DNA of 64,000 nucleotides, taken from the NCBI RefSeq assembly GCF_003569785.1, contig NZ_KZ983996.1, positions 1 to 64,000 on the forward strand, written 5' to 3'. Within the stretch, counting starts at the first letter, position 1, and each line of letters opens with the position of its first letter. The notes beneath the pieces are model-generated. The model had not been told where the DNA came from. It did not search any database and saw nothing but the letters and a program-made list of their open reading frames with translations. Positions 1 to 64,000 of this stretch are shown here, in pieces. This DNA comes from Leucobacter sp. wl10. GTDB lineage: Bacteria; Actinomycetota; Actinomycetes; Actinomycetales; Microbacteriaceae. Both the position numbers and the translations under genes were made by a program.

Positions 1-33
1 CATCAGGGTGTTGCGACAACCAATTGAATCCGC

Positions 34-798
34 CTAGGGGTCCTTGGGCGCATCGAAGATCGCGTCTCGTTCGCCGGTCTCCACGATCCGGCCAGTGTGC
101 ATCACGGCGACGCGATCGGCGATCTGACGCACCACGGCGAGGTCGTGGGCGATGAACAGGTAGCTGAACCCCTCTTCACGTTGGAGACGCTTGAGCAGGT
201 TGATCACCTGCGCCTGCACCGAGACGTCGAGCGCAGACACCGCCTCGTCGGCGATCACGAGCCTCGGCCGCACCGCGAGCGCTCGCGCGATCCCGATACG
301 CTGTGCCTGACCGCCCGAGAACTGCCACGGGTAGCGCGTCGAGTGATCGGGGTTCAAACCGACGCGCTCCATGAGTTCGCGCGTGAATGCGCGAACTCCG
401 CCGGGGATCGCGCGCCTTTGGTACACGAGCGGGGCCGTCACCAACCGCTCGACGGTGTGCCGCGGGTTCAGGGACGAGTAGGGATCCTGGAAGATGACCT
501 GCACCTCGCTGCGGAACGCGTGGAGCTCGCGCCCCGAGATGTCGGCGACGTCTCGGCCGTCGAACGAGATCGATCCCGAGGTGAGCGGCATCAGGCGGGC
601 GACGAGGCGCGCGGTCGTCGATTTGCCGGATCCGGATTCCCCGACGAGCGCCAGCGTCTCGCCCGAGTACACGTCGAGCGACACGTCGTCGACGGCGCGG
701 AATCGATCAGCCTTGGCGAAGAGCCCGCCCGTACCCGAGACGGCGAACTCCTTGACCAGGTGCTCGGCCCGCAGCAGCGTTCGCGCGGTAGAGGTCAT
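34..798 (-). CDS. Oligopeptide-type ABC transporter ATPase (OppF/DppF-like)
   Basis: This 254-residue cytoplasmic ATPase should power the importer encoded just upstream. Walker A GESGSGKST lies at about residues 53-61, the Q-loop at about 104, the signature FSGGQ at 160-164 and Walker B LVIADE at 180-185, followed by the H-loop in IAHDLAVV. The segment DPYSSLNPR is typical of the OppF/DppF family. Its ATG overlaps the stop of the partner ATPase in an ATGA arrangement, so translation is probably coupled. It is the last gene of a six-gene minus-strand operon led by a GH127 arabinofuranosidase. It ends at APKDP, slightly shorter than usual because the C-terminal oligopeptide domain is minimal. 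Family assignment is firm; the substrate is not known. Confidence 0.93.
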   Translation of the reverse strand: MTSTARTLLRAEHLVKEFAVSGTGGLFAKADRFRAVDDVSLDVYSGETLALVGESGSGKSTTARLVARLMPLTSGSISFDGRDVADISGRELHAFRSEVQVIFQDPYSSLNPRHTVERLVTAPLVYQRRAIPGGVRAFTRELMERVGLNPDHSTRYPWQFSGGQAQRIGIARALAVRPRLVIADEAVSALDVSVQAQVINLLKRLQREEGFSYLFIAHDLAVVRQIADRVAVMHTGRIVETGERDAIFDAPKDP

Positions 799-1679
799 TG
801 GAGGTCCTCCGGAATCTGCACGGGAACGGTGGCCGTGCGGAGCTGCCCGATCTCGTCGTCGATGCGGGGCACCGCGTCGAGCAGCAGACGCGTGTATTCC
901 TCCCGCGGGTCGGTGAAGATGCGCTCGGCCGGCCCGCGCTCGACGAGCCGGCCGCCGCGCATCACGACGATCTCGTCGGCGACCTCGCTCACCACGGCGA
1001 GATCGTGGGTGATGAGGATCAGCCCGGCGCCGGTGTCCTGCCGGATCTCGGTGAGCAGATCCAGGATCTGGGCCTGCACCGTGACGTCGAGCGCGGTCGT
1101 CGGCTCATCGGCGATGATCAGCTCCGGCTCCATGCTGAGCGCCATCGCGATCATCACGCGCTGCCGCATGCCACCAGAGAACTCGTGCGGGTAGTGATCG
1201 ACCCTGCGCGCCGCGTCGGCGATGTGCACGCACTCCATCGCCTCGATCGCGACTTTGCGCGCCGCCTTTCGCGTGACACCCGCGCGGTGCGAGCGGTAGG
1301 CCTCCTCGATCTGCATGCCCACGGTGTAGTAGGGGTTGAGCGACGAGAGCGGGTCCTGGAAGATCATGGCGATGCGGTCGCCGCGCACCGCCCGCATCTG
1401 CGGCTCTCGAAGATCGGTGATTTCGGCCCCCTGGAACACGATCGACCCGGATCGCCGAGCGCCCGGAGGCAGCAGGTCCATGATGGCGAGGCTCGTCATC
1501 GACTTGCCCGATCCGGATTCGCCGACGATACCAAGCGCGCCCCCGCGCGGAAGGTCGAAATCGAGGTGCTGCACCACCTCGTTCGTTCCCGACGGACCCG
1601 CGAAGCCGATGGTCAGGTCGCGCACCCGCAGCAGATCGTCGCCGACAGCCGGCGCGCCGGGCTCTGTTCTCGTGGTCAT
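795..1679 (-). CDS. Oligopeptide-type ABC transporter ATPase (OppD/DppD-like)
   Basis: A 294-residue ATPase, the second motor subunit of the importer. Walker A GESGSGKSM is at about residues 53-61, the signature FSGGMRQR at 167-174 and Walker B ELIIADEPTTALD at about 186-198. The DPLSSLNPYYTVG stretch and the C-terminal YTRLLLDAVPR segment match the OppD/DppD family, which carries an oligopeptide C-terminal extension. The ATG at 1679 overlaps the stop of the upstream permease, and its own stop overlaps the next ATPase start. A longer open frame continues upstream, but the permease overlap and the natural N-terminus (MTTRTEPGAP) support this start. It forms a heterodimer with the OppF-like subunit. 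Confidence 0.93.
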   Translation of the reverse strand: MTTRTEPGAPAVGDDLLRVRDLTIGFAGPSGTNEVVQHLDFDLPRGGALGIVGESGSGKSMTSLAIMDLLPPGARRSGSIVFQGAEITDLREPQMRAVRGDRIAMIFQDPLSSLNPYYTVGMQIEEAYRSHRAGVTRKAARKVAIEAMECVHIADAARRVDHYPHEFSGGMRQRVMIAMALSMEPELIIADEPTTALDVTVQAQILDLLTEIRQDTGAGLILITHDLAVVSEVADEIVVMRGGRLVERGPAERIFTDPREEYTRLLLDAVPRIDDEIGQLRTATVPVQIPEDLQ

Positions 1680-2674
1680 CGGGTCGCCTTCAATCGCACT
1701 CTGGGATCGATCGCCGTGTAGAGCAGATCGACGACCATATTGCCGACCACGACGAAGAACGCCGCGAGCAGCGTCACTCCCATGATCACGGGCTGGTCGT
1801 TCTTGGTGATGGAATCGGCTGCGAGCTTGCCCACGCCGTTCAATCCGAACACGGTCTCGGTGATGAGCGCACCGCCGAGCAGACCGGCGAAGTCCATGCC
1901 GAAGATCGTCACGATGGGAGTGAGGGCGGGTCGCAGCGCGTGCCGGCGCCAGACGAGGCCCGGATTCAGCCCCTTGGCGCGGGCCGTGCGCACATAGTTC
2001 TCCTGCAGCGTGTCGATCACGTTCGCCCGGGTCAGTCGCGTGTAGACGGCGGCGTTGCCCACGGCCAGCACGATCCACGGCATCAGGAAGTTCAAAAACC
2101 ACTGCACCGGATCCTCTCCGAAGCGGACGGCTTGCGGGAAGGGCAGCCAGCCGAGGGTCACGACGAGCACGAACTGCATGACGAGCGCGAGCACGTAGTT
2201 GGGAATCGACATGCCGGTCAGCGTGAGCCCCGCCACGAAGCGATCGGCGAACCTTCCCTCGCGCACGGCGCTGATGACGCCGCCGACCAGACCGGCGCTC
2301 AACCAGAGCACCGCGGCACCGATGGCGACGGTCGCCGAGACGGGCAGGCGCTGCATGATCATGTCGGTCACGGACTGGCTCGTCTGGAAGGAGTATCCGA
2401 GGCAGGGGGCAGCGCACTGGACGAGCCCGCTGCCCTCGCCGTAGCTGCGGCCGACGAAGAGTCCGCTGAGGAAAGTGCCGAACTGCGTCCAGAACGGCAG
2501 ATCCAGTCCGAGATTGGCGCGGATCTGATCGATGCGCTCCGGCGTGCAGTTCTTGCCGCACACCTGCACCGCCGGATCCGGCGAGAGCACGAAGAACACG
2601 ACGAACGTGAAGAGGCTCACGAGCAGCAGCACGATGATCATGCCGAGGAAACGGTTGACGAAGAAGCGGGTCAT
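1676..2674 (-). CDS. Oligopeptide-type ABC transporter permease (DppB-like)
   Basis: A 332-residue membrane permease with an N-terminal membrane segment (about residues 9-30) and the five-helix BPD_transp_1 core in the C-terminal two thirds. It ends in DLLYTAIDPRVRL, the hallmark of DppB-type permeases. The EAA-type loop is visible as VRTARAKGLNPGLVWRRHA. The external loop after the first helix carries two cysteine pairs (CGKNC and CAAPC), a variant I associate with actinobacterial members, which could form disulfides outside the membrane. It overlaps the start of the ATPase downstream and the end of the DppC-like permease upstream. The order here is SBP, C-type, B-type, D, F, with the two permeases swapped relative to the second importer in this window. 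Confidence 0.92.
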   Translation of the reverse strand: MTRFFVNRFLGMIIVLLLVSLFTFVVFFVLSPDPAVQVCGKNCTPERIDQIRANLGLDLPFWTQFGTFLSGLFVGRSYGEGSGLVQCAAPCLGYSFQTSQSVTDMIMQRLPVSATVAIGAAVLWLSAGLVGGVISAVREGRFADRFVAGLTLTGMSIPNYVLALVMQFVLVVTLGWLPFPQAVRFGEDPVQWFLNFLMPWIVLAVGNAAVYTRLTRANVIDTLQENYVRTARAKGLNPGLVWRRHALRPALTPIVTIFGMDFAGLLGGALITETVFGLNGVGKLAADSITKNDQPVIMGVTLLAAFFVVVGNMVVDLLYTAIDPRVRLKATR

Positions 2675-3645
2675 GCGCGCCCCTCCCCGGATTCGACGAG
2701 GCGCTTCACCCGGTCACCCAGCACCGTGAACGAGAGCACGAGCAGGAAGAGGAAGAGCCCGGGAATGATGAAGTAGAGCGGGTCGACCGCGTACCAGACC
2801 ACGGAACTCGCGATCATCTGGCCCCACGAGGGCGTGGGAGGGACGACGCCCACCCCGAGGAAGGAGAGGCCGGCCTCGGTGCCGATGTAGCCGGGCACCG
2901 CCAGCGTCGTCATCACGATGATCGTCGACGTGAGGTTGGGCAGAATCTCCTTGAAGATGATCTGCGCGCTGTTGGCGCCCGAGGAGCGCGCGGCCTCGAC
3001 GAACTCCCGCTGCTTGAGCGACATCGTCTGCCCGCGCACGATACGCGCGAGATACGGCCACCCGAACACCGAGATGACGACCACCAGCAGCAGCTGGCGG
3101 TTGTCCGCCGGCAGCGCCGAGAGCACGGCGATCATGAAGATGAGCGCGGGGAACGCCATCAGGAACTCCATCACCCGAGAGATGATCGCATCGACTCTGC
3201 CGCCGAAGTAGCCCGCGAGCAGGCCGAAGACCACGCCGAGAAAACTCGTCAGCAGCGTCGCGGAGATCGCGATCGTCATCGAGACGCGCGCGCCGTAGAT
3301 GATTCGTGCGAAGATGTCGCGCCCGCTGCCCGGCTCGACGCCGAACCAGTGCTCTGCGCTGATGCCGCCCAACGCTCCTACCGGGACCCCGCCGAGGGCT
3401 GGGTCGATGGCGCTCTGGTCGAAGGCGTAGGGACTCCAGCCGCTGAGCTTGACGAGCAGCGGTGCCGCGATCGCGACGATCACGATCAGCACGATGTAGG
3501 CGCTCGAGAGCATCGCGGCCCAGTCGCGCACGAATGCGTGGAGGAATCGGCGGCTCTTGACGGGCGGTGCATCCGCAGCCGGAAGCAGCTGCGAATCACC
3601 GCCCGCCAAGTCTTCGACCTCCAGATTGGTCGGGGAGATGGTCAT
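2671..3645 (-). CDS. Oligopeptide-type ABC transporter permease (DppC-like)
   Basis: A 324-residue permease with a cytoplasmic N-terminal tail of about 45 residues, a first membrane segment (SAYIVLIVIVAIAAPLLV), the external PGSGRDIFARIIYGAR motif and a five-helix permease core. TEAGLSFLGVGVVPPTPSWG near the C-terminus is diagnostic of the DppC/OppC family. The chosen ATG at 3645 lies 5 bases after the stop of the solute-binding protein. A longer frame reading further upstream runs through that gene and is not supported. It pairs with the DppB-like permease, which it overlaps by an ATGA junction. Confidence 0.92.
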   Translation of the reverse strand: MTISPTNLEVEDLAGGDSQLLPAADAPPVKSRRFLHAFVRDWAAMLSSAYIVLIVIVAIAAPLLVKLSGWSPYAFDQSAIDPALGGVPVGALGGISAEHWFGVEPGSGRDIFARIIYGARVSMTIAISATLLTSFLGVVFGLLAGYFGGRVDAIISRVMEFLMAFPALIFMIAVLSALPADNRQLLLVVVISVFGWPYLARIVRGQTMSLKQREFVEAARSSGANSAQIIFKEILPNLTSTIIVMTTLAVPGYIGTEAGLSFLGVGVVPPTPSWGQMIASSVVWYAVDPLYFIIPGLFLFLLVLSFTVLGDRVKRLVESGEGRA

Positions 3646-3650
3646 CTGCG

Positions 3651-5342
3651 TCAGCCTCGCGAAGGGTCTTTCAGTCCGATGATGGCGAGATCCGTCATGT
3701 TCGTGCTCGGGGAGTAGCCGGCGATGTTCTCTCCAGGCAGGAAGACGCCCTTCTCGAACGCGAGGGGGGCGATGGGAGCGAGCCCCATGATCTGCTCGTC
3801 GAGCTCGCCCCATGCGGTGTTCGCCTCGTCGAGGTTCTCGATCGCACTGATCTCGTCGATGCGGGCGTTGATCGCATCGTCGTTGATCTGTGCGAGGTTC
3901 GAATTGCCCTTCTCGGTGATGAGGCGACCGTCGAAGAGCGGCGGGATGAAGGTGCTCGCGCTCGAGGCCCAGTCGGGGCACCAGCCGGTGATCGCGGCGT
4001 CGTTCTGCTGGGATGGCGTGCCGATGGTCTCGTAGTACGTTGCGACGTCGATGACGTTGAGCTTCACGTCGACGCCCAGCTGAGACAGCGACTGCTGGAT
4101 CGCCTCTGCCTGCGCCTGCATCTTCGGCTGCGAGCGGATGTCGAGCACGAAGCTGAAGCCGTCACCGAGGCCCGCCTTGTCGAGAAGCGCCTTGGCCTCC
4201 TCGCGATCCCCCGCATTGCCCTCGCTCGGATACAGGTCGTATTGCTGGTAGCCCGAGACGGCCGGCGGGATGATGGTGGTCGCGGGGTCGGCCAGCGTCG
4301 TGCCGCCCGACGCATTGACGACTGCCGACCGGTCGATCGCCCAGTTGACCGCCTGGCGCACCTCGGCCTTGTCGAACGGCGCCTTGGTCGTGTTCATGGA
4401 CATGTAGGTCGTGCAGAAGGCGGGCGAGGTGAGCATGCGATCGGCGACCTTCGGGTTCTGCAGGCGCGGAAGCGTTGCGGCCTGCACCACGCCGGCGATG
4501 GCGTTCGCGTCGTTCCCCTGGCCCGCGATCATACGCTCGTCGATCGTCGCCGGATCCAGGCCGATGACGAACTCCCACGCATCCGGATAGGCCTTGCGCA
4601 AATCATCGGTCTTGGGATCCCAGTTCTCGTTGCGCACGAGTTTGATCGAGCTGCCCGGCGTGTACTCGTCGAGTGTGTACGGGCCGGAGGCGATGACATC
4701 GGAGATGAACTCGTTGCCCGCACCGCTGCCGACCGGGAACGGAACCGCGTTGGCCTGCGCGAGCACGTTGTCGAATTCGGGGAAGGGCTTGGAGAGTCGG
4801 AAAACGATCGTGCGCTCGTCGGGCGTCTGGATCCCGGGATGCTCACCGCTCCGGTAGGGGCCTGCGTAATCTGCCGGCGCCGCCACCGTCTGCTTGAGCC
4901 ACGGAGACCCGATGCCGATCTCGGGATCCCAGGCGCGCGATATGCCGAACGCCATCTCCTTCGAGGTGATGGGATCTCCGTTGTCGAATTTCAGTCCCTT
5001 CTTCAGCGTGTAGGTCCAGGTGAGCCCATCTTCCGAGACCTTGCCGAGGCTCTCGGCGAGATCCGGGACGATGGCGTTGGGGTCGGCGGCGTCGCCCGGC
5101 GCCTGCGCCGTCAGCCCGCGGTAGATCAGCCGGTAGAACGCGTTCACGCCACCGTCGAACCCGCGCGCGGGATCGAGGTACGAGAAGTCGTCGCCCTGAA
5201 GCATGTACACGGTTCCGCCTCTCGAGGGACTGCCGTTCGTACCCGCACCCTCCGAACCGCCGCCACCGCCGCCGGAACAGGAGGTGAAGAGCATCATCGC
5301 GACCGCCGCCGTGGCGACCGCTCCGATCGTTTTCCGCTTCAT
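3651..5342 (-). CDS. ABC transporter solute-binding lipoprotein (SBP_bac_5 family)
   Basis: A 563-residue extracytoplasmic binding protein. The signal peptide begins MKRKTIGAVATAA and ends in a lipobox-like LFTSC, placing the lipidated cysteine at residue 22, followed by a Gly/Ser linker. The family-5 fold is shown by GLTWTYTLKKGLKFDNGDPIT, FRLSKPFPEF, ASGPYTLDEYTPG and VRQAVNWAIDRSAVV. The ATG at 5342 overlaps the stop of the GH127 gene by ATGA. The longer open frame upstream is rejected because it bypasses the signal peptide. The ligand is unknown. The linked beta-L-arabinofuranosidase suggests an arabinose-containing molecule, perhaps an arabinosylated peptide, but nothing in the sequence proves that. 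Confidence 0.93.
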   Translation of the reverse strand: MKRKTIGAVATAAVAMMLFTSCSGGGGGGSEGAGTNGSPSRGGTVYMLQGDDFSYLDPARGFDGGVNAFYRLIYRGLTAQAPGDAADPNAIVPDLAESLGKVSEDGLTWTYTLKKGLKFDNGDPITSKEMAFGISRAWDPEIGIGSPWLKQTVAAPADYAGPYRSGEHPGIQTPDERTIVFRLSKPFPEFDNVLAQANAVPFPVGSGAGNEFISDVIASGPYTLDEYTPGSSIKLVRNENWDPKTDDLRKAYPDAWEFVIGLDPATIDERMIAGQGNDANAIAGVVQAATLPRLQNPKVADRMLTSPAFCTTYMSMNTTKAPFDKAEVRQAVNWAIDRSAVVNASGGTTLADPATTIIPPAVSGYQQYDLYPSEGNAGDREEAKALLDKAGLGDGFSFVLDIRSQPKMQAQAEAIQQSLSQLGVDVKLNVIDVATYYETIGTPSQQNDAAITGWCPDWASSASTFIPPLFDGRLITEKGNSNLAQINDDAINARIDEISAIENLDEANTAWGELDEQIMGLAPIAPLAFEKGVFLPGENIAGYSPSTNMTDLAIIGLKDPSRG

Positions 5343-7324
5343 TGCTTGTTTCCTCTCTCTGTGCGCTCCCCGAGCGAGAGCGTCTCGCGGCGCATCCATA
5401 CCCGCATGGCGCCCGGAGACCGGTTCGCCCAGCGGAAGTATGGAACCACCGAAACATCGAAGTCCTCCCCGCGATGCACCCGGAGGAGCTCGAGGGGCAG
5501 GTACGGTTCCCCGTGTGCCGCGGGAGCGGCATGACCCGTCGCGCGCAGCACCCGATCCGGGGCGGCCTCCGGGTGCGATGAGATTCCCGTGACGACGAAG
5601 TCGTCGACCCGGACGGGCGACGCGAGCGCATCGAGATCGCACTGCTCGATGCAGTAGACCACCGGGCCGCGCACGATAGCCGCGCGCCCGGCGGCGGCGT
5701 CCATCGCGGGGTGCGCACCGTAGAGCTGTGCCTCGGGTCGCCACTCGAGCAAGATGACGTCGCCGGCATCGAACCTATGGCGCAGCGTCACCCACCCGTT
5801 CTCCTCGTCGAGCCTCACGGACGAGCCGTTGAGGGTGAGCGCTGCTCCGCGCACCCACTCCGGCACCCGGATCCTCAGGAGCGCCTCTCCGGCGCGGGCG
5901 CGCTCGACCGTGATCAGCAGATCCCCCCGCCACGGCGCGCCGCTCTCGACGAGCACGTCGAGCGGCTCCGAGGCGATGCGCGCGGTGGTGTGCGCGACGA
6001 CCGTCAGCGCAGTGTCGGTCGCGCAGGCGACCAGGTCCTGCAGCTGAGCCATCCAGCGCACCACATTGGGCGGGCAGCACGCGCACGCAAACCACTCCCG
6101 GCGCAGCGACTCTCCCCCGCGCTCCCCAGCCGGACGGCCATGATCGTCGCGGCGCTGCAGCGGGTTGTCGTAGAAGAAGCGCGTGCCGCACTCGGAGACT
6201 CCGACGGCGAAGGCGTTGTAGAGGATGCGATCGATCTGGTCGGCGATCCGGGCGTCGCCGGTCGCGAGCAGCAGCCGCCAGCCCCACTGCATCGCGCCGA
6301 TCGCGGCGCAGGTCTCGGAGTACGCGCGATCGGAGGGCAGCTCGTAGGCGTCGCCGAAGTCCTCTCCGGAGTGCCGCGAGCCCACCCCGCCGGTGATGTA
6401 CGACTTTGTGGCCACCATCGCGTCCCACAGCCGGTGAAGGCGTGTGATCACGGCCCGGTCGTTTCGCTCGATGGCGACGTCCGTCGCCCCGGCGGCGAGA
6501 TAGCACAGCCTCACGGCGTGCCCTACGGGGGTCTCCAGCTCGTGGAACGGGGCGTGATCCTGGAAGTAGTCGGGCGGGAACGCGGCGCCGGCGAAGTACC
6601 CATGGCCGCGGCGTTCGATCAGGCTCGCGGCGAGGTCTACGAACTCGGTGCGCCCGGTCTCCCGCGCCAGCTCGACGAGCGCCATCTCCACGCCGGGGTG
6701 TCCGTCGGTGTACCGCTCGTCGCCGCCCGGCCCGAACCGGCGCAGCACGAGATCAGCGAAGCGCACCGCGCAGACGAGCAACCGGACGTCGCCCAGGTGC
6801 CGGCGCGTCGCGAGCGCCGCCTGAATGAGGTGCCCGAGGTTGTAGAGCTCGTGGTCCGTGGCTGGTGCGCTCCACTGCTCGTGCGGGGCGTCGGCGCCCG
6901 AGAGATAGGTTCCTACGTAGCCGTCGGGCCGCTGCGCGCCGCAGATGGCCTCGATCGCCTCGTCGACGAACCTGCGCAATCGCGCCGTCGCCTCGGCGTC
7001 GTCGGAGGCGCGGGCGCCGAGTTCCGTGACGACCCCCTCGAGCGTCTTATACAAATCGGTGTCGACGAACGGGAATCCGCCGGAGAAGGCCGGCTGAGGC
7101 TCAGGCTGGGCGAGACGCGCGAAGTTCTGGATCATCCCCCTCGAGCGCAGCTGGTCGATCGCGTGCGGGATAGTCGCCGCAGCGTTCCGCTCCTGCCAAC
7201 GGCCGAGCTGACCCGGACTCGCGATCCCGCGGCGCAGATGCACTGCGTGCGCGCCGAGAGCGCGCCCGAACTCGCCGGTGATACGCGCGGCCGGTGCCGC
7301 GGTGGGGGGTGCTGACGCGAGCAT
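5339..7324 (-). CDS. GH127-family beta-L-arabinofuranosidase
   Basis: A 661-residue glycoside hydrolase expected to release L-arabinose from beta-L-arabinofuranosides. Family features include the all-alpha barrel segment GYVGTYLS, ITGGVGSRHSGEDFGDAYELP, SETCAAIG and FACACCPPNVVRW. By position, Glu321, Glu337, Cys339, Cys416 and Cys417 match the zinc ligands and catalytic cysteine described for Bifidobacterium HypBA1 (Glu322, Glu338, Cys340, Cys417, Cys418). I chose the ATG at 7324 because an AAGGAAGGGG ribosome site lies just upstream; the frame stays open further but has no support there. There is no signal peptide, so it should act in the cytoplasm on imported substrate. It is the first gene of the ABC importer operon and lies downstream of a LacI-type operator. 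Confidence 0.9.
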   Translation of the reverse strand: MLASAPPTAAPAARITGEFGRALGAHAVHLRRGIASPGQLGRWQERNAAATIPHAIDQLRSRGMIQNFARLAQPEPQPAFSGGFPFVDTDLYKTLEGVVTELGARASDDAEATARLRRFVDEAIEAICGAQRPDGYVGTYLSGADAPHEQWSAPATDHELYNLGHLIQAALATRRHLGDVRLLVCAVRFADLVLRRFGPGGDERYTDGHPGVEMALVELARETGRTEFVDLAASLIERRGHGYFAGAAFPPDYFQDHAPFHELETPVGHAVRLCYLAAGATDVAIERNDRAVITRLHRLWDAMVATKSYITGGVGSRHSGEDFGDAYELPSDRAYSETCAAIGAMQWGWRLLLATGDARIADQIDRILYNAFAVGVSECGTRFFYDNPLQRRDDHGRPAGERGGESLRREWFACACCPPNVVRWMAQLQDLVACATDTALTVVAHTTARIASEPLDVLVESGAPWRGDLLITVERARAGEALLRIRVPEWVRGAALTLNGSSVRLDEENGWVTLRHRFDAGDVILLEWRPEAQLYGAHPAMDAAAGRAAIVRGPVVYCIEQCDLDALASPVRVDDFVVTGISSHPEAAPDRVLRATGHAAPAAHGEPYLPLELLRVHRGEDFDVSVVPYFRWANRSPGAMRVWMRRETLSLGERTERGNKQ

Positions 7325-7407
7325 TGATCGGCCCCTTCCTTGCAGCAATCGTTCGTCGTCGTACCGCGCTGTGGACTCTCCGACGTCCTCATCGGCGCGT
7401 CCTGGAT

Positions 7408-7423
7408 ATGTTACCGGTAACAT
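7408..7423. promoter_or_regulatory. LacI-family operator, perfect 16-bp palindrome
   Basis: The sequence ATGTTACCGGTAACAT is a perfect inverted repeat with a central CG step, the form bound by LacI/GalR regulators. It lies about 85 bases upstream of the GH127 start and about 200 bases upstream of the divergent oxidoreductase gene. It most likely controls the arabinofuranosidase/ABC operon. No LacI-type gene is adjacent. The one in this window at 17002-18030 faces differently sequenced operators (CAAAACGTTTTG), so a regulator outside the window is more likely. Confidence 0.7.
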
Positions 7424-7623
7424 CTTCGGATCGCAAGTCGTATGGATATCCGTCGCTGCCCAGGGCCGCACGAGGGAGGGAGCGCGCATTGCGGTTTATG
7501 TCGGCCTCGACGCCGCCCGATGGAACAAGCACCCCGCATCGCGCTGTTGCACTTCATGCGCGTGCGCCGCTCTGAGCGCCGCACACGCGCCCCGGACGAG
7601 ATCCCGATCAGAAGGAGCACATC

Positions 7624-8583
7624 ATGAGCAGAATCGTCCAGTACAGCGAGAACGGCGGCCTCGACCGACTGAGGGTCTCCGAGGGCGAAACGCCCGAGGC
7701 CGGGCCGGGAGAGGTGCGCGTGCGCGTCCTCTACGCCGGCCTCAACCCGGTCGACTGGAAGATCCTCAGCGGGGCGTTCGGCCCCGTCGAGGGCACCGCC
7801 GGCAACGGTGCCGATTTCTCCGGCGTCGTCGATCAGGTCGGCGATGGCGTAGAGGGGTTCTCACCCGGGGATCTCGTGTTCGGAGGGCACATCGCAGGAG
7901 CGCAGGCCGAGCACATCGTCGTCGGCAGACCGGCTCGGAGACTGCACCGGGTGCCGCGCGGACTCGGCATCGACGCCGCGGGCGGCCTCAACATCGCCGG
8001 GCGCACAGCCATCGCCGGCATCCGGGCGATCGCTCCGGCCCAGGGCGAGACCGTCTACATCTCGGGGGCCTCGGGCGGGGTCGGCATCATCGCCGCGCAG
8101 CTCGCGCTGAACCTCGGAGCCCGCGTCATCGGTGGGGCGAGCGAGGCCAACCACGCACTGCTGCGCAGCCTGGGCATCGAACCCTTGGCCTACGGGGAGG
8201 GGCTCGAGCAGCGCCTGCGCGACGCCGCCCCGGAAGGCCTCCATGCGGCGTACTCGACCCAGGACCAGGCCGAGGTCGAGCTGCTGCTGAGCCTCGACGT
8301 GCCCGCGGACCGGATCAACGCCATCGGGGCCGGCCCGCAGGTGGCCGAGGACCGCGGGGTGCGCGTCGACGGCACGGCGAACGCGCGGCCGGAGGATCTC
8401 GACTGGCTCGCGCAGGCGATCGCCTACGGGCACCTGCACCTGCCCGTGGCCCGCGTCTTCGCGCTCGAAGAGGTGCGGGAGGCCTACCGCTTTCTCCGGG
8501 AGGCGCATCCGGCGGGCAAGGTGCTGCTGCGCCTCGAAGCTGCGCCGCTCACCGAAGAGCAGCGCCGGTCGCTCACGAGCTGA
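7624..8583 (+). CDS. NADP-dependent quinone oxidoreductase-like protein (MDR superfamily)
   Basis: A 319-residue medium-chain dehydrogenase/reductase. The N-terminal GroES-like domain shows VLYAGLNPVDWKIL and the PGDLVFGG motif. The Rossmann domain has the nucleotide motif ISGASGGVGIIAAQL at about residues 147-161. The cysteine and histidine zinc ligands of alcohol dehydrogenases are absent, as in zinc-independent quinone reductases. The C-terminal HPAGKVLLRLE is typical. The start is well supported by AGAAGGAG shortly before the ATG. The gene is divergent from the GH127 operon. The physiological electron acceptor cannot be told from sequence. Confidence 0.88.
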   Translation: MSRIVQYSENGGLDRLRVSEGETPEAGPGEVRVRVLYAGLNPVDWKILSGAFGPVEGTAGNGADFSGVVDQVGDGVEGFSPGDLVFGGHIAGAQAEHIVVGRPARRLHRVPRGLGIDAAGGLNIAGRTAIAGIRAIAPAQGETVYISGASGGVGIIAAQLALNLGARVIGGASEANHALLRSLGIEPLAYGEGLEQRLRDAAPEGLHAAYSTQDQAEVELLLSLDVPADRINAIGAGPQVAEDRGVRVDGTANARPEDLDWLAQAIAYGHLHLPVARVFALEEVREAYRFLREAHPAGKVLLRLEAAPLTEEQRRSLTS

Positions 8584-8656
8584 CCCGGCTGCCCGGCCCG
8601 GCCCAGGCGCGAGCGGTGCGGAGGGGGCGGCTGCGCGGCCCCGGTAGAATGGTGCG

Positions 8657-9022
8657 GTGACCAGCGCCCCGGAGACCCGCCCCGCCCTCGTCGACGCGGC
8701 CCTGCAGTCCGCGCGCGGCCTCTTCCACCTCGTCGCCGTCGTCACGGTGACCGTGTGGGGCTTTCTCGCGTGGCCGCTGCCGTTCCCCGGCGCGTTCACG
8801 GGGCTCGGCCTCCTGGTGCTCTCGGTGCTGCTGTGGGCGCTGTTCCTCTCGCCGAGGCCGGTGCTGCACGTCGACCGCTTCGCGCAGGCGCTCTTCGAAT
8901 TGCTGCTGTTCGCCGCCGCGGTGGGGGCGCTTCTCGCGTTCGGCGTGTTCTGGCCGTGGCCGGCCCTGTTCGGCGTCGCCGGCGGGGTCGTCGGGTTCCT
9001 GGCGTCGAACCGCGCGCGCTGA
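8657..9022 (+). CDS. DUF2568 (YrdB-like) small membrane protein
   Basis: A 121-residue integral membrane protein with about four hydrophobic helices (around residues 17-37, 43-65, 78-97 and 100-116) and the DRFAQALFELLLF motif characteristic of the DUF2568 family. It starts with GTG at 8657, 73 bases after the oxidoreductase stop, and may share its transcript. No enzymatic residues are visible and the function of the family is not established. Confidence 0.75.
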   Translation: MTSAPETRPALVDAALQSARGLFHLVAVVTVTVWGFLAWPLPFPGAFTGLGLLVLSVLLWALFLSPRPVLHVDRFAQALFELLLFAAAVGALLAFGVFWPWPALFGVAGGVVGFLASNRAR

Positions 9023-9113
9023 GGCGCATCGGCCTCCCTGCGGCCGACGACGACGACGCGCTCGCACCGGGCGGTCTCGGAATACCGTCCGCGCCCGCGC
9101 GGTTGAGGGGCCC

Positions 9114-10238
9114 ATGACCGAACGCGATCCCGCACCCGCTCGAGCTCGAACTCACGCCCCCGCGCCGCGCAGCGAACCGCTGCGCACCGTCGCGGGCGCC
9201 ACCCCCGAGCAGCTCGTCCTCGGCCTCGACACCTTCGGCGACGTCACGCGCACGGACAACGGCGAGCCCGCCTCGCACGCCCGGGTGATTCGCGACGTGG
9301 TCGAGCAGGCGGTGCTCGCCGACGGCCTGGGCGTCGACGCGATCACCCTCGGCGAGCACCACCGCGACGACTTCGCGCTCAGCAGCCCCGAGATCGCGCT
9401 CGCCGCCATCGCGGGCCGCACCGAGCGGATCCTGCTCGGCACCGGCGTCACCGTTCTGTCGAGCGACGACCCGGTGCGCGTGTACGAACGCTTCGCCACC
9501 CTCGACGCGGTGAGCTCGGGGCGGGCCGAGGCGATCCTGGGCCGCGGATCCTTCACCGAGTCGTTCCCGCTCTTCGGCTACCGGCTCGAGGACTACGACA
9601 CGCTCTTCTCCGAGAAGCTCGACCTCTTCGCGAAGCTGCGCGACGAGGGCCCCGTCACCTGGTCGGGGCGGCATCGCGCCTCGCTCGTGGAGCAGGAGGT
9701 GTTTCCCAAGACCGAGCGGCCGGGCGGTGTGCGCGCGTGGATCGGCGTGGGCGGCAGCCCGCAGTCCGTGCTGCGCACGGTGCAGTTCGGGATCCCGATG
9801 ATGCTGGCCATCATCGGCGGCCAGCCCGCGCGCTTCGCCCCGTTCGCGCAGCTCTACCGGCAGGCGCAGGACGAGCTGGGGCGGGAACCGATGCCGCTCG
9901 GCGTGCACTCCCCCGGGCACGTCGCCTCGACGGACGCGGAGGCGCGGGAGCAGCTGTGGCCGCACTTCGAGGCCAACCGCAACCGCATCGGCGCCGAACG
10001 CGGCTGGCCTCGCACCACGCGGGCCGAGTTCGAGCGCGAGGCTGATTCGGGATCGCTGTACGTCGGGTCGCCCGAGACCGTGGCGCAGCGGATCGCCTCG
10101 ACCGTGCGCACCCTGGACGCCGACCGCTTCGATCTCAAGTATGCCAACGGCACGATGCCGCACGAACTGCTCTGCGCGAGCATCGAGCTCTACGCGACCG
10201 AGGTGATGCCGAGGGTGCGGGAGCTGCTGGCGGAGTAG
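9114..10238 (+). CDS. LLM-class flavin-dependent oxidoreductase (luciferase-like)
   Basis: A 374-residue TIM-barrel monooxygenase of the bacterial luciferase family, expected to use reduced flavin. After a proline-rich tail of about 30 residues comes the barrel: LVLGLDTFGDV, DAITLGEHHRDDFALSSPE, LGTGVTVLSSDDPVRVYERFATLDAVSSGRAE and LGRGSFTESFPLFGY. The C-terminal half has VGSPETVAQRIAS, a common feature of the family. The substrate is unknown. It stands convergent to the amidohydrolase gene, and a long hairpin lies between their 3' ends. Confidence 0.88.
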   Translation: MTERDPAPARARTHAPAPRSEPLRTVAGATPEQLVLGLDTFGDVTRTDNGEPASHARVIRDVVEQAVLADGLGVDAITLGEHHRDDFALSSPEIALAAIAGRTERILLGTGVTVLSSDDPVRVYERFATLDAVSSGRAEAILGRGSFTESFPLFGYRLEDYDTLFSEKLDLFAKLRDEGPVTWSGRHRASLVEQEVFPKTERPGGVRAWIGVGGSPQSVLRTVQFGIPMMLAIIGGQPARFAPFAQLYRQAQDELGREPMPLGVHSPGHVASTDAEAREQLWPHFEANRNRIGAERGWPRTTRAEFEREADSGSLYVGSPETVAQRIASTVRTLDADRFDLKYANGTMPHELLCASIELYATEVMPRVRELLAE

Positions 10239-10289
10239 CGGCGGTTCGGGATCCTCTCGCCGGCGAGCACCTCGGCGTTTGCGCTCGCC

Positions 10290-10343
10290 GAAAGTGGGTT
10301 TTCCCGGCTGATTTCGCGGATTCAGCCGGGAAATCCCTCTTTC
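10290..10343. repeat. Long intergenic hairpin, copy 1 of 2
   Basis: Two 22-base arms (10290-10311 and 10322-10343) pair with two mismatches around a 10-base loop. The core arm is TTTCCCGGCTGA and its complement. A closely similar hairpin occurs at 20949-21002. This copy sits between the convergent 3' ends of the luciferase-like and amidohydrolase genes and could act as a bidirectional terminator. Conservation of the arm sequence at two sites suggests a dispersed REP-like element instead of two unrelated terminators. Confidence 0.8.
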
Positions 10344-10392
10344 GAGTTCGTCGGAGCGGGTGGTTTCGAGCCCGCTCGACCGGCGAGCCCGC

Positions 10393-11466
10393 TCAACCGG
10401 CGGCCGTGAGCACCCGCCAGGCGCCCGCCTCGATAGCCGACGACGGCATGCCGTCGAAGATACGGATGGTGCGCGCGTCGGGATCGGTGAGGATGGTCGC
10501 CAGGGTCTCCCAGCGCTCGCCGTACCCCTTGGACATGTCGGCGCGGCAGGTGAGCGGCGGCTCGCCCTCCTCTGTGAGCAGCACCCGCACCATCGCCGTC
10601 GCCGAGTCGGGCAGCCCGCCCGAAAGACGCGCGCGCAGCAGTTCGAGTCGGGCCGACGAGTCGGGCTCGTAGACCTCGGTCTTCTGCGCGGCGAGCGGCG
10701 CCTCGTGCTGGAAGTGGTTGGTGCGCTGCACCGAGCCGTCGGCCTCGTCGATCACGAAGACGCCCGCGGGGCTCATCTCCACCGAAACCGCGCGCCGCGA
10801 GTCGAGCATGGTGAACGCCGATGACGATGCGATCGGCGCCGAGCGGATCAGCTCGACGGCCTCGTCGACGGCGCGGCACTCCGACAGCACCACGCTCGAG
10901 AGCAGGTGCATCGGCACGCCGAAGGGGCCGTCGTCGCGGTGCCCGAGGATGTTGAAGTGCAGGGCGAGGCCCGCCTCGTTGACGCCGATCTTCGACAGGA
11001 TGCCCTGCTCGGTCAGCCCCGCGTACCGCAATCCGGGCCCCATCACGGTGTGGGTGTGCCAGAAGGCGTCGAGCTCGATGTGCCAGTCCCAGGTCTGCGC
11101 GCCGTAGCGGTGCCCGCCGGTGCGCGCGGTCAGCGTCGAGCACTCGCTCGACGCGAGTCCGCCGAGCGCGATGATCTCGGTGCGCGCGTTGAGCGCGACC
11201 ACCTGCGAGAGCTCCACCCCGGCGCCCTCGGCCACCCCTCCGAGTTCCTCGAGCAGGGCGGGCCGCCACCCGGCGAGCGCCGCGATGACCCGCTCCACGC
11301 CCTCGCGCTCGCGCTCCTCGCCCACCCCCAGCACTCGAAACAGTTCGGCGTACTTCGCGTAGGCGCCGGCGAGGGTGCCGCGCAGCGCGCCGCCCCGGCT
11401 CAGGCCGAGCTCACGAGGCGTCGCTCCGGTGACCTCGAGGTGCAGGCGTTCGGTCTTATCTGTCAT
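10393..11466 (-). CDS. C45-family autoproteolytic acyltransferase/amidohydrolase
   Basis: A 357-residue N-terminal-nucleophile hydrolase related to isopenicillin-N acyltransferase. The family motif VVALNARTEI (about residues 89-98) precedes SSECSTLTA, in which Cys109 is the likely nucleophile exposed by self-cleavage. YGAQTWDWHIEL, GVNEAGLALHFNILG and FTMLDSRRAVSVEMSPAGV also fit. Members cleave or transfer acyl groups on amides, including beta-lactam precursors and acylated amino acids. It lies 102 bases after the last ABC gene on the same strand, so it probably processes what the importer brings in. There is no export signal. The residue before the nucleophile is Glu, unlike the Gly of the penicillin enzyme. 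Confidence 0.82.
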   Translation of the reverse strand: MTDKTERLHLEVTGATPRELGLSRGGALRGTLAGAYAKYAELFRVLGVGEEREREGVERVIAALAGWRPALLEELGGVAEGAGVELSQVVALNARTEIIALGGLASSECSTLTARTGGHRYGAQTWDWHIELDAFWHTHTVMGPGLRYAGLTEQGILSKIGVNEAGLALHFNILGHRDDGPFGVPMHLLSSVVLSECRAVDEAVELIRSAPIASSSAFTMLDSRRAVSVEMSPAGVFVIDEADGSVQRTNHFQHEAPLAAQKTEVYEPDSSARLELLRARLSGGLPDSATAMVRVLLTEEGEPPLTCRADMSKGYGERWETLATILTDPDARTIRIFDGMPSSAIEAGAWRVLTAAG

Positions 11467-11568
11467 GTCGGTCCTTCTGGGTGGTGGGGGCGGGGAGAGG
11501 TTCGGGATCGCGGCAGCGATCCGCCGCCCCGGGGTCGGCCGGCGTCCCGGGGCTCAGCGGGTATCGGC

Positions 11569-12399
11569 TCACGCGTCGGCGCCCATGAGCGCATCGCGCA
11601 GGCCGCGCTGCGGCTTCCATCTCGGCCTCGGGGCCGAGGCGATGAGCAGCTGCGTGTACGGCTCTCGCGGCGCGTCGAGCACCTCGTCGACCGTGCCGCG
11701 CTCGACGATGCGCCCGGAGCGCATGACCACCACGTCGTCGGCGATGTCGCGCACCACGGAGAGGTCGTGCGTGATGAACAGGTACGACAGCCCGTGCTCG
11801 GCGCGCAGCCGCTTCAGAAGCTCGAGCACCTGGGCCTGCACCGATACGTCGAGCGCCGAGACGGCCTCGTCGAGCACGATGATCTTCGGCTCGGCGGCGA
11901 GCGCCCGCGCGATCGCGACGCGCTGCTTCTGGCCGCCCGAGAGCGCTGCGGGCTTGGCATCCGCGTGCCGCTCGGTGAGCCCGACCTCGTCGAACAGTTC
12001 GAGCACGCGATCGCGCCGGCCGCGCTTGTCGAGGTCGGGGCGGTGCGCGCGCAGCATCTCGTCGATGGTGGCGGCCACGGGCAGCGAACGGTTGAGGGAT
12101 CCCTCGGGATCCTGGAACACCATCTGCACCAGCTTGGCGCGCTCGCGCAGTTGCCTCCGGGCGGTGGTCGGCTTCACCTCGGTTCCCGCGATCCGCACGG
12201 AGCCCGAGTCGGCGCGCTCGAGCCCGACGACTACGCGGGCGAGGGTCGACTTGCCCGACCCCGACTCGCCGACCACCGCGAGGCAGGTGCCCTCGCGCAG
12301 CTCGCAGGAGACGTCGTCGAGTGCGGCGACGCTCGCCTTGCGGCCGAGGTGGAAGGTGCGCGAGAGGTGCTCGACCTCGATGATCGATGTCCGGCTCAT
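11569..12399 (-). CDS. Oligopeptide-type ABC transporter ATPase (OppF-like), second system
   Basis: A 276-residue ATPase. Walker A GESGSGKST is near residue 45, VFQDPEGSLN marks the Q-loop, LSGGQKQRVAIARAL is the signature and KIIVLDEAVSALD is Walker B. YLFITHDLSVVRDIAD carries the H-loop histidine. Its ATG overlaps the stop of the D-type ATPase. It is the fifth of six minus-strand genes running from the binding protein at 16820 to the C45 hydrolase. Confidence 0.92.
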   Translation of the reverse strand: MSRTSIIEVEHLSRTFHLGRKASVAALDDVSCELREGTCLAVVGESGSGKSTLARVVVGLERADSGSVRIAGTEVKPTTARRQLRERAKLVQMVFQDPEGSLNRSLPVAATIDEMLRAHRPDLDKRGRRDRVLELFDEVGLTERHADAKPAALSGGQKQRVAIARALAAEPKIIVLDEAVSALDVSVQAQVLELLKRLRAEHGLSYLFITHDLSVVRDIADDVVVMRSGRIVERGTVDEVLDAPREPYTQLLIASAPRPRWKPQRGLRDALMGADA

Positions 12400-13241
12400 G
12401 ACTCCGCCCGCCTTTCCTCGGTCGTCAGCGCGGCAGCCGGCGGCTGCTCGTGTCCAGCTGGGTAGAGCAGCGGCCGCGCAGCCATGAGCTTGCGGGTGTA
12501 CTCGGTCTTGGCGTGATCCCGGATCTCCTCCGGAGTTCCGATCTCGAGGATCTCGCCGTCCCTCATCACGGCCAGCCGATCGCAGACGGCGGCCGCGAGG
12601 TCGAGGTCGTGGGTCACGAAGATCATCGAGAGGCCGTGCTCGCGGCGCTTCTCGTCGAGGATCGCGACGACTTCCGCCTGCGTGGTCACGTCGAGGGCGG
12701 TGGTCGGCTCGTCGGCCAGGAGCAGCTTCGGCTCGCCGGAGATCGCGCCCGCGATCACGACGCGCTGCAGCATGCCGCCCGAGAGCTGGTGCGGGTACGA
12801 GGCGAGCACGCGCTCGGTGTCGGCGATGCCGACCTGGCGCAGCAGGTCCGCGGCCCTCGCCTCGGCCTCGGCCCTGCCCGTCGAGCGGGCGTCGCTCATG
12901 CCCTCGACCAGGAACCGCCTCACCGGCAGCACGGGGTTGAGCGCGCCGTGCGGGTTCTGCGCGATGAGCGCGAGGTCGTTCGCGCGGATCCTGCGCAGCG
13001 TCTCGCCCGAGGAGGCGAGGAGTTCGGTGCCGTCGAGTTCGATGGACCCCTCGACCCGGGCGCCGGCGGGCTCGATCCCCAGCACGCAGCGCAGGGTCAT
13101 CGACTTGCCCGATCCGGACTCGCCGACGAGGCCGAGTGCCTCTCCCTGCGCCAGCGAGAAGGAGTTGCCGTGCAGGATCTCCGTTTCCTGGCCGGTATCG
13201 GGGTCGACGACCGCCAGCACCAGTCCTTCGATCTTCAGCAT
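12396..13241 (-). CDS. Oligopeptide-type ABC transporter ATPase (OppD-like), second system
   Basis: A 281-residue ATPase starting MLKIEGLVLAV. Motifs are GESGSGKSM (Walker A), AQNPHGALNP (Q-loop), LSGGMLQRVVIAGA (signature) and KLLLADEPTTALDV (Walker B). The ATG at 13241 overlaps the stop of the DppC-like permease. A longer frame reads back through the permease and is discounted. It pairs with the OppF-like subunit. Confidence 0.92.
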   Translation of the reverse strand: MLKIEGLVLAVVDPDTGQETEILHGNSFSLAQGEALGLVGESGSGKSMTLRCVLGIEPAGARVEGSIELDGTELLASSGETLRRIRANDLALIAQNPHGALNPVLPVRRFLVEGMSDARSTGRAEAEARAADLLRQVGIADTERVLASYPHQLSGGMLQRVVIAGAISGEPKLLLADEPTTALDVTTQAEVVAILDEKRREHGLSMIFVTHDLDLAAAVCDRLAVMRDGEILEIGTPEEIRDHAKTEYTRKLMAARPLLYPAGHEQPPAAALTTEERRAES

Positions 13242-14176
13242 CAGCGTGTCCTTCCCGATGCCCGGCGGCCGCCGAGCTGCTCTCCGACGTACCCGAAGGC
13301 GGCGACGGTGACGACTATGGCGAGGCCCGCGAAGATGCTCTGCTCCCAGTAGCCCTGCTGCAGCGACGCCTGACCGTTCGAGACCATGAGGCCCCAGTCG
13401 GGGGCGGGCGGCTGCACACCGAGGCCGAGGAACGAGAGTGCGGCGAGTTCGATCATGGCGTAGCCGAAGTTGATCGTCATGCCGGTGAGGATCTGGGTGC
13501 GCACGTTCGGCAGGATGTGGCGCACCGTGATGAGCAACCCGGAGATGCCCTGCAGCTGCGCCGAGGCGACGTAGGGCAGGTTGCGCTCGCGCAGCGCGAC
13601 CGAACGGATGACGCGCGCCGAGTAGGGCGTGAAGCCGATCGCGAGCGCGATCGACGCCGTGAGCAGGGATGGTCCGAAGATCGCCACGGCGAGGATGGCG
13701 AGCAGCATGTTGGGGAACGCGAAGAGGATGTCGAGCACGCGCCCGATAACCGCGTCGACCCTCCCGCCGAACCACACGGCGGTGAGCGCGAGCGTTGTGG
13801 CGAGGAGGGCGGTGACGAGGATCACGATCGTGGGGCCGATGAGGCTGGTGCGGGCGCCCCAGATGATGCGCGAGAGGATGTCGCGACCGGACTGGTCGGT
13901 GCCCATGAGGTGTGCGAGGCTCCACGCCTCGTGCCGGGCGGTGACGCTTCCCTCGTAGGGATCGTAGGGGGCGATGAGGGGGGCGAGGATCGCCATGAGC
14001 ACCACCAGCGCGATGATGCCGAGGCTGACCAGGCCGACCGGGCCCAGGCGCCTCGCGAAGAGGCGCCAGCCCGAGATCGGCACGTCGCCGCGGTGCTTGC
14101 GCAGCAACTGCACGGCCACCGTATCCCGGGCGCTCGTCTTCGCGCCGGGGTCCCGCTTGAGCTTCTGCTGCTTCAT
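13241..14176 (-). CDS. Peptide-type ABC transporter permease (DppC-like), second system
   Basis: A 311-residue permease with an N-terminal cytoplasmic tail of about 45 residues, a first membrane helix (VGLVSLGIIALVVLMAILAPL), the external MGTDQSGRDILSRIIWGAR motif and a BPD_transp_1 core ending with ELAALSFLGLGVQPPAPDWG. These are DppC hallmarks. The start at 14176 overlaps the stop of the B-type permease. Gene order B-C-D-F is the usual one, unlike the first importer. Confidence 0.92.
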   Translation of the reverse strand: MKQQKLKRDPGAKTSARDTVAVQLLRKHRGDVPISGWRLFARRLGPVGLVSLGIIALVVLMAILAPLIAPYDPYEGSVTARHEAWSLAHLMGTDQSGRDILSRIIWGARTSLIGPTIVILVTALLATTLALTAVWFGGRVDAVIGRVLDILFAFPNMLLAILAVAIFGPSLLTASIALAIGFTPYSARVIRSVALRERNLPYVASAQLQGISGLLITVRHILPNVRTQILTGMTINFGYAMIELAALSFLGLGVQPPAPDWGLMVSNGQASLQQGYWEQSIFAGLAIVVTVAAFGYVGEQLGGRRASGRTR

Positions 14177-15123
14177 CGTGCCGACGCTCCTTTGCTCAGC
14201 CGCACGCGCGGGTCGATCACCGCGTACAGCAGGTCGACGATGAGGTTGATGAGACCGAAGGCCAGCACCATGATGAGGGCGATGGCCTGCACCACCGCGA
14301 AGTCCTTCTTCTGCACCGAGTTCACGAGCAGCGAGCCGATGCCGTCGAGGGTGAAGGCGTACTCGATCACGAACGCGCTCGCGAGCAGCCCCGCGATCTG
14401 GGTGCCGAGCACGGTGGTGACCGGCAGCATCGAGTTGCGGATCGTGTGGCGCCACAGCACGAACTGCCTGGGCACGCCGCGGGCGATCGCCATGACCACG
14501 TGCTCCGATCCCTGCTCCTCCCGGACCGCGGTGCGGGTGATGCGGGCGACCACGGCGATGCCGGGGAAGGCGAGCGCCAAGGCCGGGAGGGTGAGGTGCC
14601 AGAGCCTTCCGGCGAAGCCCTCGCCGGATCCCGAGACCGGGAACCAGCCGAGATTGGAGCCGAACACGAACATCAGCACGAGCGCCGCGAAGAAGGTGGG
14701 CACGGCGAAGCCGAGGTTGGAGCCGAAGACCACGAGCTTCTCGAAGGCGCCCGAGCGGGTGGCGGCGAGCACGCCGAGTCCCACGCCGAAGACGATGATG
14801 AGGATCGCGGCGAAGGCCGCGAGGAACAGGGTGGTGGGCAGGCGGGTCGCCACGAGGGTGGAGACGTCCTGCTGGGTGAGCAGCGAGCGGCCGAGGTCGC
14901 CCTGCAGCACCTCCAGCAACCAGTTCCAGTAGCGGATGAGGAAGGGATCGTCCAGTCCGTACTGCGCCCGAATCGACGTGAGCACCTCGGGGCTCACCGT
15001 GCGCCCCTGCACCAGGAACTGCTCGGGGCTTCCCGGAGCGAGGTACATCCCCGAGAACACGATGAAGCTGGACACGACGAGCACGGCGACGAGTGCGCCG
15101 AGTCGCTTGAACACGTAGGTCAT
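14173..15123 (-). CDS. Peptide-type ABC transporter permease (DppB-like), second system
   Basis: A 316-residue permease with a first helix near residues 9-30, the external SPEQFLVQGRTVSPEVLTSI segment, five C-terminal helices and the closing LIVDLLYAVIDPRVRLSKG that defines DppB-type subunits. It begins with ATG at 15123, 29 bases after the solute-binding protein stop. The next permease overlaps its end. Confidence 0.92.
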   Translation of the reverse strand: MTYVFKRLGALVAVLVVSSFIVFSGMYLAPGSPEQFLVQGRTVSPEVLTSIRAQYGLDDPFLIRYWNWLLEVLQGDLGRSLLTQQDVSTLVATRLPTTLFLAAFAAILIIVFGVGLGVLAATRSGAFEKLVVFGSNLGFAVPTFFAALVLMFVFGSNLGWFPVSGSGEGFAGRLWHLTLPALALAFPGIAVVARITRTAVREEQGSEHVVMAIARGVPRQFVLWRHTIRNSMLPVTTVLGTQIAGLLASAFVIEYAFTLDGIGSLLVNSVQKKDFAVVQAIALIMVLAFGLINLIVDLLYAVIDPRVRLSKGASAR

Positions 15124-15152
15124 GGACGATCCCTTCCCGCGGGAGTCGGCGC

Positions 15153-16820
15153 CTACTCGGCCGAGCCGAGGTCGGCGGCCCAGGGGTAGTAGAGGTACAC
15201 GAACGATGCGGGTGCGCCGGTGACGGCCTTGTCCATGTACATGCGCACGGCGAGGTCGTTGATCGGCACCCAGGGCTGCTGCTCCATGATGAGCGCCTCG
15301 GCTTCGACGGTCAGCTCGGCACGCTTCTGCGGGTCGCTCTCGGCGAGGGCCGCGTCGAGCGCGGCGTCGACCCGGGGGTCGGAGAAGCCCGAGTAGTTCT
15401 GGTCGCTGCCGGTCTTGGCCACGCTGATGAGGTGCAGCAGCGGATCGGGAGCGCTCAGATAGTTGGTGGTGACGAAGCCGTCGTATCCCTTGCGGGCCTC
15501 GGGATCGGAGAAGAACGCGCCGAACTGCGCGCTCGGCACGCCGGTCGGCTCGAGCGTGATGCCGAGCTCCTTCGCTCCGTTCGCCATCTCGTTGAGGATG
15601 TCGGCGTAGAAGCTGCGCTCGCTCGGGTACGCGATCTTGATGGGCTGCGAGAGATCCACGTCGGCCTGCTCGAGCTCGGCCTTCGCCGCCTTGACGTCGT
15701 AGCTCAGGTCGGGCAGCTTCTCGTCGCGCAGCTTGGCGACGCCGGGCACCGCGTCCCAGGGCGCCTGCGGCACGATCGAGCGCGACGGGGTGCCGGTGCC
15801 CTCGTACACGGTCTCGGCGATGGCGGCGCGGTCCGTGGCGCGCGTGAGAGCCCGGCGCACGGCGGGATCGCCGAAGATGCCGTTGCCCGTCGAGATGATG
15901 GCCATGATCTGCATGCCCTCGCCGTAGTAGAGCGACCCGCTCGCGCTGCCGGAGAGCTGACCGAGCGCGGGCAGCGGCACGTCGTAGGAGCCCTGGATCT
16001 CACCCGTGGAGAGGCTGTTGGCGATGGCCGTCGGATCGACCACGAAACCGATCTCGATCTGCTTCGCCTTCGCCGCCTTCTGGGCGTTCCAGTAGCCGTC
16101 GTAGCGATCGAGGGTGATCGACTGTCCCTGCTTCCAGTTGCCGGGGGTGAACTGGAACGGTCCGGTGCACATCACGCCCGTGTCGGGGTTGCCGTAGTTC
16201 TCGCCGGCCTGCTTGCGCTGCTTCTCCTGCACGACGACGCCGAGGATGGTCGACAGCGACGAGGGGAGGATCTGATCCGGGCTCTTCAGTGTGACGGTGA
16301 CCTCCGAGTCGCCGCTCTTCACCACGTCGGCGATGTTGGCGGTGACGCCGCCGGTCCAGTAGCTGGCCTCGGCGGGATCGCCGTGGCGCTTCAGCGAGTA
16401 GACGACGTCCTCGACGGTCATGGGCGTGCCGTCCCAGAAGGTGACGTCGTCGCGGATCCCGATCTTCCACGTGAGGCCGTCCTCGGTCTCGGCGCCCGTC
16501 GCGAGATTCGGCTGCACGGAGAAGTCGGGCTGCATCTGGAAGAGCGGCTCGCAGAGGTTCGAGACGATCGTGTTCTCGGAGTAGTTGAAGGCCTTGGCCG
16601 GGTCGAGGCTCGCGAGCTCGCCGTAGGTCGAGTTCCAGGTGACCTTGTCGGCCTCGCCCTTGGCCGCCGGCGTGGTCTGCAGCAGTTCGAGCGCGTCGCC
16701 GCCCGCTCCCTGTTCGCCGCCGCCGCGGCTACCGGATGCACAGCCGGCGAGCACCAGACCCGTGATGGCAAGCAGGGCGATCGTTGCCCGTGTCTTTCCG
16801 AGTTTCACGTTGTTCTCCAT
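15153..16820 (-). CDS. ABC transporter solute-binding lipoprotein (SBP_bac_5), second system
   Basis: A 555-residue binding protein. The N-terminus MENNVKLGKTRATIALLAIT leads into LVLAGC, a clean lipobox with the lipidated cysteine at about residue 28. Family-5 segments include TWKIGIRDDVTFWDGTPMT, VVYSLKRHGDP, LKSPDQILPSSLSTI and VRRALTRATDRAAIA. The ATG at 16820 is chosen because the signal peptide starts there; the open frame upstream crosses the operator region. It is the first gene of an operon controlled from the divergent intergenic region with LacI-type sites. The ligand is unknown; LacI control and a C45 hydrolase argue against a simple dipeptide system. Confidence 0.92.
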   Translation of the reverse strand: MENNVKLGKTRATIALLAITGLVLAGCASGSRGGGEQGAGGDALELLQTTPAAKGEADKVTWNSTYGELASLDPAKAFNYSENTIVSNLCEPLFQMQPDFSVQPNLATGAETEDGLTWKIGIRDDVTFWDGTPMTVEDVVYSLKRHGDPAEASYWTGGVTANIADVVKSGDSEVTVTLKSPDQILPSSLSTILGVVVQEKQRKQAGENYGNPDTGVMCTGPFQFTPGNWKQGQSITLDRYDGYWNAQKAAKAKQIEIGFVVDPTAIANSLSTGEIQGSYDVPLPALGQLSGSASGSLYYGEGMQIMAIISTGNGIFGDPAVRRALTRATDRAAIAETVYEGTGTPSRSIVPQAPWDAVPGVAKLRDEKLPDLSYDVKAAKAELEQADVDLSQPIKIAYPSERSFYADILNEMANGAKELGITLEPTGVPSAQFGAFFSDPEARKGYDGFVTTNYLSAPDPLLHLISVAKTGSDQNYSGFSDPRVDAALDAALAESDPQKRAELTVEAEALIMEQQPWVPINDLAVRMYMDKAVTGAPASFVYLYYPWAADLGSAE

Positions 16821-16892
16821 TCGAAGTTTCGTCGTTGAATCCCCCTGGTCCGGCGCTGCGCTGGACGAAGACCCACGGAGGATGCTAGCACC

Positions 16893-16918
16893 CAAAACGA
16901 TTTGCACAAAACGTTTTG
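16893..16918. promoter_or_regulatory. Tandem LacI-family operators between divergent genes
   Basis: Two palindromic sites lie 14 bases apart: CAAAACGATTTG (16893-16904, one mismatched pair) and CAAAACGTTTTG (16907-16918, perfect). Both have the central CG typical of LacI/GalR operators. They sit 73-98 bases upstream of the binding-protein start and 84-109 bases upstream of the divergent LacI-family gene. This is the arrangement expected for local control and autoregulation. Confidence 0.75.
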
Positions 16919-17001
16919 GATATAAAGCTTCGATAACGGAATCGGGCACCGACGCCCGTTTCCGGCGCTGCGCATCAGCACCGAAGGGCTATCCTGACGA
17001 G

Positions 17002-18030
17002 GTGCAGCAGAGCGGCAGACCGACGATCAAGGACGTGGCCAGGGCGGCCGGCGTCTCACCCACCACCGTCTCGCACGCCCTCAACGGAAAGGGTGTCGTG
17101 CGGCGCGAAACCGTCGAGCGCATCGAGCGCGTCGCGACCGAGGTGGGCTACCGGCCCAGCGCCATCGCGCGCGGCCTGCAGAAGTCTCGCCTGGGCCTGC
17201 TCGCGCTCGTGATCCGGCCCTTCCACAGCCTCGACACGTTCCTGCCCGAGGGCGTCGACTACTTCCTGCGCGTCGCGGGCGCCGCCTCCCTCAGCGCGAT
17301 GGAGCACGGCTACAGCATGATGCTCATCGACGACCCCACCCGGCCGGGGGTGCCCTTCAGCGCGCTCGCCGCCGATGCCTACATCGTCACCGAGCCGTTC
17401 GAGAACGATCCCGTGCTCACGCTGCTCTCCGAGCAGCGCATCCCCTTCGTCACGCTGGGCGCCGATCCCGCGCGCCGCGGCGAGTTCCCCGCGATCGACG
17501 AGGGCGCCGACCAGCAGACCCTGCTGATGATCTCGCACCTCGCCGAGGCGGGAGCGCAGCGCATCGCCCTCGTCACCGGCACCGACCGCAACGACTGGAA
17601 CCTGGGCTCCAAGCGGAGCCTCACCTCGTGGAGCGAGGCCCGCGGTCAGCGACCACTCGTGCTCGCGCTACCCGAGGCGGCCGGCGAGCGCGTCGGCGAC
17701 GCGGTGATCGACCACTTCTTCGGCGGCGATCCGAGCGAGCATCCGGACGCCGTCTTCTGCCTCACCGGCCGCCACGCGGCGGGCGTCGCAGAGGCGGCGA
17801 TCCGGCGCGGCATCCGCGTGCCCGAGGACCTGCTGGTCGCCGCGGGATCCGGCGCCATGCAGAACCGCACCTCGAGCCCCACCGTGACCACGCTCGACCT
17901 GCACCCCGAGGAGAGCGCGCAGCTCGCGGTCGAGGTCGCGGTGAGGCTCGCGGAGGGTCGTCCGATCGATACGCCCATCGCAGTTCCCGCGGCGACGCTC
18001 GACATCCGCGAATCGACGACGCGGGCCTGA
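17002..18030 (+). CDS. LacI-family transcriptional regulator
   Basis: A 342-residue repressor-type protein. Residues about 8-55 form the LacI helix-turn-helix and hinge (TIKDVARAAGVSPTTVSHAL, then GYRPSAIARGLQ). The remainder is a periplasmic-binding-like effector domain ending in TTLDLHPEESAQLAVEVAV. The GTG at 17002 is chosen because the protein begins a few residues before the DNA-binding domain. It is divergent from the second ABC operon, with two LacI-type operators in the gap. The effector is unknown. Confidence 0.9.
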   Translation: MQQSGRPTIKDVARAAGVSPTTVSHALNGKGVVRRETVERIERVATEVGYRPSAIARGLQKSRLGLLALVIRPFHSLDTFLPEGVDYFLRVAGAASLSAMEHGYSMMLIDDPTRPGVPFSALAADAYIVTEPFENDPVLTLLSEQRIPFVTLGADPARRGEFPAIDEGADQQTLLMISHLAEAGAQRIALVTGTDRNDWNLGSKRSLTSWSEARGQRPLVLALPEAAGERVGDAVIDHFFGGDPSEHPDAVFCLTGRHAAGVAEAAIRRGIRVPEDLLVAAGSGAMQNRTSSPTVTTLDLHPEESAQLAVEVAVRLAEGRPIDTPIAVPAATLDIRESTTRA

Positions 18031-18042
18031 GACGTCGCGCGG

Positions 18043-19060
18043 CTACCCTTCCGCGTCCATCCGCCCCCGCGTCTCCTTCGCCCCGAACAGCAGCGCCAGA
18101 AGCGCCAGGCCGATCACGATCGCCGAGACGACGATCACGTTCACGAGGTTTCCGGTCCGCGCGCTGATCGCCGTGACGACGGTCGGCATGAGGCCGCTCA
18201 GCCCGTAGCCGATGTTCCACGCGAACGCGGTCGCGGTCGAGCGGATCTCGGTGGGGAACGTCTCGTTCAGGAAGATGATGAGCGGCGCGCTGACCGCCCC
18301 CGAGAGCACCACCATGACGGCGCTGCAGACGAGGATCAGTGCGGGCGCGTCGGCGAACGCGGCCTGCATGAGCCAGTACAGGCCGGGGATGAGGATCAGG
18401 CAGCCCGCCCCCGCCCACACGAACACCGGCCTGCGCCCGACGTGCTGGCTCAGGTGCCCGCAGAGCACCGCGATGACGGCGGATCCGATGACGTTGATGA
18501 TGACGAACAGGCTGGCCTGGTTCTGAGGGAGGTCGAAGGAGGTCTTGAACACCGTGGGCAGAATCCCGGTCGTGAGGTAGTACGGCGCGGAGGCGGTGAA
18601 GACGATCGCTGAACCGAAGAGCACGAGGCCCCGCCACCGCTTCGCGAAGATGACGCGCGCGGGGGATCCGCCTCGGGGGCGCGGCGCGGGTTTCGCTCCG
18701 GCCGCGATCACCCGGTTCCGAGCCGTCCAGAGGGGCGACTCCTGCACCCGTCGCAGCACGATCCGTCGACGCGGCGATCCCGCCCACGAAGAGCCCCTGC
18801 ACGATACGCAGCGCGATGAAGAGCGCCGGGGCGAAGATCCCGAGCACCGCGACCCCCGGCAGCACCCCCATGAGCGAGGTCGCGATCCCTGCGCCGAGCA
18901 CGCCGATCATCATCGACAGGCGGCGTCCTCGCCGGTCGGCGACCGAGCCGAGCATGAGCGCGCCGAGCGGGCGCACGAGCAGGATGACCATGAGATTGAA
19001 CATGTCGATCGTCCAGTCGAGCAGCGCGACGCCGATCGACTTCGCTTGCACGCGCACACC
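18043..19060 (-). pseudogene. MFS transporter pseudogene with internal deletions
   Basis: Remnants of a major facilitator transporter lie in two reading frames. The N-terminal piece (about 18780-19060) reads DWTIDMFNLMV directly into LLVRPLGALMLGSVADRRGRR, so the region between helices 1 and 2 is missing. It continues to LRIVQGLFVGG. The C-terminal piece (18043 to about 18759) resumes in another frame at LRRVQESPLWTA and runs through helices 7-12 to AKETRGRMDAEG. About 70 residues (helices 4-6) are absent between the pieces. The 5' end also lacks a normal N-terminus. The closest families are organic or aromatic acid symporters. It cannot encode a working transporter. Confidence 0.85.
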
Positions 19061-19416
19061 AGCGCGATCGAGTACGAGTCGCACGTCAGCGAGGCGGAGA
19101 TGCTCGGGCTCGCGTCGGCTCCGTCGGCTCGCGTCGCCGTCCCGAGGCTGGTGGATCCCCCGTGGCGCTCGAGTGCCGCTTCCACAGCGCCACGCCCTAC
19201 GATGGCACGGGAGCGGAGTTCGTAGTCGGCGAGATCGTCGCCTTCCACATCGACGACCGGGTCATCCAGGACGGCAAGGTCGACGCCCGGCTGCTCGATC
19301 CGATCGCGCGGATCGGCGGCCCCAGCTATGCCGCGCTCGGCGAGGTCACGCGGCTCGCGCCCGTGCGGCAGACCCCGAAGTCGGTCGTCGGGGCTACGCG
19401 GGAGGCGGCGGGCTGA
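19060..19416 (+). pseudogene. Flavin reductase-family remnant, frameshifted and 5' truncated
   Basis: The intact 3' part reads VALECRFHSATPYDG, then VVGEIVAFHIDDRVIQDG, LLDPIARIGGPSYAALGE and LAPVRQTPKS. This is the C-terminal half of a flavin reductase (flavoredoxin-like) domain. Immediately upstream, a different frame encodes EYESHVSEAEMLGLASAPS and VAVPRLVDPP, which fits the preceding part of the same family. A single-base frameshift therefore lies near 19160. Everything before about 19060, including the flavin-binding N-terminal half, is missing and abuts the MFS remnant on the other strand. Confidence 0.7.
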
Positions 19417-19466
19417 GAGACCGCAGCGCCCGCGGGCCCGCAGCCCGTGAGAGCCGCCGGAGACGA

Positions 19467-19504
19467 CGCGGGGACCGGCGCCGAAGCACCGGTCCCCGCG
19501 TTTT
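19467..19504. terminator. Intrinsic terminator downstream of icd
   Basis: A perfect 12-bp stem (CGCGGGGACCGG, 19467-19478, with its complement at 19489-19500) encloses a 10-base loop. TTTT follows on the plus strand. It lies a few bases beyond the icd stop and after the flavin reductase remnant. On the minus strand an A-rich stretch precedes the stem, the pattern of a bidirectional terminator. Confidence 0.75.
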
Positions 19505-19506
19505 GC

Positions 19507-20721
19507 CTATGCGAGCCGCTGCTCCAGGTTCTCGTCGATGGTCGCGAGGAACTCCTCCGTGGTCTGGTAGGCCTGATCCGGACCGACGAGCAGCGCGAGG
19601 TCCTTGGTCATCCTGCCCGACTCGACGGTCTTGACGACGACGTCCTCGAGGGTGTTCGCGAAGTCGATCAGCTCCTGGTTGCCGTCGAGCTTGCCGCGGT
19701 GCGCGAGACCGCGCGTCCAGGCGAAGATCGAGGCGATGGGGTTGGTGGAGGTGGGCTTTCCCTGCTGGTGCTGGCGGTAGTGGCGGGTCACGGTGCCGTG
19801 GGCGGCCTCGGCCTCAACGACCTTGCCGTCGGGCGTCGCGAGCACCGAGGTCATGAGACCGAGTGAGCCGAAGCCCTGCGCCACGGTGTCCGACTGCACG
19901 TCGCCGTCGTAGTTCTTACAGGCCCAGACGTAGCCGCCCTCCCACTTCATGGCCGAGGCGACCATGTCGTCGATGAGGCGGTGCTCGTAGGTGAGCCCGG
20001 CCGCCTCGAACTGCTCCTTGAACTCGGCGTCGAAGACCTCCTGGAAGAGATCCTTGAAGCGGCCGTCGTAGGCCTTGAGGATCGTGTTCTTCGTGGAGAG
20101 GTAGACGGGGTACCCGCGCGAGAGGCCGTAGTTCAGCGAGGCGCGCGCGAAGTCGCGGATCGACGCGTCGAGGTTGTACTGCACCTGCGCCACGCCGTCG
20201 CCGGGCGACTGGAAGACCTCGAACTTCTGCGGCTCGGAGCCGTCCTTCGGCGTGAACTCGACGGTGAGGGTGCCCTCGCCTTGGAAGCGGAAGTCGGTGG
20301 CGCGGTACTGGTCGCCGAAGGCGTGACGGCCGATGATGATCGGCTTGTTCCAGCCGGGCACGAGCCGAGGGATGTTGGAGATGATGATGGGCTCGCGGAA
20401 GATCACGCCGCCCAGGATGTTGCGGATCGTGCCGTTGGGGCTGCGCCACATCTTCTTGAGGCCGAACTCCTCGACGCGGGCCTCGTCGGGGGTGATGGTG
20501 GCGCACTTGACGCCGACGCCGTGCTTCTTGATGGCGTTGGCGGCGTCGACGGTCACCTGGTCGTCGGTGGCGTCGCGGTGCTCGATGCCGAGATCGTAGT
20601 ACTCGAGCGTGACGTCGAGGTAGGGGTGGATGAGGCGGTCCTTGATGAACTGCCAGATGATGCGGGTCATCTCATCGCCGTCGAGTTCGACGACCGTGCC
20701 TTCAACCTTGATCTTCGCCAA
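19507..20721 (-). CDS. icd: NADP-dependent isocitrate dehydrogenase
   Basis: A 404-residue enzyme of the TCA cycle that converts isocitrate to 2-oxoglutarate with NADPH formation. It belongs to the homodimeric type shared with eukaryotes: [18 protein letters not shown] at the N-terminus, [12 protein letters not shown] for substrate binding, [16 protein letters not shown], and the cofactor region [20 protein letters not shown] followed by [15 protein letters not shown]. Length matches the family. The gene is monocistronic, bounded by a terminator at 19467-19504, with a probable promoter near 20848-20876. It is the only clear central-metabolism gene here and stands among decayed genes. Confidence 0.97.
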
Positions 20722-20847
20722 CGCTTCTCCCAGTGTCGTGATGTGTGAGCTCGGGGGCGCGCAGCACGGTGGACGCCGCGCGCTGCTTCTCGCGGGATCG
20801 GGGCCGGAGCGCCGCTCCCGGTGCAGGGCCCGATGGGGCCGCGCACC

Positions 20848-20884
20848 AGTCTAGCCGAGAAATGAAGGTGTCTCGACATCGAGA
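20848..20884 (-). promoter_or_regulatory. Probable icd promoter with overlapping palindrome
   Basis: On the minus strand, TCGAGA (20871-20876) and TAGACT (20848-20853) are separated by 17 bases and could serve as -35 and -10 elements about 130-150 bases upstream of icd. The 12-base palindrome arms TCTCGA and TCGAGA (20871-20884, two-base centre) overlap the -35 element. That placement would suit a repressor. The regulator is not identifiable from this window. Confidence 0.4.
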
Positions 20885-20948
20885 TAAATCGCACTCAGGT
20901 CCGCTGAGCGAAATCCGGGCCGGGCACCAGGATTGAACCGACATCGGC

Positions 20949-21002
20949 GAAAGAGGGGTTTCCCGGCTGATCTCGCGAAATCAGCCGGGAAATCCTACTC
21001 TC
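20949..21002. repeat. Long intergenic hairpin, copy 2 of 2
   Basis: Arms at 20949-20970 and 20981-21002 pair around a loop containing TCTCGCGAAA. The core TTTCCCGGCTGA and the outer GAAAG match copy 1 at 10290-10343. This copy lies between the icd 5' region and the nagB remnant, 82 bases beyond the remnant stop, so it may once have ended a nagB transcript. Confidence 0.8.
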
Positions 21003-21083
21003 GACGGGCGCGGGCAGAGGGCACAGGAGCGAGCAGGGAGCACGGGCGCGGGAGCTCAGGTCCGGGCGCGGATCCCGAACCCC

Positions 21084-21281
21084 TCAGGCCGACACCTGCA
21101 CCCGTGGCCGGTGCCGCTGCACGTGCTCGCAGTAGGCCGTGAGCCGCAGCAGCGAGGCCGCGGCGCGGTCGATCACCACCGTCGCGCACGGGTGCAGCTG
21201 CAGCGCGCTGCCCGGATATGCCGCCGCGAACGGGCCTTCGATCATCTTCGCGACCGCCTCGACCCGGAAGCGGCCCGGATG
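21084..21281 (-). pseudogene. nagB: 3' remnant of glucosamine-6-phosphate deaminase
   Basis: Translating the minus strand from about 21281 gives HPGRFRVEAVAKMIEGP, then YPGSALQLHPCATVVIDRAAA and LRLTAYCEHV, ending at a stop at 21084-21086. This matches the conserved C-terminus of NagB-type deaminases (EAVAKMIEGP, ASALQLHP). In-frame stops (TAG and TGA) occur immediately upstream and the region then merges into the leader of the MsmK-like gene, so about 200 N-terminal residues are missing. It is a deletion remnant. Confidence 0.75.
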
Positions 21282-21377
21282 CTACGCTGATCACGCCCAG
21301 CGACGGGCACCGGCGACCGGGCAGGTCGCCGTCTCTACAACGGATCGTCCGGCACGTACCTGCCGGTGGAGGAAATC

Positions 21378-22445
<1,068 letters not shown>

Positions 22446-22526
22446 CCCGAGCGGGTCCGATCCGCTCCTCGCCCGAGGCGTTGCGCGTCCGACCTCTTTG
22501 TCGGTGCGCGTTCTCACGCTAGCCTG

Positions 22527-22991
22527 GTGAGCATGAGCGCTCTGAGACTGGAAGAACTTTCCGCCGCCACCATCGTCGCAGTGAATCAGCTCGGGCTGAA
22601 GCCGGGCCAGGAGCAGTTCGTCACCCCGGTCTCGTACGCCGCCGCCGCAGCGGTCACGCCCGCGCACACCGCGTGGCAGCGCGTGGTGCTCGACGGCGAC
22701 CGCGTGGTCGGGTTCGTCCACGGCAACTTCGATCCCGATGCTCCGCAGGAGGAGTTCCGCGCGGCGCTGTGGCGCATCAACGTCGACGCCGATGCGCAGG
22801 GCAAGGGCGTCGGCACGTTCGCGGTGAACGCCCTCATCGAGGAGGCGCGCCGTCGCGGCGTCGACCACCTCACGGTGCTCTGGGAGCGCGGCGAGGACGG
22901 GCCGGAGGAGTTCTTCCTGCACATCGGCTTCAAGCCGGTCGACGAGACGCCCTACGGCGAGGTCATCGGCGTCATCGATCTCAGCGAGTGA
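22527..22991 (+). CDS. GNAT-family N-acetyltransferase
   Basis: A 154-residue acetyltransferase. Acetyl-CoA binding is indicated by INVDADAQGKGVGTFAV (Q-x-x-G-x-G/A pattern) at about residues 88-104, followed by ALIEEARRRGVDHLTVLWE and the C-terminal FFLHIGFKPVDET. The overall form resembles diamine or spermidine acetyltransferases, but the substrate cannot be assigned. GTG at 22527 and ATG at 22533 are both possible starts. Its stop overlaps the start of the EamA transporter by GTGA. Confidence 0.85.
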   Translation: MSMSALRLEELSAATIVAVNQLGLKPGQEQFVTPVSYAAAAAVTPAHTAWQRVVLDGDRVVGFVHGNFDPDAPQEEFRAALWRINVDADAQGKGVGTFAVNALIEEARRRGVDHLTVLWERGEDGPEEFFLHIGFKPVDETPYGEVIGVIDLSE

Positions 22992-23899
22992 GCGGGCCGC
23001 GCCCGCTCGGATCGGGTGGGCGCGGCACCCTCGCCTCGGTCGCCTCCTCGTTGCTCTTCGGGGGCGTCTACTTCGTCACGCCGCTGCTCGCGCCGGCCTC
23101 CGCCGAGTCGGTCTGGGGCATTCGCACCCTCTTCACCGTTCCGGTGATCGCCGTCGCGCTGCTGGTGATCCGCCAGTGGCATCTCGTGACCGAGGTGGCG
23201 CGACGCGTTCGCCGCAGGCCGGTGCTGCTGCTCGGGATCCTGGCCTGCGGTCTGCTGGTCTCGGCGCAGCTGTGGGTGTTCAGCTGGGCGCCGCTGCACG
23301 GCCGCGGGCTGCAGGTGGCGCTCGGCTACTTCCTGCTGCCGCTCGTATTGGTGGTGGTGGGGCGGTTCCTGTACGGGGAGCGGCTGGTGTGGTGGCAGTG
23401 GGGCGCCGCCGGTGTCGCGGCCGTGGGCGTGGGCTTCGAGCTGTCGCGCGTGGGCGGGGTGTCGTGGGAGACGCTGCTCGTGGCGCTCGGCTACCCGGTG
23501 TACTTCGTGCTGCGGCGAGCGCTCGGCATCGCGCACCTGGGAGGCATGTTCTGGGAGTTCGTCGCGCTCGCGCCCGTCGCCGCCGCGTTCTTCTCCTTCG
23601 AGGTGGTCGAGGGATCCGCCGCGGCCGCGAATCCCGCGCTGTGGTGGGCGGGGCCGCTGTTCGCGGCGGCTTCGGGGGTGGCGCTCATGCTCTACCTCGC
23701 CGCGTCCCGCCTGCTCACGATGAGCCTGTTCGGGCTGCTCAGCTATCTGGAACCGGCGCTGCTGATGGCGGCGTCGATGCTCAACGGGGAGCGCATCGGT
23801 CCCGATGAGCTGGTCATCTACGGCGCGATCTGGATCGCGGTGCTGATGCTGATGGCGGGCGGGATCGCGCGGCTGCGGCGTTCCCGCGGCCGACCCTGA
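22988..23899 (+). CDS. EamA-family transporter (RarD-like)
   Basis: A 303-residue membrane protein with about ten hydrophobic helices arranged as two EamA repeats. Segments LASVASSLLFGGVYFVTPLL, GRGLQVALGYFLLPLVLVVV and LLSYLEPALLMAASML are typical of RarD-type permeases. The GTG at 22988 overlaps the stop of the acetyltransferase. The longer frame upstream runs through that gene and is rejected. It probably exports a small metabolite; the substrate is unknown. Confidence 0.85.
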   Translation: MSGPRPLGSGGRGTLASVASSLLFGGVYFVTPLLAPASAESVWGIRTLFTVPVIAVALLVIRQWHLVTEVARRVRRRPVLLLGILACGLLVSAQLWVFSWAPLHGRGLQVALGYFLLPLVLVVVGRFLYGERLVWWQWGAAGVAAVGVGFELSRVGGVSWETLLVALGYPVYFVLRRALGIAHLGGMFWEFVALAPVAAAFFSFEVVEGSAAAANPALWWAGPLFAAASGVALMLYLAASRLLTMSLFGLLSYLEPALLMAASMLNGERIGPDELVIYGAIWIAVLMLMAGGIARLRRSRGRP

Positions 23900-23968
23900 T
23901 GAGCCGGTGCGGGGCACGGCAGTGGACGGGGCGACGGCCCGGGTCGCCGATCCCGCTCCGGCTCCGGG

Positions 23969-24424
23969 TCAGATCTGCGCCGTCACGGGCCGCCGGTGCT
24001 CGGCGGCGCCGTCGAGCAGATCGAGCGCCCGCCGCAGCGCCGTGCTGGAGGTGTGCGCCGTGTACGGGAAGTAGACGACCTCGACCCCGACGCGGGCGAA
24101 GCGCCGCTCGAGCCGGAGCCCCTTCTCGGTGCCTCGCCAGTCGTCGCCCTTGAAGAAGTGCGTGAAGCGCACCTCCTCCCACACGTCGAGCTTGTCGGGA
24201 ACCCGCTCGACGTACACCTCGTCGACGAAGTCGATGTGGCTCACGATCTCCGAGCGCTCCGCGGTCGGGATCACCGGAGAGGCGCCCTTCACGTCGCGCA
24301 GCATCTCGTCGCTGACCACACCGGCGATGAGGTGGTCGCACCGCTGCTTGGCGTGGCGCAGCAGGTTGAGGTGGCCGATGTGGAACAGGTCGAATGCTCC
24401 AGCCGCGTAGCCGATGCGCTTCAT
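23969..24424 (-). CDS. Cytidylyltransferase-like protein (TagD/GCT family)
   Basis: A 151-residue nucleotidyltransferase. GAFDLFHIGHLNLL (residues about 9-22) contains the HxGH nucleotide motif. SEIVSHIDFVDEVYVE and TSSTALRRAL fit glycerol-3-phosphate cytidylyltransferases. Such an enzyme would make CDP-glycerol or a related donor for polymer decoration. It has a GGAGGGG ribosome site and overlaps the stop of a small upstream reading frame. It lies in the same direction and shortly downstream of the WcaJ-type initiating transferase. The exact substrate is inferred. Confidence 0.82.
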   Translation of the reverse strand: MKRIGYAAGAFDLFHIGHLNLLRHAKQRCDHLIAGVVSDEMLRDVKGASPVIPTAERSEIVSHIDFVDEVYVERVPDKLDVWEEVRFTHFFKGDDWRGTEKGLRLERRFARVGVEVVYFPYTAHTSSTALRRALDLLDGAAEHRRPVTAQI

Positions 24425-24558
24425 CGACCCCTCCGATCATTTCCGTTCTTCCGACCGCCGTGACCGGGCGCGGTTCCCGGTGGGTAGCCCGCACCCCCCG
24501 AGTGGCCTGCAGTTTCAGGGGAGTTCGGCGACTCGAGGGGTGCGGGGGTCTGGGTCAT
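24421..24558 (-). CDS. Possible 45-residue small protein, unknown
   Basis: A short frame starts 2 bases after the stop of the initiating transferase and ends in an ATGA overlap with the cytidylyltransferase-like gene. AAGGAG lies about 10 bases before its ATG. It fills the gap exactly, which suggests translation. The peptide is rich in Pro, Gly and Ser, begins MTQTPAPLES and ends with a basic GGRKNGNDRRGR tail. No family is recognised. It could be only a coupling leader. Confidence 0.45.
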   Translation of the reverse strand: MTQTPAPLESPNSPETAGHSGGAGYPPGTAPGHGGRKNGNDRRGR

Positions 24559-24560
24559 GA

Positions 24561-26036
24561 TCAGTACGCTCCTTCGCGCTGCACCATGACGCGGGCGGTG
24601 CGCCACATGATCTGCAGGTCGTTCATCACCGACCAGTTCTCCACGTAGCTGAGATCGAGGCGCACGCTCTCGTCCCAGGACAGGTCGCTGCGCCCGCTCA
24701 CCTGCCACGGTCCCGTGATGCCGGGCTTGACGTACAGCCGGCGCACCACGGTGCCGTCGTAGGCCGTGACCTCGCCGGGCAGCGGCGGCCTGGGGCCGAC
24801 GACGCTCATGTCTCCCCGCAGCACGTTCCAGAACTGCGGCAGCTCGTCGAGGGAGATCTTGCGCAGCACACGACCGACGCGCGTCACCCGCGGGTCGTTC
24901 CTCATCTTGAACAGCACGCCGGCGCCCTCGTTCCGATCGAGCAGCGACACGAGCCGCTCCTCGGCCTCGACCACCATGGTGCGGAACTTGTACATCTTGA
25001 ACAGCCGGCCGTCGCGCCCCACGCGCCACTGCGCGAAGAAGACGGCGCCCGGCGAGTCGAGCTTGATGGCGAGCGCCAGAACGGGCGTGATGACCGCGAT
25101 GAAGGCGAGCGCGAGCACCGCCACGCAGATGTCGAGCCCTCGCTTGAGCAGGTGATAGCCGCCCTCGTAGGAGGGGATGCTGATCTGCAGCATCGGCAGC
25201 CCTTCGACGGGCCGGAATGAGATGCGGGGCCCCACCACGTCGGTCAGCTGGTTCGAGAGCACGAGGTTGGCCGCCGTGCCCTCCAGCTTCCAGCTGAGCT
25301 CGCGCACGAACGTCGGATCGTGCTCCGGCCGGCTGGCGACGACGATCGTGTCGGCGCCGATCCGCGAGGCGACGGCGGCGACCTGGTCGATGGATCCGTG
25401 CACGGGATACCGGCGGCCGCCCACGGTGAGCGGCGCGCGGTCGGCGCCGAAGAGGGTCGCACCGATCACGTGGAACCCCTGGTCGCCCGCTCGCAGCGTG
25501 CGAATGACGTACTCGACGTCGAGTCGCTCGCCCACCACGAGCGTGCGAAGCGCGTAGTGCCCGGCGGCGCGCTGCCGCTGCAGCCAGCGTCGCCACAGCC
25601 AACGCGAGAGCAGCAGGCCGATCACTCCCCCCGGCAGCGCCGAGAACAGGAGCACGCGCTCGCCGCTCCAGTTGAACGCCAGGGCGCAGATCGCGGTGAT
25701 CCCGAACGACAGCCACGTCGCGTTGACGACCCGCTGGTATTCTGCGGTGCCGCTGCCGAGGCACTGGCTCTCCCGGCTGCGCACGCCCGCCAGCAGCAGG
25801 TACCACAGCGTGACGAGCATCGCACTCGCGATCCACGCTGTGGTCTGCACCTCTCCGAGCACCCGCTGCAGCAGCAGGCTGAGACCGACGGAGACGAGGA
25901 TCACCGCTGCGTCGGAGAGCCGGAGGCACCAGCGGAACCGGCGCTCCCACCGCCGCCGACGCTCGAGCGTGGGCGAGCGGCGCGGCGAGTGCGCGATGGT
26001 TCCGGCGAACCCGTCGAGCCCGGCCTCCACCAGCAT
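24561..26036 (-). CDS. Polyprenyl glycosylphosphotransferase (WcaJ/WbaP-type initiating enzyme)
   Basis: A 491-residue membrane enzyme that loads the first sugar phosphate onto undecaprenyl phosphate. The N-terminal half has four membrane helices and a CoA-binding-like domain (LRTLVVGERLDVEYVI). A further membrane segment (VAVLALAFIAVITPVLALAI) precedes the catalytic domain with FFAQWRVGRDGRLFKMYKFRTM, the Asp-Glu pair in SLDELPQFWNVLRGDMS and VVGPRPPLPGE. I chose the ATG at 26036, 7 bases after GGGGAG; an in-frame GTG at 26042 is too close to that site. A TTACGC-type motif shared with the LuxR-type gene lies upstream. Confidence 0.92.
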   Translation of the reverse strand: MLVEAGLDGFAGTIAHSPRRSPTLERRRRWERRFRWCLRLSDAAVILVSVGLSLLLQRVLGEVQTTAWIASAMLVTLWYLLLAGVRSRESQCLGSGTAEYQRVVNATWLSFGITAICALAFNWSGERVLLFSALPGGVIGLLLSRWLWRRWLQRQRAAGHYALRTLVVGERLDVEYVIRTLRAGDQGFHVIGATLFGADRAPLTVGGRRYPVHGSIDQVAAVASRIGADTIVVASRPEHDPTFVRELSWKLEGTAANLVLSNQLTDVVGPRISFRPVEGLPMLQISIPSYEGGYHLLKRGLDICVAVLALAFIAVITPVLALAIKLDSPGAVFFAQWRVGRDGRLFKMYKFRTMVVEAEERLVSLLDRNEGAGVLFKMRNDPRVTRVGRVLRKISLDELPQFWNVLRGDMSVVGPRPPLPGEVTAYDGTVVRRLYVKPGITGPWQVSGRSDLSWDESVRLDLSYVENWSVMNDLQIMWRTARVMVQREGAY

Positions 26037-26107
26037 GTGCACTCTCCCCTGCGATTCCTGTCCTGAATTGCAGTCAGGTTAAGAAGCGCCGGATCGGGTG
26101 AACACAA

Positions 26108-26125
26108 GGTTACGCAAGCGCTACG
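26108..26125. promoter_or_regulatory. Candidate regulator-binding motif upstream of the initiating transferase
   Basis: GGTTACGCAAG followed by CGCTACGC contains two TACGC direct repeats, 72-90 bases upstream of the initiating-transferase start. Matching GGTTACGC and TTACGCAAG strings occur upstream of the LuxR-type regulator gene at 28985-29010. Shared sequence at these two promoters suggests one regulator, possibly that protein itself. Confidence 0.35.
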
Positions 26126-26211
26126 CACGGATCCGGCCGTGCTCGGAGCACCGGGGATCGCCCGCCCGATGACGGTCGCTCCCCGTGAATCGCGCTACGT
26201 ATTCGCCCGCG

Positions 26212-28863
26212 CTATCGCGCGCCGGTCTCGCGCCTGAACCAGAGCCGGAGCTCGTCGCGGCCGCTCACCCTCAGCTTGGTGAAGACGTGGCGCAGGTGGG
26301 TATCGACGGTGCGCACCGAGAGGTGGAACTGCTCGGCGATCCACCGGCTCGAATAGCCGAGGGCCGCCAACATTGAGATCTCGCGCTCTCTCGCGGAGAG
26401 CACGTCCGTCTGCGGCAGCGGCATCCAGATGCCGAACTCGGTGAGCCTGCGCGCCGGCGGACTGTCCCAGGCGGATCGGCCCTGAGCCAGCTCCTCGCAG
26501 TGCTCGAGCAGCACCACCGCCATCGGCGGCTCGACGATCCCGGCGAGCGCCTGGATGCGCGCCCGATATATGCCGGCCTCCTCGCCGGTCTCGAGCGCGT
26601 AGAGGTGCAGCGCCTGCAGCTCGACCGCTTCGAGCTGCTCGCGGGAGGCCCAGGTCGCGAGCTGCAGGCTGAGCGCGGCCACGCCCTCGTCGGCGTTCCA
26701 CTGGCGGGCCCGCAGGGTCAGCAGGCGCACGTGGCCCGCGAGCACCTGGGAGAGGCCGATCTGCCGGTGCTCGGCGAGCCGGATCGACCGTCGGCTCGCC
26801 TCCCGCTCCCCCAGCGCGGCGAGCGCGAGTGCGAGCGTCGCCTCGGCGAAGCCCATGAGACCGTGACGATCGTAGCTCGCCAGGCGCGCCTTGAGCCGCT
26901 CGGCCCGCTGCGAGGCGAGCCGCCACTTGCCGTCGGCGATGCTCATCAGCACTGCGCAAGCCTCCACGAGACCGGAGTAGTGGATGTCGGAGAAGGACGA
27001 CTCGATGAACTCGTGGTAGGCGTGGCGCGCGGCCTCGACGGCGCCCGCGGCCCATGAGGCGACGAAGCCGCAGAAGCGCAGCAGCTTCGTGTTGTCGAGC
27101 TGCGGCCGCTCGCCCATCTCCGCGAACGATCCGGCGTAGTCCGCGAGGCGGATCGCCGCCTCGTAGCGACCGCGCTGGCTCAGGATCAGGGACGAGGCCG
27201 CCCGGGCCCTCGTGCGCTCCCACTCGATCGGCATGCTCTCGAAGGCTGCGGGATCGGGCGCCAGCTCGGCCGCCTTGCGCAGCTGGCCGGTGGAGGCCAG
27301 CAGCATCACCCGCGCGGTGCGGATCGCCTCCAGCACCTTGCCCTCGAAGCCCGCGAACTCCCGCTCGAGGTCTCCGATGATCTCGTCCGCCTCAGCCGCG
27401 TCCTCTCGGTCGAAGGCCTCGTGCTCGGCCAGGACGATGCGCAGCTTGGCCTGCAGCATCGGCGACGGGCCGAGAGATCGCCGAGTGCGCTCGACGGCGG
27501 TGCGCACGTGCTCGAGCGCCTCGGTGAGCCGCGGGCGGTCGCCGACCAGTCGTGCGATCTGCACGGCTTGCAGCGCCGCCTTCGTCAGCTGGGCGGTAGA
27601 GACGTCCGGGTGGGCGGCGACGGCCAGCGCGATGCGCAGCCGCAGCTGCAGCTCGTGCCCGCTCTGCATGAGCCTGAGGGTGTCCCACAGCCAGTTCAGC
27701 GGCACCTTGCGGTCGGCGTCGAGGCCCATGGCCACCATGCGGAACAGCAGCTGGGGCGACGTGCGGGGGTCGTCCGAGCCGATCTCGCGCTGCAGGGCGT
27801 CGAACAGCTCGTTGCTCACCTCGACCACCCGTGACGGCGACATCTGTTCGCGCACGGCCGCGGTGAGCAGTTGATGCCGCATACCGACGGTGAAGCGGCC
27901 CGACGCCCCTGCCCCCATGGAGAGGAGCCCGCGCTCCTTGAGCGTCGCCAGCCGCCCGGGATCGAGCAGCCGGATGAAGGCGTTCTCGGAGATCGGCTCG
28001 ACATGGGCGATGAGTTCGAGTGTGCGCAGCTCCTCCGCCGTGCAGGTGGTGCGGAGGAACTCCCCGAACTCGGACGGGACGGCCTCGGCGCCTGGCAGCT
28101 CGTAGACGACACCGCGCCGCCGCCCGATCAGGCCCTGACGCTCGAGCGCGAGCGCGAGCAGCGTGAGCGACAGGGAGTTGCCGGCCGTGACCCGGTACCA
28201 GCGACGCAGGGTGTGCAACTCGATGTGCTCCGCGCCCAGGAGCTGCTCGAGAAAGCCGCCGCTCTCCCTGACGGTCAGCGGCGGCACCACTATCTTCCGC
28301 ACGCGGGGGTCCCTCGCGACGTGCGCCGCGGCTCCGCTCAGCCGCATCGCCGTCCCCACGATCCGGCTCTTGCGCGAACGCACCAGCTCGTCGAGCATCA
28401 GCGTGGCCACGGGCGAGTACTGATCCAGGCCCGGCGCGAGCAGCAGCGGCGTGCCGTCCGCGGCCTCGCGCTCGATCGCCTCGATCAGCCGACGGCTCAG
28501 CTCCCGGGGTTCGCCGAGGTCGAGGTGATTGCGGTTCTCCAGCGCGGCGCTTCCGCCGAGGATCTCCGAGAAGTGGTAGCCGAAGTGAGCGGCGACGTCC
28601 GTGAGGGGGTTCGAGGGCGGGGCGAGCGGAATGACCGCGACCTTCTCGCCCAAGCGGTCGGCCAGTGCGGCGGCCGCCTCGCGGGCGAGCCGGTTCTTTC
28701 CCGTGCCCGACTCCCCGATGAGCAAGGACACGCTGCCGGGCTCGATGAGCGCCTCGGTAACGGCCTCCAGCCGCTCCGGAGTGCTGCTGTGCGTGGAACT
28801 CACGGGACGCGGGGGCACTCTTGATACGCCGAGCTCCGTTACCGTGACGTTGTGCAAATCCAT
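26212..28863 (-). CDS. Large LuxR-family ATP-binding regulator (STAND/LAL-like)
   Basis: An 883-residue transcription regulator. The N-terminal ATPase has Walker A LLIGESGTGKNR near residues 47-58. A long alpha-helical, TPR-like middle region follows. The C-terminal LuxR helix-turn-helix spans about residues 820-875 (LSAREREISMLAALGYSSRW, then LSVRTVDTHLRHVFTKL). The architecture matches large ATP-binding LuxR regulators that sense metabolites. The ATG at 28863 follows a GAGGGAGT ribosome site; a longer upstream frame has no such support. It is immediately upstream of, and codirectional with, the WcaJ-type gene, so control of surface polysaccharide is plausible. Confidence 0.9.
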   Translation of the reverse strand: MDLHNVTVTELGVSRVPPRPVSSTHSSTPERLEAVTEALIEPGSVSLLIGESGTGKNRLAREAAAALADRLGEKVAVIPLAPPSNPLTDVAAHFGYHFSEILGGSAALENRNHLDLGEPRELSRRLIEAIEREAADGTPLLLAPGLDQYSPVATLMLDELVRSRKSRIVGTAMRLSGAAAHVARDPRVRKIVVPPLTVRESGGFLEQLLGAEHIELHTLRRWYRVTAGNSLSLTLLALALERQGLIGRRRGVVYELPGAEAVPSEFGEFLRTTCTAEELRTLELIAHVEPISENAFIRLLDPGRLATLKERGLLSMGAGASGRFTVGMRHQLLTAAVREQMSPSRVVEVSNELFDALQREIGSDDPRTSPQLLFRMVAMGLDADRKVPLNWLWDTLRLMQSGHELQLRLRIALAVAAHPDVSTAQLTKAALQAVQIARLVGDRPRLTEALEHVRTAVERTRRSLGPSPMLQAKLRIVLAEHEAFDREDAAEADEIIGDLEREFAGFEGKVLEAIRTARVMLLASTGQLRKAAELAPDPAAFESMPIEWERTRARAASSLILSQRGRYEAAIRLADYAGSFAEMGERPQLDNTKLLRFCGFVASWAAGAVEAARHAYHEFIESSFSDIHYSGLVEACAVLMSIADGKWRLASQRAERLKARLASYDRHGLMGFAEATLALALAALGEREASRRSIRLAEHRQIGLSQVLAGHVRLLTLRARQWNADEGVAALSLQLATWASREQLEAVELQALHLYALETGEEAGIYRARIQALAGIVEPPMAVVLLEHCEELAQGRSAWDSPPARRLTEFGIWMPLPQTDVLSAREREISMLAALGYSSRWIAEQFHLSVRTVDTHLRHVFTKLRVSGRDELRLWFRRETGAR

Positions 28864-29507
28864 ACTGACTCCCTCGAAGGATGTCAGCCAGTCCCCCGGC
28901 CGACCTCCTGCGAAGCCAGCGGGTCTCCCCACTACTGCCTGAAACTCAATCCAGAGTAGGTGCATAGCTCTCGCCGAAACGAGAGGTTACGCGTTTTCCA
29001 CTTACGCAAGTCTGCGCCGAGAATTCATGACAAGTCAATCAAAACTTCCGACTTTCACAACCTTGTGATAAGGGTTCGGTCGTTTCCGATTCATCGGATG
29101 TTCAGCTTCCCGCAACCGGCGAAGGTCCAGTGCCCGTTCTGGCGCCGGGCCGGCACTTGAATGTCGCAGACAGGCGCGCCGCACCCAGGACACGCTGGGG
29201 TTGTTCTTCGCCCACAAGCATGCACGGACCCGGAGATCGAAGAACTGGGGGGCCCAATAGCTTCGGCCTCATGCTCCGACGCGCCGGCGCACGCTGGGAG
29301 GCTCGCTTCGAGAGCCTCGAATCCAAGTTTCGACGCGCCCTGCGACAAGCTCGAGATGAAAGTAGACGTAGCCGCCTACGTCGTTGACATGAAGGTTGCG
29401 GTCGCGCGAATCGAGGATCCGCCGTCGTCGTTCATCCGGGTCTGAAGTTCGCGGGCTGCCGGGTCGTCCACGGCACGCTCGCTCATTCCGGCCGCCCTTT
29501 CCCACCC
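28864..29507. other. Region of 644 bases without a recognised gene
   Basis: The right part lies between the LuxR-type promoter and the end of the siderophore ATPase gene. It contains several short overlapping frames of low plausibility. A minus-strand frame near 29091-29240 has a zinc-ribbon-like CPGCGAPVCD, which could be a gene remnant. A 36-codon minus-strand frame at 29376-29486 starts MSERAVDDPAAREL. Neither resembles a known family well enough to call. Confidence 0.4.
28985..29010. promoter_or_regulatory. Candidate regulator-binding motif upstream of the LuxR-type gene
   Basis: GGTTACGC (28985-28992) and TTACGCAAG (29002-29010) lie 122-147 bases upstream of the start codon. The same two strings are merged as GGTTACGCAAG upstream of the initiating transferase at 26108. 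Autoregulation is a reasonable inference. Confidence 0.35.
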
Positions 29508-30311
29508 TCAAGCGGTGTTATCGCGAACCCGCGGCACCACCAACGGAGTTCCGCTCTGCGGGTCGGCGACGACGACCGCAGCTACGCCGAACACGTCTGA
29601 GACCAACCGCTCGGTCATCACTTGCACCGGCGCACCCTCGGCAACGATCCGCCCCTGGTCCATAACGATCAGGTGCGATGCATAGCGGGCCGCGTGGTTG
29701 AGGTCGTGCAGCACGGTCACGATCGTGCGGCCCGTGCGGTGCAGACGAGCGAAGAGATCCAGCAATTCGAGTTGGTGAGAGATGTCGAGGAAGGTCGTGG
29801 GCTCGTCCAAGAGCAAGATGCCCGCCTCCTGCGCCAACGTCATTGCCACCCATACGCGCTGACGCTGCCCACCAGAGAGCTCGTCCACGTATCTGGTGGA
29901 GAGGTCGGTGACTCCGGTGGCCTGCATCGCCTCTGCCACCGCCCGCTCGTCTGCGGTCGACCACCGGCTGAACGGGGGCTGATGGGGAAAGCGCCCCCGA
30001 GCGACGAGTTCTGCGACTGTGATGCTCTCGGGTGCGACCGGGGACTGCGGCAGCAGACTGATGCGGCGGGCGAGCTCTTTGGGTCGGTAGCGCACGAGAT
30101 TGCGCCCATCGAGGCTGATCTCGCCCCTCGTCGGCGCCAGCACCCGGGCCAGGCTGCGCAGGAAGGTCGATTTGCCGCACCCGTTCGGGCCGATGATGGC
30201 GGTGAACTCCGCGTCGGGGATGTCACTACTGAGCGCGTCGATGACGACTCGATTGTCGTATGCGAGGCTGAGATCGGTGGCGCTGAGTCGCGCTGAGGGG
30301 TGCGAATTCAT
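29508..30311 (-). CDS. Iron-siderophore ABC transporter ATPase (FecE/FepC-like)
   Basis: A 267-residue ATPase of the siderophore importers. Walker A GPNGCGKSTFLRSLARVL is near residues 38-55. ISLLPQSPVAPESITVAELV and GRFPHQPPFSRW are typical of FecE/FepC. The signature is LSGGQRQRVWVAMTLAQ and Walker B is ILLLDEPTTFLDISHQLELL. The ATG at 30311 overlaps the stop of the preceding permease. A longer frame upstream is discarded. It is the last gene of a four-gene iron-uptake operon. Confidence 0.93.
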   Translation of the reverse strand: MNSHPSARLSATDLSLAYDNRVVIDALSSDIPDAEFTAIIGPNGCGKSTFLRSLARVLAPTRGEISLDGRNLVRYRPKELARRISLLPQSPVAPESITVAELVARGRFPHQPPFSRWSTADERAVAEAMQATGVTDLSTRYVDELSGGQRQRVWVAMTLAQEAGILLLDEPTTFLDISHQLELLDLFARLHRTGRTIVTVLHDLNHAARYASHLIVMDQGRIVAEGAPVQVMTERLVSDVFGVAAVVVADPQSGTPLVVPRVRDNTA

Positions 30312-31390
30312 CGTCGAGCTCTCTTTCTCGCGTCGCGGAAAATCAACCAGACCAGGTAGCAGCCCCCCAAGCTCACGGTGACCACCCCGACAGGGAGAAC
30401 GAGGTCGCCGCCGAAGGCGTGCTGGGCGATGATATCGGCAGAGGCCAGCAGCAGAGCGCCGGTTACCGCCGAAGGAAGCAGGCTCACTGAGGGGGTACCG
30501 GTCAACCGGCGGGCGATCTGCGGCGCCGACAGCGCGACGAAGGCGACCGGTCCGATCACGGCGGTGACGATCGCCGTGATCCCCACTCCGCACACGATGA
30601 GCATGAGGCGGGTCCGCTCCGCGCGGATCCCGAGGCTGTGTGCCGTATCGTCACCCATCTCGAGCAGCTGCATGCGCCGCCACATCAGACCGGCTGCGCT
30701 CAGCGGTGCGACGAGCAGCACGAATGCCGGGAGGATACGATCCCACTGCACGCCGTTCAGGCTGCCCATGCCCCACACCGCAGCAGATACGGCCACCTCG
30801 AGGCGCGCGGTGAGCAGAATCCAGGTGTTCACCGACGACAGTACGGCTGCGATCGCGATTCCGACGATGATGATCCCGAAACCACCCGAACGGGTGCGAA
30901 AGGCCACCAGGTAGACCACGGTGGCGGTCAGTGCGCCGCCAACGACCGCGCCGAAGGCGGTGACCGCGAATGATCCTCCCAGAAACACGATCGCCAGCAG
31001 CGCCCCGGTGTAAGCGCCGGTGGAGAAGCCGATGACGTCAGGCGACCCCAGGGGGTTGCGGGTGAGCGATTGAAAGATCGCACCTGCCGCTCCCAGCGCC
31101 GCGCCGAACACGACCGCTGCGCTGACCCGCCCGAGCCGCCACTCGACCACCACGACGCGCGCCATCCCGTCGCCCCGAGCGAGCAACGCCTCGATCACAT
31201 CTTCTGGGGGCACGACGAACCGCCCGATCGAAAGCGAGACGACGAATACGATGAGAGTCGCGATCGTGAGCGCTAACGTGAGCGCGACCGCCCGCATCGA
31301 CACGATGGTCGAGAATCTTCCATAGCGCACGCCGCGGATGGTGCCGGCGAACCGCACCCCGGCACCGCGGGGGTATCGATCCGCGCTCAC
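30308..31390 (-). CDS. Iron-siderophore ABC transporter permease (FecCD family)
   Basis: A 360-residue permease with about nine to ten helices. FecCD motifs include VVEWRLGRVSAAVVFGAALGAAGAIFQ, SLTRNPLGSPDVIGFSTGAY, WGMGSLNG and PVAFVALSAPQIARRLTG. A GTG start at 31390 overlaps the stop of the first permease; the frame upstream of it lies within that gene. The two permeases should form the membrane heterodimer. Confidence 0.92.
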   Translation of the reverse strand: MSADRYPRGAGVRFAGTIRGVRYGRFSTIVSMRAVALTLALTIATLIVFVVSLSIGRFVVPPEDVIEALLARGDGMARVVVVEWRLGRVSAAVVFGAALGAAGAIFQSLTRNPLGSPDVIGFSTGAYTGALLAIVFLGGSFAVTAFGAVVGGALTATVVYLVAFRTRSGGFGIIIVGIAIAAVLSSVNTWILLTARLEVAVSAAVWGMGSLNGVQWDRILPAFVLLVAPLSAAGLMWRRMQLLEMGDDTAHSLGIRAERTRLMLIVCGVGITAIVTAVIGPVAFVALSAPQIARRLTGTPSVSLLPSAVTGALLLASADIIAQHAFGGDLVLPVGVVTVSLGGCYLVWLIFRDARKRARR

Positions 31391-32439
31391 TGCGCTTGCT
31401 TTCTGCGATAGAGCAATACGACCAGAACCGGAGCACCGATGAAGGCCGTCACGACACCCACCGGCAGTTCTCCCGGTGTCACCACGCGGCCGATCACATC
31501 GGCGACCAGCACCAGCGTTGGCCCCAGCACCGCGCTGTACGCGAAGATCCAACGATGGTCGGGGCCGACGATCCAACGGGCTACGTGCGGCATCATGAGG
31601 CCGACGAAGCCGATGGGCCCCGCGATGGCGGTCGCTCCTCCGGCGAGCAGGGTGATGGCGAGGATGCCGAGGATGCGGGTGCTGCGAACGCGGGCGCCCA
31701 GCGAGGCGGCCAACGATTCCCCGAGAGCGAGCGTGTTGAACGAGCGCGCGACAGCAAGTGCGAGCACGAACCCTCCGGCGACGTAGGGGATCACCGGTGC
31801 GGTAACCGCGAGCGAGCGCGACGAGAGCGAGCCCGCGCTCCACGAGAGCATCTGTTCGAATGCGTCGGGGTTGAGGATCGAGAGCGCGGAGGTGAACCCG
31901 CCGAGCACCGCTCCTACCGCGACGCCGGCGAGCACGAGTTGCGCGCTGGAGGGGTTGAGCGCTGTCGAAGCGCTGAGCATGTAGACCAGCGCGGTCGCGA
32001 TCATCGCGCCTGCGAACGCGAAGACGATGTACTGCTCGACCGAGCGCACCCCCAGCAGGGCCACGGCGATCGCGACGAGAAACGCGGCGCCCGCGTTGAC
32101 GCCGAGTATGCCGGGGTCGGCGAGCGGGTTGCGCACCAGGGCCTGGATCACCCCGCCGGCAACAGCCAAAGCGAGACCCACCACGATCGCGGCGAGCGTG
32201 CGCGGCACCCGGATCTCCCACAGCACGATCGTGGTCTCCGCGTCGCCAAGGCCGACCATCGCGTTCCATACCTGGGCGGGGCTCAGCGGTGCGGCGCCGA
32301 CGGCGAGGCTCAACACGACCGAGAGCAGCAGTGCGACGCCCGCGAGCGCGAACCCTCGCCGACGCCCGATGCGACGGTCGCCGCCCGCCCGGGAGCGAAC
32401 CCGGGCCGGCACCGCTTTCTCGGTGGTCGACGAGCGCAT
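31387..32439 (-). CDS. Iron-siderophore ABC transporter permease (FecCD family)
   Basis: A 350-residue permease. FecCD motifs include LWEIRVPRTLAAIVVGLALA, GGVIQALVRNPLADPGILGV, GSLSSRS and IGFVGLMMPHVARWIVG. The ATG at 32439 lies 10 bases after the binding-protein stop with GGGTGAGG just before it. A start at 32478 would overlap the binding protein and is less likely. Confidence 0.92.
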   Translation of the reverse strand: MRSSTTEKAVPARVRSRAGGDRRIGRRRGFALAGVALLLSVVLSLAVGAAPLSPAQVWNAMVGLGDAETTIVLWEIRVPRTLAAIVVGLALAVAGGVIQALVRNPLADPGILGVNAGAAFLVAIAVALLGVRSVEQYIVFAFAGAMIATALVYMLSASTALNPSSAQLVLAGVAVGAVLGGFTSALSILNPDAFEQMLSWSAGSLSSRSLAVTAPVIPYVAGGFVLALAVARSFNTLALGESLAASLGARVRSTRILGILAITLLAGGATAIAGPIGFVGLMMPHVARWIVGPDHRWIFAYSAVLGPTLVLVADVIGRVVTPGELPVGVVTAFIGAPVLVVLLYRRKQAQ

Positions 32440-32449
32440 CCTCACCCGG

Positions 32450-33397
32450 TTACGAGGTGGCGAGGCACTCGCGCACATCCTGCGCGACGATCTTCGCGGC
32501 CGACGGGCCCGCGAGAATCCAGGCGGCCTGGTTCTCGCTCACGCAGACCTTGTCATTTTGCACTGCGGGCAGCGCCCTCCACAGCGACTGCTGCTGCAGG
32601 CTCTCGTACGCCTCCGTACTGTCGATGAAGGCGATGATGGTATCGGCATCGAGCACACTGAGCTGTTCGGCCGGGATCACCGACCATTCGTCGTTCTCGG
32701 ACGCAACGATCGGCCCCGGCAGCTTGATGCTGCGCAGCCCCTGCAGCACGCCCGCGCTCACCAGGCTCTCCGGCAGGTAGTGGCGCACCTGGTCGGCGCG
32801 CACGCGCAGCGGGATCACCGTCTGGCCCTTGTTCGCGATGTCGGCGTCGAGATCTGCGACCATCTCGTCGAACGACGCGATCACCGTGTTCGCTTTGTCC
32901 TCGCGCCCGGTGAACCCGGCGATCGCGGCGAGGTGCTCTCGCCAGTCCGAGCGGCCCTCTGCGTTGAGGGAGTCGTACGCGGCGACCGGGGCGATCGATT
33001 CGAATGTCTCGAGATTGTTCTCGATGCTCTCGTCGCCGATGATGAGGTCGGGCTTGAGCGCGGCGATCGCTTCGAAATCGGGTTCGTCATCGGTGCCGAT
33101 CAACGCCATGTCTTTAGGCGCTTCGGCGGCGAGGTAACCCGGAAGGCCGCTGCCGCCGCCCCAGTAGGTAGTGCCGACCGGCTCGATGCCGAGCGCGAGC
33201 GCCGTGTCCAGGGCGTTCGTTCGCACAATCACGATCCGTTGCGGATCGACCGGCACCTCTTTGTCTCCGAACACGGTCTGCACCGTGCGCGTCGCGGATT
33301 CGGCTGAAGGCGCATCACCGCTCGGCACCGCTGCGCAACCGTTGAGGAGCAGCATCGCCGCAAGTGCCAGGGAGACTGTCGGGAGCGAGAACTTCAT
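32450..33397 (-). CDS. Iron-siderophore ABC transporter binding lipoprotein
   Basis: A 315-residue FecB/FepB-type lipoprotein. The signal MKFSLPTVSLALAAMLLL ends in LLNGC with the lipidated cysteine at about residue 21. The fold is shown by RIVIVRTNALDTALALGIEPVG, ALKPDLIIGDESI, FESIAPVAAYD and LPAVQNDKVCVSE. The ATG at 33397 is preferred over one seven codons upstream because the signal peptide begins there. First gene of the iron-uptake operon. I found no clear iron-regulator box upstream, but the leader carries a hairpin and T-rich run. Confidence 0.92.
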   Translation of the reverse strand: MKFSLPTVSLALAAMLLLNGCAAVPSGDAPSAESATRTVQTVFGDKEVPVDPQRIVIVRTNALDTALALGIEPVGTTYWGGGSGLPGYLAAEAPKDMALIGTDDEPDFEAIAALKPDLIIGDESIENNLETFESIAPVAAYDSLNAEGRSDWREHLAAIAGFTGREDKANTVIASFDEMVADLDADIANKGQTVIPLRVRADQVRHYLPESLVSAGVLQGLRSIKLPGPIVASENDEWSVIPAEQLSVLDADTIIAFIDSTEAYESLQQQSLWRALPAVQNDKVCVSENQAAWILAGPSAAKIVAQDVRECLATS

Positions 33398-33833
33398 CTG
33401 CGGGGCCCTTCGGAACAAAAAGAAGAGGGGCCGTTCGGCACCCCCTTCGGTCGATACTGAGCCGAGCCTACCGCGATCGGCCCGGTGCGGTTGGAAGCCC
33501 GATGGTTCTGGGCCAAGCCGCTGAGCCTACCACCTCAATGACGTCGGCATGCGATGCGGCAGGCGACGCAGCGGAGGCCGCTGAGGCCTCGCGACCAATC
33601 GGATCGACGCCACCGGGGCGACCCACGCCGGGCCCTAACTCAGCGCGCGCATAGTTAACAATTAGAAACAACCATTCACTACGACGCAGCCTTCCTCTAG
33701 AATAGAAAAGTTCGTCACCTGCGCCACTTTCGGCGTTGCGGCGATTGACGGAGATGCAGCGGGTCACGCTCGCACTTGAGTAGCGCTGATAAGAGAAAAA
33801 GTATGTTCGGCCGGCAGACAGGGGGAATGTGAC
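33398..33833. other. Divergent intergenic region between iron uptake and polysaccharide loci
   Basis: These 436 bases separate the minus-strand siderophore operon from the plus-strand polysaccharide operon. An AT-rich block at about 33645-33715 (containing GTTAACAATTAG and TCTAGAATAG) probably holds promoters for one or both sides. A short GC-rich inverted repeat (AGCGG and CCGCT) is present near 33570. No gene is recognised. Confidence 0.5.
33415..33443 (-). promoter_or_regulatory. Hairpin and T-rich run in the siderophore operon leader
   Basis: On the minus strand a 6-bp stem with one bulge (33427-33443, loop 33433-33436) is followed by TCTTCTTTTTGTT just upstream of the binding-protein start. 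The form is terminator-like but lies in the 5' leader, with no gene upstream on this strand. It could be an attenuator or simply a weak structure. Confidence 0.3.
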
Positions 33834-33986
33834 GTGAGGATGACGGTGAGCAACCGCCCGGGTGCTCGTGGTCGAACATATCGCCGCTCAGAAACCTCGC
33901 AAACCGATCCCATATTCGATTGGTGCGACGATGCGGTCCAGATGCGTGCGCGCGCGTTCTCAGAAGCGCGGAGGGACCGGGCGTGA
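33834..33986 (+). CDS. Possible 50-residue small ORF coupled to the dehydratase gene
   Basis: A short frame begins with GTG at 33834 (or ATG at 33840), 8 bases after a GGGGG ribosome site, and ends in a GTGA overlap with the next gene. All following genes of this operon use the same kind of overlap. The product has a basic start and an acidic DPIFDWCDDAVQMR segment, then a basic end. No family is recognised; it may be a leader peptide that couples translation, or a small protein. Confidence 0.45.
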   Translation: MRMTVSNRPGARGRTYRRSETSQTDPIFDWCDDAVQMRARAFSEARRDRA

Positions 33987-35860
33987 CGGCTGAGTCTATA
34001 GAGGACTCGCGGAGCGCCGACGCCGACGCGCGGTGGCAACTGCGCCAGGCTCGGGTGCAGTCTCTGCTCTACCTCGGCGGCGATTGCCTCATCTGGGTCG
34101 GCGTCGTCGTCGCGGCGGTGGTGCTGCGCGCCGAGTTCGTCTTCGCCGAGGTCAGCTGGCCGGCGACCCTGGCTCTGGGCGTCGTGGCGGCCGCGCTGTT
34201 CGCGGGGTTCGGCTACCTGCTCGGTCTCCATCAGGGCCGATATCGGTACGGCTCCTTCGAGGAGGTGCAGTCGCTGGTCATCGCGTCCCTGGCCACGACC
34301 GCCGTGCTGACCCTCATGGTGTTCGTGCTGGGCCCGGATGTGGGGCTCCCCAGAAGCACCGTGCTCATCGCCTGCCCGATAGCGATCACGCTGATGTTCG
34401 GTGCGAGATACGTCCTCCGCATGTCCCGCAACCGCTCGCGGATGCCCCACCCGAGCGCCACTCGGACCATCGTCGTCGGGGCCGGCGGCGCTGGAGAGCA
34501 CATCATCCGCAACATGCAGACGGATCCCCAATCCCCGTTGCGCCCCGTTGGCATCCTCGACGACGATCCCGCGAAGCGGCGACTTCGACTGCACGGGGTC
34601 CCGGTGCTGGGCAACACGCACCAGCTCACCCAGCTGGCCGGCGAGACCGGCGCACAGGTCGTCGCGCTCGCGATCGCGAACTCCGACGCCGAGCTCATGC
34701 AGCGCATCACCGACGCGGGTACCCAGGCTGGGCTGAGCGTCCTCGTCATCCCCACGGTGCAGCAGATCGTCTCCGGCGGGTTCTCCGTCTCCGACCTGCG
34801 CACGGTCGAGATCGAGGACCTTCTGGGTCGCCGACCCGTCGACACCAGGATCGAGGACATCGCGGGGTACATCACCGGCAAGCGCGTTCTCGTGACGGGC
34901 GCGGGTGGATCCATCGGAGCGGAACTGTGCCTTCAACTGCATAAGTTCGGGCCGAGCGAGCTGACGATGCTCGACCGCGACGAGACCGGGTTGCAGCAGG
35001 CACAGCTGGGAATCACCGGGCACGGCCTGCTCAACACGGGCGACGTGGTGCTCGCCGACATCCGGGAGGCGGACGAACTGCTGCGCGTCTTCGAGGAGCG
35101 ACGACCGGAGGTGGTGTTCCACGCGGCCGCGCTGAAGCACCTCCCCCTGCTCGAGCAGCACCCCGACGAGGCGTGGAAGACGAACGTGCTGGGCACGCTC
35201 AATGTGGTCAACGCCGCGCGCTCGGTGGGCGTGGGCACGTTCGTGAACATCTCGACCGACAAAGCGGCGAACCCCACGAGCGTGCTGGGGCACTCGAAGC
35301 GCGTCGCCGAGAAGATCACGGCGTGGGCCGCCGAGGAGACGGGGCAGACGTACCTCTCGGTGCGATTCGGCAACGTGATCGGCAGCCGCGGTTCGATGCT
35401 CCCGACGTTTCGCGCCATGATCGACGCCGGAGGGCCGCTCACGGTGACGCACCCCGAAGCCACTCGATACTTCATGACGATCCCCGAAGCCTGCCAGCTG
35501 GTGATCCAGGCCGGCGGGATCGGCCGCCCCGGCGAGGTACTGATCCTCGACATGGGAGAACCCGTGCGAATCCTGGATGTGGCGAAGCGCATGGTGGCGA
35601 TGTCGGGAAAGCACGTCGAGATCGTGTTCACCGGTCTGCGCGAGGGCGAGAAGCTGCACGAGGAGCTGGTAGGGTCGCGGGAGACCCTGGAGCGGCCGTT
35701 CCACCCGCAGATCTCGCACACGCGAGCGGACCCCATTCCCCCCGAACGACTGGACAAGGAAGGTTGGCTGGCGCGCATGCACGGGTCACCCCGCAACAAT
35801 GAGACAGGCGTGGTTCCGCGAACCGTCCACGAGACTCTCCCGGAGACGACCGCCCAGTGA
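33983..35860 (+). CDS. NDP-sugar 4,6-dehydratase, membrane-bound (PglF/CapD/WbpM-like)
   Basis: A 625-residue membrane protein with four N-terminal helices, a CoA-binding-like Rossmann domain (TIVVGAGGAGEHIIRNM) and a C-terminal SDR dehydratase domain. The latter shows VTGAGGSIGAELCLQL, VVFHAAALKHLPLLE, NISTDKAANPTSVLGHSKR and VRFGNVIGSRGSMLP. In the PglF branch it makes UDP-4-keto-6-deoxy-GlcNAc from UDP-GlcNAc. The start GTG at 33983 follows GGAGGGAC. Followed by aminotransferase, sugar-phosphate transferase and acetyltransferase genes, it fits the first step of the bacillosamine pathway. Confidence 0.92.
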   Translation: MTAESIEDSRSADADARWQLRQARVQSLLYLGGDCLIWVGVVVAAVVLRAEFVFAEVSWPATLALGVVAAALFAGFGYLLGLHQGRYRYGSFEEVQSLVIASLATTAVLTLMVFVLGPDVGLPRSTVLIACPIAITLMFGARYVLRMSRNRSRMPHPSATRTIVVGAGGAGEHIIRNMQTDPQSPLRPVGILDDDPAKRRLRLHGVPVLGNTHQLTQLAGETGAQVVALAIANSDAELMQRITDAGTQAGLSVLVIPTVQQIVSGGFSVSDLRTVEIEDLLGRRPVDTRIEDIAGYITGKRVLVTGAGGSIGAELCLQLHKFGPSELTMLDRDETGLQQAQLGITGHGLLNTGDVVLADIREADELLRVFEERRPEVVFHAAALKHLPLLEQHPDEAWKTNVLGTLNVVNAARSVGVGTFVNISTDKAANPTSVLGHSKRVAEKITAWAAEETGQTYLSVRFGNVIGSRGSMLPTFRAMIDAGGPLTVTHPEATRYFMTIPEACQLVIQAGGIGRPGEVLILDMGEPVRILDVAKRMVAMSGKHVEIVFTGLREGEKLHEELVGSRETLERPFHPQISHTRADPIPPERLDKEGWLARMHGSPRNNETGVVPRTVHETLPETTAQ

Positions 35861-36987
35861 ACGAACGGATCTATCTCTCCCCGCCCGACATCGGAGAGCT
35901 CGAAGAACAGGCCGTGCTCGCTGCGATGCGGGGCGGTTGGATCGCGCCGCTCGGGCCCGAGGTCGACGCGTTCGAACGCGAGCTCGCCGACCGCGTCGGG
36001 GTCAAGTACGGGGTCGCCCTGAGCTCGGGCACGGCCGCCCTGCACCTCGCGCTCCTCACTCTCGGTGCAGCACCGGGCACGGTGGTGGTCACGTCGACCA
36101 TGACCTTCGCGGCGACGACGAACGCGATCGCGTACACGGGCGCCGAGCCCTACTTCGTCGACTGCGTGCCCGAGACGGGGAACATGGACCCCGAGCTGCT
36201 GCGCCTCGCCCTGCTGCGGCTTCGTGAGGAGCGCGCGAACGTCGTCGCCGTGCTGCCCGTCGACCTTCTGGGCAAGCCCGTCGACTACGCGAGCATCGAG
36301 GGCATCGCCTCCGAGTTCGAGGTGCCGGTGCTCTCCGACGCGGCGGAGTCTCTCGGGGCGACCTTCCGCGGACGCCCGACGGGCAGCTTCGGCGTCGCGT
36401 CCGTGTTCTCGTTCAACGGCAACAAGGTGATGACGACGTCGGGCGGCGGCATGCTCATGACCGACGACGAGGCCATGATGACGAATGCGCGCTACCTCGC
36501 GACGCAGGCGCGTCAGCCGGTCGTGCACTACGAGCACCACGACGTCGGGTACAACTACCGCATGAGCAACCTGCTCGCGGCGCTCGGGCGCGCGCAGCTC
36601 TCCCGGCTCGACGACATGATCGCAAGGCGCCGGCAGCTGCGCGACGAGTACAAGGCCTTCTTCAAGGATGTGGGCGGCGTCGAGGTGTTCGGCACCGAAG
36701 ACGATGAGCAGGACAACGTCTGGTTGACCGCGATCTCGATCGATCGGGCGGTGACCGGCTGGACGGCCCGTGAGCTCGCGGATGAGCTGCTGCGGCATCA
36801 GATCGAGAGCCGGCCGCTCTGGAAGCCGATGCACCTGCAGCCCGTGTTCTCGGCGCACCGCGGCGAGATCAGCGGCGCCGCGGAGCACCTGTTCGAGACG
36901 CACCTCACCCTGCCGAGCGGCTCCGCGACGACTCCCGACCAGAAGACCTTCGTCTTCGAGAAGCTCTCGGAGTTCTTGCGAAGATGA
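35857..36987 (+). CDS. DegT/DnrJ/EryC1-family sugar aminotransferase (PglE-like)
   Basis: A 376-residue PLP enzyme expected to aminate C4 of the 4-keto sugar. Motifs are ALSSGTAALHLALLTLG, TFAATTNAIAYTGAEPYFVD, SDAAESLGATFRG and SFNGNKVMTTSGGGML, whose lysine should bind PLP. YRMSNLLAALGRAQL is also typical. It starts with GTG overlapping the dehydratase stop. Position and similarity to PglE support UDP-bacillosamine synthesis; another 4-amino sugar is possible. Confidence 0.92.
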   Translation: MNERIYLSPPDIGELEEQAVLAAMRGGWIAPLGPEVDAFERELADRVGVKYGVALSSGTAALHLALLTLGAAPGTVVVTSTMTFAATTNAIAYTGAEPYFVDCVPETGNMDPELLRLALLRLREERANVVAVLPVDLLGKPVDYASIEGIASEFEVPVLSDAAESLGATFRGRPTGSFGVASVFSFNGNKVMTTSGGGMLMTDDEAMMTNARYLATQARQPVVHYEHHDVGYNYRMSNLLAALGRAQLSRLDDMIARRRQLRDEYKAFFKDVGGVEVFGTEDDEQDNVWLTAISIDRAVTGWTARELADELLRHQIESRPLWKPMHLQPVFSAHRGEISGAAEHLFETHLTLPSGSATTPDQKTFVFEKLSEFLRR

Positions 36988-37595
36988 GCACGAAACGTCC
37001 CTACGACGCGCTGAAGCGGGTGCTCGACTTCGTCACAGCGCTCGTACTGCTCGTACTGACCGCACCGATCCAACTGGTCGTTGCGGCGCTGGTCTCTGTG
37101 AAGCTCGGACGTCCGGTACTCTTCCGGCAGGCGCGCCCCGGAAGGAACGGACGGATCTTCACGCTGCTGAAGTTCCGTTCGATGCTGCCCGTCGACGAGA
37201 CCAGAGGACGCGTCAGCGACGCCGATCGTCTCACACCGTTCGGGGTGAAGCTGCGTTCCACGAGCCTCGACGAGCTCCCCACGCTGTGGAACGTGGTTCG
37301 GGGCGACATGAGCATGGTCGGCCCCCGACCACTGCTGGTCGAGTATCTGGAGCGCTACACTCCGGAGCAGGCACGCCGTCACGAGGTGCGGCCGGGAGTC
37401 ACCGGCCTGGCTCAGGTGAGCGGTCGCAACGCGATCAGCTGGAGTGAGAAGTTCGCCTTCGACGTCGCGTACGTGGACAAACGCTCCTTCGGTCTCGACA
37501 CACGGATCGTGGCCAAGACGCTCTCCGCAGTTCTCTCGCGGCGCGGCATCAACCAGGGCGGACACGCTACCATGACCAAGTTCGGTGGTGAGTGA
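36984..37595 (+). CDS. Monotopic initiating sugar-phosphate transferase (PglC-like)
   Basis: A 203-residue phosphoglycosyltransferase with one re-entrant membrane helix (FVTALVLLVLTAPIQLVVAA) followed by the catalytic domain: VLFRQARPGRNGRIFTLLKF, the Asp-Glu pair in SLDELPTLWNVVRGDMSMVG and GVTGLAQVSGRNAISW. PglC moves diNAc-bacillosamine phosphate onto undecaprenyl phosphate. It overlaps both neighbours. This is the second initiating enzyme of the window; the larger WcaJ type is at 24561-26036. Confidence 0.92.
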   Translation: MSTKRPYDALKRVLDFVTALVLLVLTAPIQLVVAALVSVKLGRPVLFRQARPGRNGRIFTLLKFRSMLPVDETRGRVSDADRLTPFGVKLRSTSLDELPTLWNVVRGDMSMVGPRPLLVEYLERYTPEQARRHEVRPGVTGLAQVSGRNAISWSEKFAFDVAYVDKRSFGLDTRIVAKTLSAVLSRRGINQGGHATMTKFGGE

Positions 37596-38266
37596 GCTTG
37601 GGAAGAGACGTCGTGGTGATCGGCGCAGGAGGTTTCGGTCGCGAAACTCTCGACGTGATCGAGGCTTGGAATCAGCGCGGAGAGGGTGCGCCGCTCGAAG
37701 TGCTCGGAGTCGTCGATGACGCCCCCACCGAGAGCAACCTGGAACGACTCGCTCGCCGCGGGTACGAATACCTCGGCGACTTCTCCGCGTTGGTTCGCCT
37801 CGGCGCTGCCGTCGACTACCTGATCGGTGTCGGCAATCCCGCGACACGAGCCGCGATCGCCGCGAAGTGCGACGCGCACGGGCTCCGGGCAGGCGCTGTC
37901 GTTCACCCTTCAGCGTCAGTGGGGTCGGATACGGCGTTCGCCGACGGCACCGTGATCTGCGGCGGGGTTCAGGTTTCGACGAATGTGAGGATGGGGCGCC
38001 ACACCCACCTCAATCCGGGGTGCATCATCGGCCACGACACCGCCCTCGACGATTTCGTCTCCGTGAACCCGGGGGCGATCGTCTCCGGCGATGTGAGCAT
38101 CCGGGATCGCGTCCTCGTCGGAGCGGGAGCGGTGGTGCTCCAGGGCCTGTCGGTGGGCGCTCGGGCGACGGTGGGGGCAGGTGCGTGCGTGACCCGCGAC
38201 GTTGCGCCCTGCACCGTCGTGAGCGGGGTGCCCGCAAGAGCGCACGAACGGGAATCAGGGACATGA
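37592..38266 (+). CDS. Sugar O/N-acetyltransferase (PglD/NeuD-like)
   Basis: A 224-residue enzyme with an N-terminal nucleotide-sugar domain (VVVIGAGGFGRETLDVIEAW) and a C-terminal left-handed beta-helix: VHPSASVGSDTAFADGTVIC, NPGCIIGHDTALDDFVSVNP and AGAVVLQGLSVGARATVGAG. The His in CIIGHD matches the catalytic base of PglD. It should acetylate the 4-amino group to give UDP-diNAc-bacillosamine. Starts with GTG overlapping the previous stop. Confidence 0.9.
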   Translation: MSLGRDVVVIGAGGFGRETLDVIEAWNQRGEGAPLEVLGVVDDAPTESNLERLARRGYEYLGDFSALVRLGAAVDYLIGVGNPATRAAIAAKCDAHGLRAGAVVHPSASVGSDTAFADGTVICGGVQVSTNVRMGRHTHLNPGCIIGHDTALDDFVSVNPGAIVSGDVSIRDRVLVGAGAVVLQGLSVGARATVGAGACVTRDVAPCTVVSGVPARAHERESGT

Positions 38267-39489
38267 AGGTACTCATCGTCAGCCAGTACTTTCCCCCCGA
38301 GAACGTACCTATTCCCTCTGATGTTGCGGCCGACCTCCGAGCGCGCGGTCATTCCGTACGCGTCATCACCGGTTTTCCCAGTTACCCTCTGGGGAGGGTC
38401 TTCCCGGGGTACCGGCAGCGCTGGCGCCAACGTTCAATGGAAGACTGCGTTGAAGTCTGCCGCGTTCCGCTCTATGTCGACCACTCCCAGAGCACAGTCA
38501 AGCGAATGCTGAACTACATCACGTTCGCGCTGTCCTCCGCGTCCGCTCGGCGTTTCGTTCGCGGCGCCGACGCGATCTATGTCTACGCCACGCAGATGAC
38601 ACCGGCCCTGGGTCCGTGGTTGTGGCGAATGACCGGCGGCGCCCCGTACGTGCTGCACGTGCAGGATCTCTGGCCCGATTCGATCACCGGTTCGTCTCTG
38701 TCGGGGGGCGGCAGGAAAGCCCGGCTGATGGAACTGGTGCTGAACCCCTGGATCGGGCGAGTGTACCGGCGGGCCGCTGCGGTCATCGGTATCGCGCCGA
38801 CCATGGTCGAAACCCTTGTGGAACGCGGGGTGAGCGCGGAGCGAGCCGAGCTCGTATTCAACTGGGCACGGAACCTTTCTGCAGACCCTGAGACGGTTCC
38901 CAAGAGCTCGAAAACACCCAACGGCCGCGTCGTGTACGCGGGTAACGTCGGGGATATGCAGGATCTCGAGACCGCGATCCGCGCGGCAGCGGCATCGGCG
39001 GAGAGCGGCGTGACGCTGAGCATCATCGGCGAGGGCGTCGCGAAGGCGCGCCTGCAGCACCTCGCCTCCGAACTCGGTGCTACGAACATCGATTTCCGAG
39101 CGGCCGTGCCACCGACTCAGATGGCTTCGGTCTACGCGGAGGCGGATTTCGCGCTGGTCACTTTGAAGGATCTCCCGGCCTTCAGGGGAACGGTCCCGTC
39201 GAAATTCCAGGCTGCTCTCGCCCACGGGCTGCCGGTGGTGACCACCGTGCAGGGTGACGTGCGCCGCCTTGCCGAAGAGCGCGGAGTGGGGTTCACCGCA
39301 GACGCCGAGTCCATCGACGATCTGGCGCGCGCGTTCAGGGAAGCCGCGCGTTGCACCGGCGCCGAGCGGGCCGAGATGGCCGTTCGGTCGAAGGAGACCG
39401 CGCAGCGGCTGTTCTCCCGTGACGAGGCGATCGCACGCATCGAGGAGATCTTGCGAAGAGCCGCCGAGGAAAGGAAGATCGGGAAGTGA
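38263..39489 (+). CDS. GT4-family glycosyltransferase (WbuB-like)
   Basis: A 408-residue GT-B glycosyltransferase: LIVSQYFPPENVPIPSDVAA at the N-terminus, VLHVQDLWPDSITGSSL, VVYAGNVGDMQDLETAI and a donor-site region ALAHGLPVVTTVQGDVRR. It resembles WbuB, an L-FucNAc transferase found next to FnlABC genes. The three following genes make UDP-L-FucNAc, so this enzyme probably adds that sugar. The ATG at 38263 overlaps the acetyltransferase stop; the longer frame upstream is rejected. Confidence 0.88.
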   Translation: MKVLIVSQYFPPENVPIPSDVAADLRARGHSVRVITGFPSYPLGRVFPGYRQRWRQRSMEDCVEVCRVPLYVDHSQSTVKRMLNYITFALSSASARRFVRGADAIYVYATQMTPALGPWLWRMTGGAPYVLHVQDLWPDSITGSSLSGGGRKARLMELVLNPWIGRVYRRAAAVIGIAPTMVETLVERGVSAERAELVFNWARNLSADPETVPKSSKTPNGRVVYAGNVGDMQDLETAIRAAAASAESGVTLSIIGEGVAKARLQHLASELGATNIDFRAAVPPTQMASVYAEADFALVTLKDLPAFRGTVPSKFQAALAHGLPVVTTVQGDVRRLAEERGVGFTADAESIDDLARAFREAARCTGAERAEMAVRSKETAQRLFSRDEAIARIEEILRRAAEERKIGK

Positions 39490-40541
39490 CAGACTCCTAC
39501 ACTTATGAAGGCGCTCGCGTACTCGTGACCGGGGGCACCGGTTCCTTCGGCAACACGGTCGCCAGGCGCCTGCTCGACCGCGATGTGGCCGAGATCCGGA
39601 TCCTCAGCCGCGACGAGGCCAAGCAGGATCTCATGCGTCACGAGATCGGCGACCCTCGGCTGCGCTTCTACGTCGGCGACATCCGCGACTACGACAGCGT
39701 CAACCGGGCCAGCCGAGACGTCGACTACGTCTTCCACGCGGCGGCGCTGAAGCAGGTGCCGTCGTGCGAGTTCTTCCCCATGGAGGCGGTGCGCACGAAC
39801 GTGCAGGGCAGCGACAACGTGGTGCATGCAGCCGAGCACAACGGGGTGAAGTCCCTCGTGTGCCTGAGCACCGACAAGGCCGTGTATCCGGTCAACGCCA
39901 TGGGCATGTCCAAGGCGATGATGGAGAAAGTGGCGCAGTCGCACGGTCTGAACAACCCGAACGCGGCGACCACCGTCTCGCTGGTGCGCTACGGGAACGT
40001 CATGTACTCCCGCGGATCGGTCATTCCGCTCTTCATCCGGCAGCTGAAGGCCGGCAAGAACCTCACCGTTACAAACCCGCAGATGACGCGGTTCATGATG
40101 TCGCTCGCGAACTCGGTGCAGTTGGTCGAGTTCGCATTTCAGAACGCTGAGCAGGGCGACCTCTTCGTGCGCAAGGCGCAGTCGTGCACGATCCAGGACT
40201 TGGCTCAAGCGGTCATCAACCTGTTCCGCTCCGACGCGCGCATCGAGGTGATCGGCACCCGGCACGCGGAGAAGATCTCGGAGGCGCTGGCCACGCGCGA
40301 GGAGCTTGCTCGCGCCGAGGACATGGGCGACTACTTCCGCATCACCGCCGACAAGCGCGACCTGAACTACAGCCAGTACTTCGAGCAGGGAGACCCGAGC
40401 CAGGCCCGCTTCGAGGACTACGACTCGCACACGGTCGAGCGTATGACGGTGAGCGAGGTCGAGGATCTGCTGCTCACTCTGCCAGAGGTGCGCTCCGAAC
40501 TCGTGCTCGCCGGGGTCGAGGTGGAGGACGAGCTTCGATGA
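39486..40541 (+). CDS. capE: UDP-GlcNAc 4,6-dehydratase/5-epimerase (CapE/FnlA)
   Basis: A 351-residue SDR enzyme for the first step of UDP-L-FucNAc synthesis. VTGGTGSFGNTVARRLL binds the cofactor. VDYVFHAAALKQVPSCEFFP, CLSTDKAVYPVNAMGMSKAM and VRYGNVMYSRGSVIPLF are characteristic of CapE/FnlA. The YxxxK tyrosine is replaced by Met in MGMSK, as in this non-classical group. The C-terminus ends with EVEDLLLTLPEVRSEL. GTG start overlapping the previous stop. Confidence 0.93.
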   Translation: MTDSYTYEGARVLVTGGTGSFGNTVARRLLDRDVAEIRILSRDEAKQDLMRHEIGDPRLRFYVGDIRDYDSVNRASRDVDYVFHAAALKQVPSCEFFPMEAVRTNVQGSDNVVHAAEHNGVKSLVCLSTDKAVYPVNAMGMSKAMMEKVAQSHGLNNPNAATTVSLVRYGNVMYSRGSVIPLFIRQLKAGKNLTVTNPQMTRFMMSLANSVQLVEFAFQNAEQGDLFVRKAQSCTIQDLAQAVINLFRSDARIEVIGTRHAEKISEALATREELARAEDMGDYFRITADKRDLNYSQYFEQGDPSQARFEDYDSHTVERMTVSEVEDLLLTLPEVRSELVLAGVEVEDELR

Positions 40542-41632
40542 AGCACATTGCGCTCACCGGCTCGAACGGCTTTCTCGGCTGGCACACGCGACTGGCGATG
40601 CAGGAGCGGGCTCTGCGAACCGAGGCGATCGCGGTGGGTGACCGCTTCGACGCGGCCGCGGCTGCGGTCGCCGTGAGCGGCTCCGAACGAGCGGTCCATC
40701 TGGCAGGGGTCAATCGCGCCGCCGAGGCGGAGGTGCGCGACGGAAACACGCTGTTCGCCGAGCAGTTCGCCGAGGCTCTTCTGCGCGCAGAGACACCGCC
40801 GCCAGTCGTCGTCTACGCGAACTCGACGCAGTCGACGAACGGCTCGGTGTACGGCGACGCCAAGCTGCGGGGGGCTGAGATCGTGGCGGAAGCGGCCGCA
40901 CGCATCGGCGCCGAGTTCACAGACGTGGTGCTGCCGAATCTCTTCGGTGAGCACGGCCGTCCGTTCTACAACGCCGTGACAGCGACCTTCTGCCACCTGC
41001 TCGCCGAAGGCGAGGGCCCCACGGTCGAGAACGACAAGGAGCTGACGCTGCTGCACGCGCAGAACGCCGCTGATCTGCTCCTCGGTAACGCAGAGCTCGG
41101 CTCGCAGCAGGAACTCGAGGTGCACGAATCCGTGTCTGGACTCCTGGAGCGCCTGGCTGCCATCGCGGAGACCTACAGCGCGGGAGAGATCCCCGATATC
41201 TCGAGCCCCTTCAGCCGCGACCTGTTCAACACCTACCGCTCGTACGCCTTCGAAAAGCTCACACCGATCGGCCTCACTCGGCATGCGGACCCGCGAGGCT
41301 CGTTCTTCGAGATCATCCGCGCGCACGGCGGGCCGGGCCAGTCGTCGTTCTCCACGACGGTGCCGGGGATCAGCCGCGGCGACCACTTCCACCGGCGCAA
41401 GGTGGAGCGATTCACGGTGCTCGCGGGGTCGGCTACGATCTCACTTCGAAGGCTGTTCGACGACCGCGTCTTCGATTTCGCGGTGAACGGAGAGAGCCCG
41501 GCGGCGGTGGACATGCCGACGGGTTGGGCGCACAACATCACGAACACGGGGAGCGAAACCCTGTACACGTCGTTCTGGACGAACGATATCTTTGATCCTG
41601 AACACCCCGACACGATCGCAGAGGCAGTGTGA
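40538..41632 (+). CDS. capF: UDP-L-FucNAc pathway reductase/epimerase (CapF/FnlB)
   Basis: A 364-residue bifunctional enzyme. The N-terminal SDR domain starts ALTGSNGFLGWHTRLA (about residues 5-20) and includes NSTQSTNGSVYGDAKLRGAE and LPNLFGEHGRPFYN. The C-terminal cupin domain from about residue 245 has SSFSTTVPGISRGDHFHRRK with probable metal-binding histidines. CapF epimerises C3 and reduces C4. Length matches the family. It overlaps CapE. Confidence 0.93.
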   Translation: MKHIALTGSNGFLGWHTRLAMQERALRTEAIAVGDRFDAAAAAVAVSGSERAVHLAGVNRAAEAEVRDGNTLFAEQFAEALLRAETPPPVVVYANSTQSTNGSVYGDAKLRGAEIVAEAAARIGAEFTDVVLPNLFGEHGRPFYNAVTATFCHLLAEGEGPTVENDKELTLLHAQNAADLLLGNAELGSQQELEVHESVSGLLERLAAIAETYSAGEIPDISSPFSRDLFNTYRSYAFEKLTPIGLTRHADPRGSFFEIIRAHGGPGQSSFSTTVPGISRGDHFHRRKVERFTVLAGSATISLRRLFDDRVFDFAVNGESPAAVDMPTGWAHNITNTGSETLYTSFWTNDIFDPEHPDTIAEAV

Positions 41633-41633
41633 G

Positions 41634-42797
41634 ATGACTAAGAGGCTCAAGGTGATGACCGTGGTCGGCACCCGTCCCGAGATCATCCGCCTTTCTGCGA
41701 CGATCAAGCTGCTCGACCAGCACACTGATCACGTGCTCGTGCACACCGGTCAGAACTACGACTACGAGTTGAACGAGGTGTTCTTCGAGGATCTCGGCCT
41801 GCGCAGGCCGGATCACTTCCTGGAGGCCGACACCTCTTCGCTGGGCGCCGCCCTCGGCAGCATCCTCACCAAGACCGAGAGCGTGCTGCGGGAAGAACGA
41901 CCGGACGCGTTCCTCGTGCTCGGCGACACCAACAGCTGCATCTCGGCGGTCATCGCGAAGCGGATGAAGATCCCGGTGTTCCACATGGAGGCCGGCAACC
42001 GGTCCTTCGATGAGAACGTGCCCGAGGAGACGAACCGGCGGCTCGTCGACCACGTCTCTGACTACAACCTCGTCTACACCGAGCACGCGCGGCGCAACCT
42101 CCTGGCCGAGGGAATCCACCCCTCCCGCATTCTGCTGACCGGTTCTCCCATGCGAGAGGTGTTGGAGCAGAATCGCGAGCAGATCGACGCGAGCGACGTG
42201 CTCGACCGCCAGGGGCTCACGCCTCAGGGCTACTTCCTGGTGAGCCTGCACCGGGAAGAGAACGTCGACAACCCGGAGCGGCTGGCGGCCGCCATCGAAT
42301 CGCTGCAGGCGCTCCGCGCAGAGTACGGGCTGCCCGTGCTGGTGTCGACGCATCCACGCACCCGCAAGCGGCTGGAGTCCCTCGACGACGACGCGAAGGA
42401 GGGGATCGTCTTCCACCCGCCCTTCGGCTTCCACGACTACATCAAGCTGCAGCAGGAGGCCAAGATCGTGCTCTCCGACAGCGGCACGATCAGCGAGGAG
42501 TCGAGCATTCTCGGCTTCCCGGCGGTGACGATGCGCGACTTCATCGAGCGCCCCGAGGCTCTGGACGCCGGCGCGATCATTACGACTGGTATCGAGCCAA
42601 TAAGGGTGATCGCCGCTACCCAAGTTGTTCTGAAGGAGTCTGAGCGCCGAGCAACTCCTGCTGAGTATCTGATCGATGACGCTGCCCACCGTGTTGTGGG
42701 CTTCGTCTACAGCGCAGCAGCATCCCACTACCAGCGATTGGGCCTACGTCGCCCGAAGGATCGACTCGTCACGCCCTCGTTCCCGACGGGCCGATAG
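41634..42797 (+). CDS. capG: UDP-N-acetylhexosamine 2-epimerase (CapG/FnlC, WecB-like)
   Basis: A 387-residue GT-B-like epimerase completing UDP-L-FucNAc. Motifs are VMTVVGTRPEIIRLSATIKL, VHTGQNYDYELNEVFF, HMEAGNRSFDENVPEETNRR and VLSDSGTISEESSILGFPAV. The ATG at 41634 follows the CapF stop by one base. Position directly after CapE and CapF favours CapG over a generic WecB. Confidence 0.93.
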   Translation: MTKRLKVMTVVGTRPEIIRLSATIKLLDQHTDHVLVHTGQNYDYELNEVFFEDLGLRRPDHFLEADTSSLGAALGSILTKTESVLREERPDAFLVLGDTNSCISAVIAKRMKIPVFHMEAGNRSFDENVPEETNRRLVDHVSDYNLVYTEHARRNLLAEGIHPSRILLTGSPMREVLEQNREQIDASDVLDRQGLTPQGYFLVSLHREENVDNPERLAAAIESLQALRAEYGLPVLVSTHPRTRKRLESLDDDAKEGIVFHPPFGFHDYIKLQQEAKIVLSDSGTISEESSILGFPAVTMRDFIERPEALDAGAIITTGIEPIRVIAATQVVLKESERRATPAEYLIDDAAHRVVGFVYSAAASHYQRLGLRRPKDRLVTPSFPTGR

Positions 42798-42849
42798 AGC
42801 TACCTGCCTACTGGTGCCGTTTATTCTTCACGGGAGTATGTGACTACAA

Positions 42850-43959
42850 GTGAGCAAGACCCTCGTATACTATTTTGCCTTCCCTCATTATCGTCGCGAA
42901 GTTCTCAACCATCTGCAGCGCCTTCCAGGCCAACCATTCGATCTTGTGGCAGGACGCAACTCGCGGGCGAACATCGATGCACTCGATGAGAGTGACCTCG
43001 AAGGCCTGCAGATCGTTCCGACCTTTCGAGTCGGCCCCTTCAGCTGGGACCGGAGGATCGTGCGGCGGGCCCTCAGCGATGGGTACACGACTGTGATTCT
43101 GGGCCCTGCCACGTTGTCGCTGAGCACCTGGGCGATCCTGATCGGACGCAGGGTCGCCAGACGCAGGACATTTCTCTGGGGACAATGCGGTCGATACGGT
43201 GACCGGTCGCTGAAGCGTCACGTGCAAGAGCTGATGAACCGTCTCGCAACCGGTCTTCTCGTCTACGGGAAAAAAGAAGCGAATGCAGCGACTCAGCTGG
43301 GGCTGGACTCGCGCAAAGTCACGGTAGTAAACAACGCGACGCACTCGAATGAGGATGTGCTTCGCGCTGACGACCATGAGGAACAGCTGGCTCGAGCTCA
43401 GAGGGCCGCCTACAGAGCGAAGACGGAGGGCGACCTTCGGATCCTTTTCGTAGGACGGCTGAATGCGGACAAACGCCTTGACGTTCTTCTACGCGCCACC
43501 GAGCAGCTGAGGCAACGCTACCCGTCAACGGTGATCGACCTCATCGGAGACGGAGACGCTCGAGACGATCTCCGTAAGAACTTTCCCGAAGAATGGGTTC
43601 GATTCCATGGATGGGTATATGACACAGAGGAGTTAGCGCACTACTTTCAAGCTGCGACTTTTGTGTGCTCACCGTTCCATATGGGGCTTCTCGCCATTGA
43701 CGCGCTCCGAGCCGGCACGCCTGTGCTCGTACCCGATAATCCCATGAACGGCTCCGAGGTCGAAGCGCTCACGCCCGGTATCAATGCAGTGCGCTTTCCC
43801 CCGGGTGAAGAACGGGGTATTCTGCTGGCCGCGGAGTCCTGGTTCCGAGCAGTGGAAGAGATCGACGCTGTCGAGTTTCGCGAGGCAAGAACGACCGCGC
43901 TTTCGACCTGGGACCCGGTAAACGTGGCCGCGAGCATCAGGCGCGCAACTGCCGACTAG
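42850..43959 (+). CDS. GT4-family glycosyltransferase
   Basis: A 369-residue GT-B glycosyltransferase. The C-terminal half has LRILFVGRLNADKRLDVLLR, VIDLIGDGDARDDLR, GWVYDTEELAHYFQAATFVC and IDALRAGTPVLVPDNPMNGS, which are family-4 features. The acceptor and donor are unknown. From this gene onward the DNA is more AT-rich than the preceding pathway genes and overlaps are lost, as expected for serotype-specific genes. GTG start. Confidence 0.85.
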   Translation: MSKTLVYYFAFPHYRREVLNHLQRLPGQPFDLVAGRNSRANIDALDESDLEGLQIVPTFRVGPFSWDRRIVRRALSDGYTTVILGPATLSLSTWAILIGRRVARRRTFLWGQCGRYGDRSLKRHVQELMNRLATGLLVYGKKEANAATQLGLDSRKVTVVNNATHSNEDVLRADDHEEQLARAQRAAYRAKTEGDLRILFVGRLNADKRLDVLLRATEQLRQRYPSTVIDLIGDGDARDDLRKNFPEEWVRFHGWVYDTEELAHYFQAATFVCSPFHMGLLAIDALRAGTPVLVPDNPMNGSEVEALTPGINAVRFPPGEERGILLAAESWFRAVEEIDAVEFREARTTALSTWDPVNVAASIRRATAD

Positions 43960-43973
43960 CTGCGGGGGAGAAA

Positions 43974-45050
43974 GTGAAGAAGAAGTCACCAGCATATTTA
44001 TGGCTCACTGGTCACGTGCGCAACGTCGGTGATTCGATGCTGCGTCGCCCGCTGGCCGATCTCTACCGAGAGACCGGACCGATCTCTGTCTGGTCGGGCG
44101 CACCCGGTTCAGGTTACGAAAAAGGCCTACGCATTACGAACGCCGAGAGCGCGAGATCTTTTCTTGCTTGGGCTCTGGAATTCACCCTTGCGGCAATACG
44201 CGGTAAGCCTACGTTCGTGTTCAACGCAGGAGAGTTCGGTGTCACGAAAGCCTACTTTTTCGGTCTACTCGCATTGGCTCCGGCGCTGGCCCTTGCGTCC
44301 GCGAAGGGCTCAAACATCATCTGGGCGGGTGCCGGGGTTAAAGAACTACGCCGATACTTCATGTGGCCGTTCAAAACGCTCGCAAAACGTGCCGACGTTC
44401 TTCTCTGGCGCGACGTCACTTCGACAGGCCTCATGGGGCGCGGAGACATCATGCCGGACTGGGGGTTTGGGTTAGGGCCAGGAGGAGAAAAAGCGTCTAC
44501 TATCAAAGACGTTAGTATCGCCGCACGTCGATACATCGCTATCTCTTTACGCGGTGATCGCCAACAGCCGTCGCAGGAATGGATCGAGGCAGTCGGCCGG
44601 CTGGCCCTACGCGTCAACCGCAAACTGATCTGTGTTGTGCAGGTGGAGGACGACGAACAGATGGCGCAATACGTCGCCAATCGACTCAACGCTGAAGTGG
44701 TGGCCTGGGGAGACAGCAACCACTGGGAGCAGGAACGGCGTATTCGCTTGACCTATTCACAGGCAGTGCTCACTCTGTCGGATCGACTGCACGGACTTAT
44801 TATCGCGGCCACCGAGGGGTCCATCCCCCTGGGATGGTGCGAAGCAACTACGCCTAAGGTCGCAAACCATTTCGAAGTCATTGGCGCAGACTGGGTTGGC
44901 CCGCGCTCAGACTCAATCATCGAGTTGTTGGACTCTCTCGACGAGGCTCGGATCGAAGCTCTATCTACACTTAGTTTGACCAGGGTTCACGAAGCAAGGT
45001 GCAGAGTTGACGCTGTTCGCAGAAGACTGAGAGCGGCGGAGCATCACTAA
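43974..45050 (+). CDS. Polysaccharide pyruvyl transferase-family protein
   Basis: A 358-residue protein of the CsaB/WcaK type. LTGHVRNVGDSMLRRPLADL at the N-terminus and the C-terminal LTYSQAVLTLSDRLHGLIIA and ATEGSIPLGWCEA are hallmarks. It should add a pyruvate ketal to a sugar from phosphoenolpyruvate, giving a negative charge. GTG start 14 bases after the glycosyltransferase stop. Confidence 0.85.
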   Translation: MKKKSPAYLWLTGHVRNVGDSMLRRPLADLYRETGPISVWSGAPGSGYEKGLRITNAESARSFLAWALEFTLAAIRGKPTFVFNAGEFGVTKAYFFGLLALAPALALASAKGSNIIWAGAGVKELRRYFMWPFKTLAKRADVLLWRDVTSTGLMGRGDIMPDWGFGLGPGGEKASTIKDVSIAARRYIAISLRGDRQQPSQEWIEAVGRLALRVNRKLICVVQVEDDEQMAQYVANRLNAEVVAWGDSNHWEQERRIRLTYSQAVLTLSDRLHGLIIAATEGSIPLGWCEATTPKVANHFEVIGADWVGPRSDSIIELLDSLDEARIEALSTLSLTRVHEARCRVDAVRRRLRAAEHH

Positions 45051-45081
45051 TGGGACTTCCAGCATCGGAAGGCGATGCGCA

Positions 45082-46287
45082 ATGAGTTGGGAACGCTGGT
45101 ATGTTGTGGGCGGCCAAGCCGTTGGCCAACTCGCCACGGTTGTAACTCTCCCGTTACTGACGAGAACTATAGATCCCGTATCGATGGGGCTCTATCAGTC
45201 AGCATTCGCCCTTGGAGTAATACTTCAGCCTCTCGCATCGTTGCGTCTGGAGTTACTCTTGCCTGCCGTGCGAGGTAAGAACGAACTTCAGCGCTTGGTT
45301 CGCTTCTCCATATGGTCGCAGTCCATTTGCGGTGCGGTGGTGCTCGCGTTCTTCGTCGTGTTTGCTTCGCTGGGGGAATATAACGCTGGACAGATCGCGA
45401 TCATGGCGGGTCTGATCATGATCGCCTATGCGTCGATGGCGATCGACAATGCGCTCCTCGTGCGGCACGGAGCCATGCGTCGCCTTGCCGCGCGGAATCT
45501 TCTAACCGGGCTCCTCACTGCGGGATTTCAGATCGCTGTAGCGCTCTCGCTACCGAGCATCCTTCTCCTGGCGGCATCGATCCTTGCGGGGCGCTCCATC
45601 GCTATTCTGCTAACACGCCAATCACGACCTTCTCAACCAGAACCAGCCTCTGAAGGCGCGGAGAACATCCGGTGGTCTCCCGGGCGTGCGGTGTATTCGA
45701 TCCTTTCTGGCCTGGCATCCTCAGCATCCTTGCAGGGGCTCACCGTCTATGTCACAGTCGGATTTGGGGCCGCCGCCGCCGCCTCAGTCGGCGTCGCGCA
45801 ACGGAGTGCAAGCGCTCCGGTCGCGCTACTAAGTCAGGGCATCTCGCAGTATTCGCAGGCAAAGATCGCGGCGGAGCTGAGGTCAGGAGGCGCGATGGCC
45901 GGGGCGGAAATCGTGAAGCAGATCCGAGGGACCTTGCCGATAGCGATATTCGTAACGATATGTCTCGCGGTGTTAGGACCACTGTTGTCGCCGGTGATTT
46001 TCGGTTCGGAATGGAGCGCGGTTGGCCAGATCATCGCACTCCTAGCAGTACCGATTGGTCTGCAGCTCTTGATCTCCCCTGTGATGTCCGTCTTCGTGAT
46101 GTTGGGACAGGAACGGCGTTTGCTCGCCGTTCAACTCGCGCGCCTCGCCGTATCGCTCACCGGTGCAGTCGTGGCACAGTTGCTCGTGGGAGACATGATG
46201 ATGAGCGTTCTGGGGTTTGCCATTGGCACAGTGATCGGCTACGTCGTTACCTTCCTCGCAGTTTGGCGGCTGATTCGTGCGCATTAG
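45082..46287 (+). CDS. Polysaccharide flippase (Wzx-like, MATE/MOP superfamily)
   Basis: A 401-residue protein with about ten to twelve hydrophobic helices. The N-terminal VVGGQAVGQLATVVTLPLLT and GLYQSAFALGVILQPLASLR and the central LVIGS-like repeat pattern fit Wzx flippases. It would turn lipid-linked repeat units across the membrane. It follows the pyruvyltransferase and precedes the polymerase. Confidence 0.85.
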   Translation: MSWERWYVVGGQAVGQLATVVTLPLLTRTIDPVSMGLYQSAFALGVILQPLASLRLELLLPAVRGKNELQRLVRFSIWSQSICGAVVLAFFVVFASLGEYNAGQIAIMAGLIMIAYASMAIDNALLVRHGAMRRLAARNLLTGLLTAGFQIAVALSLPSILLLAASILAGRSIAILLTRQSRPSQPEPASEGAENIRWSPGRAVYSILSGLASSASLQGLTVYVTVGFGAAAAASVGVAQRSASAPVALLSQGISQYSQAKIAAELRSGGAMAGAEIVKQIRGTLPIAIFVTICLAVLGPLLSPVIFGSEWSAVGQIIALLAVPIGLQLLISPVMSVFVMLGQERRLLAVQLARLAVSLTGAVVAQLLVGDMMMSVLGFAIGTVIGYVVTFLAVWRLIRAH

Positions 46288-46400
46288 CAGCCTGACGCAA
46301 TCCAGGTCAGAAGGTCCCGTTTTCCGTGGGCGCCGCTCGATGATTCGGGCTTGGCGACGACGAGTAGGATCGGCTCGGGCGAGAGGTAGGCGGGGGATGT

Positions 46401-47771
46401 ATGACTGAGTACTTGATCACGGTGGCGATCCTCTTCGGGATCTTCCTCATCGGCGCCGGCCGTCGCTTCGGCTACCTATCTGCGATCAGCCTCTTCGTCT
46501 ACGCCCAGTCGGTGATGGCGATCGGTATCATCCCGTCACTCGAGATGGGCAACGCCGCTGATGAAGTCCACGCATGGCTTATCATCGGCACGCTCACCGT
46601 CGTTGTCCTCACGGCGACCGCGTACGCGATGTTCCTCAGGAGCGGTCGCCGTGATTATGCACCCGATGTGGACTACGTCTACCCGAAAACCTCGACATGG
46701 GCTCTTCTCCTGCTGTCGATCGCGGTATGCGTCCTATACTATTCCGCAATTGGATACATCGCCTTCTTTGAATCCCTTCAGAGCATCGAAGGCGGTGGAG
46801 ACGAAGACATTGCTGACCTCCGTATCCAGTCTTACTCCGGTTCGCGCTACCTATTCCCCGGTTATGTTAACCAGTTCAAAAACTCGCTGCTCCCCGCCCT
46901 AGTGATGGTGATTATCATCGCCGCTTTCCGCTTTCGCGCTCGCGGACGGCACTTACTCACCATCGCCCTCGTACCGATGACGCTCGTATTCCTTCTCGGC
47001 ACCGGTCAGCGTGCTCCATTCGTCCGGGCTTTGATATTCATCACGATCACTTTTTATCTGATCGCACCGAAGAAGATGAAGAAGTACGCACCAAGGATAG
47101 TTTTGGCGGGGCTCCCCCTGTTCTTTCTTACAACGGTTGCCACCGGCCGCGCGGCGCGGGAGCTTGCGGAAGCAGACGGACTCTTCGGAACGACCCAGGT
47201 GTTATTCGAGCAGCTGTTGTTCCGCATTTTTGGCTCCAGCCAGCTCGGTTCCGTGGTTGGATTCCGATGGGCGTACTCACAGAACATACCCGCCGGTAGT
47301 GAGTGGGCACAAAGCATCCTTGGTCTCCTTCCTGGACAGGCTGGCTCAGACACCGCAAATCAGATCTTCGCGCTGCTCTACGGTTCGACGCGCGGTACCG
47401 CACCGCTCTCCTTGTGGGGCTCGGCGTACTATAACTTCGGCATGGGAGGCTCACTGCTCCTTGCATTCTTCCTTGGCCTGTTGCTGTGCGCACTGTCTCA
47501 AAAGGCGTTGATGTTCAAGAAGATGAGTGTCATTCAAGCGACAGGTGTTGCCGGAGTATCAATGGCCTCTGGCCTATGGATTTCTGACGGCCCGACGACA
47601 CCGTTGAATGCGGGACTCCTCGCCTTCGCCTTTCTTTGGATTTGGGGGGCTCGTGTCGCGAGGAATCATGAAGTTCGACAAGCGAAACTCTTGAATGCGC
47701 AAGGACACAATTCATTAGGCCCGATAACGCTCTCTACCAACACCAAACGACAATCCCACAAACGATGGTGA
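46401..47771 (+). CDS. O-antigen-type polymerase (Wzy-like)
   Basis: A 456-residue integral membrane protein with about ten to twelve helices and a long external loop in the C-terminal half (QNIPAGSEWAQSILGLLPGQ, then LYGSTRGTAPLSLWGSAYYN), as in repeat-unit polymerases. VTLGTGQR-type RAPF motif appears as LLGTGQRAPFVRALIFI. Sequence identity in this family is low, so the call rests on topology and position. RBS GGGGG precedes the ATG. Confidence 0.82.
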   Translation: MTEYLITVAILFGIFLIGAGRRFGYLSAISLFVYAQSVMAIGIIPSLEMGNAADEVHAWLIIGTLTVVVLTATAYAMFLRSGRRDYAPDVDYVYPKTSTWALLLLSIAVCVLYYSAIGYIAFFESLQSIEGGGDEDIADLRIQSYSGSRYLFPGYVNQFKNSLLPALVMVIIIAAFRFRARGRHLLTIALVPMTLVFLLGTGQRAPFVRALIFITITFYLIAPKKMKKYAPRIVLAGLPLFFLTTVATGRAARELAEADGLFGTTQVLFEQLLFRIFGSSQLGSVVGFRWAYSQNIPAGSEWAQSILGLLPGQAGSDTANQIFALLYGSTRGTAPLSLWGSAYYNFGMGGSLLLAFFLGLLLCALSQKALMFKKMSVIQATGVAGVSMASGLWISDGPTTPLNAGLLAFAFLWIWGARVARNHEVRQAKLLNAQGHNSLGPITLSTNTKRQSHKRW

Positions 47772-47792
47772 CCCCGTAGATTAAGGAAGCAC

Positions 47793-49106
47793 ATGAGGAT
47801 ATCGGTTATAGGTTGCGGTTATCTTGGGGCAGTGCATGCTGTAGCCATGACTGAACTCGGTCATGATGTAGTTGGCATCGATGTCGACGCGACGCGAATC
47901 GCATCCCTCTCTGAAGGCACTGCGCCATTCTTCGAGCCAGAACTCGATCCTCTCCTGAAGAGTGCGCTGCAGAGCGGACGCCTACGCTTCAGCACCGTCG
48001 CCGCCGCTGCCTCAGATGCGGATGTGCATTTTTTGGCGGTCGGCACCCCGCAGAAGCCTGATTCACACTCGGCCGATTTGACCTTCGTCGACGCTGCGTT
48101 TGCGGCGGTTGCGGCAGTGGCAAAGCCGGGCTCTCTGATCGCAGGGAAGAGCACGGTGCCCGTCGGCACCGCAGAACGCCTCGCTAAGGACTTGGCGACA
48201 CTGACGAGCGAAGTGTCTCTCGCGTGGAATCCGGAGTTCTTACGGGAAGGCTTTGCGGTTAGAGACACGCTGGAACCTGATCGGATCGTCTACGGTGTGG
48301 AGACAAGCGCGCAGGGTGAGAAGGATGTTGCGAAACTCGATGCGGTTTATCACGAGGCAATCAAGGCTGGAACGCCTCGATTGATCACAAATTTCGCCAC
48401 GTCGGAACTCGTCAAGGTCTCGGCTAATGCCTTTCTCGCGACGAAGATCAGCTTCATCAATGCCATCGGCGAGATCGCGGACATCACCGGCGCGGATATC
48501 ACCGAGCTTGCGGATGCGATCGGTCATGATGTCCGGATTGGCAGAAGATTCCTCAACGCTGGCGTCGGATTCGGTGGCGGCTGCCTCCCGAAAGACATCC
48601 GTGCGTTCGCTGCGAGGGCCGAGGAACTCGGGCGTGCCAGTTCTCTCGCCTTTCTCAATGAAGTCGACGCGATCAACCTGAGACAGCGTCAGCGCGTCGT
48701 TGATCTCGCGGTCGAACTGCTCGGAGGATCCGTCAATCAGCGGCGTGTTGCGATCCTCGGTGTCGCATTCAAACCAAACTCCGACGACGTGCGGGATTCC
48801 CCGGCGTTAGCTGTCGCAGTGCAACTCAAAGGGCTCGGCGCTGACGTTGTCGCGACCGATCCAGAAGGGATCGATAACGCACGGCGGCAACATCCACAGT
48901 TGTCTTACGAGCCGTCCGTCGAAAGCGCTCTCGACGGCGCGGAACTGGTGATCCTCGTCACCGAGTGGCAAGAATATCGAGAGATCGACCCGGTATCCAT
49001 CGGTTCGATTGTTGCCGGCCGAATCATCATCGACGGGCGAAACGCTCTCGATCCTTCACGATGGCGAGAGTCGGGGTGGACCTATCGTGGGCTCGGGCGC
49101 CCCTGA
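47793..49106 (+). CDS. ugd: UDP-glucose 6-dehydrogenase family
   Basis: A 437-residue NAD-dependent dehydrogenase. SVIGCGYLGAVHAVAMTELG (residues 4-23) binds NAD. VGTPQKPD, STVPVGTAERL, AWNPEFLREGFAVRD and GVGFGGGCLPKDIRAF (catalytic Cys264) are diagnostic, and VAILGVAFKPNSDDVRDSPA lies in the C-terminal domain. The product is most likely UDP-glucuronate, giving an acidic sugar for the polymer; UDP-ManNAc or UDP-GlcNAc oxidation cannot be fully excluded. Confidence 0.9.
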   Translation: MRISVIGCGYLGAVHAVAMTELGHDVVGIDVDATRIASLSEGTAPFFEPELDPLLKSALQSGRLRFSTVAAAASDADVHFLAVGTPQKPDSHSADLTFVDAAFAAVAAVAKPGSLIAGKSTVPVGTAERLAKDLATLTSEVSLAWNPEFLREGFAVRDTLEPDRIVYGVETSAQGEKDVAKLDAVYHEAIKAGTPRLITNFATSELVKVSANAFLATKISFINAIGEIADITGADITELADAIGHDVRIGRRFLNAGVGFGGGCLPKDIRAFAARAEELGRASSLAFLNEVDAINLRQRQRVVDLAVELLGGSVNQRRVAILGVAFKPNSDDVRDSPALAVAVQLKGLGADVVATDPEGIDNARRQHPQLSYEPSVESALDGAELVILVTEWQEYREIDPVSIGSIVAGRIIIDGRNALDPSRWRESGWTYRGLGRP

Positions 49107-49221
49107 GCGGCCGCGAGTTTCCCTCGAAAACCTGGAGAAGACCGTCGCCTTTGCTCCGGTCGAACCGTAACCGGATGAGCTCTTTTCCTCACGGTCCACG
49201 CTATGAACTACTCTGGAACTC

Positions 49222-50316
49222 GTGACTGAGTGGATTGCGGTCAGCAACGGCGCCTTGCTGCTCGAACATGCTTCCCAGGTCGGCGATCGACCTGTCAGCC
49301 TCGCCCTACTCCCGATCTCGCACAGCGAGCCGATCGCCATAGCGGACTCCGTCTCGGAACTCTGGCTCTCCCTCACACATACCCCGGTAGACGACAGTCG
49401 ACTCTCCCCTGAAGAACGATCCTTGATCCGCGAGTTCGCTGCGGCCGGGATCGCTTCTCCCGATCTCGATCACCTCCAGCGCGTGAACCGTGTCGAACAC
49501 TCTTGGTTCGAGTCCTTCCAGCATGAGCTCGTGTGCTCTCTCGTGACTTCCATTGCGCGCGGTCTAGGAATTCGATGCTTGATCATCAAAGGTCCGACCC
49601 TCCATGCGCAAGGACTCCGCCGTCGTGTTCATTCCGGAGATGTCGACCTACTCGTCGACCCCCGGAGGATCGTCGAGTTCGTTAGCGCCATGAATGAGTG
49701 GGGATGGGATAAGAGACCACACCCCCTTGACGGGACTCCGGCCCCGCATTCACACACGCTGCTGCCGATCGGTTGGGGGTGCGAAATCGATGTGCATGTG
49801 CGCTATCCAGGGATCACCATCCCCTCCTCGACCGCTTTCGATCTGTTGTGGCAGCACTCCGAAGAGCGGTTTTTTGCGGGCGTAGGAGGCCGCACTCCGA
49901 CGAAAGCCGCTCACGCTCTCATTCAAGGGCTGACCATCGTGCGTCCCGTACCCGGCAGAGGCCGTCCCCGGACCGGCGCCAACCCAAACGCAGTCGAAGT
50001 GCTGCGCGCAGGAGGGGAGCAGACACTCTCACTCGCGATCGAACTCGGATCCCACGGCGCCCTTGCCGATGAACTAAAGGTGGCATTCCCCGGAACCGGC
50101 ATCCCCAAGAAGAAGATACCGGCCGAATTCGTGTGGCTATCTCAGGCGAACCACGCCTTGCTTTACTTGCGAATGCTCCAAACGGTGCCTCTTCGAGACA
50201 AGCCGCTTCTCTTCTGGAAGGTCATAAGCCATCGCAGATCGCTCGCGGAGGGAGGACGTGAGACTCTGATACAGCGTTGGCGACGAGGGTTTGCCGAATC
50301 GCGACGTAACCCCTGA
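49222..50316 (+). CDS. PqqD-like domain fused to nucleotidyltransferase (NTP_transf_5)
   Basis: A 364-residue protein. Residues about 1-80 look like a PqqD/RRE-type domain (SLALLPISHSEPIAIADSVS, then ELWLSL). The nucleotidyltransferase core has IKGPTLHAQGLRRR and SGDVDLLVDP (about residues 122-147, with an Asp-x-Asp pair at 140 and 142). Similar enzymes occur in lasso-peptide and HPr-related clusters, where the substrate is often unknown. Here it follows the polysaccharide genes and precedes YdcF-like and HPrK-like genes. GTG start. The PqqD assignment is by pattern and is less certain than the nucleotidyltransferase. Confidence 0.75.
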   Translation: MTEWIAVSNGALLLEHASQVGDRPVSLALLPISHSEPIAIADSVSELWLSLTHTPVDDSRLSPEERSLIREFAAAGIASPDLDHLQRVNRVEHSWFESFQHELVCSLVTSIARGLGIRCLIIKGPTLHAQGLRRRVHSGDVDLLVDPRRIVEFVSAMNEWGWDKRPHPLDGTPAPHSHTLLPIGWGCEIDVHVRYPGITIPSSTAFDLLWQHSEERFFAGVGGRTPTKAAHALIQGLTIVRPVPGRGRPRTGANPNAVEVLRAGGEQTLSLAIELGSHGALADELKVAFPGTGIPKKKIPAEFVWLSQANHALLYLRMLQTVPLRDKPLLFWKVISHRRSLAEGGRETLIQRWRRGFAESRRNP

Positions 50317-50456
50317 ACGGGACTGTCCGGCGCGGGTGATCACGCCGATGGCAGACCTCGACAACTCTCTGCGACCCCAGCCGACAACCGTTCACAGCGG
50401 CCGGGGAATCACGAACTGCGAGAATTGAAGCTCGCAGACCCTGGAGGAGAACACAC

Positions 50457-51038
50457 GTGCGCAGAGTCGGTATCAGGTACGCGCGCGCAGCGCTCATACT
50501 GCTCCCCGCCATGCTCCTCGCCTACGCCGTCATCGTCTCCGTGCTCATCGCCTTTCCCAGGCAGAGCGCCGTCCGTAGCTCGGACGCCGTCGTCTCCCTC
50601 GGGCCGGCATCCGACCGGCTCCCCCTGGCCCAGCAGCTGTTCGAGAGCGGCCGGGCTGACTCACTGGTCATCTCGTGGGCCGGCCCGATGCCCCGCGATG
50701 CAGAAGAGAACGCACCCGATGAGCCGCTCGACCAGCGACTCTGCTCGAGCGGAGACCCGCGGATCTACTGCTTCGTGCCCAGTCCCAGCGACACGCTCGG
50801 CGAGGCGACTCGCGTGAGGCAGCTCGCGGTCGAAGAGGGATGGAAGTCGATCACCGTCGTCACGAGCCGATACCACGCGTTCCGCGCCGAGTTCATCTTC
50901 GCCCGCGTCATGCCGCAGGATGTCGAGGTGCAGGTGGTCCACGCCGAGACCGAACTCGGCGTGCGCGGGTGGCTGTACCATCTCGCGTATGAGCACGTGG
51001 CCTTCATCAAAGCCGTGTTCGAAACCGCACTCCGCTGA
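50457..51038 (+). CDS. YdcF/SanA-like (DUF218) membrane-anchored protein
   Basis: A 193-residue protein with one N-terminal helix (ARAALILLPAMLLAYAVIVSVLIAF) and an extracytoplasmic DUF218 domain: SDAVVSLGPASDRLPLAQQL, SDTLGEATRVRQLAVEEGW and ITVVTSRYHAFRAEFIF. Members are linked to envelope metabolism. GTG start preceded by GGAGGAG. Precise function unknown. Confidence 0.8.
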   Translation: MRRVGIRYARAALILLPAMLLAYAVIVSVLIAFPRQSAVRSSDAVVSLGPASDRLPLAQQLFESGRADSLVISWAGPMPRDAEENAPDEPLDQRLCSSGDPRIYCFVPSPSDTLGEATRVRQLAVEEGWKSITVVTSRYHAFRAEFIFARVMPQDVEVQVVHAETELGVRGWLYHLAYEHVAFIKAVFETALR

Positions 51039-51090
51039 ACGGCGGAGAGGCCTCGGCTCGCAGCGGTCGAATCCCGCTCGCGCCTGACCC

Positions 51091-52194
51091 TCAGCGGCGA
51101 TCGAGAACCCCGACGTCGGCCATCTCCCCGCACACCGCCTCGAGCGCCTCCCGCACCGACCCCTCCGGCGGCGCGCCGACGGTGCGCCGAACGCGCTCCT
51201 CGAGCTCGGCCCAGGAATCCCCCTCGCACAGCCCCCGCCAGACGACCGGAGCCACCCCCGTCAGCAGACGCAGCTGACGATCCCCCGTCAGCACGACGGT
51301 TCCATCGGCGCACTCGATCGCGTCGACCACATCAACGGCTCTGTAGGGGATCCGGGGCCGGTCCGTCGGGATGATCTGAGCCCACGGCTCGCACTCACCC
51401 GGCGCGAAAAGATGCTCCGCGACATCGGCGATCCTCTCGGGAACGCCCGCGCGGAGGCTGCGCACGCCGCCCGTCGCCTCGGCGATCTCGGCGATGCGCC
51501 GCAGAGGATGCGGCAACTCCACCAGATAGCTCGTCTGCTGCACGAGATCGAGCATGGCCGCTGCCAGAGGAACGGACTGCACCGTCGACTCCTCTTCCCC
51601 GTGCCGCTCGAGCAGAACGAGCCCGGCGATGTGCAGTTCGGCATCGGGCAGCGGCCGGAGCCCCAGCTCGGATGGCGCGATCTGCAGTTTGTCACGGCGT
51701 CCGTCCACGATCACCGACAGCGGTTTACGGTAGGGCAAGACCAGGTTCTGAGCCGTGATCGCGATCGTCTCATCGCTCAGATAGCCGTAGTCGCGCGCAA
51801 GATTGCGTATGGTCGTGGTCTTTCCACGCCCCGATGGGCCCACGATCGCCGCCACGGCGCCGTCGTCTCTCGCGATACCGCCCGCGTGGAGCATGAGATG
51901 CCGACCTCGGTGAAACTCCAGTGCCGCCGTGGTGACCTGCACGGTCAGGCGGTAGGCCTGGCTCTCGAACCCCTGCCTGTCGAGGGCAGGAACCGTTACG
52001 GCAGGCCGCTCTCGATCGTCCTTGATCGGGCCGCCCGCTCGCAACACCGTCGAATCTCGCCACGCGAGCAGCAATTCGTCGAACAGCTCGCGAGCGTTCG
52101 GCGCATCGGGGGTGCGCACGATCACACCGGTGCCGAACGCCTCGACTTGAGCTTCGAGCAGCGTCCGTTGCTCTGCGATCTCGGTCGACTCCAC
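51091..52194 (-). CDS. HPr-kinase-like ATPase fused to a PqqD-like domain
   Basis: A 367-residue protein. The middle holds an HPr-kinase-like P-loop, IVGPSGRGKTTTIRNLA (Walker A at about residues 119-127), preceded by RGRHLMLHAGGIA and followed by YLSDETIAI, the arrangement of HprK-related kinases. The last 80 residues (from about 285) look like a PqqD-type domain, IECADGTVVLTGDRQLRLL then GVAPVVWRGLCEGDSW. There is no PTS context. In lasso-peptide clusters such kinases phosphorylate the peptide, but no precursor is visible here. It is convergent with the YdcF-like gene. Confidence 0.75.
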   Translation of the reverse strand: MESTEIAEQRTLLEAQVEAFGTGVIVRTPDAPNARELFDELLLAWRDSTVLRAGGPIKDDRERPAVTVPALDRQGFESQAYRLTVQVTTAALEFHRGRHLMLHAGGIARDDGAVAAIVGPSGRGKTTTIRNLARDYGYLSDETIAITAQNLVLPYRKPLSVIVDGRRDKLQIAPSELGLRPLPDAELHIAGLVLLERHGEEESTVQSVPLAAAMLDLVQQTSYLVELPHPLRRIAEIAEATGGVRSLRAGVPERIADVAEHLFAPGECEPWAQIIPTDRPRIPYRAVDVVDAIECADGTVVLTGDRQLRLLTGVAPVVWRGLCEGDSWAELEERVRRTVGAPPEGSVREALEAVCGEMADVGVLDRR

Positions 52195-52277
52195 GGCACT
52201 CCTTCAGGGCGGTCCTGTCAGCACTGTCCATCCTGCCATGCGCGAGCGCGCGGGGCCGGTGGACGAGGAACGCGAAA

Positions 52278-52305
52278 GGGGCGGGATCACAGGTGATCCC
52301 GCCCC
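52278..52305 (-). terminator. Terminator hairpin after the exported protein gene
   Basis: Arms GGGGCGGGATCAC (52278-52290) and GTGATCCCGCCCC (52293-52305) pair perfectly. On the minus strand a short CTTTCG follows. It lies 35 bases beyond the stop of the exported protein at 52340 and would insulate the HPrK-like gene. Confidence 0.65.
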
Positions 52306-52339
52306 ACGCGGCAGATGAGGGCCCGAACGGGGCCGCGCC

Positions 52340-52813
52340 CTACGCCGGAGCGGACACGGTGCCGCCCCATGACCGGCCCGCGTCGGCGGGGCCGTCGCTC
52401 GTGAGGGTGTAGGTGCCGGCGCTCGGGCTGTTGAAGCGGATGTCGACGGCGGTCGACCCCGGGTCGGGCGTGACCAGCCAGACACCGGGACTGACCTGGG
52501 TGATCGTTCCACCCGAGATGGAGGTGACGATCGAGTTGAAATCGAGATCGGAGGTCAGTGTGAACGTCTGGCCGTTCGGGAAGAAGCCGTCCTCCCCGTT
52601 GGGAGCCAGACCGAACGGACGGATGATGCCGACGTTGCCGACGAACGGGCTCGTTGTGGTGGCACCGATGGTCGTCGCCTCTTCAGGCGGCTCGACCGAG
52701 GCGCTCGCCATCGGAGCCGAGACCGCGACCGCGACCACGGGGGCGGCCCACGCCGCGGCCTTGACAACGGAGCGGCGCTTCATGCCGCCTTCTTCATTGA
52801 TGTTCTCAGTCAC
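52340..52813 (-). CDS. Tat-like exported surface protein, unknown
   Basis: A 157-residue protein. After MTENINEEGG comes a twin-arginine signal, MKRRSVVKAAAWAAPVVAVA, ending near PMASAS. The mature part of about 120 residues is rich in Thr, Ser, Gly and Pro, with beta-strand-like segments (NGQTFTLTSDLDF, TYTLTSDGPADAG) and no cysteines. There is no sortase motif or anchor. A second protein of this design is at 55894. The AraC-type gene immediately upstream on the same strand may control it. Confidence 0.8.
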   Translation of the reverse strand: MTENINEEGGMKRRSVVKAAAWAAPVVAVAVSAPMASASVEPPEEATTIGATTTSPFVGNVGIIRPFGLAPNGEDGFFPNGQTFTLTSDLDFNSIVTSISGGTITQVSPGVWLVTPDPGSTAVDIRFNSPSAGTYTLTSDGPADAGRSWGGTVSAPA

Positions 52814-52937
52814 CCGAGCACCATCCTTTCCATTTTGTTTGCAGACTTGTGGGCGAGTTCAACGCCCTTTCTTCATCCCAGCTTTTCCGGACGGTATTCT
52901 GAAGCTCGGACGCCGGTTCCGTCGCATCCGGTATCGG

Positions 52938-53792
52938 TCACGGCGCATTCGGTATGGCGACGCCTTCGGCGCCGCGCGGCGTCGGTCCGGATCCGCGCAG
53001 CTTCGAGGGAGAGTCGTATCCTTCCTGCGCCATGGCCCGGGCGAGGCTGGAGGCGCCGCTGAAGCCGACGTGGCGAGCCACCTGACCGACGGTCAGCAGC
53101 GCATAGTCGGGATCCCGGAGCATCTTCACCGCGCGCTCGACGCGGATCCGGCGCAGCTCCCTGCGGATCGTGGTGCCGCGCCTGCTGAACTCGCGCTCGA
53201 GCTGCCTCCGCGAGAGGTTCACAGCCTCCGCGACGCCGGCCGAGGCCAGGTCGGGGTCGGTGAACTGCGCCGCCAGCACCGACACGGCCTGGCGAAACGG
53301 ATCCTTCAGCGGCCTGGGGGTGCGCTCCACACGGGACGTATCCGCGAGCAGCCCCTGCAGCATCTCCTGCAGCAGGCGCTCGACGTAGTAGTCGCCGAGC
53401 CTCGACCGGGTCGCTTCCGGCGTCTGCGCCGCGCGCAGCGCGAACGCGAGGCTGGGCGCCAGCAGCGCCGACCCGGCGGACAAGGCCTGCGGGGCGCAGG
53501 CGGAGAGCGTCGACCTCACGTCCCGAGCGAGTTCGCCGGGACCGCTGATCGTGACGACCTCCGCGCCCGTCCGGGCATCGGCCTCGCAGAAGACCTCCGC
53601 GAGCGACAGCACGGCCTCCCCCGCCCGGAGAGCGCGTCCGCCGATCGGCGAAACCAGGCTCAGGCCTCCCTGCCGCACCGCGATGAGGTGCAACTCGCCG
53701 ACATCGCCCCAGCTCAGCGAGGCACCGGCTGAGAACAGTTGAGTGCGAATGCAGATCGAACCGAACTCCGCTCCCGAACTTCTCACACTCAC
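52938..53792 (-). CDS. AraC-family transcriptional regulator
   Basis: A 284-residue regulator. The N-terminal half is an AraC-type cupin-like sensor. A linker helix (YYVERLLQEMLQGLL) precedes the C-terminal double helix-turn-helix: LASAGVAEAVNLSRRQLERE, then LLTVGQVARHVGFSGASSLA. GTG at 53792 follows GGGGAGGTGATGTC and is preferred over longer upstream frames. The linker nearly matches that of the gene at 62336 (YYAERLLQEMLQGLL), so they are paralogues. Confidence 0.87.
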   Translation of the reverse strand: MSVRSSGAEFGSICIRTQLFSAGASLSWGDVGELHLIAVRQGGLSLVSPIGGRALRAGEAVLSLAEVFCEADARTGAEVVTISGPGELARDVRSTLSACAPQALSAGSALLAPSLAFALRAAQTPEATRSRLGDYYVERLLQEMLQGLLADTSRVERTPRPLKDPFRQAVSVLAAQFTDPDLASAGVAEAVNLSRRQLEREFSRRGTTIRRELRRIRVERAVKMLRDPDYALLTVGQVARHVGFSGASSLARAMAQEGYDSPSKLRGSGPTPRGAEGVAIPNAP

Positions 53793-53997
53793 GACATCAC
53801 CTCCCCGAAGCTGATTCAAGGTAAGCGACGAGCTCGATCGCCCAGGACGATTCGCGCATTCCCCACCCCACCTCCACCCCGAATACCACCCCTCGGTAGC
53901 GAGGCTCCGGCTCGCTCGCACTCGTCAGCAGCGGCTCGACGCGGATCCAGGCGACTCGATCCGGCCGAATGCGCATTGCCGTGAGAAACTGGAGCAC

Positions 53998-54729
53998 ATG
54001 TCCGAGCAACGCTCCCGCCCACGCCGGATACTCGGGCACCCGCTCACGCACCTGTTCGCCGCGCTCCTGATCCTCGGGTTGACGCAGGCATTCGTCGTGA
54101 AACTGTTCATGGTGCCGTCGGGATCGATGGAGAACACGCTCGAGATCGGCGACCGCCTGCTGGTGAACCGGCTCGCCTACTCGCTGCCCGGAAGCGACGG
54201 CGTGCCCGAGCCCGGCGACCTCGTCGTCTTCTCCACGCAGGAGCAGCTCTGGCCCGACGGGAACGACGCCGCACCCGATTCGCCGCTCAGCTGGGTGAAG
54301 TACGGCGCGAAGTGGTTCTTCGGCGACCTCATCGGCATCGGGCCGACCACGGACCGCCTGCTCGTCAAGCGCGTCATCGGCACTCCCGGCCAGACCGTGG
54401 AGTGCTGCAGCACGTCGGGTCAGCTGCTCGTCGACGGCGAACCCATAGAGGAGCCGTACCTCTTCGAGGACCTCCCCTTCGAGGCCGGCACCCTCGACTG
54501 CGCGACTACGCCGCGCTCCGCGCGCTGCTTCGCACCGGTGACGGTGCCCGAGCGGCGGCTACTCGCGCTCGGAGACCATCGCAGCGCGAGCAACGACGGG
54601 ATCACGCGCTGCCGCAGCCGCGACGGACCCTCATCGGAGAGCTGCGTTCGCTGGGCGCGCACCGACGACGTGCTCGGAGAGGTCTTCGCGGTCGTCTGGC
54701 CGCTGAATCGATGGGGAGGACTCTCATGA
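53998..54729 (+). CDS. lepB: Signal peptidase I
   Basis: A 243-residue membrane protease. One N-terminal helix (LFAALLILGLTQAFVVKLFM) precedes the catalytic VPSGSMENTLEIGDRLLVNR (Ser43) and RLLVKRVIGTPGQTVE (Lys124), then LALGDHRSASNDGITRC. It removes signal peptides on the outer face of the membrane. It sits between two exported-protein genes and may be a dedicated copy. Its stop overlaps the acyltransferase start. Confidence 0.92.
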   Translation: MSEQRSRPRRILGHPLTHLFAALLILGLTQAFVVKLFMVPSGSMENTLEIGDRLLVNRLAYSLPGSDGVPEPGDLVVFSTQEQLWPDGNDAAPDSPLSWVKYGAKWFFGDLIGIGPTTDRLLVKRVIGTPGQTVECCSTSGQLLVDGEPIEEPYLFEDLPFEAGTLDCATTPRSARCFAPVTVPERRLLALGDHRSASNDGITRCRSRDGPSSESCVRWARTDDVLGEVFAVVWPLNRWGGLS

Positions 54730-55883
54730 GCACGATATCGACCACCGCGCGGTACTACTCGCTGGACGCCGCGCGCGGATTCGCGCTGTTCGCCATGGTG
54801 ATCGCGCACACGGGCCCGTTCCTCAAACCCGCCCCCATGATAATCGCCTACCCCGAATCGATCCTCAACGACGTCGCGGCCCCGCTGTTCATGCTGAGCA
54901 TCGGCGTCACCGCCACGATCGCGGGGCCGCCGATCGGCGCGGACGCCGGAGACCGGCGCCGCTACCGCCTGCAGACGGCCGTCAGGGCCGTGATCCTGAT
55001 CGCGCTCGGCTTCCTGCTCGAGTTCGCCCCCTCGGGCGTCAACATCGTGCTCGACTACATCGGAGTGGCGATGCTGCTGGCGCTGCCGTTCCTCTTCGCG
55101 CGCACCCGCACGCTGCTCATCTGGGCCGCGGCCCTGATCGCGATCGGACCCGGCCTCGTCACCTGGCTGAGGGGTCTGGCGGTGACGGTACCGGAGCTGG
55201 TGTACCCGACGACCCCCGTGACGATCGCGCTCGACTGGATCGCTCTGGGGCACGGCTATCAGGCGCTCGCGTTCCTCCCCATCCTGCTCATCGGCCTCGT
55301 GCTCGGGCGCACCATCCTGCGAAACCGCGCGGCCATGTTCGTCCTCTTCCACGCATCGGTGGTCGCGTTCATTCCGATCGAGCTGTGGCGCATCCTCGAC
55401 CTGCCCGGCACCGGCATTCGAGGCGGGTATGTCGAGGTGCTCAGGGAGCTGCCCCTGGCGCTCGGGGCGTTCGCGCTCATCGCCCTGCTGACCGACCTCG
55501 GCCCCGACCGGCTCGTGACCGGCGCGCGGCGCGTGTTCGAGCCGCTCTCCGTGCAGGGCCGGCTGGGGCTGAGCATCTACGCCCTGCACGTTCTGGTGCT
55601 GATGGGGATCTGGGCTGCGCGCAACGCCTCGGCGAGTTCCGGAGCGGTGACCTGGTTCTCGTGGCCCAGAGGCGCCGCGATCCAGATCGGACTCGTCGTG
55701 TTCTGCTGGCTCTTCGCCGCGGCGTGGTGGCGCTGGCTGGGCCCCGGTCCGATCGAGCGCGTGGTCGGCGTCGTGTCGGGGCGGCACCCGCTGTCATCGC
55801 TGACGAGTTCAGCGCATCATCGTTCGACGAACGCGGTTCGAGGCCCCGGCACGACCTCCGGAGCCTCGAACCGCGTGAAGTGA
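54726..55883 (+). CDS. Membrane acyltransferase (HGSNAT/DUF418-like)
   Basis: A 385-residue integral membrane protein with about ten helices. RYYSLDAARGFALFAMVIAH at the N-terminus and the C-terminal GRLGLSIYALHVLVLMGIW are typical of heparan-alpha-glucosaminide acetyltransferase-like and DUF418 proteins. These may move acyl groups across the membrane onto surface sugars. The last 30 codons run through a strong hairpin (55831-55876) and look non-conserved. It overlaps the signal peptidase gene and is convergent to the exported protein at 55894. Confidence 0.8.
   Translation: MSTISTTARYYSLDAARGFALFAMVIAHTGPFLKPAPMIIAYPESILNDVAAPLFMLSIGVTATIAGPPIGADAGDRRRYRLQTAVRAVILIALGFLLEFAPSGVNIVLDYIGVAMLLALPFLFARTRTLLIWAAALIAIGPGLVTWLRGLAVTVPELVYPTTPVTIALDWIALGHGYQALAFLPILLIGLVLGRTILRNRAAMFVLFHASVVAFIPIELWRILDLPGTGIRGGYVEVLRELPLALGAFALIALLTDLGPDRLVTGARRVFEPLSVQGRLGLSIYALHVLVLMGIWAARNASASSGAVTWFSWPRGAAIQIGLVVFCWLFAAAWWRWLGPGPIERVVGVVSGRHPLSSLTSSAHHRSTNAVRGPGTTSGASNRVK
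55831..55876. terminator. Hairpin between convergent genes, inside the coding end
   Basis: Arms ACGCGGTTCGAGGC (55831-55844) and GCCTCGAACCGCGT (55863-55876) form a perfect 14-bp stem, and the loop ends (CCGG/CCGG) can extend it. It lies within the final codons of the acyltransferase gene, 18 bases from the convergent stop at 55894. A shared terminator is likely, though no T-run follows. Confidence 0.55.
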
Positions 55884-55893
55884 AGCGGCGGTA

Positions 55894-56538
55894 CTACAGC
55901 AGCCCGGCGCCGACGGGAACGCTGATCGACGAGCCGGCGCTCAGCGTCGGACCGCTGCTGAACGCGAGCGTCACCGTCACCGGGAACGACGCGAGCGCGG
56001 AGATCGCCACTCCGGTGGACACCCCGGCGAGGCCGAACACCACCGGCACCGCGAGCGACCCGTTCGAAGCCACGTTCACCGGCACGTTCGCGCGGGTGAA
56101 GGTGGTGGCCGGGAACCCGAACTGGCCGACAATCGGAGCGCTCTGGTAGCTCGCGGTGCGCTCAGCGGGGGTGGAGTCGACACCGTCGTACGACGCCACG
56201 CCGAAACCGCGAGCCTGGCCCACGGGAATGTTGAGGCCCGACGGGCGCCCCACTGCGATCGTCACGGTGGCGGTCTCGTCGATCGGGCCGGTCCCATTGG
56301 TCAGAGTGAACTCGGTCGGGGTGGTGGTCAGCGCCTGAGCGCTGAGCGTTCCGCCGCCGTCGAGAAGAGTCAGCGTGAGCAGACCCGTGATGCTGCTGGT
56401 CCAGCTCAGCGACGAGTTGTTCACGCTCGCCGAGACAGCGGGCACCGCGACGGCGGTGGCGAGCACCGGCACCGACCAGGCGGCGCCCTTCACCATCGTG
56501 CGCCGCGAGAGATCCTTCTTCTTGAGTTCGTCAGTCAT
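55894..56538 (-). CDS. Tat-like exported surface protein, unknown
   Basis: A 214-residue protein. The N-terminus has a twin-arginine signal, DLSRRTMVKGAAWSVPVLAT, ending near AVSAS at about residue 38. The mature part is rich in Thr, Ser, Val and Gly, with predicted beta strands (TLTLLDGGGTLSAQALTTTP, FTLTNGTGPIDETATVTIAV) and no cysteine. No wall anchor is visible. It shares design but little sequence with the protein at 52340. An AraC-type gene lies upstream on the same strand. Confidence 0.8.
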   Translation of the reverse strand: MTDELKKKDLSRRTMVKGAAWSVPVLATAVAVPAVSASVNNSSLSWTSSITGLLTLTLLDGGGTLSAQALTTTPTEFTLTNGTGPIDETATVTIAVGRPSGLNIPVGQARGFGVASYDGVDSTPAERTASYQSAPIVGQFGFPATTFTRANVPVNVASNGSLAVPVVFGLAGVSTGVAISALASFPVTVTLAFSSGPTLSAGSSISVPVGAGLL

Positions 56539-56789
56539 TCATTTCCCCTTTGCAAATGTCGAGAGACTCGAGCCCAGACGTGGGCCTCTGAGCGCACGTC
56601 GGGTCTCAGGGGAGTAGCACCCAACTGCCTCCCCACCCGACCCAGGTCCAACTTAGGAAGACAGCGGTGCGGAAAGATCAGCAGTGGTGAAACTTATCGT
56701 TTCCTGGGAGAAGCTTGCGCGAATTGTTCGGAGAACTCTGCGCGAATCTCACCCTCATCCGTGCGAGCACCGCTCAAACACCGCTCGAC

Positions 56790-57710
56790 TCAGGAGCTGT
56801 GAGGGGTCAGTTCGCCACGGCGCGAACGCAGCTCGCGCGGACCCGAGCCGTAGGCCTCGTGCAGCGCGCGTCTCATACTCATCGTGGTGCCGAACCCCGA
56901 GCGTTCGGCGATCTGGTCGACCGTCAGCACGTCGTACCTGCTGTCGGTCAGAAGAGCGTGCGCGAGGCGAGTCCTTCGCCGCCGGATCTCGCCCGCCACG
57001 GTCATTCCGATGTCGGCGAACACCGTCTGCAGCTGCCGCAGAGACACCTGCACCTCGCGGGCCACCCGCGCGGGGTTGAGCTCGACATCGGCGCACTGCT
57101 GGGCAATAACGGTCATCGCACGGTCTCGCAGCACCGCCCGGGGGCTGCCCTGGCCGCGCCCCTGACCCAGCAGGTCGAGCAGCACCGCCCCTCCCATCTC
57201 GAGCAGCAACTGCTCGATCGCGTAGTTCTCAATCGCTGTCGCGGTCTTGTCGTGCTGAAGAAGCGCCACCGCGAACGCCTGCATCGACAGGTCGAGAAGC
57301 GACCGCTCGCGCACGTGCACCACCCCCACGGGAAGCTCGGGCACGAAGGCCTCCATCGCCGAGCGCGGCAGGCGCACGAGCGCGGCCTGCCAGCGGCTGA
57401 TGAGCCGCGTGCGCCGCTTCACCCCATCGGGGATGACGAGGAACTGAGCCTCGAGGTGCACCCAGTCGGCGCCATCGAGGTAGGCGAAGCTCCCCTCCTC
57501 GACGAACACGAAATCCACCGTCGCACCGTCGGCCCCCGTCTCCGCGGCGAGCTCGGCCGCATCTCCGCGCATCCTGAGGAGGGTCACTCCTCCGCACACG
57601 CGTTCAAGAGCGAACACCCTGAGCGCTCCGTCGACACCCCGGGCCCCGCTCGCATGGAAGTCAGCGGTTCCGTATCGACGGATCCCTGCTCCTGACGCCC
57701 CAACGTCCAC
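56790..57710 (-). CDS. AraC-family transcriptional regulator
   Basis: A 306-residue regulator with an N-terminal sensor domain (about residues 1-170), a linker with AIEQLLLEMGGAVLLDLL, and the C-terminal helix-turn-helix pair: LNPARVAREVQVSLRQLQTV, then LTVDQIAERSGFGTTMSMRR. GTG start. Divergent from the BY-kinase gene and upstream of the second exported protein. Related to the other AraC-type genes here. Confidence 0.87.
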   Translation of the reverse strand: MDVGASGAGIRRYGTADFHASGARGVDGALRVFALERVCGGVTLLRMRGDAAELAAETGADGATVDFVFVEEGSFAYLDGADWVHLEAQFLVIPDGVKRRTRLISRWQAALVRLPRSAMEAFVPELPVGVVHVRERSLLDLSMQAFAVALLQHDKTATAIENYAIEQLLLEMGGAVLLDLLGQGRGQGSPRAVLRDRAMTVIAQQCADVELNPARVAREVQVSLRQLQTVFADIGMTVAGEIRRRRTRLAHALLTDSRYDVLTVDQIAERSGFGTTMSMRRALHEAYGSGPRELRSRRGELTPHSS

Positions 57711-57871
57711 TGCCTGTTCTCACGTTCGCGAACGACAATGCGTTTCCCCTGAGCCACAGACTAGCCGATGATGAGCCTGCTCATTGTCGGCCCGGGTCTG
57801 CTATATCGACCGAACGCGGGTAGCATCGTATGGTACTGCTATTCCGGCCGATGATAGAGGAGATCAGCAGC

Positions 57872-59437
57872 GTGGAGCTGACCGATTACTGGAAGATCCT
57901 GCGAGCGCACTGGCTCGGGATCATCTCGATCACCCTGGTGGGTGCTCTCCTCGGCTTGGGCTGGGCACTGCTCCAGCCCAAGGTCTACACCGCTAACGCG
58001 AGCGGCATCGTGTCGGCCGGGGTCAGCAGCGACCTGGGCACCGCGATGGCCGGCGAGAACTACGCGAAGTCGCGCGTGAAATCGTATCTCGACCTCGCGA
58101 AGTCGCGGTCGGTCTCCGAGGCGGCGATCAAGTCGCTCGGCATCGACGCCGATCCCGATGCGCTCATCTCGCAGATCGAGGTGACCAACCCCCTCGACAC
58201 GGCCACGCTCAAGGTCTCCGCAAGCGCGGGCAACCCCGAAGCGGCCCGGGCACTCGCCGAGGCCTGGGTCACGGCGGTCGGCGAGAAGGTGACGGAGCTC
58301 GAGAACGCCAATGCGGCCCCCGCAGTCGACGGCAGCCTGCCGCAGTCGATCGTCACCTTCCAGTCGATGGATGCCGCCCAGCTCCCGGACGCCCCCTCGT
58401 CACCGAACACCAGGCTCGCGATCGCCATCGGCGCGCTCGCCGGCCTCGCCCTCGCGCTGGGCTACGCGCTGCTGCGCAACATCTTCGACCGCCGCATCCA
58501 CTCCATCGCCGAGGTCGAGCGCGAGACCGAGCTGGCGGTGGTCGGCACCATCCCTGTGCACAGCGGCTTCGACGCCGAGAACCGCATGATCACGAGCACC
58601 GGCGGCAACGACCGCGATAAACGGAGCCACGAGGAGTACGCCGTCGCCGAGGCGATGCGCGAGCTGCGCACCAACCTGCAGTTCATGAACATCGATAACC
58701 CGCCCCGCTCCATCGTGATCACGAGCGCGCTGCCCGGCGAGGGCAAGTCGACCATCACCGCCAACCTCGCGAACACGATCGCAGCCTCGGGCCGCAACGT
58801 CGTGGTCATCGACGGCGATCTGCGGCGCCCGATGGTCGCCAAGACCTTCGGGCTGCTGCCCGGGGTCGGGCTCACAGACGTGCTGATCGGCAACGCCCAG
58901 CTCGCCGAAGTGCTGCAGCCCTGGGGCACCACCGGCAAACTGTGGGTGCTCGGGGCCGGCAAGATCCCGCCCAACCCGAGCGAGCTGCTCGGCTCGAACG
59001 CCATGCACGACGTGATCGAGGAGCTCGCGCGACACGCCATGGTGCTCATCGATGCACCCCCGCTGCTCCCCGTGACCGACGCCGCGATCCTGACCGCGCG
59101 CACCGACGGCGCGCTCGTCGTGAGCCGCGCCCACAAGACCACCTACGAGGCGCTCAAGGCCGCACTCAACAACCTGCAGCGCATCAAGGGGCACGCCCTC
59201 GGGGTCATTCTCAACGGCGTGCCGCGCAAGGGCGTGAAGGCAGACGGCTACGGCTACCGCTACCGCACCTACTACGGTCGGCAACAGGAGCCGCAGCCGC
59301 AGCCGAAGCCCCAGGGCGACGGGTTCAAGGACTTCGCCGAGCTGCTCACCCAGGGTTCCGCGGCGAGCGGCGGCGCAGCCGGCGATGTCGCGACGGAGCC
59401 CGGTCCGCGCCGAGGGCGTCGTGAGTCGCAGCCATGA
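57872..59437 (+). CDS. Chain-length regulator/BY-kinase fusion (Wzc/CapAB-like)
   Basis: A 521-residue protein that combines a Wzz-type domain with a bacterial tyrosine kinase. Membrane helices are at about residues 14-34 and 182-201. The kinase has Walker A SALPGEGKSTITANL (about 285-299), Walker A' VVVIDGDLRRPMV and Walker B VLIDAPPLLPVTDA. The C-terminus has a tyrosine cluster, GYGYRYRTYYGR, for autophosphorylation. GTG at 57872 follows AGAGGAG and is preferred over in-frame starts upstream. It controls polymer length with the phosphatase encoded next. Confidence 0.92.
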   Translation: MELTDYWKILRAHWLGIISITLVGALLGLGWALLQPKVYTANASGIVSAGVSSDLGTAMAGENYAKSRVKSYLDLAKSRSVSEAAIKSLGIDADPDALISQIEVTNPLDTATLKVSASAGNPEAARALAEAWVTAVGEKVTELENANAAPAVDGSLPQSIVTFQSMDAAQLPDAPSSPNTRLAIAIGALAGLALALGYALLRNIFDRRIHSIAEVERETELAVVGTIPVHSGFDAENRMITSTGGNDRDKRSHEEYAVAEAMRELRTNLQFMNIDNPPRSIVITSALPGEGKSTITANLANTIAASGRNVVVIDGDLRRPMVAKTFGLLPGVGLTDVLIGNAQLAEVLQPWGTTGKLWVLGAGKIPPNPSELLGSNAMHDVIEELARHAMVLIDAPPLLPVTDAAILTARTDGALVVSRAHKTTYEALKAALNNLQRIKGHALGVILNGVPRKGVKADGYGYRYRTYYGRQQEPQPQPKPQGDGFKDFAELLTQGSAASGGAAGDVATEPGPRRGRRESQP

Positions 59438-60003
59438 GTCGCCGCGCACGGAGAAGGCAGGCGCCCGTCGCCGTGCTCACGGTGTGCACCGGCAACATCT
59501 GCCGCTCGCCGCTCGCCGAGCAGCTGCTGCGATCGCGCTTCGCGGATGATCCGCGATTCGAGTTCGGCAGCGCCGGGCTGGAGGCGGTCGCGGGGGCACC
59601 CATGGACCCCGCGGCGGCACGCCAGCTCGTCGCGCTCGGCGGCGATCCCGCGGGCCTGATCGGAGAGCAGATCGGCGAGCGGCACGCGGACGCCGCCGAC
59701 CTGATCCTCACCATGACACGTTCGCAGCGCGACGAGGTGGTGCGCCGCTTCCCGCGGTCCGTGCGACGGGTCTTCACGCTGGCCGAGTTCTCGGCGCTGC
59801 TCGACCTGGATGAGTCTCAGGCCGCCACCGCGGATCCGCGCGCGCTCATCGAAGAGGCCTCGCGCCGGCGCTCCGAGGTGAGACTCGGCGAGGCCGACGA
59901 CGTGGTCGACCCCATCGACGCCGCGGACGAGGTGCACGCGCGGGTCGCCTCCCAGGTCGCCGGCTACGTCGACGCGATCGCCGCCGGGCTCGGGCGGTCG
60001 TGA
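59434..60003 (+). CDS. Low-molecular-weight protein tyrosine phosphatase (Wzb-like)
   Basis: A 189-residue phosphatase with the CX5R signature VCTGNICRSPLAEQLL (Cys18, Arg24) after a basic N-terminus. ADDVVDPID near residue 150 supplies the candidate general acid Asp. It should dephosphorylate the BY-kinase tail. The ATG overlaps the kinase stop, confirming the Wzc/Wzb pair. Longer than the usual 150 residues because of a basic N-terminus and an insertion of about 20 residues before the acid loop. Confidence 0.9.
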   Translation: MSRRARRRQAPVAVLTVCTGNICRSPLAEQLLRSRFADDPRFEFGSAGLEAVAGAPMDPAAARQLVALGGDPAGLIGEQIGERHADAADLILTMTRSQRDEVVRRFPRSVRRVFTLAEFSALLDLDESQAATADPRALIEEASRRRSEVRLGEADDVVDPIDAADEVHARVASQVAGYVDAIAAGLGRS

Positions 60004-60180
60004 GAGGGCTCGCCTTGCCCGCGAGACCTTCGCCGCGAGACGTCGCCTCCCTCGCGACGCGTCGCCTCCCTCGGCGTCCCTCGGCCAACACTTCGCTCAC
60101 AACAAGCGATCTCGCACGCTGAAAGACGAGTTTTCCACGAGTTTCGGCGGGAGGCCTCTGCACGGACCCGAGGCGGCTAC

Positions 60181-60198
60181 TGTCGATAGCAATCGACA
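60181..60198. promoter_or_regulatory. Operator-like inverted repeat
   Basis: TGTCGATAGCAATCGACA has 7-base arms TGTCGAT and ATCGACA around a 4-base centre. It lies 24 to 41 bases upstream of the heptad-repeat protein gene, where a repressor could block it. No regulator is evident. Confidence 0.4.
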
Positions 60199-60221
60199 AC
60201 GACTCGTGCGACGATGGGGAC

Positions 60222-60701
60222 GTGATCATGATCGACATCGACAGCCTCGGCCCGGTGCTGATGATGTTGACCGCCATCGCCACCATCGGAGCGTTCGTGC
60301 TGGGAAGCCATCGGAGCCTCTCCCGGCAGTTCGACACGAAGATCGAGGCGCTCGACACAAAGGTCGAAGCCAGATTCGAGGCGGTCGATGCCCGGTTCAG
60401 CGCGGTCGACGCGAGGTTCGACGGGATCGACCACCGGTTCGAGGAGGTGGATCGCCGGTTCGAGTCGATGGATCGCCGGTTCGACGCGATGGACCGCCGG
60501 TTCGCGTCGATGGACCACCGGCTCGACGCTCTCGAGACGCGTCTCGGTGAGCACGAGGCCACGACGGCCGAGGGGTTCCACAAAACGCACCTCGCCGTGT
60601 CGAAGCTCGAAGAACGCTTCGACCTGTGGGAGAGGATCCTCCTGCCGCTCATCGCTGCGGTGCCGAAACCCGGCGGTCCGCCGCAGCCGATCGCGAAGTG
60701 A
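60222..60701 (+). CDS. Membrane-anchored heptad-repeat (coiled-coil) protein
   Basis: A protein of up to 159 residues with one N-terminal helix (LGPVLMMLTAIATIGAFVLG) and a long coiled coil made of seven-residue repeats such as ARFEAVD, ARFSAVD, ARFDGID, HRFEEVD, RRFESMD, RRFDAMD, RRFASMD and HRLDALE. The DNA shows matching 21-base tandem repeats (about 60375-60540). GTG at 60222 and ATG at 60228 are both possible. No family function is known; repeat number could vary. Confidence 0.75.
   Translation: MIMIDIDSLGPVLMMLTAIATIGAFVLGSHRSLSRQFDTKIEALDTKVEARFEAVDARFSAVDARFDGIDHRFEEVDRRFESMDRRFDAMDRRFASMDHRLDALETRLGEHEATTAEGFHKTHLAVSKLEERFDLWERILLPLIAAVPKPGGPPQPIAK
60372..60540 (+). repeat. 21-base tandem repeats encoding heptads
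   Basis: About eight imperfect 21-base units, many containing CGGTTCGA and a GATGGA or GGTCGA step, encode one heptad each. The most alike units lie between 60437 and 60520. In-frame gain or loss of units would lengthen or shorten the coiled coil without frameshift. Confidence 0.7.
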
Positions 60702-60864
60702 GTTCGCGCTCCCCATCCCGCGCCCCCCGCCCCTCTGAGGCGAACCCTCAAGCATCGCGGCTAGCATGGGAGGGAGAGATCTTCGTTCCATCGAGTTCCC
60801 GGTCACCGCGCAGCCGGGCGCAGCGGATACGCCGACGCCGCACGACACCCCGAGGAGCCCCGCA

Positions 60865-61962
60865 GTGACCCAATCCCCGTCGCCCATCGAACAACTGTTC
60901 GCCGAGGCCGACCGCGACGCCGAAGCGCAGCGGGCCGCGCCCAAGCGCAAACGCAGGGGCCTGCGCAACACCCTCATCGTGCTCGGCTCCCTCATCGCGC
61001 TGCTCGGCATCGGGGCCGGCATCGTCTACGCCATGATCGCGAACTCCTACAACGAGATCGAGCGCGTGAGCATCGAGCAGGATCCCTCGCTCGAACGCCC
61101 CGCCGTCACGACGCCCGAGCCCGGCAAGAAGGCCCCCATCAACGTCCTTCTGCTCGGCTCCGACTCCCGAGAAACGACCGACCCCACGGCGACGGCCGAA
61201 GACCTCAAGGGGTTCCGCAGCGACACCATCATGGTCGCGCAGATCTCGCCGGACCGCCAGAACCTCACGGTCATGTCGATCATGCGCGACAACTGGGTGG
61301 GCATCCAGGGCGTCGGCGAGGCCAAGATCAACGCGGCGGTGGCGTACGGCGGTCTGCCGCTCGCCGTGAACACCGTCGAGAACTTCATCGGCGCCCGCAT
61401 CGACCACGTTGCCCTCATCGACTTCGAATCGTTCAAGGGCCTCACCGACGCGGTCGGCGGGGTCACCGTGCGCAATGAGGTCGCGTTCACCAATCAGAAC
61501 GGCGGCGGCTCGTCCTTCGAGGCCGGCGACATCACGCTGAACGGCGAGCAGGCACTCGGCTTCGTGCGCGAACGCTATGCCTTCGCCGACGGCGACTACC
61601 AGCGCGCGCGCAACCAGCAGGCGTACCTCAAGGGGCTCATGCAGAAGGTGCTCAGCCGGGAGACGCTGGGCAACGTGGGCAGGCTCACCGACACCTTCCA
61701 AGCGCTCAAGCCCTACCTGATCCTCGATCAGAAGCTCGACCTGCCCACCGCGGTGAGTCTCGGCTTCGACATGCGCAACCTGCGCAGCGAGAACATCACC
61801 CTCTTCACGAGCCCCACCCTCGGCACAGGCACCTCGGCCGACGGGCAGTCGATCGTGGTTCCCGACCAGGCCGCCCTCGAGGAGGTGCGCGCGGCGTTCC
61901 AGGCCGGAACCATCAACGAGTACGCCGCTGCACGACCTCCCGGGTCGGAAGTGCCGCAGTAG
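60865..61962 (+). CDS. LytR-CpsA-Psr (LCP) family transferase
   Basis: A 365-residue membrane protein. A cytoplasmic tail of about 40 residues is followed by one helix (NTLIVLGSLIALLGIGAGIV) and an external LCP domain: INVLLLGSDSRETTDP, SDTIMVAQISPDRQNLTVMS, INAAVAYGGLPLAVNTVENF and ALGFVRERYAFADGDYQRAR with the arginines that bind polyprenyl pyrophosphate. It attaches lipid-linked polymers to peptidoglycan, here probably the locus polysaccharide. GTG at 60865 follows GAGGAG; an in-frame upstream ATG at 60766 is less likely. Confidence 0.9.
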   Translation: MTQSPSPIEQLFAEADRDAEAQRAAPKRKRRGLRNTLIVLGSLIALLGIGAGIVYAMIANSYNEIERVSIEQDPSLERPAVTTPEPGKKAPINVLLLGSDSRETTDPTATAEDLKGFRSDTIMVAQISPDRQNLTVMSIMRDNWVGIQGVGEAKINAAVAYGGLPLAVNTVENFIGARIDHVALIDFESFKGLTDAVGGVTVRNEVAFTNQNGGGSSFEAGDITLNGEQALGFVRERYAFADGDYQRARNQQAYLKGLMQKVLSRETLGNVGRLTDTFQALKPYLILDQKLDLPTAVSLGFDMRNLRSENITLFTSPTLGTGTSADGQSIVVPDQAALEEVRAAFQAGTINEYAAARPPGSEVPQ

Positions 61963-62335
61963 CCCCCGGTCCCCGGGTGCGCCGGACCAGCTGTCCGGCA
62001 TCGAGCCCTCCGTGCAGAAGGGTGATTCTCGGGGTGATTTTCCTCCGTTATCGTCTACTGCTGACGAAACCGGGCCTAATCTGAGGAACTGGATAGTTTC
62101 CACTCAGCCGTAGTCTCGCGCCGCCTCGGGAGCGGGAAGGCACGCTCACCCCCCTGGAGCGGCCGCGTACCTCCGGCCGACCCTTGCACCACCGATCCCC
62201 CATGCATTGGACATTGACCATGCCCGCTTCATTGTCGTCGCCTCGCACTCACATCGCCCGGACGAGCCGAACGCTCGCTCCCTGCCAGAAACGGAGCGAG
62301 TACCGCTCGTCGGCTGAGCGGGAGTCAACCCGGAA
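61963..62335. other. Intergenic region before the third AraC-type gene
   Basis: These 373 bases contain an AT-richer block at about 62035-62100 that may hold a promoter. I recognise no gene, repeat or clear operator. Confidence 0.5.
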
Positions 62336-63391
62336 ATGAGAAGACATGCGGAGTTCGGCTCGGTCGAACTCGAGTTGCGAAGCATACCGGCGGGCCGCCG
62401 GATCGTGGTACATGCCAAGACCGACACCCTTCAGTTGTACATCGTGCGCCAGGGGGCGATGGAGATCATGCATCTGGCCCGCCGCACCGAGCTGACCAGC
62501 GGTGGAGCCGCTTTCGTCGCGGCCAACTCTTACGGTCTCCGGACAGGGGTCACCGGCACCGCCTACCTGCGCATCGATTTTCCGAGGGAGCTCTCGCACG
62601 GCACGATCGCTTCCAGCGACGACGCCCCCTCGGTGTACCCCGTTCCCTCGAGCTCTCTGCTGCTCCGACCGGTGGCGGCATTCGCCACTCGGCTCGTTCC
62701 CGAGCGGCGGGGCGCCGCCGCACCGGGTATCAGCGCCTACTACGCCGAGCGGCTGCTCCAGGAGATGCTGCAGGGGCTTCTGGTCAGCATCGGGCAGGCC
62801 CTCGCCGTTCCCAGACCTCCGGAGACCTTCGCACTCGCCCGATCTGTGATCTCGGCGCAGTGCTCCGATGCCCGCTTCACCGCTGCAGATGTGGCACGAG
62901 AGGTGAATCTCTCCCTTCGGCAACTCGAGAGGGTGTTCCAGCGACACCGCACCTCCATCGGCAGAGAGATCCGCGACGCCCGCATCGAACAGGCGGTCAC
63001 GCTCCTTTCCGACCCCGCGCACGACGCACTGAGTGTCGATCAGATCGCCCGGTTCGTCGGGTTCAGCACCGGCTCCAGCCTCGCACGGGCGATGACGGCG
63101 TCGAAGAACATCTCTCCGTCGCAGGTACGAGCCGGTCGCAATCACCGCTCCACGGCCTCCCCCTCGCATCCCGCCACAGGGCCCCCGCACGGACCATCGC
63201 GAGTCAGCGGCCGAGGCTCGAGGGAAGAGCGGACGCTCAGAGAAACGGCCCTGCACTGCCGGGCGTCAAGGTCCGTGTTCCTTCCCGTGCCTCGGCCACG
63301 AGCGCGGCGACCATGCCGCAGAGCAGATCATCCGCCGCCTTCATTTCGCCCCGCGATGGCAACTGCCCTCGACGATCGCGCAACTCGATGA
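62336..63391 (+). CDS. AraC-family regulator with aberrant C-terminal extension
   Basis: A 351-residue protein. The sensor domain spans about residues 1-140, the linker YYAERLLQEMLQGLL about 143-157, and the helix-turn-helix pair FTAADVAREVNLSLRQLERV and LSVDQIARFVGFSTGSSLAR lies at about 180-260. The normal AraC end comes near residue 270 (SPSQVRAGRN). A low-complexity tail of about 80 residues then reads antisense into the convergent gene at 63237-63884, suggesting loss of the original stop. Paralogue of the gene at 52938. Confidence 0.8.
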   Translation: MRRHAEFGSVELELRSIPAGRRIVVHAKTDTLQLYIVRQGAMEIMHLARRTELTSGGAAFVAANSYGLRTGVTGTAYLRIDFPRELSHGTIASSDDAPSVYPVPSSSLLLRPVAAFATRLVPERRGAAAPGISAYYAERLLQEMLQGLLVSIGQALAVPRPPETFALARSVISAQCSDARFTAADVAREVNLSLRQLERVFQRHRTSIGREIRDARIEQAVTLLSDPAHDALSVDQIARFVGFSTGSSLARAMTASKNISPSQVRAGRNHRSTASPSHPATGPPHGPSRVSGRGSREERTLRETALHCRASRSVFLPVPRPRARRPCRRADHPPPSFRPAMATALDDRATR

Positions 63392-63884
63392 AGAAGTCGA
63401 GCGCCGGCGCGAGCAGCTGCGCGCCTCGCCCGCCCTGCAAGACCTCGACGGGTTCACCGGCGAGACGCGCGTCAAGCGGGGCGCCCGGCACCGAGACCGC
63501 CAGTAGCGACGCCCCCTCCCCACAGGAGATGTGATACGGGGCACCGCCCCCGAACACCCCGAACCGATCGGGAATCACCCGCACTCGGGCGGTCGGCGAA
63601 GCCTCGAACTCCACAGAGCCCTCCCTCGCCGCCACGAAGTGCACGTACTCCGCCTTACCGGGCAGCCGCGCCCGCTCGAAGCGCATCGGTCCCGTGCGGA
63701 TCTCCGCCACCACTGATTCGCCGATACGGCTCTCGTCCACCTCGAATCGAAATCCCGAGAAACCGGATCCGCCGGCCTGGAGCAGGCGGGCGAGGTCGGC
63801 CGCTCCCGCTTCTCCCGAGTAGACGTGATGTCCCGCAACCGTCCAGTCGCCTGCGTCCTCGTTCCCGGGCCACGGAAGCCACAT
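63237..63884 (-). CDS. AraC-type sensor domain lacking the DNA-binding domain (truncated)
   Basis: A 215-residue protein matching the N-terminal part of the AraC-type regulators nearby: EIRTGPMRFERARLPGK, REGSVEFEASPTARVRV, ISCGEGASLLAVSV and the linker-like ADDLLCGMVAALVAEAREG. It stops after TRTLTPGSAGPFL, where the paralogues begin their helix-turn-helix. The missing half is occupied by the end of the convergent gene. It is probably a truncated pseudogene, though a sensor-only modulator cannot be excluded. Confidence 0.65.
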   Translation of the reverse strand: MWLPWPGNEDAGDWTVAGHHVYSGEAGAADLARLLQAGGSGFSGFRFEVDESRIGESVVAEIRTGPMRFERARLPGKAEYVHFVAAREGSVEFEASPTARVRVIPDRFGVFGGGAPYHISCGEGASLLAVSVPGAPLDARLAGEPVEVLQGGRGAQLLAPALDFFIELRDRRGQLPSRGEMKAADDLLCGMVAALVAEAREGTRTLTPGSAGPFL

Positions 63885-63968
63885 GATCGAGCCCCCGTTC
63901 TCTCACGTGCATCCATTGTCCAGGCGAGCGAATCGAGAATCAAGCTCCGCCCTACCCGGCAGTTCGCA

Positions 63969-64000
63969 TCAGATCAGACCGCGCCGTTCAGCCTCGACCA
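63969..64000 (-). CDS. Possible 3' end of a gene continuing beyond the window
   Basis: On the minus strand the last nine codons before a TGA read VEAERRGLI, which looks like a protein C-terminus. Too short to identify. Confidence 0.2.
   Translation of the reverse strand, partial: VEAERRGLI

Follow-up and report, generated by a model that had tools for sequence, protein, structure and literature searches.

The window (the whole stretch of 64,000 nucleotides from Leucobacter sp. wl10 that was analyzed) was found to carry a gene for an HprK-related kinase with a C-terminal RRE, or PqqD-like, domain (51091-52194, minus strand) and a gene for an NTP_transf_5 nucleotidyltransferase, the proposed capping enzyme (49222-50316, plus strand). 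The two flank a YdcF-like gene (50457-51038, plus strand), which matches Pfam DUF218 at 38.1 bits (cut-off 27.6) and whose family (F15) was found in 4 of 30 clustered locus pieces. The kinase with its fused RRE and the nucleotidyltransferase of the window are encoded within 20 kb. The setting is a Wzx/Wzy polysaccharide locus, with genes on the plus strand for an initiating sugar transferase (Bac_transf; 36984-37595), a flippase-like protein (Polysacc_synt, below cut-off; 45082-46287), a Wzy-type repeat-unit polymerase (TIGR04370 at 45.4 bits, cut-off 40; 46401-47771), a Wzc-like protein with Wzz domain and ATPase (57830-59437), a Wzb-like low-molecular-weight phosphatase (59434-60003) and a LytR-CpsA-Psr family protein (60766-61962).

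Adjoining the kinase are two genes for proteins with a common Tat-like signal, designated candidate substrates 1 and 2. The gene for candidate substrate 1 (52340-52813, signal region 52670-52789, both minus strand) is separated from the kinase gene by a strong G+C-rich hairpin followed by TTT (52275-52305, minus strand), which is probably a terminator, and is adjoined by a gene for an AraC-type regulator identified with Pfam (52938-53921, minus strand). Candidate substrate 2 is encoded at 55894-56538 (signal region 56398-56517, both minus strand). A signal peptidase I gene (53998-54729, plus strand) is of bacterial type, with 90.8 bits to TIGR02227 (cut-off 47) and 11.6 bits to the archaeal TIGR02228 (cut-off 51.85). 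The sole ABC ATPase among the ORFs scanned between 26 and 63 kb adjoins a FecCD permease (29.5-32 kb), and no MsbA-like exporter was identified by Pfam among the selected ORFs of this region. An asparagine-synthase-type macrolactam synthetase was also not found among the selected window ORFs scanned with Pfam.

The kinase and the nucleotidyltransferase

The kinase is a P-loop protein which matches TIGR04352 at 23.2 bits, far under the 200-bit cut-off of that model, with 18 of 20 aligned family members matching at E≤1e-3 and H103, K125, D141 and E142 being invariant across all 20. TIGR04352 and TIGR04353 define the NCBIfam group HPr-rel-A, which likewise combines an HprK-related kinase with a PqqD-family partner, although the window kinase scores far below its cut-off and the 18 matching family members match weakly; to our knowledge, HPr-rel-A is a name without known function. 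A search of solved structures with the kinase returned P-loop proteins, PEP carboxykinase and LppB.

The RRE domain of the kinase (residues 284-367; 51094-51345, minus strand) was recognized with a profile built from 22 such domains of the family, to which it scores 82 bits, being itself one row of that profile. When compared with solved RREs, the profile matched TbiB1 (4e-10), LppB (9x8z; 8e-10) and PqqD (5e-6). Pfam PqqD missed the domain and had no match in the window's own genome, and in an NCBIfam scan of the 22 domains any one PqqD model was matched by 4 or 5 members at most, all weakly. The nucleotidyltransferase scores 24.6 bits to NTP_transf_5, below the cut-off of 31.2, with 15 of 16 aligned members matching the model; a solved-structure search with this protein gave nothing useful. 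Mean pLDDT values from AlphaFold2 were 42.8 for the kinase (3 sequences) and 41.4 for the nucleotidyltransferase (2 sequences).

Part of what an earlier note had read from the sequence is borne out by these results, namely an HPr-kinase-like protein fused to a PqqD-like domain, a nucleotidyltransferase, a YdcF-like gene between them and a polysaccharide locus as the setting. The HMM searches it had proposed gave matches to the HprK-related and NTP_transf_5 models, both below cut-off, and no match to Pfam PqqD. Its second PqqD-like domain, on the nucleotidyltransferase, is not supported, the N-terminus of the nucleotidyltransferase giving 6.4 bits and an hhalign probability of 2.5% against the family RRE profile; an RRE-like domain is found at the C-terminus of this enzyme in three relatives, and many relatives carry an additional stand-alone RRE. 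In the neighborhood survey, which the note had also suggested, nucleotidyltransferase and RRE accompany the kinase in 18 of 18 kinase-positive genomes of the family, mostly in Wzc/Wzb/sugar-transferase loci.

The signal accompanies the kinase across genomes

Candidate substrates 1 and 2 share the signal RR-x7-W-x2-P-x8-P-x4-S, in which a [Y/W]xxP motif, the motif bound by RREs, is combined with a Ser immediately past the expected AxA cleavage site. The W-x-x-P lies in a hydrophobic stretch and could serve Tat or the membrane instead. Among 69 signal proteins from 19 genomes, the Ser is at W+17 in 68, a P at W+12 in 68 and L, V or I at W+5 in 68. The mature parts of these proteins fall into 47 clusters; the number of signal-bearing proteins per genome ranges from 1 to at least 37, and these are scattered over the genome and largely unrelated. 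No convincing C-terminal anchor was found in the 69 proteins, as the hydrophobic stretches in 3 were marginal and the LPxTG-like matches in 2 were judged spurious. The signal proteins are probably the substrates of the kinase.

Across genomes, the signal is associated with the kinase. The signal was searched with a profile (A1) in 199 genomes of the same family (E<1e-6) and in 394 genomes at the level of the class (E≤1e-4), with scoring limited to the top candidates per genome. Within the family, it was found in 18 of 18 kinase-positive genomes and in 2 of 181 others (Fisher 1e-23, a value which is overstated because the genomes share kinship), including 9 of 9 kinase-positive genomes that contributed no row to A1. 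The class set gave 18 of 19 kinase-positive genomes against 5 of 375 others, or 17 of 19 against 1 of 375 at 1e-6. In seven genera with both states, the signal is present in 10 of 10 kinase-positive and 0 of 12 kinase-negative genomes, and it was also present in all three named genomes that a scan with the kinase picked out among the matches listed (two Nocardioides and Kocuria rhizophila). Of 17 class genomes with both (own genome left out), 9 have a signal gene no more than 3.2 kb from the kinase and 6 have no scored linkage. No signal match was obtained in nine genomes of the class set whose kinase matches were weaker (1e-15 to 1e-25). In G505 the kinase is present and both signal and nucleotidyltransferase are absent; G422 has a weak signal with Ser and no kinase, and in G431 the W is lost in the 4 signals seen.

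The polysaccharide genes were considered as an alternative correlate. As a Wzc-type match is found in 195 of 199 family genomes (E≤1e-3, generic ATPases included), polysaccharide genes alone do not account for the distribution of the signal, and the reading that it follows polysaccharide synthesis in general was rejected at this loose level. The Wzc subtype of the window (E≤3e-114) occurs in 17 genomes, 15 of which are kinase-positive, and 15 of 18 kinase-positive genomes have it. Since this subtype also tracks the kinase, the signal may be tied to some other part of the locus; in all five discordant genomes (G040 and G186 without the kinase; G096, G073 and G188 without the subtype), however, the signal goes with the kinase.

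Comparison with known systems and alternative explanations

The locus is best read as an actinobacterial, proteome-scale relative of the linear polyphosphorylated peptides (LPP), RiPPs of Bacillota in which a Ser is phosphorylated by LppK, an HprK kinase (Popov et al., 2026; PMC13381572). LPP clusters likewise lie in capsule loci and encode an HprK-like kinase, an RRE, an NTP transferase and an enzyme of signal-peptidase type, and the leader has a [Y/W]xxP motif with this Ser 18 residues behind Y, compared with 17 behind W here. Against the leader consensus YxxPxVLxHQxIxFETxxS, the signal here has W-x-x-P-x-[IVL] and a Ser at +17, and the remainder is not matched. The same paper describes one to three precursors per cluster, a SipW-type peptidase and an MsbA-like exporter, whereas the present system has its signal proteins genome-wide, a bacterial-type peptidase and no such exporter among the ORFs scanned. 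LPP are also called Bacillota-restricted there, in contrast to an actinobacterium with the RRE fused to the kinase and a Tat-like leader. Deletion of lppN is described as causing no detectable change (PMC13381572), which was counted against the explanation preferred here.

A second parallel is PEP-CTERM/EpsH (exosortase), where a short common signal on many unrelated exported proteins tracks a polysaccharide-locus protein (Haft et al., 2006; PMC1569441). There the signal is C-terminal and read by a membrane enzyme, whereas here it stands at the N-terminus, merged with a Tat-like signal, and the RRE-kinase is proposed to read it.

Four other explanations were weighed. It is unlikely that the trio makes one small LPP-like peptide while the W-x-x-P proteins merely travel with the same polysaccharide loci: LPP precursors are indeed described as short ORFs near the kinase (PMC13381572), and such a gene could be overlooked as the gene caller used here easily misses short ORFs, but the signal proteins have an RRE-type motif with Ser at LPP-like spacing and track the kinase despite their genome-wide scatter, and the sole short family recurring beside the kinase, among the clustered families, is the RRE itself. 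That the two enzymes act on the polysaccharide machinery or a sugar intermediate, with the RRE as a regulatory or scaffold domain, would fit with the proximity of Wzc, Wzb or sugar transferase genes to the kinase in many loci and with the Wzc subtype; it leaves the kinase-tracking signal and the likeness to peptide-binding RREs unexplained and is considered quite unlikely. A role of W-x-x-P for Tat, signal peptidase or another protein of these genomes, the kinase only accompanying, is very unlikely; the location of the motif in the hydrophobic core, a signal peptidase I cluster member no further than 5 kb from the kinase in 7 of 21 loci of the family and two genomes with a complete signal and without this kinase (G085 and G165) speak for it, yet the W-to-Ser spacing is fixed and LPP-like, the RRE is a ready reader, and of the 5 exceptional class genomes that have a signal match but no kinase, 4 also lack the Ser at +17.

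A remnant or unusual lasso cluster of the paeninodin type is extremely improbable and was rejected, even though a kinase, a nucleotidyltransferase and an RRE are known from the tailoring of lasso peptides (PMC9266682). The window's genome has no lasso B2 protease (PF13471), and neither do 35 of the 36 kinase-positive genomes that were examined (the single match, in G487, is away from the kinase locus), while 6 of 6 RRE-only genomes examined have it. For paeninodin and pseudomycoidin (PadeK, PsmK, PsmN), the same paper describes an HPr-kinase-type Ser kinase and an NTP_transf_5-type enzyme adding hexose to the phosphate; the candidate Ser here is the mature N-terminus and not the C-terminus of a peptide. 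The earlier suggestion of a surface-modification system that employs lasso-type tailoring enzymes without the lasso machinery is upheld. Its proposed target, a small protein or glycan, is not required, the best candidates being the exported W-x-x-P / AxA-Ser proteins, two of which lie just outside the segment it had covered.

Proposed modification of surface proteins

The preferred explanation, which we regard as reasonably probable, is a protein-modification system that is guided by the RRE and acts on the set of exported proteins with the W-x-x-P / AxA-Ser signal. While the precursor is still cytoplasmic, the RRE of the kinase would bind W-x-x-P within the Tat-like signal peptide. This would bring the Ser that directly follows the AxA site, 17 residues past the W, into the HprK-like active site of the kinase, where it would be phosphorylated. 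The NTP_transf_5 enzyme would then add a nucleotide or sugar cap to the phosphate, and export of the protein by Tat and cleavage by signal peptidase I would follow. The surface protein would then carry a modified N-terminal Ser, probably connected with the polysaccharide of this locus.

Among the open PMC papers listed by the literature searches, none was recognized as describing the signal or the system in Actinobacteria. An annotation rule follows from the observations, by which genomes with the RRE-kinase are searched for RRx7WxxPx8Px4S proteins. For an uncharacterized kinase-nucleotidyltransferase pair, there is now a list of proposed substrates with one candidate residue, and the action of NTP_transf_5 on phosphoserine therefore becomes directly testable. 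RRE domains guide enzymes to one or few peptide precursors; here the RRE apparently reads a signal shared by as many as dozens of ordinary exported proteins, and RiPP chemistry would thereby extend to the surface proteome. More tentatively, Actinobacteria may possess an N-terminal sorting and attachment system in which one signal is read twice, for Tat export and for modification by the RRE-kinase, and in which the phosphorylated, capped first residue would join many unrelated surface proteins to the cell polysaccharide, as a cytoplasm-primed counterpart of sortase and exosortase.

The kinase, its partner genes and the polysaccharide locus

The window takes bases 1–64,000 of a 133 kb contig in a genome of 3.8 Mb and was found to contain, on the basis of Pfam and NCBIfam domain models, a Wzx/Wzy-type polysaccharide locus spanning ~34–62 kb. 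Its first part encodes epimerases and an aminotransferase, an initiating sugar transferase, glycosyltransferases and a pyruvyltransferase-like protein. A flippase-like protein, a repeat-unit polymerase and a UDP-glucose dehydrogenase follow, then the nucleotidyltransferase, a YdcF-like DUF218 gene (50457–51038, +) and the kinase; a Wzc-like protein, a Wzb-like phosphatase and a LytR-CpsA-Psr protein close the locus.

The gene at 51091–52194 (−) encodes an HprK-related kinase, for which the best family model (TIGR04352) scored 23.2 bits against a cut-off of 200. Across 20 aligned members there is no variation at H103, at K125 (the Walker A lysine) or at D141-E142, a set of residues resembling the His-Lys-Asp-Asp motif described for lasso kinases (PMC9266682). 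The last 84 residues score 82 bits against the family RRE profile (the domain being itself a row of that profile), which matches the PDB chains of TbiB1 (4e-10), LppB (8e-10; 9x8z, the LppB-LppA structure), PqqD and lasso B1. One kinase protein of 525 residues (locus L077, genome G060) has two tandem RRE-like domains at its C-terminus. The gene at 49222–50316 (+) encodes an NTP_transf_5-type nucleotidyltransferase, with the Pfam model matched by 15 of 16 aligned members, D140 and D142 kept in at least 90% of the 16 and D190 in all. The PqqD-like domain previously proposed for this protein was not convincing at its N-terminus on comparison with the family RRE profile.

The kinase was detected at E<1e-20 in 18 of 199 family genomes, the next genome lying at 4e-6; a looser limit admits 60 genomes, the other 42 by weak, mostly P-loop, matches. 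The module of the earlier note is genuine, and its kinase, nucleotidyltransferase and RRE are co-conserved. The kinase-positive family genomes have the nucleotidyltransferase in 18/18 and the RRE in 18/18, against totals of 24 and 26 family genomes, respectively. Among 18 other strongly kinase-positive genomes of the class set, 17 have the nucleotidyltransferase (exception, G505). The lasso B2 protease was present in all six genomes examined of the eight with an RRE and no kinase, and in 1/36 kinase-positive genomes, there away from the kinase locus. In three genomes (G085, locus L243; G001; G148) it adjoins a distant kinase-like match (0.4–0.6 kb), with an RRE 5–18 kb off; these sites are probably lasso clusters with a tailoring kinase, found within this bacterial family.

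Of 21 family loci, 11 have Wzc no more than 5 kb from the kinase, 10 have Wzb, eight a sugar transferase and nine the nucleotidyltransferase at that distance, as counted from genes called within this analysis; among 17 class-level pieces around the kinase, counted by eye, 13 contain Wzc and 11 contain the nucleotidyltransferase. The named kinase loci among the matches listed are actinobacterial (two Nocardioides, one Kocuria). The Wzc subtype of 57830–59437 (+) occurs at E<=3e-114 in 17/199 family genomes. Kinase-positive genomes make up 15 of these 17, a pattern suggestive of dedicated polysaccharide machinery.

Distribution of the Tat-like signal

The system goes beyond what the earlier note described. 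A Tat-like N-terminus is common to the two secreted proteins beside the window kinase (52340–52813, −, and 55894–56538, −) and to their counterparts at kinase loci elsewhere, and its profile, A1, was built from 17 such proteins of nine genomes. At E<1e-6, A1 was found in 20/199 family genomes, namely 18/18 kinase-positive ones together with G085 and G165 (32/199 at the printed limit of 0.01); kinase-positive genomes contributing no row to A1 had the signal in 9/9. Positive genomes have from one to at least 37 matches at 0.01, the latter in G073, where scoring covered 37 of 86 candidates. Matches lie scattered over the chromosome, and the window's genome has nine, two inside the window and one of the nine in a 46-residue frame.

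The class set of 394 genomes overlaps the family set (own genome and some kinase-negative genomes) and has 19 with a strong kinase (E<1e-60). The signal was detected at E<=1e-4 in 18/19 of these vs 5/375 others (17/19 vs 1/375 at 1e-6; 18/19 vs 9/375 at 1e-3), with at most 18 candidates scored per genome, such that a signal may have been missed in some negatives. No signal match was obtained in nine genomes that had weaker kinase matches and were treated as negative, nor in kinase-positive G505, where all 118 candidates were scored. Across seven genera with both kinase states, the signal was present in 10/10 kinase-positive vs 0/12 kinase-negative genomes. Fisher values, which ignore phylogeny, were ~1e-23 for the family set and 1e-25 to 1e-26 for the class set. 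Apart from the window's own genome, 17 class genomes have both kinase and signal; nine of them have a signal gene no more than 3.2 kb from the kinase and two have one at 28–32 kb, six having no scored distance. The Nocardioides and Kocuria genomes have 3, 4 and 4 matches.

In the window, a strong hairpin with a T run (52275–52305, −) directly behind the first candidate substrate is probably a terminator, which argues against a transcript shared with the kinase gene; the substrate gene may be a single-gene transcript. Two of three AraC-type regulators (52938–53921, −; 56790–57710, −; 62336–63391, +) directly adjoin the signal-protein genes, and their protein cluster is also represented beside signal proteins in locus L059. 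A heparan-glucosaminide N-acetyltransferase-like membrane protein (54726–55883, +), 3' of the signal peptidase gene, has a relative near the kinase in L058.

Anatomy of the signal and its exceptions

Anatomy was examined in 69 distinct proteins, 17 of which are A1 rows; they come from 19 family genomes, namely 17 kinase-positive ones together with G085 and G165. RR lies 8–9 residues upstream of W, P is at W+12 in 68/69, Ser at W+17 in 68/69 (+18 in the other), and W+5 is I, V, L or M (I, V or L in 68). No A1 match at E<1e-6 in this set lacked W..P. As loss of Ser or W would cost a match only part of its 30–65 bits, these fixed residues are not forced by the model, even though its scoring favours ungapped spacing. 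An AxA ahead of Ser looks like a signal-peptidase site, and no conservation was seen downstream of Ser. The mature parts (47–512 residues) form 47 BLAST clusters, with few domains in the 65 scanned (RCC1-like, three; bacterial Ig-like; AIDA; choice-of-anchor G, two) and a convincing C-terminal anchor in 0/69. A second batch of 45 matches, mostly from class genomes but with one protein of the window and G165 represented once more, had W..P in 40, with Ser at +17 in 33 of these, and five without W..P. In kinase-positive G431 (L209, L229), four of four signal proteins seen, of five matches, have lost W and kept P and a Ser, a coherent change in which RRE and motif may have drifted together.

Four of the five class exceptions without kinase lack Ser at +17, having Thr (G556) or other residues (G432, G514 and G343, the last also without W); G422 has Ser and a weak score. 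The complete signal without this kinase in G085 and G165 counts against the RRE/Ser reading; G085 has a lasso cluster with an adjoining distant kinase-like match.

Relation to LPP peptides

For LPP peptides of Bacillota, capsule loci are described that encode a SipW-type peptidase along with an HprK-like kinase, an RRE and an NTP transferase, with RREs of this group binding [Y/W]xxPx[hydrophobic] and LppK phosphorylating core Ser3, S3A, S3T and S3Y staying unphosphorylated (Popov et al., 2026, PMC13381572). The offset is 18 from Y to Ser in its consensus, YxxPxVLxHQxIxFETxxS, vs 17 from W to Ser here. W/Y/L-x-x-P recognition sequences are described as widespread among RREs (PMC12710340). By the LPP parallel, the kinase would phosphorylate the signal Ser. 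The nucleotidyltransferase might then cap the phosphate, by analogy with PsmN, described as placing a hexose on phosphorylated pseudomycoidin (PMC9266682), a step weakened because lppN deletion caused no detectable change in the LPP experiments (PMC13381572). We speculate that signal proteins are attached to polysaccharide, given the gene neighbourhood, the lack of other anchors and the LytR-CpsA-Psr protein.

PEP-CTERM/EpsH follows the same logic, a short common signal whose phylogenetic profile indicates its reader (PMC1569441). Judged by its parts, the system is a variant of LPP/paeninodin tailoring. For its proposed use, in which a Tat-like signal would let one reader serve many exported proteins, we know of no precedent, and searches of open PMC papers showed none.
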